Assembly: GCA_913043025.1 (NCBI GenBank)
Contig: CAJWLM010000024.1
Location: 1 to 43,915 of the forward strand
Reading direction: 5' to 3'
Length of the DNA stretch: 43,915 nt
Origin: an uncultured Rhodospirillaceae bacterium
GTDB taxonomy: Bacteria; Pseudomonadota; Alphaproteobacteria; UBA8366
This document shows, one piece after another, positions 1 to 43,915 of this stretch. Position numbers and translations under genes: made by a program. The notes beneath the pieces are model-generated. The model was not told the origin of the DNA and ran no database searches. It worked only from the letters and a program-made list of their open reading frames with translations. Numbering within the stretch: the first letter of the stretch is position 1; the number at the start of each line of letters is the position of its first letter.

Positions 1-1088
1 TCAAGAAACCATTCGGTGGGTATTTCTATACCTAACCCTTTTTGTTTGCATTTTGTGTACACAGCTCCCCCACAGGAAGCAAATTGCAATCCGTTATTAC
101 CTTGGTTCTCATAATAAGTTATTTCCTTATCGTTGCTCCTTCCTGCGACTGTCCCTGCTACTAAGTCTGCAAAAGTTGGCAAGATCTGATGTGCGATGTC
201 GTTTGCTTCTGCGAATGGAACACTTGCGAGTTGTTCGTCATTGCCTGCCACATATCCACCGGTGCCCCCCCCGACAGAATTGAGGAATCCGTTTCCGTCT
301 GCCATTTTTATTTTCTCGTCGCCCTGGCGAATTGCGATATCAAAGTATTTCAAATGCTCTTGCCCTACTTCGAAGTCATTGACGTTGACTACAAACATTC
401 CCGGTTCCAACCACTCAGGGTCAAATGTTGGCACCATACTATCTGTGCAACTGCAGACTATGTCTGCCTCCTTCATGGCTTCCTCGGTGCTTTTAACTGG
501 AATAACTTCTACCCCAGTTTCTTTATGCATTTCATCAGCATATGTTTCACGATTTTTTGGGTCTCGGCTAAATACTTTGACCCTCTTTATGTCTCGCACA
601 CACTTAATCGCTTGTAGATACGTCCGTGCCATTCCTCCTGAACCGATCATACCAATTGTTTCAGCATTCTCACGGCTGAGATATTTTGCGCCTATAGCTG
701 CCCCGCCGCCTACGCGCATGTGTTGCAAAATACCATCATTGATGATTGCTAGTGGTGCTCCATCCCCACTGCTAAATAGATAAACTAAACCACAATATGT
801 TCCAGGTTCTACGCAAAACTTGTTTTGATTGGTAACTTCACCTGCATCATTACGTGGCCAATTCATGATGTCGGATTTGATGCGAGTAGCGAAAAATCCA
901 TTGCATGCTCCCTCTGTTGACCCCCAGCGGTAATAACTATCCTCAAAGTCACAAGGAACATAAACGTCGATACGTGGCCTCATAACCGAGGAGCGCGTTG
1001 CTAATCCCCGAAACGCATTTTCCTGTACATCGATACAGGTCTGCATATCGAGCAACTCTTCGACTATCTTATTATTGATTATCAACAT
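1..1088 (-). CDS. Ornithine cyclodeaminase / mu-crystallin family protein, 3' end cut by window edge
   Basis: Reading the minus strand from an ATG at 1088 gives 362 codons open to the left edge with no stop, so the C-terminus is missing. The protein resembles the ornithine cyclodeaminase/mu-crystallin family: an N-terminal half with the family Lys in ATRIKSD, then a Rossmann segment with GMIGSGGMA (middle of the protein) and late NNGLQFAS, the usual end-of-domain motif. Members are NAD(P)-dependent and act on amino or imino acids (ornithine, alanine, iminosuccinate, ectoine breakdown products), or serve as ketimine reductases; the substrate cannot be chosen here. At about 362 residues it must be close to complete, since the family is 310-380 long. 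It is convergent with nothing visible and its 5' end faces the remnant dioxygenase gene. Confidence 0.85.
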   Translation of the reverse strand, partial: MLIINNKIVEELLDMQTCIDVQENAFRGLATRSSVMRPRIDVYVPCDFEDSYYRWGSTEGACNGFFATRIKSDIMNWPRNDAGEVTNQNKFCVEPGTYCGLVYLFSSGDGAPLAIINDGILQHMRVGGGAAIGAKYLSRENAETIGMIGSGGMARTYLQAIKCVRDIKRVKVFSRDPKNRETYADEMHKETGVEVIPVKSTEEAMKEADIVCSCTDSMVPTFDPEWLEPGMFVVNVNDFEVGQEHLKYFDIAIRQGDEKIKMADGNGFLNSVGGGTGGYVAGNDEQLASVPFAEANDIAHQILPTFADLVAGTVAGRSNDKEITYYENQGNNGLQFASCGGAVYTKCKQKGLGIEIPTEWFL

Positions 1089-1125
1089 ATTTTAACTCTC
1101 TGGTTTAAGTAGAAATTCGCTTAGA

Positions 1126-2070
1126 ATGGTATGTGCTTTGATATGTGATTTACCAAGAAAATGGGAGAAAAAATTAGTAGGCGCGATTAATGTTACGTTG
1201 GTGCCAGGTGGTGTTTGCGCCGTAATAAACGGTGTTAATCTAAACACCCCATTCATAGACAAGGTATTCAGTAGGATCAACAAGGCGTGATTAGCTAATG
1301 GTGCGCTATTCATTCGAGGACAATTCCTTACCGATAAACAAATACTAACTTTTGTAGAAAAATTTCAGAATTTAGAGTTTCCGCCAAGCACGTTATTGTC
1401 CCTCACAAAATTCATTAGCCCCTCCGATAAAATTCCATCGCATATTAATGTTATATCAAATGTAGTCGAAGGTGGCCGACCGATTGGGCAATTGGGTGCC
1501 GGTGAAGCCTCTTGGCATACGGATAGTGCCTTCGTGGAGTAGCCATCTGCAGCAAGTATACCCCATGCTATTGAAATACCGTCAAAGGAAGGCAACACAT
1601 CAGTGGCAAATATGACTAAAGCTTGGGATTCGTTAGACCCCGTCTTGCGTGCCGCCATCAGAGGGAAGAAGGCAAAACACGACTATACCTACACCAGCGT
1701 TGGGGGACGTCGAAAAGACCCTCTGGAGGCACTCGATCCTCGTGAAGCACTCCGACCGGCTTACCCTATTGTGCGAACCCATCCAGAGACCGGGCGGGCG
1801 AGCTTTTATCTTGGTCGGCGGCTTAACTGTGATATTCTGGGGCTCCCTCTAGATGAGAGCGAAAAATTACTGGACCAACTATGGAAGCATGCGGTGAAAC
1901 CAGAATTCACCTACGAGCATGTTTGGCAAGTGGGTGATGTCCTGATGTGGGATAATCGTTGTACGATGCACCGTCGCGAGACTTTTGACAAAAGCGGAAG
2001 GCGGATTATGTATCGAGCTCAGGTCAAGGGTGGGCGCCAGTATTTCGATTGCGAAAAAGCAGGAACATAA
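1126..2070 (+). pseudogene. TauD/TfdA-family 2-oxoglutarate dioxygenase, broken by two in-frame stops
   Basis: A single reading frame from about 1126 to the TAA at 2068-2070 aligns over its whole length with TauD/TfdA Fe(II)/2-oxoglutarate dioxygenases, but is interrupted by TGA at 1288 and TAG at 1540. The N-terminal GVNL and LANGALFIRGQ segments, the metal-binding His-x-Asp in SWHTDSAF (codons at 1516 and 1522), the distal His in CTMHRRETF (codon 1969) and the following Arg-rich 2-oxoglutarate-binding stretch are all present. The TGA sits where relatives usually have Trp (one base from TGG). The intact 3' part could begin at ATG 1603 and give 155 residues, but that piece lacks the first two metal ligands, so it would be inactive. 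The true 5' end is uncertain; no ribosome binding site is visible at 1126. Sequencing error is an alternative explanation for the stops. Confidence 0.8.
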
Positions 2071-2091
2071 AAAAATAAGGGGACTTGAAAC

Positions 2092-3102
2092 ATGCCGGGG
2101 GAAGAAATGCGCGCTATCATATGCTCGCAATGGTGTAATTATAACGACCTCGTATTAACTAAAGTATCTCGACCCTCTTTAGCTAATAGTCAGGCCCGCG
2201 TTCGGATAAGATTTGCTGGAGTGAGTTTTGCTACGACATTGGTTGTAGCAGGTAAATATCAAAGAAAGCCGTCTTTACCCTTTTCCCCTGGCACTGAGAT
2301 CGCCGGAGAGGTGATGGAAGTTGCGGATGGAGTTACCCGCGTTAGACCGGGAGACATTGTTTTTGGGGCCATTGACTGGGGGGGGTACTCAGAGGAAATA
2401 ACAGTTGCCGCAACTAACCTTCACGTGTTGCCTGATGGCTTAGAAATAAAAAAATCAGTAGCGCTAGCTATTTCATACCCGACCGCATACGGAGGCCTCG
2501 TATGGAGGGCCAATTTGAAGAAGAGTCAAACATTGCTCGTTTTAGGAGCAGCTGGTGGCGTAGGTTTAGCTGCGATCGAAATTGGTTGTGTACTAGGGGC
2601 ACAAGTAATCGGGGTTGCGAGCACTAAGGAAAAGCGTAAAGTCGTAGAGGCGCATGGCGGTAAAGCTATTGATGGTGTTGATCTTAAAAAGAAAATAATG
2701 ACATTGACCAATGAAAGAGGTGTGGATGTAATCTTTGATCCTGTCGGGGGAGATAATGCACGCCAAGTACTTAGTTGTTTAGCGCCTGACGGTAGATTAG
2801 TTTCTATAGGCTATGCATCTGGAATTATTCCCAAAGTTGGGTACAATATTCTTCTTGTGAAAAATATTGCCGTCATGGGATTTAATTATGGCGAATATGT
2901 TGGATGGGGTCCCGTTGATAACAGAAATGCCTACACGGCCCGTGTCGACGCTATGCAAAAAAAGCTGTTAGATTGGTGGCAGAGCCAAGCAATAAGCCCA
3001 ACCATCCATGCATGCTTTCAATTGGATGACTTTCGCGACGCGATGGCGGAAGTTATGAAAAGGAGAGCGGTTGGGCGAGTGGTTCTGGAGATTGGCAGGT
3101 AG
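2092..3102 (+). CDS. MDR-family NADPH:quinone oxidoreductase-like protein
   Basis: A 336-residue medium-chain dehydrogenase/reductase without the structural zinc segment, of the quinone oxidoreductase (QOR) type. Visible are the GroES-like N-terminal half with SFATTLVVAGKYQ and PFSPGTEIAGEV, and the nucleotide-binding motif LVLGAAGGVGLAAIEIG near residues 145-160 followed by VIGVASTKEK, which suits NADPH. Relatives reduce quinones or enoyl compounds in the cytosol; some in catabolic clusters are acrylyl-CoA-type reductases. ATG 2092 is chosen because AAGGGGA lies eight to ten bases upstream; ATG 2107 (MRAIICSQW) fits the usual family N-terminus and remains possible. It follows the dioxygenase remnant by 21 bases and so may once have been co-transcribed with it. 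Substrate unknown. Confidence 0.85.
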   Translation: MPGEEMRAIICSQWCNYNDLVLTKVSRPSLANSQARVRIRFAGVSFATTLVVAGKYQRKPSLPFSPGTEIAGEVMEVADGVTRVRPGDIVFGAIDWGGYSEEITVAATNLHVLPDGLEIKKSVALAISYPTAYGGLVWRANLKKSQTLLVLGAAGGVGLAAIEIGCVLGAQVIGVASTKEKRKVVEAHGGKAIDGVDLKKKIMTLTNERGVDVIFDPVGGDNARQVLSCLAPDGRLVSIGYASGIIPKVGYNILLVKNIAVMGFNYGEYVGWGPVDNRNAYTARVDAMQKKLLDWWQSQAISPTIHACFQLDDFRDAMAEVMKRRAVGRVVLEIGR

Positions 3103-3109
3103 AAAATCT

Positions 3110-4306
3110 TTAAAACTGCCGGGCCTCTTGAATTGCTATTGCCAAAAATTTGCACAGTGGAACAGTAAGCAAAACCACTCCGGCGACAACAATCATCGTT
3201 GTTTCAATGTTAGTCCAATCTGCGAGGACCCCGTAGCCAAGCGGAGCAATGATGCCGCAAACAGAGCCCAGTGTGTAGATAAGACCATAGGCACGGGAGT
3301 GCTTTTCTCCCTTGATAAGGTCGGGGACTGTACCGTATATGGCGGAAGAAGTACCATTCAAAAAGACACCGAGGACTGGAAGGAGAAAAAAAGCATAAAG
3401 GCTTGGCATTGCAACAATGGCAAGGATCATCAAGGCTGTGGCGAACTCGGTAAGAGCGATTGTTCGGGTCACGCCAATCCGCTCTGCAATCACACCTACA
3501 GCCATCTTTCCGCACATACCACCGAATACCGTCACCAGAACTGCAAGTGCCGACCACTCTGTTGAGACGCCTTTCTCGATCATTAAAAATGCCGCAAATG
3601 TTAAGAAACCGTTCCTCGTGGTATTGTCCAATGCAGTAATAGCGCCGAGCAACGCAAAACCTTTTGGATGTTTGACCCCCCATCCCGAGGTGCCAGCACC
3701 GGTGGTTTTTGATGATGGTTTTCTTGGCCTGTTACCAATGGCAGACGCTTTGAGAAAGAGCCATATGACGAGCGCAGTCACTAGTGCGATAACACCAAAA
3801 GAGTAAACCGGTGCTTGCCATTTGTAGTTGAGGCTCGCAGTAGCAAAGAGTGTAGTTCCCAAAAACAGAAATTTTCCGATATCGCCAAAAGCGTTGTATG
3901 TACCTAAAGCAGCGCGCTGTCCTTTTTTGGGATAATTGCTTGAAAGAATAGCAGAGGATAATGGATGTTGAAATGCACCCCCACATCCTGCGAAGAAAAT
4001 AAATGTTAATATGGCCCCAAAATTATTTGCTGAACCAAGTCCTAAAAACCCAAAGCCGGCCAGTGCAGTTCCAGCTACTAAGAGCGGTCTTGTTCCTGTG
4101 CGTTCCGACCAAATTCCAACTGGTATTTGAAATGCTGCGGTGGCTGTTTTGTGAACTGCGCGTAAGAGACCAACTTGTGCGAAGGAAAGACCAAATGCAT
4201 CGCGCAATAATGGTAGTAGAGCGTAAAGCATATCTACGAGGCCATCATGCACCACGTGAGCTCCACAGGTAATACGGAGAGCCGATTGTTTTTTACTTTG
4301 AGCCAT
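3110..4306 (-). CDS. Major facilitator superfamily transporter
   Basis: A 398-residue polytopic inner-membrane protein with about twelve hydrophobic segments in two halves separated by a basic, Ser/Thr-rich loop (RPRKPSSKTTGAG) near residue 200. The opening HVVHDGLVDMLYALLPLL and the following FAQVGLLRA recall the fosmidomycin-resistance (Fsr)/MFS_1 branch, which begins with a helix carrying a His/Asp pair. It is convergent with the oxidoreductase gene with only seven bases between stop codons and divergent from the EgtD gene. The cargo is not predictable from sequence: efflux of a small anionic metabolite or uptake are both possible. Confidence 0.82.
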   Translation of the reverse strand: MAQSKKQSALRITCGAHVVHDGLVDMLYALLPLLRDAFGLSFAQVGLLRAVHKTATAAFQIPVGIWSERTGTRPLLVAGTALAGFGFLGLGSANNFGAILTFIFFAGCGGAFQHPLSSAILSSNYPKKGQRAALGTYNAFGDIGKFLFLGTTLFATASLNYKWQAPVYSFGVIALVTALVIWLFLKASAIGNRPRKPSSKTTGAGTSGWGVKHPKGFALLGAITALDNTTRNGFLTFAAFLMIEKGVSTEWSALAVLVTVFGGMCGKMAVGVIAERIGVTRTIALTEFATALMILAIVAMPSLYAFFLLPVLGVFLNGTSSAIYGTVPDLIKGEKHSRAYGLIYTLGSVCGIIAPLGYGVLADWTNIETTMIVVAGVVLLTVPLCKFLAIAIQEARQF

Positions 4307-4452
4307 TTGTTGACTATCTCATGATCAGATCTCCAATACAAACTTGTTGCATCGTTTAAAGAACCTGATTTAATAAAAGAAAATGGTATACAACTCCAAA
4401 AGAAAGCGCTCTGCTTAAAATCTTCCTGGCAAAATAATTTCGGACAATTTCA

Positions 4453-5424
4453 ATGATATCTCTCTCAAATTTTGACTCAGCTGATGGGTCATTCGCTACT
4501 GACAATGATTTTTTAGCAGAAGTTATATTGGGGTTAAGTGGTGCGGTGAAATCGTTACCTTGTAAATATTTTTATGATGAAGTTGGGTCTAAATTATTTG
4601 ATTCAATTTGCGAATCTCCCGAATATTATCCGACACGAACCGAGCTCAAACTGATGAAGGATGTGGCTCCAGAAATAGCTAATGCTATTGGGTCAAATGT
4701 AGATTTAATAGAGTATGGAAGCGGCGCGTCAAAAAAAATTAGGTATGTTCTTGATGCGCTTGAAATGCCGGCATCTTACGTGGCAGTCGATATTTCGCGA
4801 AATTTTCTTATGAAAGCTAGTCGTTCTGTGGCTCAGGATTATCCGGGAATTGCTGTGCATGCAGTGTGTGCAGATTTCACTAAGCCGTTTGACTTGCCAA
4901 AGGGCTTGGGAATTAGGTCACGGCGTTCAGTGGGTTACTTCCCCGGTTCAACAATAGGTAACTTTACTCGCCCTGAAGCAAAAGAGTTTCTTAAGGCATG
5001 TGTCGAAACACTGGGTCCTGGGGGGGGTATGCTTGTTGGCGTAGATCTCAAGAAAGATCCCATGACCTTAGAGGCCGCTTATAATGACGCTGCTGGTGTT
5101 ACCAAGGCTTTCAATCTGAATATTCTATCCCATATAAACCGGGAATTATCGGGAAATTTTGATCTCCAATCTTTTGGTCACGTAGCATTTTATAATAAAG
5201 AATTGGGGCGTATAGAGATGCATCTGGAAAGTTTTAAAAAGCAATCCGTCACGGTAAGCGGCATCGAATTTTGCTTTGGACCAGGCGAACGAATTCATAC
5301 AGAAAGTTCGTATAAATATGATATTGACGAGTTCCAGACGTTAGCATTGAGCGCAGGCTTTGTCCCTTCTAAGGTTTGGACCGATAGCAATAAATTATTT
5401 AGCGTTCACTTCCTTCAAATTTAA
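4453..5424 (+). CDS. egtD: L-histidine N(alpha)-methyltransferase (EgtD-like)
   Basis: A 323-residue SAM-dependent methyltransferase of the EgtD/DUF2260 family, which trimethylates histidine to hercynine, the first step of ergothioneine synthesis. The family signatures are present in order: KYFYDEVGSKLFDSI and PEYYPTRTE near residues 38-60, the SAM-binding LIEYGSGASKK, FPGSTIGNFTR with the histidine-binding Asn, YNDAAGVTKAFNLN, and a C-terminal TESSYKY with the Glu/Ser pair that contacts the substrate. The length equals the usual 320-330. No EgtB (sulfoxide synthase) or EgtE gene is nearby, so either these are elsewhere or hercynine itself is the product. Its stop overlaps the convergent CoA-transferase gene by four bases. 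There is no strong Shine-Dalgarno sequence at ATG 4453. Confidence 0.88.
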   Translation: MISLSNFDSADGSFATDNDFLAEVILGLSGAVKSLPCKYFYDEVGSKLFDSICESPEYYPTRTELKLMKDVAPEIANAIGSNVDLIEYGSGASKKIRYVLDALEMPASYVAVDISRNFLMKASRSVAQDYPGIAVHAVCADFTKPFDLPKGLGIRSRRSVGYFPGSTIGNFTRPEAKEFLKACVETLGPGGGMLVGVDLKKDPMTLEAAYNDAAGVTKAFNLNILSHINRELSGNFDLQSFGHVAFYNKELGRIEMHLESFKKQSVTVSGIEFCFGPGERIHTESSYKYDIDEFQTLALSAGFVPSKVWTDSNKLFSVHFLQI

Positions 5425-6617
5425 ATAATTTTTTCAGAACGTAGCGCTTCTATACGTTTTCTATCGTACCCAAGGTCCTTTAGAATAGTTTCGGTGTCAG
5501 CGCCCAACTCAGGAGCAGGATGTTTAGGGGTAGGCTCGTCAGTATGAAACGGCGCATCGAGAAGGCAGAATGAAGTGCCGTCATTGAGCTTTAATTCCAT
5601 GTGGCGCCCTCGCTCGGTGACAAAAGGGTTATCAATCGCCTGTCCAACGTCAAGAATTGGAGCGGCAGGAACAATACCGGAAAATATATCAAGCCATTCT
5701 TTTGTTGTTTTTGACGATAGCTCGTTGTCGAGCAAGTCTTGAATTTCTCTCTTTCTTGACTCACGATCTTTGAATGTCGCATATCGGCTATCTTTACCCC
5801 ACTCAGGACGTCCAATTTTTTCACACAGTAGCGGCCAAAATTTTTCTTTGTTGCACATGATATAGATCCAGCCATCTTTGGTCGAATATTGAGCGCATGG
5901 TACCAGTGAAGGGTGCCCCGATCGTGGCTCGCGACCTTGTATATGACCTTCATTGAGATACCAGGTGGCGAGGTAACCAAGATTTGAAAGTGCTAAATCA
6001 AAGAGATTAGTATCGATATTCTGACCTTTTCCAGTTGCGCGCGCTGAAACTATTGCAGATACGCATGCAAGTGCCATGGTTTGGCCAGTCATGATGTCAA
6101 CTAATGACAGACCCATTCGAGAAGGTGGAGTTTCAATTTCTCCAGTGAGAGAAAAGTAGCCTGCCTCTGCCTGCATCAGATAATCAAACCCTGGCCAGGA
6201 TTTGCGTGGCCCCGTTCTTCCGTAGGCGGTAAGAAAGGCGCACACAATTTTTGGGTTAACGATCTCCAATGACTCATAAGTAAGCCCAAGTTTGGAGGGT
6301 ACGTCCCCCCGTAAATTAGCGCAAATTGCATCTGAGGTGCGAACTAGATCCCTAAAAATCTCCTGACCAACACTAGCCCCAAGGTCAAGCGTGACACTCT
6401 TCTTATTACGATTAAAAGCCTGGAAAAATTGGCTCGATGCGGTGTTCGATCCATCACCTAAAAAGTAGGGGCCAACGGCTCGCGCCATATCTCCGCCATC
6501 ATGTGGATTTTCCACTTTTATGACCTCTGCTCCAAGATCAGCCAGATATTGCGTGCCACATGGCCCCGCGCCATATTGTTCAACTGTAAGAATACGAGTT
6601 CCTTTGAGCGGCAGCAT
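5421..6617 (-). CDS. CaiB/BaiF family III CoA-transferase
   Basis: A class III CoA-transferase (formyl-CoA transferase/CaiB family), 398 residues when started at ATG 6617. That start gives MLPLKGTRILTVEQYGAGP, the usual family N-terminus, one base after the stop of the upstream dehydrogenase; the frame stays open to 6689 but that extension would overlap the neighbour. The catalytic Asp is at about residue 145 in GFDYLMQAE, and the family segments AFNRNKKSVTLDL and LTAYGRTGP are intact. It moves CoA between carboxylic acids through an aspartyl anhydride in the cytosol. As the last gene of the minus-strand run beginning at 11841 it probably activates the acid that the other enzymes degrade. Itaconate, succinate-type or carnitine-type acids are all used by relatives. 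Confidence 0.88.
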   Translation of the reverse strand: MLPLKGTRILTVEQYGAGPCGTQYLADLGAEVIKVENPHDGGDMARAVGPYFLGDGSNTASSQFFQAFNRNKKSVTLDLGASVGQEIFRDLVRTSDAICANLRGDVPSKLGLTYESLEIVNPKIVCAFLTAYGRTGPRKSWPGFDYLMQAEAGYFSLTGEIETPPSRMGLSLVDIMTGQTMALACVSAIVSARATGKGQNIDTNLFDLALSNLGYLATWYLNEGHIQGREPRSGHPSLVPCAQYSTKDGWIYIMCNKEKFWPLLCEKIGRPEWGKDSRYATFKDRESRKREIQDLLDNELSSKTTKEWLDIFSGIVPAAPILDVGQAIDNPFVTERGRHMELKLNDGTSFCLLDAPFHTDEPTPKHPAPELGADTETILKDLGYDRKRIEALRSEKII

Positions 6618-6618
6618 G

Positions 6619-7764
6619 TTAGATGGGATTTCTTTCAACGAGTTGGCGTGCGATAATGATTTTTTGGAGTTCGTTGGTCCCCTCCCCAATTGTCAACAAT
6701 GGTGCGTCACGATATAGGCGTTCTACCGGGAATTCTTTTGAATAACCGTATCCTCCATGAACTCTCATAGATTCTATTGAACTACTTATGGCAGCTTCAG
6801 TCGCAAAAAGCTTTGCCATACCTGCTTCCATATCACAGCGCTCCTTATTATCAAATGCTTCTGCTGCCCTGTGAACTAAAAGTCGAGCAGCTTCGGTGCG
6901 CGTAGCCATATCTGCTAGCATGAGTTGTATCGCTTGATGTTGGCATATCGGTTTGCCGAAGGTTTCCCTTTGTTGCGAATACTTCACAGCTTCGTCTAAC
7001 GCTGCTTGGCTCACGCCGACACCACGCGCGGCTACGTTTATGCGGCCGAGTTCAAGGCCGCCCATTACCTGTTTAAAACCATTTCCCTCAATGCCCCCAA
7101 TTAGATTTTCTGGTGGAACTCGGCAATTCTCAAAGAATAATTCTGCACTGTCTATACCTTTGTAACCCAATTTTTCGAGTTTGCGAGTTGATTTAAAAGA
7201 TTCCCCTTTTTCAACTATAAAGAGGCTCATTCCTCGATGCCTTGGTTTTGCATTAATATCGGTTTTAACTAGGACAGCGAAACAGTGGCCATGAATTCCG
7301 TTTGAAATCCACATCTTTGTTCCGTTAATAGTGTAGTCATTACCGGTCCTGACAGCACGGGTACGAATGGCTTGTAGGTCGGTTCCACAACTTGGTTCAG
7401 TTAAGGCAAGGCCACCACGTACCTCACCAGAAGCAAATTTTGGAAGCCATTTCTTTTTCTGATCCGCCGTACCAAAACGCTGCACGGCTGAAGCCATAAT
7501 AAGATGCGAGTTAAAAATGCCTGACAATGACATCCAAGTTTTACTCACACGTTCAACGATTTTTGCATATGTGAGGCACGATAGACCCAGTCCTCCATAT
7601 TTTTCCTCTATTATTGCACCAAATAGCCCCAGGTCCGACATCTTACCTACTATCTCTTCCGGCCAGATATCTTCTCTCTCAAGTTTCATAACGTGAGGTT
7701 CTACATCGCGTCTAAGGAAACGGTCGATGGTATCAAGTATTAGGTCATCATGGTTAATCTTCAT
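6619..7764 (-). CDS. Acyl-CoA dehydrogenase with canonical C-terminal catalytic Glu
   Basis: A 381-residue FAD-dependent acyl-CoA dehydrogenase. The flavin/substrate motifs LALTEPSCGTDLQ and MWISNG, the arginine motif QQRETFGKPICQHQAIQ, and the C-terminal HGGYGYSKEFPVERLYRDA are intact. The catalytic base is at the short-chain/glutaryl position, Glu about residue 361 in IGEGTNELQ, while the alternative isovaleryl-type position is Gly (LELGRIN). ATG 7764 is chosen because a GAAGAAAG sequence precedes it; ATG 7782 or TTG 7785 would add a few residues. The start overlaps the upstream MaoC stop by about eleven bases and the stop is one base from the CoA transferase, so translation is likely coupled. 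Substrate unknown; short or branched acyl-CoA is likely. Confidence 0.88.
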   Translation of the reverse strand: MKINHDDLILDTIDRFLRRDVEPHVMKLEREDIWPEEIVGKMSDLGLFGAIIEEKYGGLGLSCLTYAKIVERVSKTWMSLSGIFNSHLIMASAVQRFGTADQKKKWLPKFASGEVRGGLALTEPSCGTDLQAIRTRAVRTGNDYTINGTKMWISNGIHGHCFAVLVKTDINAKPRHRGMSLFIVEKGESFKSTRKLEKLGYKGIDSAELFFENCRVPPENLIGGIEGNGFKQVMGGLELGRINVAARGVGVSQAALDEAVKYSQQRETFGKPICQHQAIQLMLADMATRTEAARLLVHRAAEAFDNKERCDMEAGMAKLFATEAAISSSIESMRVHGGYGYSKEFPVERLYRDAPLLTIGEGTNELQKIIIARQLVERNPI

Positions 7765-8281
7765 ATTTTCTTTCTTCATCATCAACTGTTTGTCCGGCTT
7801 TGGGAACTAATATACTTCTTTTAAATGTCATAAATTCAGTTCCATCCGACTTTAGGCCTAGGGTGCGAATACCTACTATTCCTTGACTTTTACGTGATTC
7901 ACTCTCGCGTTTTTCAAGCACTTCGCTTTCTGCATAGATTGTGTCTCCAACGAAAACTGGTTGGGTGAGATCAATGTCAGTCCAGCCAAGATTGGCAATC
8001 GCTTTTTGGGAAGTGTCTGACACACTCATCCCCACAACTATGGAAAGTGTAAGGCATGAGTTGACAACGATCCTACCGAACTCGCTCTTTGAGGCATATA
8101 CCGTGTCAAAATGCAGCGGATGTGTATTCATGGTAAGAAGCGTGAACCAGCTATTATCTGCCGATGTTATGGTGCGTCCAGGCCGGTGTTCATAAATATC
8201 CCCGACAACGAAATTTTCGTAATACCGTCCGATATCTTCACGGTAACGATTAGGGCCAGTCTGTTTCCGCCTATAACTCAT
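7754..8281 (-). CDS. MaoC-like (R)-specific enoyl-CoA hydratase/dehydratase
   Basis: A 175-residue single hot-dog-fold MaoC-domain protein. The hydratase active-site region is visible as ADNSWFTLLTMNTHPLHFD near residues 40-60, with the Asp and His of the (R)-hydratase motif; the Trp-Phe-Thr form is typical of relatives of mesaconyl-CoA and itaconyl-CoA hydratases. Such enzymes add water to the double bond of an enoyl- or methylene-dicarboxyl-CoA. The start is ATG 8281. It is preceded by a 116-base gap after the twin dehydrogenases, so it may have its own promoter, and is translationally linked to the dehydrogenase downstream. The exact substrate is inferred only from neighbours. Confidence 0.85.
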   Translation of the reverse strand: MSYRRKQTGPNRYREDIGRYYENFVVGDIYEHRPGRTITSADNSWFTLLTMNTHPLHFDTVYASKSEFGRIVVNSCLTLSIVVGMSVSDTSQKAIANLGWTDIDLTQPVFVGDTIYAESEVLEKRESESRKSQGIVGIRTLGLKSDGTEFMTFKRSILVPKAGQTVDDEERKYED

Positions 8282-8397
8282 CCTTAGATTTTATACTTCA
8301 ACCCCCATTAAATGCTATTCAATAACTCGTTGTATTAAGAGAAACATTTATTCGGTTTTTCCTATGTTCATTTCTGATAACGCAATTTTAAAGTCCT

Positions 8398-9570
8398 TTA
8401 GTAAGATCGTGGCATGCCAAGAATATTTTGACCAATGTATGCGAGTATCATGTTCTCAGAAACAGGTGCTGTTCTATATAAACGAGCTTCGCGCCATTTT
8501 CGTTCTACGTCATACTCACGTGCAAACCCGAAACCGCCATGAGTCATTAAGCACGCCTCCGCCGCCTCCCAGGCTGCTTTCGCTGCTTGATATTTGGCCA
8601 TATTGGCCTCAGCACCACAAGGTTTTCCTGAATCAAACAATGCGGCTGCTTTGCGGGCCATAATGTCAGCCCCTTGTAACTCAGCCCAGGATTTTGCAAG
8701 TGGGAATTGGATGCCTTGATTCTGACCAATCGGCCTATCAAAAACGACTCTCTCGTTAGCGTAACTTACTCCCTTATCGATAAAAAATTTACCGTCTCCG
8801 AGCGACTCACCTGCGATTAAGACACGTTCTGCATTCATACCATCCAATATGTATCGAAATCCTTTACCTTCTTGACCAATCAAAGCATCACCGGGGATAT
8901 GCATATTATCAAAGAATACCTCTGTGGTATTATGATTAATCATGGCATCTAATGGTTTTATTTGACACCCATTGCCTGTTACCTCTCTCAGGTCGATCAG
9001 GAAACATGAGAGCCCATCAGTTCTTTTTTCGCATTCTTCAGGAGGGGTAGTGCGAGCTAAAAGTAGCATTAGGTCTGAGTGAGCTGCTCGGCTGGTCCAA
9101 ACCTTTTGACCGTTAATCACGTAGCCGTTGCCGTCCCGCTCAGCCTTTGTTTTCAACTGAGTAGTGTCCGACCCGGTGTTTGGTTCAGTAACACCGAAAG
9201 CTTGCAGCCTAAGACTACCTTTTGCAATTTGAGGTAAATATTTTTGTTTTTGTTCATCAGAACCGTGACGAAGGATCGTGCCCATTGTGTACATCTGCGC
9301 GTGGCATGCTGCTGCAGAGCAACCACTTTCATGAATTGCCTCCAATATAACGGCTCCTGCTCGGATAGGGAGGCCAGATCCGCCATAAGATTCCGGGATT
9401 AGGGCTGCTAAAAATCCACTCTGCGTCAGAGCATCTACAAAGTCTGTGGGATAACTGCCATCTGATGGTTGATCTTCGAGATCGCGCCAGTATTTTCCCG
9501 GGAAATCTGTGCATATTGCTGCAACAGCGTCGCGAAATTCGGTGTAATCGTCTTCAATTGTCATTTCCAT
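8398..9570 (-). CDS. Acyl-CoA dehydrogenase, twin copy 1
   Basis: A 390-residue acyl-CoA dehydrogenase closely similar throughout to the next gene upstream (9675-10868). Motifs: FGVTEPNTGSDTTQ and KVWTSRA for FAD and substrate, DRPIGQNQGIQFPLA, and THGGFGFAREYDVERKWREARL. The usual C-terminal EGTNE motif is replaced by VSENMILAYIG, but a Glu stands at the isovaleryl-CoA-dehydrogenase position (about residue 248, MNAER), which could supply the catalytic base. ATG 9570 is preceded by GAGAGA; TTG 9585 and ATG 9564 are alternatives. Gaps of 104 and 116 bases separate it from its neighbours on the same strand. Substrate likely a branched or dicarboxylic acyl-CoA, by inference. Confidence 0.87.
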   Translation of the reverse strand: MEMTIEDDYTEFRDAVAAICTDFPGKYWRDLEDQPSDGSYPTDFVDALTQSGFLAALIPESYGGSGLPIRAGAVILEAIHESGCSAAACHAQMYTMGTILRHGSDEQKQKYLPQIAKGSLRLQAFGVTEPNTGSDTTQLKTKAERDGNGYVINGQKVWTSRAAHSDLMLLLARTTPPEECEKRTDGLSCFLIDLREVTGNGCQIKPLDAMINHNTTEVFFDNMHIPGDALIGQEGKGFRYILDGMNAERVLIAGESLGDGKFFIDKGVSYANERVVFDRPIGQNQGIQFPLAKSWAELQGADIMARKAAALFDSGKPCGAEANMAKYQAAKAAWEAAEACLMTHGGFGFAREYDVERKWREARLYRTAPVSENMILAYIGQNILGMPRSY

Positions 9571-9674
9571 GATACTGTCTCTCAAATTATATTTCTAATT
9601 CTGAATTATTTCCGCTTATATCTGTGATTCTCTCTTCCTAAATTTTTGTAGATATGAAAGAGGAAACAAGAAGT

Positions 9675-10868
9675 CTAATAAGATCGTGGGAGCCCAAGAA
9701 CGTGCTGTCCGATGAAATTCATGATCATATTAGGAGATATTGGAGCATTTCGTGAAAGCCGGGCATCACGCCACTTTCTCTCCACATCGTATTCTTTTGC
9801 AAAAGCAAAACCACCATGTGTAGTGAAACATGTTTCGGCGCAGGCCCATAGAGCTTCAGAGCTAAGGTATTTTGCACAATTCGCCTCGGCACCACACCTT
9901 AAACCTGCTTCAAACATTGCAGTTGCTTTGCGAACCATCAGATCAGCTGTTTGTAATTTGATATACGCATCCGAGATTGGAAATTGGATTCCTTGGTTCT
10001 TGCCTATTGGACGATTGAATACAACGCGTTCATTGGCGTATTTAACTGCTTTGTTTAAAAGAAATCGCGCATTGCCTATACTTTCTGCTGACACGAGGCA
10101 ACGCTCAGCGTTCATGCCATCAAGTATGTAACGAAACCCTTTCCCCTCTTCACCAATTAGCGCGTCACCCGGAATATTTACATTGTCAAAAAAAACCTCG
10201 GTTGTGTTGTGATTAATCATCGCGTCAATGGGTTTAATTTCCATGCCGTTGTTCTTCGCGTCTCTCATGTCTATCAAAAACACAGAAACCCCGTCGGTTC
10301 GTTTTTCACATTGTTCCTTAGGCGTGGTGCGGGCAAGTAAAAGCATAAGATCAGAGTGGCCCGCTCGGCTAGTCCATACTTTTTGACCGTTGATGATGTA
10401 TCCATTGCCATCGCGCTCAGCACGGGTTCGAAGTTGAGTGGTGTCAGACCCAGTCGTAGGCTCTGTAACACCAAATGCTTGTAGTCTTAATTCCCCAGTG
10501 GCTATCTTTGGTAAATAACTTTGCTTTTGGTCATCTGATCCATGGCGCAGAACCGTCCCCATTGTATACATTTGGGCATGACACGCAGAACCTTGGCAGC
10601 CCATCTCGCAGACAGTTTCGAGGATCACGGAACCGGCCCGTAGCGAAAGTCCCGATCCGCCGTATTCAGGAGGAATAAGAGCGGCAAGGTAGCCAGCATC
10701 AGTGAGTTCCTGAACAAATTCGGTTGGATAACTTGTGTCCGGAGTTTGATCCTCAAGATCCAGCCAATATTTGGATGGATATTTCTCACAGAGTTTCCTT
10801 ACTTCAGACCGCAATTCTGGAAAATCTTCGTCATCTAGTACTAGCTTAATTTCTTGTTCATCCATCAT
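9675..10868 (-). CDS. Acyl-CoA dehydrogenase, twin copy 2
   Basis: A 397-residue acyl-CoA dehydrogenase, the tandem paralogue of 8398-9570; long stretches such as CHAQMYTMGT and the INHNTTEVFFDN segment are the same in both. FAD and substrate motifs are intact (FGVTEPTTGSDTTQ, KVWTSRAGHSD). In this copy the C-terminal position of the usual catalytic Glu is within ISPNMIMNFIG, with no acid; Glu about residue 255 in MNAER is the only candidate base. ATG 10868 follows the HMG-lyase stop by one base, so the two are probably coupled. The twins could be isoenzymes or partners in a mixed tetramer, as known for steroid-degrading acyl-CoA dehydrogenases; sequence alone does not decide. Confidence 0.87.
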   Translation of the reverse strand: MMDEQEIKLVLDDEDFPELRSEVRKLCEKYPSKYWLDLEDQTPDTSYPTEFVQELTDAGYLAALIPPEYGGSGLSLRAGSVILETVCEMGCQGSACHAQMYTMGTVLRHGSDDQKQSYLPKIATGELRLQAFGVTEPTTGSDTTQLRTRAERDGNGYIINGQKVWTSRAGHSDLMLLLARTTPKEQCEKRTDGVSVFLIDMRDAKNNGMEIKPIDAMINHNTTEVFFDNVNIPGDALIGEEGKGFRYILDGMNAERCLVSAESIGNARFLLNKAVKYANERVVFNRPIGKNQGIQFPISDAYIKLQTADLMVRKATAMFEAGLRCGAEANCAKYLSSEALWACAETCFTTHGGFAFAKEYDVERKWRDARLSRNAPISPNMIMNFIGQHVLGLPRSY

Positions 10869-10869
10869 T

Positions 10870-11841
10870 TTACTCCGCCGCCGCCGAAAGCCTTGTTGCC
10901 TGTGAAAAATTTAATGGTAGGCCTGCCTTTGCCAGACCACCACAAAGTTGTTCGTCGGGTAATTCACGGGTGATAATATCACGAACAGTACACAGTTTCT
11001 TTAAATCAATACCTGTGCGTACTCCCATGCCCTCAAACATAAAAGCCATATCTTCTAACACTACATTCCCAGTTGCTCCGGGCGCCCAGGGGCATCCACC
11101 AAGACCGGCGAGGCATCCATCGAAACGCCTTATTCCTGCCTCATAGGCAGCGAATGCATTAACCACACCCATGCCGCGTGTATCATGCAAGTGGATAGTT
11201 ACCGGAACATCGACCACATCTAAAATTTCCGCGCACAGTGCCTTAATTTGGCTGGGGTTAGCATAGCCGACAGTATCAGCAAGCGATATCTCATCAGCTC
11301 CAGACTCTACAAACTGCCGGGCTACAGAGACCACAGAGCTCGAATCAATATCACCCTCCAATGTGCAACCAAACGCCGTTGCGCAACCGGCAAGGAGTGT
11401 CACTCTTTTGCCCGTTTCCTCTGCCCTTCTATCGCGACATTCAACAATGGCTTTGAACTCTTCCACCGATTGGGCAGGGGTGCGGCGAACATTTTGAAGA
11501 TTATGGGTCTCGCTTACTGAAGTAACATAATTTAGTTGATCTACACCTGCCTCTATGCCTCTTTCAGCGCCTTTGAGGTTAGGCATAAGCGCACAAACGT
11601 TAAGGTTACCCATCTTTTTTGCTTCTTCAATAACTTCAAGTGCATCTGCAAATTGAGGAATCAGTTTTGGAGGAACGAAAGAGCAGACCTCAATATCAAT
11701 AACTCCAGCTGCGGCTTCAGCGGAAATCCATTCTTTCTTTGCCTCGGTTGGAAAGAAAGTTTTTACATTCTGTAGACCATCACGTAGACCGACCTCTCGT
11801 ATATACACATCGACATCATCTCGATTGAGCTCCTGGCTCAT
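10870..11841 (-). CDS. HMG-CoA lyase-family (DRE-TIM) enzyme
   Basis: A 323-residue TIM-barrel lyase of the hydroxymethylglutaryl-CoA lyase family, which splits 3-hydroxy-3-methylglutaryl-CoA-like thioesters by retro-aldol chemistry. Seen are the REVGLRDGLQN motif (residues 16-25) with catalytic Arg and Asp, the metal ligands in TIHLHD (His217, His219), and GLGGCPWAPGATGN with the catalytic-loop Cys250. ATG 11841 is used because GGGGAG lies nine bases upstream and the length then fits the family; an upstream extension to 11922 is unlikely. It is the first gene of the minus-strand operon, so its product may cleave the end metabolite formed by the dehydrogenases and hydratase. HMG-CoA, its isohexenyl or a citramalyl-type analogue are candidates. 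Confidence 0.9.
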   Translation of the reverse strand: MSQELNRDDVDVYIREVGLRDGLQNVKTFFPTEAKKEWISAEAAAGVIDIEVCSFVPPKLIPQFADALEVIEEAKKMGNLNVCALMPNLKGAERGIEAGVDQLNYVTSVSETHNLQNVRRTPAQSVEEFKAIVECRDRRAEETGKRVTLLAGCATAFGCTLEGDIDSSSVVSVARQFVESGADEISLADTVGYANPSQIKALCAEILDVVDVPVTIHLHDTRGMGVVNAFAAYEAGIRRFDGCLAGLGGCPWAPGATGNVVLEDMAFMFEGMGVRTGIDLKKLCTVRDIITRELPDEQLCGGLAKAGLPLNFSQATRLSAAAE

Positions 11842-11997
11842 TATTAATCTCCCCAATTTAACACCTACTTTGTATAACACATATAACCCGCTTGCTTGAT
11901 TCCTAGCCTTGCCACTCATCATAAGTCAATCATCGGTATGGCTATCCTTATTGCAATTGTTGCCGTAGGTTGTGGATAACGGAGGATAGAATATCCA

Positions 11998-12900
11998 ATG
12001 GTGACTGGCGTGCATAGGACGGCCCCATTCAGAGGAATTGGGCTAATGGTTGTGAGCGTTTTCTTTATGAATTTGAACAATGCGCTGCTCAAATGGCTCT
12101 CGGGTATGTATCCGGCAAGCCAAATTATTTTTATGCGTTCAACAGTAATGATATTAATAGTGCTCTTGATGGTTCCTCTATTCTCAAGCTTTTCAATTCT
12201 TAAGCCAAGTAACAATTCGGGTCACTGGTATAGGGGTGTGCTAAACCTGTTAAACGGTATTTTTTTCGTTCTTGCTGTTACCTATCTTCCTCTAGCAGAA
12301 ACAGTGGCACTCACTTTCGCAGCGCCGTTGTTTCTTACAGCGCTTGCGATACCATTTCTTGGCGAGAGGGTTGGATGGCGACGTTGGATGGCGGTATCTT
12401 TCGGGTTCCTTGGAATTTTAATTGTCGCTCGACCCATTGGAGGCGCATTACAATTAGCAATGCTTTTTCCTCTTATTGCGGCACTGACGGGTGCGATGCG
12501 CGATATTGTTACTCGGAAACTTACAGCAGAGGAGAGTTCTCTCTCGATATTTTTTACATCTAGCTTAATTTCGGTTGGAGGCTCACTTCTTGCTTCTTTA
12601 TTGGACGGTGAGCCTTTTAACTGGGTAATGCCCGGATTTCACGATACCGTCCTCGTTGTTTTAACAGGTTTATGTGTCGCGGCAGGACACTATCTTATGA
12701 TAGAAACATTTCGCTTTGCGGAAGCCAAAATTGTCGCCCCTTTCCGATATACTGGCATTGTATGGGCTACTATTTTGGGTTTCATCGTTTGGGGCCAATT
12801 GCCGGACAAGTTTGTTGTTTTGGGTGTTTTAATAATAATCGCGAGCGGTCTCTACATTTTGCACCGTCAACGTTTATTATCAGAAGTTAAGTCGCCCTAA
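11998..12900 (+). CDS. EamA/DMT-superfamily transporter
   Basis: A 300-residue inner-membrane protein with ten predicted membrane helices in two EamA repeats. The first repeat carries FFMNLNNALLKWLSG and the motif TYLPLAETVALTFAAPL; the second ends with a helix and the basic tail HRQRLLSEVK. Drug/metabolite transporters of this type export or import amino acids, nucleosides, SAM or small metabolites; the cargo is unknown. GGAGG lies twelve bases before ATG 11998, with a small hairpin between them (11984-11996). The gene is divergent from the HMG-lyase operon across 156 bases and is followed at once by a decayed paralogue. Confidence 0.85.
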   Translation: MVTGVHRTAPFRGIGLMVVSVFFMNLNNALLKWLSGMYPASQIIFMRSTVMILIVLLMVPLFSSFSILKPSNNSGHWYRGVLNLLNGIFFVLAVTYLPLAETVALTFAAPLFLTALAIPFLGERVGWRRWMAVSFGFLGILIVARPIGGALQLAMLFPLIAALTGAMRDIVTRKLTAEESSLSIFFTSSLISVGGSLLASLLDGEPFNWVMPGFHDTVLVVLTGLCVAAGHYLMIETFRFAEAKIVAPFRYTGIVWATILGFIVWGQLPDKFVVLGVLIIIASGLYILHRQRLLSEVKSP

Positions 12901-12903
12901 CGG

Positions 12904-13841
12904 ATGGAAATCCTGGCGAAGCAAACGAAGCCTCTGAAGGGAGGAATAGCCTTTGCAATTATCAGCGCTATGCTGATAATCTAAATAATGCGGTTCTAAA
13001 ATATCTAACCGTCGATTTACCAGTTGGCCAGGTAATATGCGTTCTACCTTTCTAATTGTTGTACCACTTTGGTTTTTGTTTGGCTTAATGGTGGTTTTGC
13101 TTCGCTCAAAGTGAAAAATTGCGCAATGCACCTTGTACGAGGGGCGATGGTATCCGCTAGAATACTTTTTTTACTCTCGGATTAGCCTACCTACCACTCG
13201 CTGATGCAGTTGTAATTACATTCGCTGGCCCCCTGATTCTTACTGCTCTGGCGGGACCACTATTAGGTGAAAATGTCGGCCGTCGGCGCTGGGGCGCCGC
13301 AATTGTCGGTTTCGTTGGAATAGTTTTAATAGTACGCCCTGAAAGTGACTTCGCTGGGTTTGCTGCTTTGCTGCCTTTTGTTTCTGCATTTTTAGCTGCA
13401 GGGCGAGACATTATCACTCGTGGAATGACTGAAAAGGAGTCCTCATCAGCGGTAATGGCAACTACGTTTGGTCTGATGATTGTTATAGAGCTTTTTACAA
13501 TTCCTCCGGGCATTATAACGGCAACGATTTTTGAAAATCCCACACCGGGGCTCGGCCCTTGGTTAACGCCTAGCCCATTTGATTTGTGTGTTTCCTTTTC
13601 TGGAGCATTGCTCGTTGCAGGGGGGCATTATGCGATGATCGAAGCGTTGCGGTTTGCGGAGGCATCGACGATAGCACCGTTTAATTATACCTCCATTGCC
13701 TGGGCTGGTCTCGCCGGGTATGTAGTTTGGGGGCATTCCCCTAATATTTTTGCAGTGTTAGGAACATGCATTGTTATTATGAGTGGACTCTATATCATGA
13801 AGTTCGAATATTTGCGTCACAGTGCACGGCAGAAAATTTAA
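12904..13841 (+). pseudogene. EamA/DMT transporter, tandem copy decayed by several frameshifts
   Basis: The stretch codes for a second EamA transporter like the one just upstream, but in pieces. ATG 12904 opens a frame that stops at about 12982. The sequence NLNNAVLKYLTVDLP continues in another frame from 12978, MRSTFLIVVPLWFLFG in a third from 13037, LVRGAMVSARILFLL in the first frame again around 13132, and GLAYLPLADAVVITFAGP from 13179 onward in the frame of the final open stretch (ATG 13368 to stop 13841, 157 residues). At least four frame changes are needed, so sequencing error is unlikely to explain all. The surviving C-terminal half covers roughly five helices and is probably not a functional transporter, though one-repeat EamA proteins exist. 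Confidence 0.82.
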
Positions 13842-13871
13842 GAAACGTGTTTGTGGGCTGAGGAGGAGGTC

Positions 13872-15281
13872 ATGGCAGCGCCGAAAACAATTTTCGAAAA
13901 AATTTGGGAGGCACATGAAGTCGTGAAACGTGACGATGGGCAGTCGTTGTTATATGTGGATCGTCACATACTGCACGACGGCAGTTTTCATGCATTTGGC
14001 ATGTTGCGCGATTCGTCTAGAACGGTGCGACAGCCGGATCAAACATTTGGAACACCCGATCATTATGCATCTACCACCGAGCGAACTTTAAGCGAAATGA
14101 CTGACCTTGAAGCTCGTGAGAAGGTTGAGCTGCTTGCAGCTAATGCAAATGAATTTGGCATTCACCATTTTGGGCTCGAAGATATCCGTATGGGTATCGT
14201 TCATGTTATTGGTCCAGAATTAGGTATAACCCAACCCGGCATTCTTCTTTGTTGCGGAGACAGTCACACCTCTACGCATGGTGCTATGGGGTGCATTTCT
14301 TTTGGAATTGGTGCTTCTGAAGCTAGTCATGTTCTTGCAACGCAATCCATTTGGCAAAGAAAACCCAAGTTAATGCGTGTCACTGTCACTGGCCAGCTAG
14401 GGTTTGGGGTTACCGGAAAGGATGTGGCTTTAGCTTTAATTGCTCAAGAGAGTGCCGCTTGTGGTGTAGGGTATGCAATCGAATATGCTGGTCCATGTAT
14501 TAGTCAGCTCGATATTGAAGGCAGGCTTACCCTTTCGAATATGACTATTGAAGCAGGATCACGCATAGGGCTTATCGCGCCAGACGATAAGACAATTAAA
14601 TTTCTAGAGGGCTCAGAATTCGCGCCGAAAGGCAGGAAATGGGAGCTTGCTGTTGAAGCCTGGAAGGACTTGCCGACAGAGGAGGGTGCTGAGTTTGACA
14701 AGGAAGTGATATTAAATGGCTCAACTATTGCGCCAATGATTACATGGGGTACAAGTCCGCAACATGCCATCCGTATAACTGAGCCAATTCCTGATCCGGA
14801 GGCAGAGCCTGATAATGAAAAGCGTGAGGCAATGAAGCGCGCGCTAACTTATACTGGTTTGGAACCAGGTCAGTTAATGACAGATGTTTCCGTGGACCGT
14901 GTTTTTATAGGTTCGTGTACTAATAGTCGCATACAGGATTTACGATTGGCTGCAGAGGTTGTTAAAGGTCAAAAGGTTAAGGTTTGGTCAATGATCTCGC
15001 CAGGGTCTGGGAAAATCCGGCAACAGGCTGAAGCAGAAGGCCTGGATAGAATCTTTACCGATGCCGGCTTTGATTGGCGCCACTCAGGATGCTCAATGTG
15101 TGTTGGTTTGAATGGTGACTTACTAAATAAGGGTGAGCGTTCAGCCTCTACGTCCAATCGTAATTTTGAGGGCAGGCAAGGTCCCGAAACTAGGACACAC
15201 TTGGTAAGCCCCGCTATGGCCGCCGCTGCTGCTGTAACCGGAAAGTTTACTGACGTTCGTACTTTGATGGAGAGACGGTAA
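13872..15281 (+). CDS. 3-isopropylmalate dehydratase large-subunit family protein (LeuC-like)
   Basis: A 469-residue aconitase-superfamily large subunit. The three Fe-S cysteines are in place: Cys349 in GSCTNSR and Cys407/Cys410 in GCSMC; GDSHTSTHGA and the late ERSASTSNRNFEGRQ segment are typical of LeuC. ATG 13872 has a near-perfect AGGAGGAGG just before it. Some positions depart from standard LeuC: GCISFGIGASEASH in place of the common GALAFGIGTSEVEH, and the loop before SPGSGK is two residues shorter than in E. coli LeuC. No leuA or leuB is near. It could be the housekeeping leucine enzyme, or a paralogue hydrating another (alkyl)maleate, such as dimethylmaleate or citraconate; the adjacent lyase favours keeping that open. 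Confidence 0.85.
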   Translation: MAAPKTIFEKIWEAHEVVKRDDGQSLLYVDRHILHDGSFHAFGMLRDSSRTVRQPDQTFGTPDHYASTTERTLSEMTDLEAREKVELLAANANEFGIHHFGLEDIRMGIVHVIGPELGITQPGILLCCGDSHTSTHGAMGCISFGIGASEASHVLATQSIWQRKPKLMRVTVTGQLGFGVTGKDVALALIAQESAACGVGYAIEYAGPCISQLDIEGRLTLSNMTIEAGSRIGLIAPDDKTIKFLEGSEFAPKGRKWELAVEAWKDLPTEEGAEFDKEVILNGSTIAPMITWGTSPQHAIRITEPIPDPEAEPDNEKREAMKRALTYTGLEPGQLMTDVSVDRVFIGSCTNSRIQDLRLAAEVVKGQKVKVWSMISPGSGKIRQQAEAEGLDRIFTDAGFDWRHSGCSMCVGLNGDLLNKGERSASTSNRNFEGRQGPETRTHLVSPAMAAAAAVTGKFTDVRTLMERR

Positions 15282-15282
15282 A

Positions 15283-15894
15283 ATGGAGGCTTTTACGTCC
15301 CTGACTGCAATTGCAATTCCATTTGATCAAGTTGATGTTGATACCGACCAGATAATACCGGCGCGGTTTTTACGGAAACATCGGAGTGATCCCGACTATG
15401 CATCATTCCTGTTTAACAACGCTCGATATAATGACGATGGTTCAGAGAAAGAAGATTTCATTTTGAATCAAGAAAAATATCGGCACGGCCAGATAATCAT
15501 CGCTGATGAAAACTGGGGCTGCGGATCCTCGCGAGAGGCAGCTGTCTATGCATTGTTAGCGAATGGTATTCGTGCAGTGATTGCGCCCAGTTTTGGAGAT
15601 ATTCATTACAATAATGGAATGAAGAATGGCATGCTACCCGTTCGGTTACCCATTATAGATTGTAATACTCTTAGAAAACAAATTCATGAGGTGCCAGGTT
15701 CACGGGTTGCTATAAATCTTTTAGACCAAGTAGTCGTTGGGCCTGAAGGAACTAATTACAGCTTTGACATTGATCCTTTGCACAAGCATTGCATGGTAAA
15801 TGGACTTGACGATATAAGCTTAACTCTTGAACATGAAGAGGCTTTAGGCGCTTATGAGAAGAAAAGGCAAATTGAAGCGCCTTGGCTATATTAA
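15283..15894 (+). CDS. 3-isopropylmalate dehydratase small-subunit family protein (LeuD-like)
   Basis: The 203-residue swivel-domain subunit partner of the preceding gene, which it follows by one base. DVDTDQIIPARFL near residues 18-30, NWGCGSSREAA near residues 79-89 and the C-terminal IEAPWLY are classic LeuD features, and length matches the family (about 200). Together the two subunits bind substrate in an isopropylmalate-isomerase-like heterodimer in the cytosol. The stop lies fourteen bases from the end of the convergent lyase gene, with no room for a classic intrinsic terminator. Substrate assignment depends on the LeuC partner. Confidence 0.87.
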   Translation: MEAFTSLTAIAIPFDQVDVDTDQIIPARFLRKHRSDPDYASFLFNNARYNDDGSEKEDFILNQEKYRHGQIIIADENWGCGSSREAAVYALLANGIRAVIAPSFGDIHYNNGMKNGMLPVRLPIIDCNTLRKQIHEVPGSRVAINLLDQVVVGPEGTNYSFDIDPLHKHCMVNGLDDISLTLEHEEALGAYEKKRQIEAPWLY

Positions 15895-15908
15895 TTACAC
15901 CGGCGCAT

Positions 15909-16817
15909 TTAGCGCTCCCCAAAATTCGCCTCGTAGTCCGTCCAATCTTTATAATCAAATAAGGCGAATAAGTCAGGTTGTTCAAACATCCAATCTGTCA
16001 TTCCTTCTGTCGTGCCCTCTTTCTTAAGATGTTCAAGAACGCGAGTGCCTGACTTGCCAAGAACTCGCCCCATCGAGCCTGGATAAATAGCTAAGTCATA
16101 CCCTAGCTCTTGCAGTTCTGTGGTTTTTATGAATGGTGTGCGACCCCCTTCAACCATATTAGCCAATGTAGGTGCAGAAATTTGCTCATTGACCATCCGC
16201 ATTTCGTCAATACTTTCAGGGCTCTCCACGAAGGCTACATCGGCACCAGCCTCAACGTATGCATTCATACGATCAATAGCTTCATTGATTCCGAATTCGG
16301 TCCGAGAATCAGTCCGCGCCATCACAACGAAGTCTGGATCGTCACGAATATCAACTGCAGCTTTGATCCTGCCACACATTTCATCAACTGATGCAATGAC
16401 CCGGTTCATCATGTGTCCGCAGCGCTTGGGCCATTGCTGGTCTTCTATTTGAATGCATGAAATACCAGCTTTTTCATAATCGCGGGCAGTCCGAACTACA
16501 TTGAGCGGTCCTCCGTACCCTGTATCTGCATCAGCGATAATAGGTATCTCAACTGCATCGGCAATCCTGCGAATGTGAGATATAATTTCTCCATATGATA
16601 GCATGCCGAGATCTGGGGCACCCATTAGGCTCATAGAAATTCCAGCCCCCGTCAAATATAGTGCGTCAAAGCCGGAATTCTGAACGATACGCCCTGAAAT
16701 ACAGTCAAAAGCACCAGGCGCCACCAATATTCCATCAGACTGTAAAAGTTTGCGCAATTCCGTATTGCGCCCCTTCTTATTTTTTAGTCCGACCGGCAAG
16801 TTTTTTTTATCTACCAT
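15909..16817 (-). CDS. Isocitrate lyase/PEP mutase superfamily lyase (methylisocitrate- or dimethylmalate-lyase-like)
   Basis: A 302-residue TIM-barrel protein of the ICL/PEP-mutase superfamily. Metal and substrate residues are visible in IIADADTGYGG (Asp96, Asp98) and CIQIEDQ (Glu125, Asp126). The catalytic loop is KRCGH (residues 131-135) with the Cys expected in true lyases such as methylisocitrate lyase and 2,3-dimethylmalate lyase; it is absent in phosphonopyruvate-type mutases. It should split a malate-like acid into pyruvate or glyoxylate plus a second carboxylate. ATG 16817 has GAGGAG nine bases upstream. It is the last gene of a same-strand series with two ADP-forming acyl-CoA synthetases, which could capture the released acid, and faces the LeuCD-like pair. 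Confidence 0.87.
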   Translation of the reverse strand: MVDKKNLPVGLKNKKGRNTELRKLLQSDGILVAPGAFDCISGRIVQNSGFDALYLTGAGISMSLMGAPDLGMLSYGEIISHIRRIADAVEIPIIADADTGYGGPLNVVRTARDYEKAGISCIQIEDQQWPKRCGHMMNRVIASVDEMCGRIKAAVDIRDDPDFVVMARTDSRTEFGINEAIDRMNAYVEAGADVAFVESPESIDEMRMVNEQISAPTLANMVEGGRTPFIKTTELQELGYDLAIYPGSMGRVLGKSGTRVLEHLKKEGTTEGMTDWMFEQPDLFALFDYKDWTDYEANFGER

Positions 16818-16901
16818 TACAAAACTCCTCTAAATTTTAATCAATTTTCATTTTAGTTAAGATGAGGTTCCTTGTCGCAAGGCATGCCAGGCTTCCTTGT
16901 A

Positions 16902-18995
16902 TTATTTTAAGATTATGAGTCCATCCGCAGCTACTGCGCCTTTGCCATCTTCTCTGACGATGAGTGGATTGATCTCGGCCTCAGTAAGCTTTGGCCTCTT
17001 AATGAATGCAAGTTGCGACAAGGCTACTAATGCATTAGCGATCGCTCCAAGATCCCCCTTCGGCATTCCGCGATAACCACAGATAGGGGCCAAACCCTTT
17101 ACCTCATCTATCATATCGTAAGCAGTTGCATGGCTAACAGGTGCTATGCGTACGGCGGCATCGCCGTAAACTTCAGATAAGACGCCACCGGCACTAAGCA
17201 CAACAGTTGGACCTACGAGTTCATCAACCCGATACCCTATTAGGACTTCAGCTAGGCCCTTTTCCATACTTTGGATTAAGAATCCTTCTATCTTTGCCCG
17301 AGGAAGTGATCTTGAGACCCGCGCCTCCATATCCCGTACTCCGGTCTTTAATTGTTTGGGGTTCTCAATATTTACTAATACACCTCCAACTTCCGTTTTG
17401 TGGGGTATATCTCGTGATACAATTTTAGCAACACAAGGAAAACCCACAGATTTCGCGGCTTGTACCGCTTTTTCTATATCTTTCGCGAATGCAGCTGCGA
17501 CTTGTTTTATGCCAAGCTTACTAAAAACCGTGCGACATTCTCGTTCGCTCAGTGCGCAAGCGCTTTTACTACCTAGCGCCTTTCGGGTTGCTTTGAGATC
17601 AAACTGAGGGCCTCTTGGGAGTGGTGAGGGTTCTTTCCAGTGAAGGAATGAATGCATGGCATCTGCACAACTCTCGGGCGTTCGGAAGCAAGGCACCCCC
17701 GCTTTGACCAGAAGTCGGCCGCTTTCGGCAGCTTCTGGAACTAAAAACCCTCCAAGAGGTTTAGCCTTTTTGGCAAACTTTATGAGGGATTGTACCGAAA
17801 CCTCTGGATTGAACTGAGCTGATGAGCCCACAACCATGACCGCGGCATCATTAGCATCTGAATTCATTACCTCCTTGAGCACCCGCTCCGTGTTTTCGGC
17901 TGTTGCACCTTTGTATGTTAGATCTAACAATGGACCATTTGAGATTAATCCCCCTGCTTCCTCAATACGTGCAACCGCGTCTTCTGGCAGAGGCACAGCG
18001 TTTAATCCGGCGACCCCTAGACGATCAACGGCCATGCCACCTCCACCACCAGTTGTTGTAATGACTGATACATTTTTACCAGGTCGAGGTTTCCGACCAA
18101 TTAACAAATTGGGCATTTCCAAAAGAGTTTCAAACTGATCCACCCTCACTACGCCATTATGCTTAAAATAAGCATCAACAGCGCTGTCTGTCCCAGCAAT
18201 GGCACCGGTGTGACTAGCGGTGAACTCAGCAGCAGCATCAGAACGGCCAAGTTTATATACAATTACGGGTTTTTTTGCGGTAAAGGCGCGACGCACCATT
18301 TCTGTAAATGCCGGCTCATGGCGTATGGTCTCCAAAAAGAGCAGAATGCATTTTGTTTTTGGATCCTTTATTAAGATCTCTCCAATTTCTGCAACAGAAA
18401 CATCACATTCGTTGCCAATAGAGACCATTTTTGAAAATGCCATACCACGATGCTGGCCGCGAGACAGGAATGTGCCAGTAAGGCTGCCACTCTGGGAGAT
18501 TACGCCAATGCTGCCTTTAAATATTTTCGGTAGTTGTAATACTGTATTGGGCGAGATCATTGCAGGTGGATCCATACAGTAGATACCCATACAATTGGGG
18601 CCAATAACACGAACATTTCCTTTTTTTGCTTCTTGAACAACCTCCGCTTGCAGCTTTGCACCGTCAGTGCCGGATTCAGCAAAATCAGCGGTGAAGATCG
18701 TCGCTACCTTAACCTTGGCTTGCGCACAGTCTCGCATCACGGCTGGAACTGCTTTTGGTCCAGTCATTATGAACGCGTGGTCAATTTGATCAGGGACTTC
18801 AGTGACTGATTGATATGCTTTAACACCATAGACTTTTTTTCGTCTTGGATTGATAGGGTAGATTTTACCCTTGTAGCCGTGTTTCTCTAGGAATTGTTGT
18901 GGACGTGAATTATTGCGTCCCTTGTCGTCTGATGCTCCGATTAATGCGATATTTCGTGGTTCAAAGAGTGCTTTTGCTAAGCGTGAGCTGGCCAT
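16902..18995 (-). CDS. ADP-forming acyl-CoA synthetase (fused alpha-beta), copy 1
   Basis: A 697-residue NDP-forming acyl-CoA synthetase. In order: a CoA-binding Rossmann domain (about residues 8-135, starting ALFEPRNIALIGAS), a succinyl-CoA-synthetase-like flavodoxin region (ISQSGSLTGTF near 167), the phosphorylated His about residue 262 in TASHTGAIAGTDS, a second flavodoxin domain, and a C-terminal ATP-grasp domain (from about residue 480; GFPCVAKIVSRDIPHKTEVGG). It interconverts acyl-CoA, ADP and Pi with acid, CoA and ATP, so it can either activate an acid or make ATP from a thioester. It is 21 bases downstream of its paralogue and upstream of the lyase gene. Substrate unknown; relatives prefer acetate, branched or aryl acids. 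Confidence 0.9.
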   Translation of the reverse strand: MASSRLAKALFEPRNIALIGASDDKGRNNSRPQQFLEKHGYKGKIYPINPRRKKVYGVKAYQSVTEVPDQIDHAFIMTGPKAVPAVMRDCAQAKVKVATIFTADFAESGTDGAKLQAEVVQEAKKGNVRVIGPNCMGIYCMDPPAMISPNTVLQLPKIFKGSIGVISQSGSLTGTFLSRGQHRGMAFSKMVSIGNECDVSVAEIGEILIKDPKTKCILLFLETIRHEPAFTEMVRRAFTAKKPVIVYKLGRSDAAAEFTASHTGAIAGTDSAVDAYFKHNGVVRVDQFETLLEMPNLLIGRKPRPGKNVSVITTTGGGGGMAVDRLGVAGLNAVPLPEDAVARIEEAGGLISNGPLLDLTYKGATAENTERVLKEVMNSDANDAAVMVVGSSAQFNPEVSVQSLIKFAKKAKPLGGFLVPEAAESGRLLVKAGVPCFRTPESCADAMHSFLHWKEPSPLPRGPQFDLKATRKALGSKSACALSERECRTVFSKLGIKQVAAAFAKDIEKAVQAAKSVGFPCVAKIVSRDIPHKTEVGGVLVNIENPKQLKTGVRDMEARVSRSLPRAKIEGFLIQSMEKGLAEVLIGYRVDELVGPTVVLSAGGVLSEVYGDAAVRIAPVSHATAYDMIDEVKGLAPICGYRGMPKGDLGAIANALVALSQLAFIKRPKLTEAEINPLIVREDGKGAVAADGLIILK

Positions 18996-19016
18996 TTTTT
19001 CCTCTTGTCTCTGACG

Positions 19017-21107
19017 TTAACGGGTTTTTATTATTAAGCCATCAACTGCCACAGCCCCTTGTTTTTTAATGATCACTGGGTTTATTTCTGCATCAGTAAT
19101 CGTATCAACCAGGAAGGCTAATTGTGAAAGCTTATGGATTATAGTTGCGACCGCTTTAAGGTCCCCCCTCGGAAGCCCGCGGTAACCACGAACCGGAGCT
19201 AACCCCTTGACTTCATTTATCATTTCCAAAGCAGTCTTCTTTGTGACCGGCGCTAATCGAACCGCCGCGTCATTGTAAATCTCTGACATTATACCACCAG
19301 AACTGACCACAACAGTAGGTCCGACAATATCATCAACTCGAAATCCAACTAGAATCTCAGCTAAGCCGGTTTCCATGCGCTGCATAAGGAAACCATCAAT
19401 CTTTGCCGTTGGTGAAGCCCTATGAACATTACGTTTAATGCGTTTTATTGCGGCCTCTAAATTGCTAAGAGACTTTATCTGTAACTCAATGCCGCCAGCT
19501 TCAGTCTTATGTGGTATGTCCTTAGAAACAACCTTTATGGCCAAAGGAAACCCTATTCCTTTGGCCTTAGTCAAGGCTTGGCTCGCCGTGGTAATAAAAA
19601 CCGATTTCACCTGGCTTATGCCAAGCATTTTGAAAATGCGCTGGCACTCTTTTTCATTCAGAACTGAACCTTCGGTGCGCTTTATTGCCTTTGAAATTCG
19701 AGATAAATCTGCACTTGTTCTTTTTGGTAAAGCCCGAGGAGCCTCCCATTCTAGAAATCCGCGCATTGCATCTGCGCAGCTCTCAGGTGATTTAAAGGCG
19801 GGAATTTTCAGTGAACTCATTAGTCGAGCTGTGTCGGCAGCTTCCGGGATCAAAGCTGCTCCGAAAGGTTTATCATGACCAAGAAATTCCTTCAAAGGAG
19901 TGACAGTCCGTTCGGGATTGAACTCGGCTGACGAACCCGGCGTCATGATTACTGCACCATTATTACGCGCATTAAAGGCCTCTTGTAGTATTTGTTTGAC
20001 ATTTTTAGGGTAAGCCCCGGCAAGGGTTACGTCGATCAACGGTCCATTTGAAAACGTACCTCCAGCCTTAAATATTCGGCGTTCCGCGTCTTTAGGAAGC
20101 GGCGTAGGTGAAAGGCCATTAACGCCAAGATTATCAACAACCATCCCGCCGCCACCACCGGTAGATGCTATCACTGCAATATTTTTATTTTTGACTGGCT
20201 TTCGGCCCATTGCAAGGTAGGTCATTTCGAAGAGGCTTTCGAAGTGCCGTACTCTTATGATGCCATGCTGTTTAAAAAAAGCATCTACTGCAGAATCAGT
20301 TCCTGCTATTGCCCCCGTATGCGATGCAGTGAACTCTGCTGCTGCCTCGGACCTTCCAATTTTATAAACCACGATAGGTATATTTTTAGAAAAGGCACGC
20401 TGCGCTGCTGCAGCAAATGCTTTGTAATCACGAATAGTCTCCAAAAACATAAGAATAATTTTTGTTTTTGGATCATCGATCATAATCTCAGTAATTTCAG
20501 GTACAGATACGTCACATTCATTTCCGATTGAGACAATCTTTGAAAAGGCTAGACCACGATGCTGTCCTCGAGAAACAAAAGTGCCTGTAAGGCTCCCACT
20601 CTGACTAATGACCCCAATACTTCCTTTCTCAATCTTGGGAATTTGCATGATCCGATTCGGTGATATTATTGCCGGTGGATCCATGCAGTAGACACCCATG
20701 CAATTCGGGCCAACAATTCGTACGTTGCCCTCTTTTGCAATTTGCATCATTTCGTCTTGGAGCCTAATGCCGTCTGGTCCGGCTTCAGCAAAATTAGCGC
20801 TAAATATGGTTGCCACTCTTACCCCAGCTTTTGCGCAGTCTTGTATTACTGCAGGGACGGTCCGTGCCGGCGTCATCACTAAGGCGTGGTCTATAGGACC
20901 CGGGGCATCTGAGACGTTGGCATAGCATTTGTGGTTGTAAACTTTTTTACGCTTAGGATTTACCGGAATTATTCTCCCTTTATAACCGTGTTTTTCCAGA
21001 TAGAGTGGCGCCATTGCATGATGACGGCGACCCTCATCAGAGGCACCTATCATCGCTACTGAGCGTGGTCGGAACAGAGCATTAGCTAAGCTTGCTTTAC
21101 GAGGCAT
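19017..21107 (-). CDS. ADP-forming acyl-CoA synthetase (fused alpha-beta), copy 2
   Basis: A 696-residue tandem paralogue of 16902-18995 with the same domain order: CoA-binding domain opening ALFRPRSVAMIGASD, ISQSGSLTGTF, the catalytic His about residue 263 in TASHTGAIAGT, and an ATP-grasp part with KVVSKDIPHKTEAGG. The two copies are alike in motifs but differ over much of their length, especially in the second flavodoxin and the linker before the ATP-grasp domain, so the duplication is not recent. The start ATG 21107 is three bases from the stop of the upstream dehydrogenase, which indicates one transcript. Two complete single-chain enzymes rather than alpha and beta subunits point to two substrates or a mixed complex. 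Confidence 0.9.
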   Translation of the reverse strand: MPRKASLANALFRPRSVAMIGASDEGRRHHAMAPLYLEKHGYKGRIIPVNPKRKKVYNHKCYANVSDAPGPIDHALVMTPARTVPAVIQDCAKAGVRVATIFSANFAEAGPDGIRLQDEMMQIAKEGNVRIVGPNCMGVYCMDPPAIISPNRIMQIPKIEKGSIGVISQSGSLTGTFVSRGQHRGLAFSKIVSIGNECDVSVPEITEIMIDDPKTKIILMFLETIRDYKAFAAAAQRAFSKNIPIVVYKIGRSEAAAEFTASHTGAIAGTDSAVDAFFKQHGIIRVRHFESLFEMTYLAMGRKPVKNKNIAVIASTGGGGGMVVDNLGVNGLSPTPLPKDAERRIFKAGGTFSNGPLIDVTLAGAYPKNVKQILQEAFNARNNGAVIMTPGSSAEFNPERTVTPLKEFLGHDKPFGAALIPEAADTARLMSSLKIPAFKSPESCADAMRGFLEWEAPRALPKRTSADLSRISKAIKRTEGSVLNEKECQRIFKMLGISQVKSVFITTASQALTKAKGIGFPLAIKVVSKDIPHKTEAGGIELQIKSLSNLEAAIKRIKRNVHRASPTAKIDGFLMQRMETGLAEILVGFRVDDIVGPTVVVSSGGIMSEIYNDAAVRLAPVTKKTALEMINEVKGLAPVRGYRGLPRGDLKAVATIIHKLSQLAFLVDTITDAEINPVIIKKQGAVAVDGLIIKTR

Positions 21108-21110
21108 CGG

Positions 21111-22286
21111 CTATTCCGCTGCTTCTGCCGTAGCTACGCGTGGGGGACGCTGAGAGAATCGTCTTTCAAATACTCCCTCTGCTATCCGATTTCGCATCAT
21201 TTCCAATGAACCGCCAGCAATCATCCAACCTCGACAACGGCGTAAACAATACTCGACAAGCGAATCTTGGGAAAAACCGAGCGCACCCATTACCTGCATT
21301 GCCTCATTGCAAATCTCAAATCCCGCTTGGTTACAAAATAACTTAGCGATTGAGGTTTCTTGCGGATCGGGCAATCCGCGATCAGCATTAGTCGCTGCTC
21401 GATACAGAAGTAACTGGCCAGCATCAAGCTTCACTTTCATATCAGCAAATTTCCACTGGAGTCCCTGGAATTCACAAATTGGCCGACCAAATTGCTCGCG
21501 ATCAAGTGCATAGTCACGAGCGAGGCGGTATGCATGTCTGGCAAGGGATATCGAACGTGCCGTATTACCGATGCGCTCGGCGTTGAAGCCATTAATTTGC
21601 TTTTTAAATCCACCAGGACCAAGCAAGACCCTTTCCTTCGGCACATAAACATTGTCAAAAAACATTGAGACCCAACGCTCACCATTTAGGTAGGGTGTAG
21701 GGGCACCTTTGGTATAACCCTCCATTCCATTTTCAATCAAAACCGACCCGATTCCGCCAAGGCCAGGGCCAAATCGAACATAAAGAACAATAACATCGGC
21801 ATATTCACTATTACCGATAAATACTTTCTCACCATTAATTCGGAACCCGTCTCCATCTGGGGTAGCCGTTGTTTGAAGATCCGTTGTAGCCGAACCGGCG
21901 GTCGGCTCTGTCATGCCGACAGCTACAACCTTCTCACCCGCCAAAAGGCCAGGTAAATATTCCTCTTTTTGCTCTGGCGTGGCATATTCTGCAAAGGTAC
22001 GAATGGCTCCAAAGTTGCCCGCCTGAATTACATCTGCAGACCTTGGGCAAACCTGGCTAATCTGCTCTATCGCGAGCACTGCATCTAGTAAAGTTCCCCC
22101 TATGCCACCATCTTCTTCTTTTATTGTAATACCTAAGAGGCCTTGCTCAGACATCAGCTTAGCGACATCGTAGGGATACTCATGGTTGTGGGCGCGTTTG
22201 AGTGCGCCACTCGAAAGATGCCGCTCAGCGAATCCACGAACTGACTCCTGAAATAGCTTTTGTTCCTCTGGTAGCTGAAAGTCCAT
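21111..22286 (-). CDS. Acyl-CoA dehydrogenase heading the twin-synthetase operon
   Basis: A 391-residue acyl-CoA dehydrogenase. Motifs are GMTEPTAGSATTDLQ and KVFIGNSEYAD for FAD/substrate, DREQFGRPICEFQGLQW and QVMGALGFSQDSLVEYCLRR near the C-terminus. The canonical C-terminal Glu is replaced (IAGGSLEMMR), while Glu about residue 237 in GFNAERIG occupies the isovaleryl-type position, as in the twins at 8398-10868. The short Ala/Glu tail ATAEAAE is unusual but harmless. ATG 22286 has AAGGAG just upstream, and the gene leads the operon with the two ADP-forming synthetases and the lyase. It is divergent from the first amidase gene over 80 bases. Confidence 0.88.
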   Translation of the reverse strand: MDFQLPEEQKLFQESVRGFAERHLSSGALKRAHNHEYPYDVAKLMSEQGLLGITIKEEDGGIGGTLLDAVLAIEQISQVCPRSADVIQAGNFGAIRTFAEYATPEQKEEYLPGLLAGEKVVAVGMTEPTAGSATTDLQTTATPDGDGFRINGEKVFIGNSEYADVIVLYVRFGPGLGGIGSVLIENGMEGYTKGAPTPYLNGERWVSMFFDNVYVPKERVLLGPGGFKKQINGFNAERIGNTARSISLARHAYRLARDYALDREQFGRPICEFQGLQWKFADMKVKLDAGQLLLYRAATNADRGLPDPQETSIAKLFCNQAGFEICNEAMQVMGALGFSQDSLVEYCLRRCRGWMIAGGSLEMMRNRIAEGVFERRFSQRPPRVATAEAAE

Positions 22287-22366
22287 TATTATCTCCTTAT
22301 CTATCAGTATGCAGTTTATCGGTTAATTATGATTGTGGTAAAGAGGGAGTTATAGGGAGTTATTAA

Positions 22367-24040
22367 ATGAATGCAGAAAAAATAGCGTTTTTAGATATTA
22401 GCAATCAGGCTAACTTGATAAAATCGGGCCAATTGTCGCCTGTTGATCTCGTTGAAATTTATTTAGAACGAATTGAGAAATGGAACAGCATTCTCTGTGC
22501 TTGGACATTCATTTGTGGTGAACAAGCACTAGCCCAAGCAAAAGCAATGCAGGATGAGATCGTGGCCGGTAAATATCGCGGTATTTTGCACGGCATTCCA
22601 TTCGGCGTAAAAGATCAAATGATGACAAAGGGTGTGCCAACTAGTTTAGCATCCGTTATCAGAGAAGACTTCGGCTCGGACCGAGACGCCACAGTTGTTA
22701 GAAAGCTGCAAGATGCTGGTGCGATACTTATTGGGAAGCAAAATCTGCATGAATTTGGCAAAGGAGGAGCTAATACTTTCCACTTCGGTGAACCACGTAA
22801 TCCATGGAATCCAAATCATACGCCAGCTAGTTCGTCATCAGGTTCTGGGATTGCGACTGCTGCAGGTATGTGTAGTTTTTCAATTGGGGAAGATACGGGC
22901 GGCTCCATACGCGGGCCCGCTTGGGCAGCAGGTCTTGCAGGTATTCGGCCTACATTTGGGCGGGTTAGTCGATATGGCGGGTTCATGTATGCGTACACGC
23001 AAGATACCTTCGGTCCGTTGACCCGCAGCGTTTTAGATAATGCTTTGGTTCTCCAGAATATAGCAGGTCATGATCCAAATGATCCCTTAACTGGCAAAAA
23101 CCCGATTCCCGATTACCCGTCTTATATGGACGGTAATATAAGCGGCTTGCGCATTGGCTTGGTTAAAGAGCTTAGTACTGATCTCGATATGCACCCAGAT
23201 GTGGAAAAAGCGTTTAATCAGGTTCAGGGTATTTTTCAATCCAAGGGCGCTAAAATAGGTAAAGCATCGCACCCGCTTGGAAAATATAGTGTTCCGCTGC
23301 AGATGCTAACATCAGATGTAGAAGTTGCATCCATGTTATTGCGAAGCGCGTTGCGTAAGCATTGGAGTAAAGTGGATAGTGGTGTTCGCGCCCGCGTAGC
23401 GGCAGCTGCCCTTGTGCCAGGCACGTTCTACTCTCGCGCGATGCGAGCTCGTGTTTTGGTACGGGATCAGCTTATAAATCTTTTTGACAGCTATGACGTA
23501 CTGATTGGGCTTAGTCACATAGTTCCGCCGGAACTCATTCGTGAAACACGATCAACGTTAAATAGGCCAGAGGATTTTAGCAAAAAGATAGCTCATGCTA
23601 GGCGAATGCTATCCTATCCTTTCAACATTGCAAATGTCCCTGCGATGAATGTTTTATGTGGCTTTAGCAATGGTTTGCCAATGGGATTTCAAGTAGCCGC
23701 AAAACCTTATAACGAACAGATGATTTACAGGGTTGCACACGCCTATGAGCAAGAGGCAGGTTGGTTTAATACACACCCCAAACTTGAGAATACATTATCT
23801 AGCTTCGAAGCGACCACAGAAGAGAAAATTGAGCAGAATGAAATTTCAGGTGACGTTAGAACTGATATTCAGAATCTTGGAAAATTGATTGGCCTTGAAA
23901 TTCCTGATGGTGATAGCGCCGAAATCGGGTTGCGTTTTGATTCTCTTTTGAAATCGATGCATGAGATAGAGAAAGTCCTGGGATTACAGATGGATAATGT
24001 TGATCCAATCCCGCCAGTTTATCCGCATGCGCATTTTTAA
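22367..24040 (+). CDS. Amidase signature family protein with C-terminal extension
   Basis: A 557-residue amidase-signature hydrolase. The Ser-cisSer-Lys triad is readable: Lys82 in IPFGVKDQ, the cis-Ser in TPASSSSGSG (about 156-158) and the nucleophile Ser180 in EDTGGSIRGPA. The glycine-rich motif is SSSSGSG in place of the more common GGSSGGS. After the normal amidase core (to about residue 470) there is an extra segment of 80-90 mostly charged residues (EEKIEQNEISGDVR onward) found in a subset of the family. Members hydrolyse amides, ureas or carbamates. It is convergent with and overlaps by four bases the first SDR gene. Substrate unknown. Confidence 0.87.
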   Translation: MNAEKIAFLDISNQANLIKSGQLSPVDLVEIYLERIEKWNSILCAWTFICGEQALAQAKAMQDEIVAGKYRGILHGIPFGVKDQMMTKGVPTSLASVIREDFGSDRDATVVRKLQDAGAILIGKQNLHEFGKGGANTFHFGEPRNPWNPNHTPASSSSGSGIATAAGMCSFSIGEDTGGSIRGPAWAAGLAGIRPTFGRVSRYGGFMYAYTQDTFGPLTRSVLDNALVLQNIAGHDPNDPLTGKNPIPDYPSYMDGNISGLRIGLVKELSTDLDMHPDVEKAFNQVQGIFQSKGAKIGKASHPLGKYSVPLQMLTSDVEVASMLLRSALRKHWSKVDSGVRARVAAAALVPGTFYSRAMRARVLVRDQLINLFDSYDVLIGLSHIVPPELIRETRSTLNRPEDFSKKIAHARRMLSYPFNIANVPAMNVLCGFSNGLPMGFQVAAKPYNEQMIYRVAHAYEQEAGWFNTHPKLENTLSSFEATTEEKIEQNEISGDVRTDIQNLGKLIGLEIPDGDSAEIGLRFDSLLKSMHEIEKVLGLQMDNVDPIPPVYPHAHF

Positions 24041-24672
24041 TGCTGGTGCCTACTCATGCCGCCGTCAACTGGAATTACGGTTCCAGTAATGTACCTCGCA
24101 AACGAGGAGCATAAATATGTCGTTATGTTCGCCACATCCAACGGTTTACACATTTGGCCAGTTGGAATGCGTTTGGATACGTAAGCTTTGAGTTCCTCGC
24201 CTGACCATTTTTTGCGTGTTGTATCGCAGTCAATAAGACCTGGCTGGATAGAGTTGATCGTTATGCCGTGTTTTCCGACTTCTCTCGTGAGGCTTTTCGA
24301 CCAAGCTGCGATTGCCCCCCAGGCTGCAAATTCACTATTAAAATGCATAGGTTCGAAACTACCTATCACGTTGACGACACGGCCAAATTCATTCTCGATC
24401 ATGAATGGTAACGCACTGTGGGTAATTTTTCTCGTTTCATCAAAATAATGTGCCATATCTGCATGCCAGGTTTCTGAGCTTGCGCCTAAGTCGGTTGACA
24501 TTGGATTACGAATGTCAGCGGAAGCATTTACTACGATATGCACATTTGTATCTCCTGAATTTGCGATCTGGGTGCCTTCTGCCGAGAGCGCCGATCTTAC
24601 GGCGGTTGCAACCTCATTGTCTCCAGTAACTAGCGCTTTCTTAGCTTTGAAACCCCAATCTCTAGCCATCAT
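24037..24672 (-). CDS. Degenerate SDR-fold protein without catalytic residues
   Basis: A 211-residue short-chain-dehydrogenase-fold protein, shorter than the usual 245-260. The nucleotide-binding TGxxxGxG loop is altered to VTGDNEVATAV, and the active-site region reads NVIGSFEPMHFNSEFAAW: where YxxxK should stand there are Glu and Trp. The later SDR parts are good: ITINSIQPGLI and the C-terminal GTVIPVDGGMSRHQH. It is clearly related to the adjacent gene (24681-25451), from which it is separated by eight bases. It cannot work as a classical SDR oxidoreductase; it may be a structural or regulatory partner of its neighbour, a lyase-like variant, or a decaying copy. Confidence 0.83.
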   Translation of the reverse strand: MMARDWGFKAKKALVTGDNEVATAVRSALSAEGTQIANSGDTNVHIVVNASADIRNPMSTDLGASSETWHADMAHYFDETRKITHSALPFMIENEFGRVVNVIGSFEPMHFNSEFAAWGAIAAWSKSLTREVGKHGITINSIQPGLIDCDTTRKKWSGEELKAYVSKRIPTGQMCKPLDVANITTYLCSSFARYITGTVIPVDGGMSRHQH

Positions 24673-24680
24673 AACTATCC

Positions 24681-25451
24681 TTAAAAAGTAAATTTACGGA
24701 AACCACCGTCCACCGGGATTACAGAGCCGGTAATTTGACTGGCAAGTGGTGATGCTAGAAAAGCAATCAGGTTGCCAATATCCGAGGGATCACCAAAGGT
24801 GCCTAGCGCGATATCGTAGTCTTCATAGGTTGCTCGCTCCTCCTGCGAGTAATTCCTAAGTATCTGTTCGCTAACAATTTTGCCAGGTGGAATACAATTT
24901 ATCGTGATGCCAAATTTTGCGACCTCTCTGGATAGACCTTTGGACCAAGCATGCACTGCTGCCTTAGCTGGGTTTGCAGTGCGCGGTTTTTCAGGTTCAG
25001 ATTTGCCTGTTATGTTGACAATTCGGCCATACCCTTGATCAATCATGCCTGGCAAAATTGCACAACTTATCTCTCTAACAGCCCCATAATTTAAATGCAT
25101 CTCTTGATCCCAATATTTTGAAGGATAGTCTAGCGGCAGGTTTTTAGGGGCGGCTGGGTCTTTACTACGACCGGCGGAATTAACCAAAATATCAACTTTT
25201 CCGAGGGCCTGTAGAGCCTCTAAAGCAAGTTCGGTTGTCGCATTCTCTTTAAACAAATCTTTAGAGATTGGAATTGGACGTACCCCACCAAGTTTTTCAA
25301 TGTTGTCAGAAAGTTCAACTAACAGGTCGAGACGTCGAGCACTGATAACACATCTGACGCCGTCCATTGCCAATACCTTAGCTGTGCCCTCCCCAATTCC
25401 TTGGGAAGCTCCAGTTATGAGAGCAGTTTTACCATCCAACTGCAGTTCCAT
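24681..25451 (-). CDS. SDR-family protein lacking the catalytic Tyr
   Basis: A 256-residue SDR protein with an intact cofactor loop (ALITGASQGIG, residues 10-20) and NSAG, FabG-like in outline, ending ITGSVIPVDGGFRKFTF. The active-site segment is unusual: NITGKSEPEKPRTANPAK gives Lys163 but Ala159 where the catalytic Tyr belongs, and the catalytic Ser is replaced by Gly/Thr. NAD(P) binding is likely; hydride transfer of the classic kind is doubtful. It lies upstream of the truncated relative and both sit between two amidase genes. ATG 25451 is preceded by an AGGAAT sequence (weak SD). Confidence 0.85.
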   Translation of the reverse strand: MELQLDGKTALITGASQGIGEGTAKVLAMDGVRCVISARRLDLLVELSDNIEKLGGVRPIPISKDLFKENATTELALEALQALGKVDILVNSAGRSKDPAAPKNLPLDYPSKYWDQEMHLNYGAVREISCAILPGMIDQGYGRIVNITGKSEPEKPRTANPAKAAVHAWSKGLSREVAKFGITINCIPPGKIVSEQILRNYSQEERATYEDYDIALGTFGDPSDIGNLIAFLASPLASQITGSVIPVDGGFRKFTF

Positions 25452-25542
25452 GCCTATTCCTCTTAATCATTATTTTATCGAGATTTTAACACGGTCTCAT
25501 TATGATAAAAGTGATCTTTAATATCTTTCAGGTGAGCCTATT

Positions 25543-26967
25543 ATGACAGAACCCTACGAATTAGATGCCTGTGCCGCAAGGGATGCAATATTAAAATCAG
25601 CGCTATCTCCGGTGGAGCTCGTAAGTAGTTGTATCAGTCGAATAGAACGGGTGGATCCATCTTTAAACGCTGTTGTAGCAAATTGTTTTAATCGTGCGCT
25701 TGATGAAGCTAAAAAAGCGGAGCGTGCTGTGGGAAGTGGGGCCAAACTAGGTCCGTTGCATGGGTTGCCCATACTCATTAAGGATTTGCAAGATACCAAA
25801 GATTTGAGAACTACATATGGATCTCTGCTTTACAAAGACCATGTGCCTGAAAAGGACGAAAGCAATGTTAGCGTGCTTCGTGAAGCAGGCGCGATAATTC
25901 TTGGGAAAAGCAATACACCGGAATTCGGTGCTGGCGCCCATACCGTTAACAAAGTCTACGGTGCTACAGGTAATCCTTTTGATATTACCCGCACGTGTGG
26001 GGGTTCATCAGGCGGTTCTGCAGTGGCATTAGCGGCAAGTATGGTGCCATTGGCGAGTGGTTCAGACTCTGGGGGTAGCCTCCGTATTCCTGCTGCATAT
26101 TGTGGTGTGGTTGCTCACCGGAGTACACCTGGCATTGTCCCGACAGAGCGGCACAGCATTGGCTACACCAACTATTCTGTGCAGGGGCCTATGGCCCGAA
26201 CGGTTGCTGATACCCAGCTCATGTTATCGACATTGGCGCGGTACGATGATCGTGATCCGTTATCCACCCCGTGGGCTCGAGAAAGATTTCAAAAGTCTGT
26301 TAGCGTCGACCTATTCGATCTAAAGGTTGCGTTCTGTGATGATCTTGGTTTCGCTGAGGTAGATGATGGTTTGCGTTCAATTTTTTGGGAGCGAGTGGAA
26401 CACCTCAAGCCCTTATTCAAAAATTGGGTCGATGCTGCACCTAATTTACTCGACGTGCGTCGTTGTAATTGGGTTCTGCGCGCTGTGCATTTTTTATCCA
26501 AGCATCGTGACCGTTATGAAAATCGGCGTGATGAATTGGGGCAAAACGTAATAGACAACTATCAGGCCGGATTAAAGCTTGATGCAATGGACATAACTTG
26601 GGCGCTTCAAGAGCAAACTAATATTTTTCGTTCTATGAGTAACTTTTTTGAGGATTATGATCTACTAATTTGTCCAACTAATGCTATCCCACCATTTCCA
26701 ATAGAACAGCGTTATTGCAATCAAATAAACAATAAAAAGTTCGATAATTATGTTGAATGGATGGCTCTCACGTGGGGCTTGACTATTCCGGGTAATCCTA
26801 TCACGGACCTTCCCTGTGGCTTGGATCACACAGGAATGCCATTTGGGCTTCAAATTTGCGGCCCTCACTTCTCTGATAGTTTTGTTCTCGGTGCTGCATC
26901 GGTACTCGAGAAGTCACTATCAGAGAATGAAATTACAACCCGACCTGTCCCGGATCTTGCTTGGTAG
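25543..26967 (+). CDS. Amidase signature family protein
   Basis: A 474-residue amidase of the GatA-like signature family with a textbook triad: Lys80 in LPILIKDLQD, cis-Ser near residue 156 in CGGSSGGSAVALA, and nucleophile Ser179 in GSDSGGSLRIPA. Length is standard. It hydrolyses an amide or related bond in the cytosol; there are no gatB/gatC neighbours, so a role in tRNA amidation is unlikely. It is only distantly similar to the amidase at 22367-24040. The stop is six bases from the end of the convergent RidA gene. Together the amidases and RidA suggest use of a nitrogenous organic compound, by inference. Confidence 0.88.
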   Translation: MTEPYELDACAARDAILKSALSPVELVSSCISRIERVDPSLNAVVANCFNRALDEAKKAERAVGSGAKLGPLHGLPILIKDLQDTKDLRTTYGSLLYKDHVPEKDESNVSVLREAGAIILGKSNTPEFGAGAHTVNKVYGATGNPFDITRTCGGSSGGSAVALAASMVPLASGSDSGGSLRIPAAYCGVVAHRSTPGIVPTERHSIGYTNYSVQGPMARTVADTQLMLSTLARYDDRDPLSTPWARERFQKSVSVDLFDLKVAFCDDLGFAEVDDGLRSIFWERVEHLKPLFKNWVDAAPNLLDVRRCNWVLRAVHFLSKHRDRYENRRDELGQNVIDNYQAGLKLDAMDITWALQEQTNIFRSMSNFFEDYDLLICPTNAIPPFPIEQRYCNQINNKKFDNYVEWMALTWGLTIPGNPITDLPCGLDHTGMPFGLQICGPHFSDSFVLGAASVLEKSLSENEITTRPVPDLAW

Positions 26968-26973
26968 CAATTA

Positions 26974-27321
26974 TTACTTTGCTGCAGTCACCACAATTTC
27001 AACTAGGGTTTCAGGTGAACCAAGTCCAGTGCAAACGCAAGCACGTGTTGGATGATTTCCAGGAGATAACCATGCCTGCCAAGCCTCGTTCATCATCGGC
27101 TTTTGCGACATATCGGCCACATAAACAGTTGCCGAAAGTAATTTTGATTTATCTGTTCCGGCTTGTGCAAGATAACCATCAATTTTTTTTAAGACTTGCG
27201 CGGTCTGCTCCTTGATACCTACTGAATTATCATCCGCAGTATTCCCGGATACGTAGACAACACCATTATGTTCAACAACCTTGCTCATAATGTCGTTTTG
27301 ATCATGTCTCGTTATAGTCAT
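26974..27321 (-). CDS. RidA/YjgF/RutC family protein
   Basis: A 115-residue member of the RidA superfamily, small trimeric proteins that hydrolyse reactive enamine/imine intermediates or, in RutC, a carbamate-derived acid. VVYVSGNTADD, the LATVYVAD-like segment and the conserved Arg in NHPTRACVCTGLG are present, the Arg being the substrate-binding residue. The end lacks the usual -EIEAVA form (VEIVVTAAK instead), as in the RutC-like subgroups. It is 39 bases downstream of the GntR gene on the same strand, so it may share its transcript and control. Confidence 0.85.
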   Translation of the reverse strand: MTITRHDQNDIMSKVVEHNGVVYVSGNTADDNSVGIKEQTAQVLKKIDGYLAQAGTDKSKLLSATVYVADMSQKPMMNEAWQAWLSPGNHPTRACVCTGLGSPETLVEIVVTAAK

Positions 27322-27360
27322 GGTTTACTCCAACTTAATAAATGCGAGATATTCCCTACC

Positions 27361-28029
27361 TTAATGTGAAGTGGGACTGTCCTCAATCGCTTTGCGAACT
27401 ATTTCGCAGGTGTTCGCAAGATGTCGGCGCAGAAGATGCCCGAGTTTTTCTCCATCACGAGACTCCAAGGCAGCCAATAATTCTTCGTGTTCTTTGACCG
27501 CAGTCGACCACCGTGTTTCTGAAATATTTGCCACGTATCGTGCGCGACGGATACGAAATGCGAGTGTTTGATACATATTCATCAAAATGTCATTTCCCGC
27601 TATCTCTAGGATTTTTTCGTGAATACGTTGGTTCAAGTGGAAATAAGCAATCAGCTCTCTACGCGTAAAATGAAGAACCATTTGATAGTGTAATGCCTTT
27701 ACCTCTGCAATGTCCGGGTTTGTCGCTTTTTTAGCTGCTAGCTCTCCAGACAGAGCTTCGAGCACCCCCATGACTTCGAAAAGGTCATCAACTTCTTTCG
27801 CAGAAACTTTTGTTACGCGGGCTCCACGATTTGGAAGTAATTCTAACGTTCCCTCAGAGGCGAGTGCTCTGATCGCTTCCCTTAAAGGTGTGCGTGAAAC
27901 ACCGAATTGTTCAGTCAAAAATCGTTCAGGGACTCTTTGGCCGGGTGCTAAGGTACCGTCAAGTACCATTTCACGAATATCTCTGACAAGATTATCGTGG
28001 AGGGAACTAACATGATTATCGTTGGGCAT
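27361..28029 (-). CDS. GntR-family transcriptional regulator, FCD (FadR) subfamily
   Basis: A 222-residue repressor-type regulator. Residues about 10-75 form the winged helix-turn-helix with GQRVPERFLTEQFGVSRTPLREAIRAL split over the two helices, and residues 85-215 the all-helical FCD effector domain with the His residues expected to hold a metal (HYQMVLHF, RIHEKI). Effectors of this subfamily are usually carboxylic acids. Its ATG overlaps the TAA of the upstream FAD dehydrogenase (TAATG), so the two are coupled. The divergent promoter region upstream of that dehydrogenase holds two identical TTGTATGCAA sites that fit FCD-type operators. Confidence 0.9.
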   Translation of the reverse strand: MPNDNHVSSLHDNLVRDIREMVLDGTLAPGQRVPERFLTEQFGVSRTPLREAIRALASEGTLELLPNRGARVTKVSAKEVDDLFEVMGVLEALSGELAAKKATNPDIAEVKALHYQMVLHFTRRELIAYFHLNQRIHEKILEIAGNDILMNMYQTLAFRIRRARYVANISETRWSTAVKEHEELLAALESRDGEKLGHLLRRHLANTCEIVRKAIEDSPTSH

Positions 28030-30977
28030 TATTGCACCATCGCCTGATCCAATACCCTGACCACGTGTTGTGCTTTTTTTTGTGCTCCGTCAATTATTTG
28101 ATGTCGACAACTAGTACCATCAGCTATGATTAGAGTGGTATCTTCTGCTTCCCTTGCGGCAGGTAGTATCGACATCTCGCCCATTTTGAGTGAAAGGTCA
28201 TATGTTTCTTTTTGATAACCGAAACTTCCGGCCATACCGCAGCAACTGCCAGATACGGTGGTGATTTCGAGGTTAGGGATAAGGCTCAATACCTTCTGCA
28301 CTGAACTCATCGTGGCAAATGCTTTTTGATGGCAATGGCCATGTAGAAGTGCTTTTGAATGTGTAAGCGGTTGTAGCCGAAGTTTGAGATTCCCTGAATC
28401 AGATTCTTTTGCCAAAAATTCTTCAAATAGCATCGCATTCTCAGATATTATCTCGGTGTCTGGCCCTGGTAATAAGGCTATGTATTCATCGCGAAGCATA
28501 AATATTGAGGAAGGTTCAAGTCCGATGATTGGCACCCCACCCTCGGCAAAGGGTTTTAGTTTATTGACCATCTCTTGAATTCGCTTTTGAGCTTTTTTAA
28601 CCATGCCTGTAGCTAAGAGGGTCCGACCGTCGTCAAGTGGATGCCCATTATCTTTGCCAAGTATATGAACTCTATATCCTGCTCCTGTTAGCACCTTTAC
28701 TGCGCTTTGAAGATTTTCGGGTTCAAAGTACGAATTGAAAACATCTGCTAGAAGCACCACTCGCGGGCCATTTGAAGGGCCAACTGCATTTTTAGATACT
28801 CTAAACCAATCAGTGCGCCAACGGGGTAATTTGCGGCGAGAACTTATCCCTGTAACAGCCTCGGCTAACAATGCAGCGCCGGGTATCCAATTACGAGCAT
28901 TAAATAGCCACGGCAATTTTGCTGCATATGGTGCATATGCAGGTAGGTAAGCTATCAGTTTATCCCTTAACGTGAAGCCGTGACGGTTTTTATAATGGTG
29001 GAGGAACTCGATTTTCATTCGTGCCATATCCACCCCAGTCGGACATTCACGTTTGCAGCCTTTACAGCTTACACAAAGCGCCATTGTCTCCGCCATCTCG
29101 TCGCTTACAAGAGCGTCTTTTCCGAGTTGTCCAGATAACGCAAGTCGAAGAGTGTTAGCGCGTCCACGAGTAAGGTCTTTTTCGTCGCCAGTAGCACGAA
29201 AAGAGGGACACATTACGTTGGCATCTTTTTTCCGACACGCACCATTATTGTTACACATTTCGGTTGCGCTCGCGAAGCTGCCCCATTCCGACCAATCAAG
29301 GACAGTATCAATTGCCTTTTGCTTATAATTAGGCTTGAAGCGAAAGAGTGATCTATCATCCATCTTTGGTGAGCGCACAATTTTGCCCGGGTTTAAGAAC
29401 TGTTTAGGATCGAACATATCTTTTATGTGTTCAAAATCTTTCACAATCTGTTCACCGAACATTTTGTTGTGAAATTCAGACCGAACCAAACCGTCACCGT
29501 GCTCGCCCGAGTGAGAACCTTTGTATTCGCGAACCATCGAGAAAGCTTCTTCGGCGATTGCACGCATTTTTCTCGCCCCATCCTCTTCTTTAAGATTGAT
29601 CACTGGGCGAACATGCAAGCATCCAACGGACGCATGAGCATACCAAGTCCCTTGTGTACCATTTTTTTCGAAAACTTCGGTAAGCCGGTTAGTATACTCG
29701 GCCAAATCCTCCAATGGGACGGCGCAATCCTCTATAAAAGAAATCGGTTTGCCCTCGCCCTTCATTGACATCATAATATTTAATCCGGATTTACGTACCT
29801 CCAGTATTTCTTTTTGATGTTTCGCAGCGATGACGTCTACCACGGAGTTTGGAAACCCTAGGTCACTCATCAAAACGTCGAGCTCTTTCAAGTGCCCAAG
29901 TTGTTCACTCTCATCCTCACCTGCGAACTCAACCAAGAGCAAACTATCTGGCCTTCCCCGGACGAACTTTTCGATCGTCGGTCGAAAAATTGGAATATCC
30001 AATGCTAAATCCATCATTGTTCGGTCGACAAGTTCGACCGATGTTGGATTAAGTTTTACGATGTGTCGAGTTGTATCCATTGCCTTATGGAAAGACGGAA
30101 AGTGGCAAATGCCAAGTACCTTTCGGGATGGTTGCCGATGAAGTTTGAGTTTTATTTGAGTCGAAAAGCCGAGTGTTCCTTCGGATCCAACAAGAAGATG
30201 GGCGAGATTTACCCCTCCACCCCCCGGTCGATTTGAGGCGCCCGGCACTAGGGAGTCAATGTTATATCCACCTACTCTGCGCATGAGGCGCGGAAAACGG
30301 GCGAGAATTTCATCTGCTTCCCGATTGCCAAACTCGAGCAATTGGCGCGCTAGCTGTAGATAGGATTCAGGTAGATCGGCCTTTTCAATATCAACAGGTA
30401 ATTCGCCAAAATGATGTTTTTCGCCGTTAGCAAGAATAGCATCAATGGCGATCACGTTATCTCTCATAATACCATAACGAATAGAGCGTGAACCACAGCT
30501 ATTATTGCCAGTCATTCCACCAATGGTGGCTCGGCTAGAGGTGGAAACATCAACCATGAACATCAGACCATGCGGGTCAAGCAGCCCATTTAACTGGTCA
30601 AGCGCGATTCCGGGTTCGACTAAAATGCTTTCTGATCCCGGGTCAAATTCAACAACTTTGTTGAGGTGTTTGCTTACATCGAGGACCAACGCCTCACCGA
30701 TAGTTTGGCCGGATTGAGATGTGCCGCCGCCGCGTGGAAGAATAGGAATATCTTCCTCGCGTGCGATTTCCATTGCTGCCTCAATATCTCCTACAGTTTT
30801 AGGAACGACTACTCCGATAGGCTCTATCTGGTAATGGGAAGCATCTGTGCTGTATCGACCTCGGCTGAAGCGATCAAACAGAACTTCACCCTCTAGTGAG
30901 TTCCCAAGTCGTGCAGCTACGGAGCTATCGCCGATACGAGATTTTTCCTCAGTGACTATTTGATGTCGGAATGTCAT
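28029..30977 (-). CDS. FAD-linked oxidase with Fe-S and CCG domains (YdiJ-type D-2-hydroxyacid dehydrogenase)
   Basis: A 982-residue fusion. The N-terminal third is a PCMH-type FAD domain (ILPRGGGTSQSGQTIG, about residues 75-110; GGMTGNNSCGSRS), followed by the FAD oxidase C domain (HSGEHGDGLVRSEF, near 490), then a 4Fe-4S region (CNNNGACRK; LCVSCKGCKRECPTGVDM near 635-655) and a CCG domain with GHCHQKAF and SGSCCGMAGSFG. The length and order match E. coli YdiJ, a D-2-hydroxyglutarate dehydrogenase, and also fused D-lactate/glycolate dehydrogenases. It should pass electrons from a D-2-hydroxyacid to the quinone pool at the membrane. It is coupled to the GntR gene and divergent from the aminotransferase. 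Confidence 0.9.
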   Translation of the reverse strand: MTFRHQIVTEEKSRIGDSSVAARLGNSLEGEVLFDRFSRGRYSTDASHYQIEPIGVVVPKTVGDIEAAMEIAREEDIPILPRGGGTSQSGQTIGEALVLDVSKHLNKVVEFDPGSESILVEPGIALDQLNGLLDPHGLMFMVDVSTSSRATIGGMTGNNSCGSRSIRYGIMRDNVIAIDAILANGEKHHFGELPVDIEKADLPESYLQLARQLLEFGNREADEILARFPRLMRRVGGYNIDSLVPGASNRPGGGGVNLAHLLVGSEGTLGFSTQIKLKLHRQPSRKVLGICHFPSFHKAMDTTRHIVKLNPTSVELVDRTMMDLALDIPIFRPTIEKFVRGRPDSLLLVEFAGEDESEQLGHLKELDVLMSDLGFPNSVVDVIAAKHQKEILEVRKSGLNIMMSMKGEGKPISFIEDCAVPLEDLAEYTNRLTEVFEKNGTQGTWYAHASVGCLHVRPVINLKEEDGARKMRAIAEEAFSMVREYKGSHSGEHGDGLVRSEFHNKMFGEQIVKDFEHIKDMFDPKQFLNPGKIVRSPKMDDRSLFRFKPNYKQKAIDTVLDWSEWGSFASATEMCNNNGACRKKDANVMCPSFRATGDEKDLTRGRANTLRLALSGQLGKDALVSDEMAETMALCVSCKGCKRECPTGVDMARMKIEFLHHYKNRHGFTLRDKLIAYLPAYAPYAAKLPWLFNARNWIPGAALLAEAVTGISSRRKLPRWRTDWFRVSKNAVGPSNGPRVVLLADVFNSYFEPENLQSAVKVLTGAGYRVHILGKDNGHPLDDGRTLLATGMVKKAQKRIQEMVNKLKPFAEGGVPIIGLEPSSIFMLRDEYIALLPGPDTEIISENAMLFEEFLAKESDSGNLKLRLQPLTHSKALLHGHCHQKAFATMSSVQKVLSLIPNLEITTVSGSCCGMAGSFGYQKETYDLSLKMGEMSILPAAREAEDTTLIIADGTSCRHQIIDGAQKKAQHVVRVLDQAMVQ

Positions 30978-31028
30978 GCTTGGCTTTCCTGCATAAACTC
31001 TACTACAATAATATGGCAGAGCTTGAGA

Positions 31029-31038
31029 TTGTATGCAA
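31029..31038. promoter_or_regulatory. Candidate GntR/FCD operator, copy 1
   Basis: The near-palindrome TTGTATGCAA lies 52 bases upstream of the FAD dehydrogenase start. It is a one-mismatch inverted repeat of the kind bound by FCD-type GntR regulators, and an identical copy occurs 84 bases away. Assignment to the regulator at 27361-28029 is inferred. Confidence 0.5.
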
Positions 31039-31112
31039 AAAAAATAAAAAACGGAAACAAATATGTAAAATATTGATTTTATTGAGTATAAACTTATTAA
31101 CGATTACTTATT

Positions 31113-31122
31113 TTGTATGCAA
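31113..31122. promoter_or_regulatory. Candidate GntR/FCD operator, copy 2
   Basis: A second TTGTATGCAA, identical to the copy at 31029-31038, lies 38 bases upstream of the aminotransferase start, where it could overlap the promoter of the rightward genes. Flanking bases are also alike (T before, A-rich after). Two identical ten-base sites in one 180-base divergent promoter region are unlikely by chance. Confidence 0.5.
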
Positions 31123-31159
31123 AATGAGCGCTTGAGAAATTAATTAGGGAAAACATTAT

Positions 31160-32344
31160 ATGAGCTATCGGAGTGGTCGTCATTTTCTGCAAATTCCTGG
31201 TCCTTCAAATACACCCGAACGAATCCTAAGAGCGATCGACAGTGCAGTATTAGATCACAGGGGCCCTGACTTTGGTGTCATGGCGCGTTCGTTGTTTGAT
31301 GAATTAAAACTGATCTTCAATACAGAAGATGAGGTGCTGATTTTTCCTGCCTCCGGTACGGGAGCATGGGAGGCGGCTCTGGTTAATACGTTATCCCCCG
31401 GCGACCGCATTGTTATGTACGAGTCTGGCCATTTTGCTACATTATGGAAAGATCTCGCTAATCGTCTTGGCTTTCGTGCTGAATTTATTGATGGTGATTG
31501 GCGTAATCCTATAAACCCTTCACTGTTAGAGGATTTGCTTGTTGATGACAGCGCTGGCGAGATCAAGGCAGTTTGTATTGTACATAATGAAACTTCTACG
31601 GGAATGGTTAACAATATTGGTGCAGTACGCAGCGCTATGGATAGTTCCGGACATGATGCACTCTTGTTGGTTGATACAATATCGGGGCTGGGGTCGATAG
31701 AGTACAGCCATGATAAATGGGGGGTCGATGTTACCATTGCAGGTTCGCAGAAGGGCTTAATGATGCCGCCCGGACTTAGCTTTAATGCAATCAGTGCGAA
31801 GGCAAAGGAACTAAGTAAATATTCCAAGACAGCGAAATCCTACTGGTCTTGGGCAGAAATGCTCAAGATGAATGAGACCGGTTATTTCCCTTATACGCCT
31901 GCCACTAATCTTCTTTACGGGTTAAAGGAGGCGATCGCTATGCTTAACGAAGAAGGCTTGGAGAACGTATTTGCTCGCCATGCACGCCTTGCGGAAGCTA
32001 CAAGGCGCGCGGTACGCGCGTGGGATTTAGAAATCGTCTGTTCGGACAACGAAGCTCGCTCAAATGTGCTCACTGCTATTTACGTGCCTGATGGGCACAA
32101 TGCTGATGCACTACGCTCAGTTATTCTCGAAAATTTCAATATGTCACTTGGTAATGGACTTGGAAAAGTGGCAGGAAAAGTATTCAGAATAGGACATCTT
32201 GGAGATTTCAACGAGCTGATGCTATCGGGCACACTCTGTGGGATTGAAATGGGGTTAGGGTTATCCGGAATACCCCACAAAAAAAACGGTGTTTCTGTTG
32301 CTTTAGATTATCTCGCCCACGGCGGCAACGCCGCACCGGAGTAG
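31160..32344 (+). CDS. Class V aminotransferase, serine/alanine/aspartate-glyoxylate type
   Basis: A 394-residue PLP enzyme of fold type I. GRHFLQIPGPSNTPERIL at the start, FPASGTGAWEAAL (residues 62-74), VDTISGLGS with the PLP-binding Asp, and the Schiff-base Lys198 in AGSQKGLMMPPG mark it as a serine-glyoxylate/alanine-glyoxylate aminotransferase relative; aspartate-glyoxylate aminotransferase (BhcA) of the beta-hydroxyaspartate cycle belongs to the same group. It likely transfers an amino group onto glyoxylate. It is divergent from the D-2-hydroxyacid dehydrogenase and seven bases upstream of the enoyl-CoA-hydratase relative. No other hydroxyaspartate-cycle gene is adjacent. Confidence 0.88.
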   Translation: MSYRSGRHFLQIPGPSNTPERILRAIDSAVLDHRGPDFGVMARSLFDELKLIFNTEDEVLIFPASGTGAWEAALVNTLSPGDRIVMYESGHFATLWKDLANRLGFRAEFIDGDWRNPINPSLLEDLLVDDSAGEIKAVCIVHNETSTGMVNNIGAVRSAMDSSGHDALLLVDTISGLGSIEYSHDKWGVDVTIAGSQKGLMMPPGLSFNAISAKAKELSKYSKTAKSYWSWAEMLKMNETGYFPYTPATNLLYGLKEAIAMLNEEGLENVFARHARLAEATRRAVRAWDLEIVCSDNEARSNVLTAIYVPDGHNADALRSVILENFNMSLGNGLGKVAGKVFRIGHLGDFNELMLSGTLCGIEMGLGLSGIPHKKNGVSVALDYLAHGGNAAPE

Positions 32345-32350
32345 ATTTCC

Positions 32351-33130
32351 ATGACCAAGAAAATACTCAGTCATCAAGATGGTTGCATAGCCACGGTTGT
32401 TTTGAATAATCCAAAGAAGCTTAACGCAATTGATTTAGAGATGTGGACTAGCCTTGGTGAAACTATGGCTGACCTCTCGAAGAACACTGAGTTGAGATGC
32501 GTTGTTCTGCGTGGCGCTGGCGGAAAAGCTTTTGCGGCTGGTGCTGACATTTCACGTTTTGCCGAAGAGCGCTCTTCCCCAGCGCAAGCCGCAGAATATC
32601 ACCGCGTTATTGATATTGCTATGGATGCCATTTACGAATGCTTACACCCGACAGTTGCATTGATAGAGGGGGTTTGTGTTGGTGGTGGTCTTGAAGTGGC
32701 CGCCTGCTGTGATATGCGTATTTGCGGGAAGTCTAGCCGTTTTGGTGTTCCTATAAAAAAGCTCGGTATTACAATGCACTACGGTGAACTTGCCCGTGTC
32801 ATGCAGGTTATTGGGCCAGCCGCAGCTCGGGAGCTGCTGTTAGAGGGGCAAGTTTTCGGTGCTGAGAGGGCAAAGGAAATAGGTTTTGTTAATCGAGTTG
32901 TTGACGATCCGGCGGTTTCGGCCGAAGCATATGCAGCTGCACGTCGTGTTGCAGACGGCGCGCCAATCGCTCAACGTTTGAATAAAAAATTTATTAGCCG
33001 TCTTTGTGACCCAGAATCCATCAAGCCAGCGGAACACGAAGAGACTTATCAAACCATGGCGACTGACGATTTCAGGGAAGGAATAAATGCTTTCCTGTCC
33101 AAGCGGCGTCCTGTTTTTAAAGGTCGCTAA
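32351..33130 (+). CDS. Enoyl-CoA hydratase/isomerase (crotonase) family protein
   Basis: A 259-residue crotonase-fold protein. The oxyanion-hole segments KAFAAGADISRFAEE (about 59-73) and GVCVGGGLEVAACCDMR (107-123) are intact. In the catalytic region FGVPIKKLGITMHYGE the first of the two hydratase Glu residues (the Glu of the usual FGxPE) is Ile135, while the second region has Glu161 (ARELLLEG). A standard hydratase mechanism is thus unlikely; isomerase, decarboxylase, hydrolase or C-C lyase activity would fit a crotonase with this change. It follows the aminotransferase closely and presumably shares its promoter. Confidence 0.85.
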   Translation: MTKKILSHQDGCIATVVLNNPKKLNAIDLEMWTSLGETMADLSKNTELRCVVLRGAGGKAFAAGADISRFAEERSSPAQAAEYHRVIDIAMDAIYECLHPTVALIEGVCVGGGLEVAACCDMRICGKSSRFGVPIKKLGITMHYGELARVMQVIGPAAARELLLEGQVFGAERAKEIGFVNRVVDDPAVSAEAYAAARRVADGAPIAQRLNKKFISRLCDPESIKPAEHEETYQTMATDDFREGINAFLSKRRPVFKGR

Positions 33131-33255
33131 GGGTTGCGGGCAGCTTTATCTAGTGTTCCCATGTGAGAACAGGTAATTGCAAATTAATCGAAAAGGAATA
33201 GTCTTTGCTTTGGCTTCCTGCGGATAACTTTCTCTTAACTAGGAGATAAATAAGC

Positions 33256-34116
33256 ATGCGACTTCTAGCATATGAAAAAAATGGCAAGCCGGCTATCGGG
33301 CTTCGACGTAATGAGGACCTGGTAGATATATCTGAGGCAGCTCCGGATTTGCCTTCGGATATGTGTGAACTACTTGCGGCACCGGTTGAAGGACGCTTGC
33401 AAGATGTTTTTGATAATCCTCCGTCGCATTCTGTTCACACTCTCTCAGGAATAAAATATTTTCCACCGGTCTGGAACCCAAGCAAAATTATTTGCGTTGG
33501 GCTTAACTATGAAGATCATGCGGCGGAAACTAAACTTGAGAAACCTGATTATCCTATACTTTTTCCGCGGTTTAAATCAACGTTGGTGGCTCATGAACAG
33601 CCCCTCATCGTACCTAAGTCATCCACAGAATTTGATTATGAGGCAGAGCTGGTGGTGGTAATAGGTAAAAATGGGCGTAACATTGAAAGGGCAAAGGCAC
33701 TCGATATGGTGTCAGCATATTCGATTTTTAATGAAGGCTCGGTGCGTGACTTTCAATTTAAAAGTCCAACTTGGACATCCGGTAAAAACTTCGACGCCTC
33801 TGGAGGGTTTGGCCCTGAGTTGGTGACTATCGATGAGCTGCCGCCTGGCGCTCAGGGGCTTGGAATCCAGACCCATCTAAATGATGAGTTACTTCAAGAT
33901 GGCAATACTGCAGATATGATGTTTGATGTTTCCGAGCTGATACACGAAATTACCAAGGTCATGACGCTTGAGGCTGGTGACTTGATTGTTTCTGGCACAC
34001 CTCCTGGTGTAGGATTTGTCCGAAACCCACCAATTTTTATGACACCGGGCGACATTTGTAAAATTTCTATAGAAGGCATTGGCACCCTTAGCAACCCAAT
34101 AAGAGCTGAGGTTTGA
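33256..34116 (+). CDS. Fumarylacetoacetate hydrolase family protein
   Basis: A 286-residue FAH-superfamily protein with a short N-terminal domain and the catalytic FAH domain from about residue 75. CVGLNYEDHAAET, FPRFKSTLVAHEQPL, and EFDYEAELVVVIGK supply the metal-binding Glu residues and Asp, followed by LIVSGTPPGVGF. Such proteins hydrolyse or decarboxylate acylpyruvates, 2,4-diketo acids and oxaloacetate, often in the catabolism of sugars or aromatics. Start ATG 33256 has AGGAGAT eight bases upstream, a better site than its neighbours. It is 125 bases beyond the crotonase gene and ends 116 bases before a convergent dehydrogenase. Confidence 0.88.
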   Translation: MRLLAYEKNGKPAIGLRRNEDLVDISEAAPDLPSDMCELLAAPVEGRLQDVFDNPPSHSVHTLSGIKYFPPVWNPSKIICVGLNYEDHAAETKLEKPDYPILFPRFKSTLVAHEQPLIVPKSSTEFDYEAELVVVIGKNGRNIERAKALDMVSAYSIFNEGSVRDFQFKSPTWTSGKNFDASGGFGPELVTIDELPPGAQGLGIQTHLNDELLQDGNTADMMFDVSELIHEITKVMTLEAGDLIVSGTPPGVGFVRNPPIFMTPGDICKISIEGIGTLSNPIRAEV

Positions 34117-34232
34117 AGGCATAGGCAAAAATCAAATTTTGCGCGCTATCAGGCAATACTTGAATTAAAATCCCTAGCTTTAAAATACTAGTGTTTCTTA
34201 TCACTATCGTTCGTATAGGTGCATATCCGGTC

Positions 34233-35174
34233 TTATTTTTTCCGGCCACAACCTAGGACTCTGCGAACATTAGCAACAGTTACTGCGCCAGTTTTTATAT
34301 CTGCTTCCTCAGTCGCCCATGCAACGTGGGGGGTAATCAAAAGGTTCGGCACTTCATGAAATTCAGCTCCTGACTTTTGGTCAAGTGGCTCATATTCAAA
34401 GACATCTAATGCGGCTCCGCCAAGCTTCTTAGACTTCAATCCGGCGATTATTGCTTTTTCATCAACAACACCACCTCTTGAAGCGTTGATTACAATCGTG
34501 CCTGTACGCATTCGCGCAATAGCGGTCTCATCAATCACATGGTATGTAGCGTTATTGAGCGGAACATGACAGCTTATGACATCGTTTGTCGTTATGATCT
34601 CATCGAGCGTAGCTTGCTTGGCGATACCCCAGATAGGGTCACTGTGATTGATAAAAGGGTCGAACGCCATTACCTGCATGCCTAAAGAATTTGCACGTGT
34701 AGCTACCTCTCGAGAAATAGCTCCATATCCAATTAGCCCAAAATTTCGTCCCGCAGCTTCTAACCCCATTAATTCTGTACGAGGCCATTCACCTGCTATG
34801 ACACGTTCGGTCACATTAAAAATACCGCGTTTTAGGAGCATTAGCATTGCGGTTATTGAGTATTCAGCAACTGAGATGGAATTAGCTCCGATGGCAGGAC
34901 AAACTTCGATGCCTTGTTTCTGACATGCTTCGGTATCAATGTTGTCGAGACCTACTCCGAGACGCCCAATAACCTTGATGTTAGGTCCAGATTTCAGCAA
35001 TTCGGAGGTGACCTGTGTGCGATTTCGCACAATTAATGCGCGGCAATCTTGAAGCAAACTTGGCAAGTTTTGTTGTTGATCAACAAGTGTTGGATCAAAA
35101 TGCACCTGATAATCTTGAGACAAATTCTGAATTGTTGCATCATCGACAAATTCCGTGATCACAATTTCTGCCAT
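34233..35174 (-). CDS. D-isomer-specific 2-hydroxyacid dehydrogenase
   Basis: A 313-residue NAD(P)-dependent dehydrogenase of the SerA/GhrB group. The nucleotide-binding LIGYGAIS (about residue 145-152, GxGxxx form partly altered to GYGAIS), the catalytic Arg in NASRGGVVDE, the Glu in DVFEYEPLD and the His in ITPHVAW are all present. It lacks the regulatory ACT domain of many phosphoglycerate dehydrogenases and is of the short catabolic form. It starts seven bases after the D-tartrate dehydratase stop, so it may act on a hydroxy or oxo acid derived from the same substrate. Cofactor and substrate are not resolvable. Confidence 0.88.
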   Translation of the reverse strand: MAEIVITEFVDDATIQNLSQDYQVHFDPTLVDQQQNLPSLLQDCRALIVRNRTQVTSELLKSGPNIKVIGRLGVGLDNIDTEACQKQGIEVCPAIGANSISVAEYSITAMLMLLKRGIFNVTERVIAGEWPRTELMGLEAAGRNFGLIGYGAISREVATRANSLGMQVMAFDPFINHSDPIWGIAKQATLDEIITTNDVISCHVPLNNATYHVIDETAIARMRTGTIVINASRGGVVDEKAIIAGLKSKKLGGAALDVFEYEPLDQKSGAEFHEVPNLLITPHVAWATEEADIKTGAVTVANVRRVLGCGRKK

Positions 35175-35181
35175 AAGCTTA

Positions 35182-36351
35182 CTATCCTTGTGTTAGGCTA
35201 CTGAATAGACTGAATATTTCTGACTTTAACTCGATACCTATCCCAGGCACTTCAGGTACTTTGGTCAAGCCATTTTCAATCAATACATTATCAGCGAGTC
35301 CTCCAAAGGGTTTAAATACAAGTGGATAAGATTCCGTGCCCCCTAGTTGCAAGCCGGCCGCCACATTCATGCCCAGTTGATGTCCTCCGTGTGGTACATG
35401 GCGTTTTTTTGCCCAGCCTAGTGGTTTTAATATATTGATCGTATGAAGGTATTCAGTTAAGCCGTACCCTAGTGCCGGGTCCATCTGAATCCAGTCTAAA
35501 TTTGGACGCAAGCCGCCATATAGAGCGAAATTGACCACATCTTGATGAGAAAGTGAATTCTCCCCAATCGCGACCGCTCCATCATATTGAGATATTAGCT
35601 TTCTATGCAGTTCGTAATCTAGAGGATCCCCTGGCTCCTCATACCATGCGAGGCCTAGCGGCTCGATTTCTTTTGCATATTCAAGCGCCTCAGCAAGTCC
35701 GAATTTACCGTTAGCATCTACTGCTAAATTTTCGCCTTTATCACCTAATATTTTCAGAACAGCCTCGATACGTGCCATGTCTTTTGAAAGGCTGGCACCT
35801 CCGATCTTCATCTTTACTATTCGGTATCCCAAGTCCAGATAGCGCTGCATTTCCTCGCAAAGGCCATCGATTTCACGGCCGTCGTAATAATATCCACCAC
35901 CTGGATAAACCAAAACTTCCTCGTCAAATTTTCCGTTGTTAAACTTATCGGAAAGCAATCTCCAAAGCGGTTTTTCTTCAATTTTCGCAACAGCGTCCCA
36001 AACTGCCATGTCAATTACTGCAGCTGCGACTGCACGATCTCCATGACCGCCGGGCTTTTCATTTGCCAGCATTGTTGTTTGAACTTTAAGGGGATCGAGA
36101 ATATCTCGATCATCTAACAATTCTTTTGGTGGAGTTTCTAGTATGCGAGGGATGAGACGCTCCCGAAGGATGCCGCCTTGAGCATACCGTCCATTCGAGC
36201 CAAAGCCGTAACCAATAACCGTTTCTCCGTTTCGGACTTGATCCGTCACCAAAGCTACAATGCTGGTAGTCATTTTTGAAAAATCGATAACCGCATTCCG
36301 CATCGACGATTGTATTTTTTCGGTGCTTTCAAATATGTTGAGGATTTGCAT
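35182..36351 (-). CDS. tarD: D-tartrate dehydratase (enolase superfamily)
   Basis: A 389-residue mandelate-racemase/enolase-superfamily protein, very close in length and sequence pattern to characterised D(-)-tartrate dehydratase of Bradyrhizobium (dehydrating D-tartrate to oxaloacetate). Shared marks are RNAVIDFSKMTTS and GSNGRYAQGG at the N-terminus, Lys182 in VKMKIGGA, metal ligands Asp212 (AVDANG), Glu238/239 (WYEEPGDPLDY), Glu264 (IGENS), and the His in HVPHGGHQLG. ATG 36351 gives the family length; the frame extends to 36393 (14 more residues) with a weak ribosome site either way. It heads a two-gene operon with the hydroxyacid dehydrogenase. Confidence 0.88.
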   Translation of the reverse strand: MQILNIFESTEKIQSSMRNAVIDFSKMTTSIVALVTDQVRNGETVIGYGFGSNGRYAQGGILRERLIPRILETPPKELLDDRDILDPLKVQTTMLANEKPGGHGDRAVAAAVIDMAVWDAVAKIEEKPLWRLLSDKFNNGKFDEEVLVYPGGGYYYDGREIDGLCEEMQRYLDLGYRIVKMKIGGASLSKDMARIEAVLKILGDKGENLAVDANGKFGLAEALEYAKEIEPLGLAWYEEPGDPLDYELHRKLISQYDGAVAIGENSLSHQDVVNFALYGGLRPNLDWIQMDPALGYGLTEYLHTINILKPLGWAKKRHVPHGGHQLGMNVAAGLQLGGTESYPLVFKPFGGLADNVLIENGLTKVPEVPGIGIELKSEIFSLFSSLTQG

Positions 36352-36796
36352 CTTATTTTTTTGGTCGGTTGAAACTACCCTCTTTAAAGACATCTTAGGC
36401 TATTAGTCAACGCGTCGCACATTGAGGCCTGGCCTTGCGCCGGTGGCATTTTCATACTGTTTTCAAGCATTCAGGGTTGGTACGGTAGGCATATTCTGCA
36501 GTCAATGTGAATTATAATGCCTATTACTTAAAAATACGATCATATCAATTGAAAAACTTAGCAGTAATACACAATAAAAAAAGTTATTGAACGAAATATA
36601 TTATCGTTATACTTAAAATTATGAAAAAATTATAAGTTTTTTATTATGAAATATAAAAAAATCCGCAAATTTTGATAAAAATACATACGTATATGAGATA
36701 ATTTTTTGCAGTTAGAATTTTTGCCCACATCTTGCATAGAGGTTCTCACAGGGTAGGGACTATGTATCGTCTTCTTTACTCCGGAGTGAAATAATT
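36352..36796. other. AT-rich intergenic region between tarD and a TolC-like gene
   Basis: No gene is seen in these 445 bases. The first part is of ordinary composition; about 36520-36720 is very rich in A and T with runs of A/T and the eight-base palindrome ATACGTAT at 36685-36692. It is the only gene-free gap longer than 300 bases here and must hold divergent promoters for the tartrate operon and the TolC-like gene. No terminator hairpin or riboswitch is recognisable. Confidence 0.6.
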
Positions 36797-38287
36797 TTGA
36801 GAATTGCAAGCATGAACCTTTTTTCTTGGTTTGTATCTGATCACCTGGTGGGACGGCGTGAGAACCTCATCAAGACATATTTACCTTCATTGCTGGTTAT
36901 TTTTGCAATTAGTCACAAAAGCGGATGCCAGTTAATACAGCCGGTAGAGGCTATTACCCTGCCTGCAGCTGTAAAGATGGCCGTAAAGGCAAACCCTATA
37001 ATAGAGGGCCTTTCAATTAAGGAGGATGCACTCTTCTTATCTGCTTCAAATAAGATAACAGCGGTAAATAAATTACCTAACGCTCAAACCGGTCGTGACT
37101 TTGGCTGGGCGCAGCACCGGTCAGCAAAGGTTGATACCAATAGTGCTTTTGAAACTTATACCCATATAACACTACGGGCTATTGCCGCTTACCTTCACGC
37201 TTTACGTCAACGAGAGCTCGTGGCGCTCGCTGGTGAGTATGTCGAGACGCAAAGAAATTACCTAACTATCGCTCAAGAAAGCGGAGGCCAGAAAAAACTA
37301 ACGACAGCAGGTATAAATCGCGTTCGAGAATCATTAGGGTCGGCACAAATCAGATTTTCGAGGGCATTAACCAAGTTGGCTGATGTCGATGCCGCATTTT
37401 TCCATATCATAAAGATAAGGCCGAAATATTTGGTTCGGCCGCGGATGCCTGAAGCTCGCTTGATGCAAAAATTAGCTCCATTGCTTATAGCGGTAACATG
37501 TTTAACTCGAAATGACGGGTCATCTGATATAGAGGCCAGCAGCTCGAAAACCGAGCCAGGTAGTCAGGTATGGCCAAAATTTCCAACTTCCGGAGAAATC
37601 GCATCACGACACAATGCCATTGATGACGGTAATGATATTTTATTTCTTAATAAGATGGGCATAACGGATGAGGCAAACGACAAGAAACATGCTTTATTTT
37701 CCAAAAAACAATTCATAGCCTGCCTAAGAAATTCTTCTGGATTACTTGTTTTTCAAAATTTTCGACGGGGGACTAAAATTCATCATTACTGGCGCGCCCT
37801 CCAACACGAAAGAACACGCCTGAAGGTTTTCCAAAATGACGTCAAAATAAATCATAGGGTGAGGAGTGTTTTTCGGCGTCAGTTTGATCGCAGGCAGCGA
37901 ACTTTTTCTGAACTTCTTGATGCAGAAAGAGAGCTTTTTTCATCTAAAGTTAGGCAAGTAAATTCGGAATTCGTAGAATTTTTTGGAATATATAAAATTC
38001 TGGCCGTCGCTGGTTTATTGCCTATCGCGTTTCGGTTAGGCCTCCAAAAAGATCAAAACAGAGATGATGCACTGCATATGATGAAATCAAATGCTGGATG
38101 TTCGCAACCCAAAGCAGGAGTAGTGCAACAGATCACGCTACAAACGCCATTCGGAAAAAGTGTTTGTGAAGATTTTGTAGTCAATGAAGGGCTTGAACAG
38201 GAAACATCCAAACCATTTGAAGTTCCCATCTCACTTAATGGGGAATTGTTGGCAACTGATATATTTTCAAGAATTACTGTGCGATAG
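36797..38287 (+). CDS. Divergent TolC/outer-membrane efflux-like protein
   Basis: A 496-residue protein that resembles TolC-family outer-membrane channel proteins in two places: an N-terminal repeat-like part ITLPAAVKMAVKANPIIEG, FETYTHITLRAIAAYLHALR with a following long helix, and a late part RQRTFSELLDAERELFSSKV with YKILAVAGLLP, as at the end of TolC repeats. Between them (about residues 215-335) and after residue 435 nothing is recognised. The opening hydrophobic stretch LPSLLVIFAIS could be a signal anchor but follows about 30 residues. TTG 36797 has GGAG ten bases upstream; ATG 36812 is the alternative. It stands alone with no membrane-fusion or ABC partner, and several TolC landmarks are weak, so decay or a new role is possible. 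Confidence 0.6.
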   Translation: MRIASMNLFSWFVSDHLVGRRENLIKTYLPSLLVIFAISHKSGCQLIQPVEAITLPAAVKMAVKANPIIEGLSIKEDALFLSASNKITAVNKLPNAQTGRDFGWAQHRSAKVDTNSAFETYTHITLRAIAAYLHALRQRELVALAGEYVETQRNYLTIAQESGGQKKLTTAGINRVRESLGSAQIRFSRALTKLADVDAAFFHIIKIRPKYLVRPRMPEARLMQKLAPLLIAVTCLTRNDGSSDIEASSSKTEPGSQVWPKFPTSGEIASRHNAIDDGNDILFLNKMGITDEANDKKHALFSKKQFIACLRNSSGLLVFQNFRRGTKIHHYWRALQHERTRLKVFQNDVKINHRVRSVFRRQFDRRQRTFSELLDAERELFSSKVRQVNSEFVEFFGIYKILAVAGLLPIAFRLGLQKDQNRDDALHMMKSNAGCSQPKAGVVQQITLQTPFGKSVCEDFVVNEGLEQETSKPFEVPISLNGELLATDIFSRITVR

Positions 38288-38508
38288 TAAATTTAGGCGG
38301 CTACCAATGTGTGGGCGGTTTTATCAGCATACCCAGGCTCCAAGGGCACAAACATAATTTTTCCTTGTTTAATAAATATTCTAGATTGTATTTAAGCAGT
38401 GCACTTTTGATGTTAGTTCGCAAACCTGGCATATTAATGAAACGCCAGCTATGTCCCGACCTTTAGGCACATCATGGCAAACATGATTATCTATTTAAGG
38501 TGAAAGCT

Positions 38509-39294
38509 ATGAATAATGGCATAAGGCGTTGGTCCAGTATCACCACCGAAGAATTCGTTGACATGGAGGGCAGTATAGCATTGCTCCCAGTGTCTGCAGT
38601 TGAACAGCATGGGCCACATCTACCACTCGGGGTAGACGCGCTCATTAATGAAGCAATCGTTGCTAAAGTGATGGCTTGTGCTCCAGAGGACCTATCGGTT
38701 CTTGTGCTGCCGCAGCAATTTATTGGGTATAGTGAGGAACATCAGTCGTTTCCAGGGACATTGAGTTTCAGCATAGAAACATTGCTTTCAACTTGGCGCG
38801 AAATGGGAGAAAGCGTTGCCAAAGCGGGTTTGCGGAAACTTGTCATTTTTAATAGTCACGGTGGCCAGAACGAACTAATGACGCTAGCTGCGAGACAGCT
38901 ACGTATTTCCACTGGTCTTTTCGTCGCGGCAGCAAGTTGGACACACCTCATCAATTTGGAGGATTTAGTGACACCGCAGGAGCGGCGCTTTGGTATTCAT
39001 GGCGGAGCCATTGAAACTGCGTTGATGCTTCATATTGCCCCACAAGAGGTTAAAATGGAGCGCATAGATAACTTCATATCAAAAGGTCAAGCAATAACCG
39101 AAGTATCTACACATTTGCAGCCAACCGGCAGGAATGCCTATGCATGGATGACTGAGGACTTAAACAAAACGGGCGCTGTAGGTGATGCAAGCCAAGCCAC
39201 AGCATCCATGGGGAAGGAGATTCTAGATAGAGCTGAAAAAGGGCTTATAGAATTTCTTTACGATGTTAATCGAGTATCGCCTCATTCGTCATAA
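38509..39294 (+). CDS. Creatininase-family amidohydrolase
   Basis: A 261-residue member of the creatininase family, metal-dependent enzymes hydrolysing cyclic amides or acting on ring systems such as mycofactocin precursors (MftE) and formylpyrimidines. The metal-binding motif [15 protein letters not shown] (about residues 31-45) and FNSHGGQNE with its His, plus [11 protein letters not shown] supplying Glu, are intact. ATG 38509 is preceded by AAGGTGA; the in-frame GTG 38500 is less likely. It lies after a 221-base gap and overlaps the end of the convergent apt gene by thirteen bases. No neighbour reveals its substrate. Confidence 0.85.
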
Positions 39295-39797
39295 GCAACA
39301 ATAGAGTGGATTGGGAAGTCCATTTTTTTTCGCCCTGCAAGAAAACTGAGCTCGATAATAAAAACAGCTGACAAAATATTTCCTCCTGCTTGCTGCAGAA
39401 GTTGCGCTGTTGCCAATGCTGTCCCGCCTGTCGCAAGCAGATCATCTAGGATGACGATTTTTTGTCCTGTTCTTATAGCATCAGCCTGAATTTCTATTAT
39501 ATCGGTCCCATATTCTAGATCATATTCATGAGATATTGTATTTCCAGGTAACTTTCCCTTTTTGCGGATCATCGCAAATCCAACGCCAAGTTCTAACGCC
39601 AACGGTGCAGCGGTTAAGAATCCACGAGACTCAATGCCAACTAATAGGTCGGGTTTCTGTGGAGCAATAACATTAGCCAACTTTTTTATACAAGCACTCC
39701 AAGCCACTGGGTGCGCGAGGAGGGTGGATATGTCGTAAAAAAATATCCCTGGTTTCGGGAAATTAGGTATCCCACGGATATGATTTTTAAGGTTCAT
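39282..39797 (-). CDS. apt: Adenine phosphoribosyltransferase
   Basis: A 171-residue type I phosphoribosyltransferase making AMP from adenine and PRPP (purine salvage, cytosol). [18 protein letters not shown] is the family N-terminus, with [30 protein letters not shown] and the PRPP loop [13 protein letters not shown] near residues 108-120. ATG 39797 is used since it begins this segment and has AGGACC just before it; the frame to 39860 adds 21 residues unlike the family. It is convergent with the creatininase gene (13-base overlap) and divergent from the mla operon. Confidence 0.92.
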
Positions 39798-39972
39798 GGT
39801 CCTGTAGTCCTTACGGATAACCGACGCCTTCATTGTGTCGGTTCTGTTATAGTGTGACATCGTGTATCAATCAAACAAACAAACGGTATGCTTCCAGCCA
39901 GACAAGTGCTGTGTTATCTATAGGTTATATCAAAAAGCCAGTATCATACTGGGTCAGATCGGGGAGTAATGC

Positions 39973-41109
39973 GTGTCCAAATCCGCAGCATGGCTTGATT
40001 ATCAAGTTCAAGCCGGCACGTCCGTATTTCGTGCTGGCGGCGAGTGGAACGTGCGTCAGTTATCAAATTTAGTTGATCAGCTCGAAAAATTTGAACTTGG
40101 CAAATGCGCCTGTCCGGTAATCGATTTGTCAGATATTACAGAGCTTGATACCGCTGGTGCTTGGTTTCTTAAAGATATTGTGGGCAGGTTTCACCGCGAG
40201 GGCCTTGAAACAAAAATGGTAGGCATTAGCGCACTGCACAAACCATTAATAACGCTCGTGCAACAGGCGTCGGGTAGCTCAGCAGAAAAAGAAACGCCGC
40301 AGAAAAAAACGTGGCTCTACAATTTCGAGCATATCGGGCGGGCAGCTTTTGAGGTAGCAAAGCAATGCAAAGCCCTAATAAACTTCTTCGGCATTACTGT
40401 TATTGCTTTTGGGCGAAGTTTGAGGAATCCGCGCCGAATTCGATTAAATTCACTTGTTCATCAAGTTGAGCAGACAGCATTAGATGCTGTGCCTATCGTC
40501 TGTCTTTTGTCCTTTCTCATAGGTGTCGTGCTGGCTTTTCAGGGCGCGGATCAATTGCGTCGCTTTGGTGCAGAAATTTTCACTGTAAATTTATTAACGC
40601 TCTCGGTCTTGCGCGAGATTGGTGTTCTCATGACCGCAATTATGTTAGCCGGCAGATCCGGTTCAGCGTTTACGGCTCAGATTGGGACAATGCAGGTCAA
40701 TGAAGAAGTCGATGCCCTGCGTACATTAGGATTGGATCCAGTCGAAGTGCTCGTAATGCCACGTATACTCGCACTTTTAATATCATTGCCGATATTGACT
40801 TTCCTATCTGATGTCATGGGTATTCTTGGCGGTGCATTAATGGCGGTCGCAGTGCTTGATCTGACATTCGGCCAATTTTTAAGACAATTAGAAGAGGCAA
40901 TTACGCTAACGCACTTTCTGGTTGGAATGGTAAAGGCGCCTTTCTTTGCCTATATCATAGGGATTGTAGGGTGCTACGAAGGTTTGCGGGTCTCAGGGAG
41001 CGCAGAGAGTGTTGGCAGGATGACGACAAAATCAGTTGTCGAATCTATTTTTCTCGTCATTATCGCCGATGCGCTGTTTTCTATTTTATTTTCTGTGCTT
41101 AAAATATAA
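39973..41109 (+). CDS. mlaE: MlaE-type phospholipid ABC permease with N-terminal STAS domain
   Basis: A 378-residue inner-membrane permease of the Mla/Tgd pathway. The first 95 residues form a STAS domain (VIDLSDITELDTAGAWFL), the role played by MlaB as a separate protein in E. coli; the MlaE core follows from about residue 130 with an interfacial region and about five membrane helices (LSFLIGVVLAFQGADQL; GRSGSAFTAQIGTMQVNEE). The start is GTG 39973 with GGGGAG nine bases upstream; the out-of-frame ATG at 39969 is not used. It is the first gene of a four-gene operon and the fused STAS form is common in alphaproteobacteria. Confidence 0.9.
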   Translation: MSKSAAWLDYQVQAGTSVFRAGGEWNVRQLSNLVDQLEKFELGKCACPVIDLSDITELDTAGAWFLKDIVGRFHREGLETKMVGISALHKPLITLVQQASGSSAEKETPQKKTWLYNFEHIGRAAFEVAKQCKALINFFGITVIAFGRSLRNPRRIRLNSLVHQVEQTALDAVPIVCLLSFLIGVVLAFQGADQLRRFGAEIFTVNLLTLSVLREIGVLMTAIMLAGRSGSAFTAQIGTMQVNEEVDALRTLGLDPVEVLVMPRILALLISLPILTFLSDVMGILGGALMAVAVLDLTFGQFLRQLEEAITLTHFLVGMVKAPFFAYIIGIVGCYEGLRVSGSAESVGRMTTKSVVESIFLVIIADALFSILFSVLKI

Positions 41110-41123
41110 AGGACGGTGACAGA

Positions 41124-41897
41124 GTGTCTGGTGAAGTTGTTATCCGTGTTCAGGGGCTTAGAACCCAATTTGGATCTCAGGTTATTCATGATGGGCTTCA
41201 TATTGAGGTTCCTAAGGGCGAAGTCGTTGGTGTGGTTGGTGGTTCTGGTACAGGCAAATCAGTACTACTGCGAACTATTATTGGACTAATATCACCGCGC
41301 CGCGGTAGTGTTGAAGTGTTAGGGCTCGATTGGAAGTGCGCCAGTTCTCAAGCACGGCGGAAGTTACAATCCAGATACGGAGTTTTATTTCAAGATGGTG
41401 CGCTGTTTTCGTCCCTTACTGTTCTAGAAAATATTCAGGTGCCAATGCGAGAGCACCTAGATATTTCGAAGTTCTTTTTAGATGAGTTGGCAGCGTTGAA
41501 GGTAGCAATGGTCGGATTACCCGCTGAGGCTGCCGATAAATACCCATCGGAGCTGTCTGGTGGTATGCGTAAAAGAGCTGGTCTGGCGCGCGCACTTGCG
41601 CTTGATCCTGAGATATTATTTTTGGATGAGCCAACAGCTGGCCTTGATCCTATTGGAGCCGCAGCATTTGACTCTCTCATTTCAGATTTACAGAAAAGTC
41701 TCGGTTTGACCGTGTTCATGGTCACTCACGACCTTGACAGTTTGGCGGCTATCTGCGACCGAATCGCGGTATTGGTCGAAAGGAAAGTTAGGCTGGGTAC
41801 TATGGCTGAGCACATGGAGGATGATCATCCCTGGATCCACGATTATTTTCATGGGCCTAGGGCTCGTGCTGCAGGCGTAAAGTTTGGGGATGGATAG
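41124..41897 (+). CDS. mlaF: MlaF-type ABC ATPase of the phospholipid transporter
   Basis: A 257-residue ATP-binding subunit. Walker A GGSGTGKS (Lys45), Q-loop VLFQDGALFSS, signature LSGGMRKRAGLARAL, Walker B EILFLDEPTAGLDP and the switch His in VMVTHDLDS are complete, and the MRKR variant of the signature is the mark of the Mla/Mkl branch. It drives lipid movement with the MlaE permease. The GTG start 41124 lies 14 bases after the permease stop, with AAGGACGG before it. The C-terminal tail ends before the MlaD start by eight bases. Confidence 0.92.
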   Translation: MSGEVVIRVQGLRTQFGSQVIHDGLHIEVPKGEVVGVVGGSGTGKSVLLRTIIGLISPRRGSVEVLGLDWKCASSQARRKLQSRYGVLFQDGALFSSLTVLENIQVPMREHLDISKFFLDELAALKVAMVGLPAEAADKYPSELSGGMRKRAGLARALALDPEILFLDEPTAGLDPIGAAAFDSLISDLQKSLGLTVFMVTHDLDSLAAICDRIAVLVERKVRLGTMAEHMEDDHPWIHDYFHGPRARAAGVKFGDG

Positions 41898-41905
41898 GAA
41901 ATACA

Positions 41906-42955
41906 ATGGAAACTAAGGCCAATTACATCATTGTTGGTGCCTTTACACTGCTGGTAATGATCGGTTCGGTTGTTGCAATAATTTGGATGTCTGGGGTGAA
42001 TATCGATGAGGAATTCGCATATTACGATATTTATTTTGAAGGTTCGGTTACTGGCCTGAAGCCCGGAAACCCGGTGCGGTACCGTGGAATTCCGGTTGGG
42101 GTCATATCGGAAATGAGGATCGATTCAAACAATGTGGAACGGGTGCGGGTAACAATAGAGATACCGGAGACAACTCCTATAAAAAGTGACACTGTTGCAT
42201 CGATGGAATTTCAAGGAATTACTGGAGTCGGATACGTGCAAATTTCTGGTGGTACAAATACAGCACCGGGGCTTAAAAAAAGACCCGACGAGGAGAGGCC
42301 CGAAATTCCCGCGAAGGCGTCTCAACTACAAGAACTTTTTGAGTCTGCACCAGAATTAATTACACGTGTTACAGCATTAGTTGACCGTTTTAACTTACTT
42401 TTTAATTCTCGGAATCGTGAAAATTTTGGAAACACGTTAGAAAATATAGAGAAGGTTACGCGCACTATTGCCAACCGTTCAGATGAAATAGATAAAGTGC
42501 TAACCAGTACTTCGGGCACAATGAGTGAATTGCGTGCGGCTGCCGCTGATGCGCGAGAGACTATGGCGGAGCTGAAAAGAGGTGTTGCTGACATAGTGCC
42601 TCAGACGAGTACTTTATTGTCGAACATAAATGAGCTCACAGTTGAAGCGAAAGATCTGAGCGGCAGCATCGGAAACGAAATAGATGGTGTTGGTGCAGAA
42701 GCGAAGGTCGCCTTGGCCGAAGTGCGAAGAGTTCTTAAAGATTTCGGGCAAGCGGCACGAACTTTAAGTGACCTTGTAGAGGCCAACAGAGAACCCGTCG
42801 ATGCTTTTGCTTCTTCTGGGTTGTATGAATTGACGCAAATGTTGACCGAGGCACGAGTATTGATGGGTGCTCTAACAAGAATAGCTGCCCAAATTGAACG
42901 CGATCCCGCTCGATTCCTTTTCGGTCAGACTAAGCCGGGGGTTGAAGTAAAATGA
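41906..42955 (+). CDS. mlaD: MlaD-type MCE-domain protein
   Basis: A 349-residue substrate-binding subunit with one N-terminal membrane anchor (residues about 7-30), one MCE domain (about 35-130; YFEGSVTGLKPGNPVRYRGI), then a long helical region from about 145 to 330, rich in Asp/Glu/Ala with the repeat-like ITRVTALVDRFNLLF, likely a coiled coil forming a periplasmic tube or needle. E. coli MlaD is only about 183 residues, so the extended helix sets this group apart (alphaproteobacterial, and PqiB/LetB-like in idea). It overlaps the lipoprotein gene by ATGA. Confidence 0.9.
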   Translation: METKANYIIVGAFTLLVMIGSVVAIIWMSGVNIDEEFAYYDIYFEGSVTGLKPGNPVRYRGIPVGVISEMRIDSNNVERVRVTIEIPETTPIKSDTVASMEFQGITGVGYVQISGGTNTAPGLKKRPDEERPEIPAKASQLQELFESAPELITRVTALVDRFNLLFNSRNRENFGNTLENIEKVTRTIANRSDEIDKVLTSTSGTMSELRAAAADARETMAELKRGVADIVPQTSTLLSNINELTVEAKDLSGSIGNEIDGVGAEAKVALAEVRRVLKDFGQAARTLSDLVEANREPVDAFASSGLYELTQMLTEARVLMGALTRIAAQIERDPARFLFGQTKPGVEVK

Positions 42956-43689
42956 TAGTAAAATATTCAGGGGCTAAAAAATATTATTGCGGTCTAGTCC
43001 TAATAGTAACGTTTATGTGCACAGGGTGCTCTATACCATTGCCGGGGCAGGGTGCCCCGCCACGCCTCTATGTTCTGACCCCGAAGAGTACCTTTCCTGA
43101 TGACGTTCCAATGGTAAACTGGCAATTATTGGTTGATACGCCGATATCACCGGCGGGTCTGAGTACTGCTCGAATTGCAATGAATGATAGCCCAATCGAA
43201 CTTCGTTATTTTGATCGGGCAAATTGGACTGATTTTGCACCAAAGATGGTTCAAACGCTGATGATAGAATCATTTGAAAATTCTGGGAAAATTATTGGTG
43301 TCGGTCGGGAACAAATAGGCCTGAGGTCAGATTTCTTACTTAAAACAGATTTGCGCGAATTTCAGGCAGAATATTCTGATGCGTTGCCGCAAGGTATAAA
43401 AATAATGGACCAAGGCGTTCCGCCTCCGGTGGCACGTGTCCGTATAAACGTAAAACTTGTCAGAATGCCTAGACGTGAGATAGTTGCTACTAAGACGTTC
43501 GAGCGACGCATTCGTGCCAAAGATAATACAATGAAAGAAATAATAGGTTCTTTTGACCAAGCGTTAGGCAAGGCCCTAAAAGCAATTGTCTCTTGGACAC
43601 TTAAGACGGGGCAAAAGATTAAGCGGGAGAAAAGCAGGCGTACGTCTGGTATTGAGAAAAGCAGTAAACGATCCGATGCATTTTTTTAG
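42952..43689 (+). CDS. PqiC/ABC-type transport auxiliary lipoprotein of the Mla operon
   Basis: A 245-residue lipoprotein of the ABC_trans_aux (DUF330/PqiC) family. The signal peptide ends with MCTGC, giving lipid Cys26; residues RLYVLTPKS at 36-44 start the mature domain, and the later half has DFLLKTDLREFQAEY and a basic C-terminal tail (RTSGIEKSSKR). In PqiABC and in alphaproteobacterial Mla systems it replaces the periplasmic MlaC shuttle, linking the MCE channel to the outer membrane. The start overlaps the MlaD stop by four bases, a sign of coupled translation. Confidence 0.87.
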   Translation: MIVKYSGAKKYYCGLVLIVTFMCTGCSIPLPGQGAPPRLYVLTPKSTFPDDVPMVNWQLLVDTPISPAGLSTARIAMNDSPIELRYFDRANWTDFAPKMVQTLMIESFENSGKIIGVGREQIGLRSDFLLKTDLREFQAEYSDALPQGIKIMDQGVPPPVARVRINVKLVRMPRREIVATKTFERRIRAKDNTMKEIIGSFDQALGKALKAIVSWTLKTGQKIKREKSRRTSGIEKSSKRSDAFF

Positions 43690-43838
43690 AGTTTGTGCGG
43701 GTCATAATTTTCTGTTGGTCTTGTGCTTGATATAAATGGTAATCTAGTCGAATCTGCCTAAATACCGAAACCAATACTCAGACAAATTTGGTGTTTGAAT
43801 GCCTGATACAATCTATAGCCTGCAAGGTCATCCAGTGT

Positions 43839-43915
43839 CGGGGAGTAGCTCAGCCTGGTAGAGCACTACGTTCGGGACGTAGGGGCCGGAGGTTCGAATC
43901 CTCTCTCCCCGACCA
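43839..43915 (+). tRNA. tRNA-Pro (anticodon CGG)
   Basis: The 77 bases fold into a complete tRNA cloverleaf: acceptor stem CGGGGAG pairing with CTCCCCG before an encoded ACCA end, D-arm GCTC with GAGC, anticodon stem CTACG/CGTAG with loop TTCGGGA giving anticodon CGG, and T-arm with GGTTCGAATCC. It ends at the last base of the window, so what follows is unseen. It lies 149 bases beyond the lipoprotein gene, with a TACAAT box about thirty bases upstream as a possible -10. Confidence 0.95.

Follow-up and report, generated by a model that had tools for sequence, protein, structure and literature searches.

Several SDR systems depart from the canonical active site or cofactor site. Halohydrin dehalogenases are derived from SDRs, have lost the cofactor site and carry a Ser-Tyr-Arg triad. 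AerF and BacG/YwfH, whose SDR active sites are non-canonical, reduce C=C bonds with NADPH; AerF works without YxxxK, and in enzymes of the AerF/BacG type Lys and Tyr are relocated onto helix E. To our knowledge, BbsCD is the sole bacterial precedent for an SDR kept with a cofactor-less pseudoenzyme, and its subunit BbsD retains the full catalytic tetrad. By the title of its report, this (alpha-hydroxybenzyl)succinyl-CoA dehydrogenase (PDB 7pcs; FEBS J. 2021; cited in PMC10818641) is a heterotetrameric SDR with inactive pseudoenzyme subunits. For BcSDR, an LxxxK SDR of Burkholderia cenocepacia, the published work describes a Tyr to Leu replacement conserved across an order, bound NADP+ and the retention of Ser131 and Asn83 (PMC11614110).

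The window analysed here is a stretch of 43,915 nucleotides from an uncultured Rhodospirillaceae bacterium (contig CAJWLM010000024.1). It contains two adjacent genes for a long protein (LP) and a short protein (SP), listed with their surroundings in Table 1. Both proteins belong to the SDR-fold superfamily by Pfam score, predicted models and PDB matches. Pfam assigned both to adh_short_C2/adh_short (128.1 bits for LP and 87.2 bits for SP, cut-off 27), and LP 86-253 and SP 44-208 are homologous, with 39% identity (E-value 2e-37) and a single 3-residue gap. Among the best 25 of 215 named NCBIfam SDR families for LP and the best 25 of 167 for SP (the remainder having weaker E-values), none reached its cut-off, the top score being 140.4 bits against a cut-off of 231.

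In the family alignment, the columns of the Asn-Ser-Tyr-Lys tetrad are occupied by Asn121, Gly149, Ala159 and Lys163 in LP and by Tyr76, Gly104, Glu114 and Trp118 in SP; LP keeps two of the four residues, SP has all four replaced, and neither has the canonical tetrad. The cofactor motif TGxxxGxG is present in LP as TGASQGIG, together with the nucleotide-site residues Arg39, Asp65 and Asn91. The corresponding position in SP reads TGDNEVA, and about 45 residues of its nucleotide-binding half are gone. A preliminary description of the locus had claimed that the catalytic Tyr is missing in both proteins and that SP also lacks the Lys and the cofactor loop, and the alignment bears this out. Judged from these motifs, the NAD(P) site appears to be kept by one member and not by the other of a pair under selection (see below), as had also been proposed. 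The loss of the catalytic Ser in LP was overlooked in that description.

By analogy to BbsCD, we consider it rather probable that LP and SP are an NADP(H)-binding subunit and a cofactor-less pseudoenzyme subunit of a translationally coupled heteromer, and SP is probably kept beside LP as an inactive partner subunit. The translational coupling is probable from the sequence of the junction (Table 1).

Table 1 Features of the LP/SP locus (positions in the window)
Feature	Position	Strand	Remarks
LP	25451-24681	minus	256-aa SDR-fold protein; TGxxxGxG intact, Asn121 and Lys163 present; Gly149 for Ser, Ala159 for Tyr
SP	24672-24037	minus	SDR fold, truncated, 211 aa; GxG motif and Asp65 region absent; Glu114 at Tyr position, Trp118 at Lys position; RHQH at C-terminus
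LP codon 159 (Ala), classical Tyr position	24975..24977	minus	from family alignment
LP codon 149 (Gly), classical Ser position	25005..25007	minus	Gly in 38/38 LP-type and 5/5 SP rows
SP codon 114 (Glu), classical Tyr position	24331..24333	minus	Glu in 5/5 SP rows
SP codon 118 (Trp), classical Lys position	24319..24321	minus	Trp in 3/5, Ser in 2/5 SP rows
LP stop codon overlapping AAGGA Shine-Dalgarno-like sequence, directly ahead of SP start	24673..24683	minus	junction sequence
Divergent intergenic region, LP to amidase 2	25452..25542		91 bp; from coordinates
Amidase 1, convergent with SP, overlap 4 bp	22367..24040	+	context; outside conserved unit
Amidase 2, divergent from LP	25543..26967	+	context; outside conserved unit

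The final alignment of the LP family contained 38 LP-type and 5 SP rows. It differs from an earlier alignment (36 LP-type and 4 SP rows) by the addition of five LP-type rows and two SP rows and by the omission of the partial SP L028 and the near-duplicates L016, L022 and L127, all four of which were the same as other rows at the Ser and Tyr columns of that alignment; the LP of genome G423 is absent from the final rows. In the LP-type rows the Ser column is always Gly (38/38), and the Tyr column is Ala in 35, Gly in two and Ser in one. Arg126 and Gln196 are invariant (38/38 each), and Glu152 (35/38), His167 (33/38) and Lys163 (32/38) are frequent. Among the nucleotide-site and nearby residues, Asp65 is found in 36/38, Asn91 in 38/38 and Asn121 in 37/38 rows.

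In the phylogenetic tree, the LP family was split from 23 other SDRs by a branch with 100/99 support. SP formed a single clade within it (100/100), the four paired LPs with rows formed one clade (100/99), and the branching orders of LP and SP agree. SP lies on a long stem (0.96) in an open fork and was not placed as sister of the paired LP, so it may derive from another LP-family member. The absence of the Tyr had been taken as a mark of the pair, which does not hold, as the wider LP family is Tyr-less too (0/38). As read from the alignment, the residue losses of LP are inherited family-wide and not peculiar to the pair, and Ser and Tyr were most likely lost before the present members of the family diverged. 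Because LP and SP both lie inside one Tyr-less family, two adjacent Tyr-less genes are explained by common descent. A single Tyr-less SDR in this genome is unsurprising, since among the matches listed 11 of the 34 other SDRs have no Tyr in the aligned column (23/34 have Tyr and Lys); two of these 11 have YxxxK elsewhere in the sequence.

Another Tyr in the active site had been named as evidence that would speak against the preliminary description, and none was found at the sequence level when LP was compared with the 38 LP-type rows. Tyr is the majority residue in columns 218 (23/38) and 239 (35/38), where LP has Thr and Gln, respectively; each of the seven Tyr of LP itself is Tyr in at most 16/38 rows. 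Column 239 is Tyr in 5/5 SP rows.

Part of the LP family may be non-redox, since the Lys is replaced in 6/38 rows (Asn in five, Cys in one) and Glu152 is missing in 3/38. For LP and SP themselves, this would mean an SDR fold used as a lyase, an isomerase or a binding protein, with the nucleotide structural or unused. The loss of both Ser and Tyr in all LP-type rows, the replaced Lys, and the invariant Arg126 and Gln196 with the near-invariant Glu152 beside the emptied site agree with such a use, but the upkeep of Asp65, Asn91 and Asn121 would be odd if no cofactor were used, and we regard it as possible though unlikely. The annotations of four LP-family members read merely 'SDR family oxidoreductase', and no paper title on the LP family or the LP/SP pair was found in the open-access literature, an absence that carries little weight. 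A scan of named genomes was run with over-general patterns; at least three of the 80 loci kept (L036, L037 and L038) were taken as LP-family members.

LP adjoins SP at all five readable loci (the window, G005, G009, G345 and G423), SP following LP after 8 to 21 bp, and every LP of the paired subclade that was found has SP next to it (5/5). A sixth SP, in G002, is cut by the contig end. No SP without LP was found in the genomes searched, in which two taxonomic families have the pair. SP is absent from most of the genomes that encode an LP-type protein (10/12, 13/14 and 8/8 in three search sets, own genome excluded, the third being the genomes among the matches listed in both the LP and the SP search), and the basic function of the LP family thus does not depend on it. 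The question whether the two proteins always occur together is thus answered differently for each: SP was beside LP at every readable locus, and LP-type proteins as a family frequently occur alone, an outcome which the preliminary description had named as counting against it. The pair is patchy in distribution, being readable in five genomes of two taxonomic families; neither LP nor SP was found at the cut-offs used in G001 (same genus, 84% complete) or in G003, G004, G008 and G010 (same family). A plasmid search with SP gave two records, a Roseomonas LP-type gene and a Pseudomonas oryzihabitans match (37% over SP 43-206).

A link of the pair to the flanking amidases had also been suggested. 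When 39 ORFs of the window were compared by tblastn (E-value up to 1e-8) with the flanks of the G345 (19.9 kb) and G423 (15.5 kb) pairs, nothing but a weak CoA-transferase hit was found besides LP and SP. As no homologue of either amidase was found in these flanks, the amidases are outside the conserved LP/SP unit. An amidase partnership as a general rule is ruled out by these amidase-free flanks, and nothing was found in favour of the amide or hydroxamate chemistry that had been considered. The neighbours of LP-type members without SP were surveyed with 136 proteins at 26 loci (L140 left out); 17 of the 153 called neighbours were left out (13 shorter than 170 aa, 4 longer than 690 aa), and ten single neighbours were scanned besides. 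Among the matches listed (25 of 186 families), raw counts without a control set were seven for TctC receptors, seven for LysR regulators and six for MFS, and no constant partner gene was present at the 26 loci. As these neighbours are diverse, no substrate is indicated.

AlphaFold2 predicted confident SDR folds for the single chains (pLDDT 90.2 for LP and 89.3 for SP). The LP model was matched to AerF (6jh7; Z 33.2, rmsd 1.6, 245 aligned), which has the lowest rmsd among the matches listed (best 50), and to BbsD (7pcs_B; Z 32.3, rmsd 2.1, 242 aligned). For the SP model, the halohydrin dehalogenase HheD8 (PDB 8xxb) ranked 43 with a Z of 25.2. With dozens of SDRs at tied VIA-align Z values, the ranking does not single out a functional relative.

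Eleven columns are invariant in the five SP rows and reach at most 10% in the LP-type rows (including Glu114, His209 and His211), and the C-terminal RHQH is invariant among the SP copies. Such residues of its own and a confident predicted fold by itself would suit an SP with a separate function, regulatory or substrate-binding, and no assembly with LP. We find this quite unlikely, as SP lies 8 to 21 bp after LP at the five readable loci, was found nowhere else in the searches and retains those regions that provide the oligomer surfaces of SDR tetramers. Equally improbable in our view is an obligate LP/SP heteromer, with no catalytic Ser or Tyr in either protein, that combines a composite site with an LP family having its own catalytic set. 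LP would then contribute NADP(H), Asn121 and Lys163, and groups for acid/base catalysis or substrate binding would reach across the interface from SP (RHQH, possibly Glu114); the LP family would be a widespread Tyr-free SDR lineage with Arg126, Glu152, His167 and Gln196 as its catalytic set.

Purifying selection acts on SP, which also has its own set of invariant residues. Nonsynonymous changes in SP were fewer than expected under neutrality between the window and G002 (dN/dS 0.18, p 3e-7), between G009 and G005 (0.15, p 1e-10) and between G345 and G423 (0.34, p 1.5e-4); 8 codons were skipped in the test for L026 and L027, which contain ambiguous bases. SP evolves faster than LP (dN/dS 0.34 vs 0.26 for G345-G423 and 0.15 vs 0.06 for G009-G005), and identity between the window and G009 is 63% for SP vs 74% for LP. 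Between the window and G345, SP identity is 44% for residues 65-211 and 32% for residues 1-64; LP has a similar tilt (62% vs 52%), and the gradient in SP is therefore weak by itself. That SP is a functionless, decaying duplicate is highly improbable: its lost nucleotide-binding half and catalytic positions and its faster evolution would fit, but three comparisons show purifying selection, the copies found have no internal stop codons, and SP is present in two taxonomic families and keeps Glu114 and RHQH invariant.

In the preferred reading, that of an NADP(H)-binding LP with SP as its pseudoenzyme subunit, LP is a member of an uncharacterised SDR family that kept the nucleotide-site residues, Asn121 and usually Lys163 after the loss of Ser and Tyr, and that fixed other residues (Arg126, Glu152-Pro153, His167 and Ser194-Glu195-Gln196). 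SP arose from the LP family, losing the nucleotide-binding half, the Asn, Lys and His and the SEQ loop, and keeping the pair of long helices and the strand region at the C-terminus, which are the tetramer-building parts in SDRs. We infer a heteromer, probably LP2SP2, in which NADP(H) binding and the active site would reside in LP alone and SP would stabilise LP or complete the substrate pocket, perhaps via the invariant C-terminal RHQH. The reaction would probably be a hydride transfer without Tyr as acid/base, such as conjugate C=C reduction, with an organic acid or acyl thioester as the likely substrate.

Two of the four residues on which the SDR mechanism relies, Ser and Tyr, are lacking in every LP-family member examined. 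If active, the LP family would be a clear test of SDR hydride transfer or other chemistry without them. The LP/SP pair would be the second case after BbsCD of an SDR kept with a cofactor-less pseudoenzyme, with such a partner kept across two taxonomic families and in differing gene neighbourhoods.

When compared with known systems, FabG-type 3-oxoacyl-ACP reductases were the top PDB sequence matches of LP and SP; however, FabG has the Asn-Ser-Tyr-Lys tetrad, which LP and SP do not have, and the FabG NCBIfam models were below their cut-offs among the matches listed. Halohydrin dehalogenases and SP have both lost the cofactor site, but SP has neither the Ser nor the Tyr of the triad. With BcSDR, LP shares a replaced Tyr; the LP family differs in that Gly replaces Ser and Tyr is replaced by Ala, Gly or Ser, and is not of the LxxxK type. 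AerF is the closest to the LP model by rmsd among the matches listed, but many ordinary SDRs tie with it in Z, and LP has Asn121 and Val125 at the helix E columns of the relocated Lys and Tyr of AerF/BacG. LP also lacks Ser and Tyr, in contrast to the complete tetrad reported for BbsD, and is not specially near BbsD among SDRs by the tied Z. BbsCD is thus an analogue of the LP/SP pair and not a shown homologue, the likeness being that in both systems the two genes are adjacent and one product is without the cofactor motif and the catalytic residues.

The longer SDR-fold protein of the window (LP) and its shortened relative (SP) are encoded 8 bp apart; the Shine-Dalgarno-like AAGGA of SP overlaps the stop codon of LP, and the two genes are probably translationally coupled. 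Both proteins are matched by SDR Pfam models and share 39 % identity across 168 columns. LP is full-length, whereas in SP the GxG motif is missing and the nucleotide-binding half is shorter by about 45 residues. The AlphaFold2 models were confident (LP, 90.2; SP, 89.3), and in its model SP is predicted to retain two long helices (66-93 and 113-135) together with the C-terminal strand, all of them elements that build the tetramer of SDRs. Structure matches included FabG-like proteins, AerF, BbsD and many more, with tied Z.

Location of the paired SDR-fold genes in the window
Gene	Coordinates	Strand	Product
LP	25451-24681	minus	ORF, 256 aa
SP	24672-24037	minus	ORF, 211 aa

When the classical tetrad columns (Asn, Ser, Tyr and Lys) were located by family alignment, LP was found to carry Ala for Tyr and Gly for Ser, with Asn121 and Lys163 retained. 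SP has Glu, Trp, Gly and Tyr76 in the Tyr, Lys, Ser and Asn columns, respectively. The preliminary description, in which both proteins lack the Tyr of YxxxK, was correct in its residues, and the Ser loss in LP is an addition to it. As a control, the same columns were compared in 34 other SDR matches (L195-L228) of the window's own genome (G000). Tyr and Lys were present in 23 and Tyr was absent from 11, therefore Tyr loss alone is common and Tyr-less SDRs are abundant in this genome. Two of the 11 Tyr-less matches hold YxxxK elsewhere. Gly for Ser was also seen in several other SDR matches of G000 (e.g. L201, L204, L206, L209 and L210), and one match with an internal TAA (G000:C10:94165-94905) is possibly a pseudogene.

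Searches for LP-type homologues (41-74 % identity) gave matches in 13 of 98 relatives at E up to 1e-45 and, at E up to 1e-50, in 15 of 385 class genomes, 10 of 388 phylum genomes and 7 of 111 relatives of G345; four plasmid records were matched as well. The own genome is counted in each of these genome sets except the relatives of G345, and some genomes recur across searches. Tyr was present in none of the 36 LP-type rows of the first family alignment and Gly replaced Ser in all 36; the enlarged alignment (the 36-row set plus five rows, minus three near-duplicates) gave 0/38 and 38/38. LP thus shares its Tyr loss with the family as an old trait. Across the 38 rows Arg126 and Gln196 never vary, Glu152 (35/38) and His167 (33/38) are nearly invariant, and the Lys column holds Lys (32), Asn (5) or Cys (1). 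The rows L019, L020, L023, L024 and L131 form a branch with Asn for the catalytic Lys, e.g. PPNGAVHIWAKA; Ser, Tyr and Lys are all lost there and Asn121 stays. In the tree, a branch with support of 100/99 splits the LP family (with members in Alphaproteobacteria, Betaproteobacteria and a Nitrospinota MAG, among others) from 23 other SDRs. The four annotated members seen are named 'SDR family oxidoreductase', and for LP and SP alike the 25 listed NCBIfam models all scored below their cut-offs.

The expectation that LP and SP always occur together held only in part. SP adjoins LP in five genomes (the window genome, G005, G009, G345 and G423, the last two of another taxonomic family), but most LP-type genomes lack SP: 10/12 among relatives, 13/14 within the class and 8/8 phylum genomes listed by both searches, own genome left out. 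The remaining matches of the SP searches sit at places shown to be LP-type. In G002 a contig starts within SP (C21:1-444), and the assembly, although listed as 100 % complete, yielded neither LP nor the genes that follow it. Neither gene was found at the cut-offs used in G001 (same genus, 84 % complete) or in G003, G004, G008 and G010 (same family), so the pair is patchy in distribution. SP forms one clade (100/100), as do the four paired LPs with rows (100/99), and the branching orders of the two agree; the SP stem is long and its attachment point inside the LP family is not fixed.

SP has fewer nonsynonymous changes than the neutral expectation in three comparisons (p = 3e-7, 1e-10 and 1.5e-4). 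Its dN/dS was 0.18 for window-G002 (amidase 1, 0.13), 0.15 for G009-G005 (LP, 0.06) and 0.34 for G345-G423 (LP, 0.26). Thus SP is a kept gene that evolves faster than LP. Eleven columns, including Glu114, His209 and His211, do not vary among the five SP rows and hold residues that are rare in LP-type rows. Nine columns mark the four paired LPs, including Lys191 in place of Arg and Tyr122 in place of Phe. The LP copies of G005:C27 and G009:C40 are nearly identical (dS 0.03) and the adjacent SP copies, with ambiguous bases, diverge far more (dS 0.33), which points to recombination or assembly trouble.

The order amidase 1, SP, LP, amidase 2, RidA, GntR, FAD/FeS dehydrogenase and aminotransferase is common to the window, G005 and G009. 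The larger cluster around it (window 8398-34116) contains acyl-CoA dehydrogenases, two ADP-forming acyl-CoA synthetases, a PEP-mutase/ICL family lyase, aconitase-like subunits, two amidases, RidA, FAH and a YdiJ-like FAD/FeS protein, and is retained piecewise (8398-24672 in G002; 15283-34116 in G005 and G009). Its class V aminotransferase (31160-32344) scores 424 bits to BhcA, an L-aspartate-glyoxylate aminotransferase, against a curated cut-off of 650, and by this score is a relative and not an equivalog. In G423 the pair adjoins a 3-hydroxyisobutyrate-dehydrogenase-like gene, DUF1194 and a CoA-transferase III gene, and the G345 stretch is 90-95 % identical to it, in pieces. As these neighbours differ from the window-type order, the conserved unit is LP/SP; organic-acid or acyl-CoA metabolism is, loosely, the only common thread.

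With Ser and Tyr gone, LP is unlikely to reduce carbonyls by the standard mechanism. LP would bind NADP(H), and Arg39-Arg40 after strand 2 suggest NADP as the cofactor; SP, judged from its sequence, cannot bind NADP(H) in the usual way. Our first guess for LP, by analogy, would be hydride transfer to C=C, as carried out by AerF. The main rival is a non-redox role of LP and SP. BcSDR shows that NADP+ can be bound by an SDR whose Tyr is replaced by Leu, and its authors likewise call its mechanism open (PMC11614110). LP and SP probably form a mixed oligomer, as in BbsCD, which is suggested because the genes are adjacent and probably coupled, and the proteins share common descent and kept interface halves. 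The title of the BbsCD paper names pseudoenzyme subunits, and SP is proposed here as a pseudoenzyme-like partner of the same kind.
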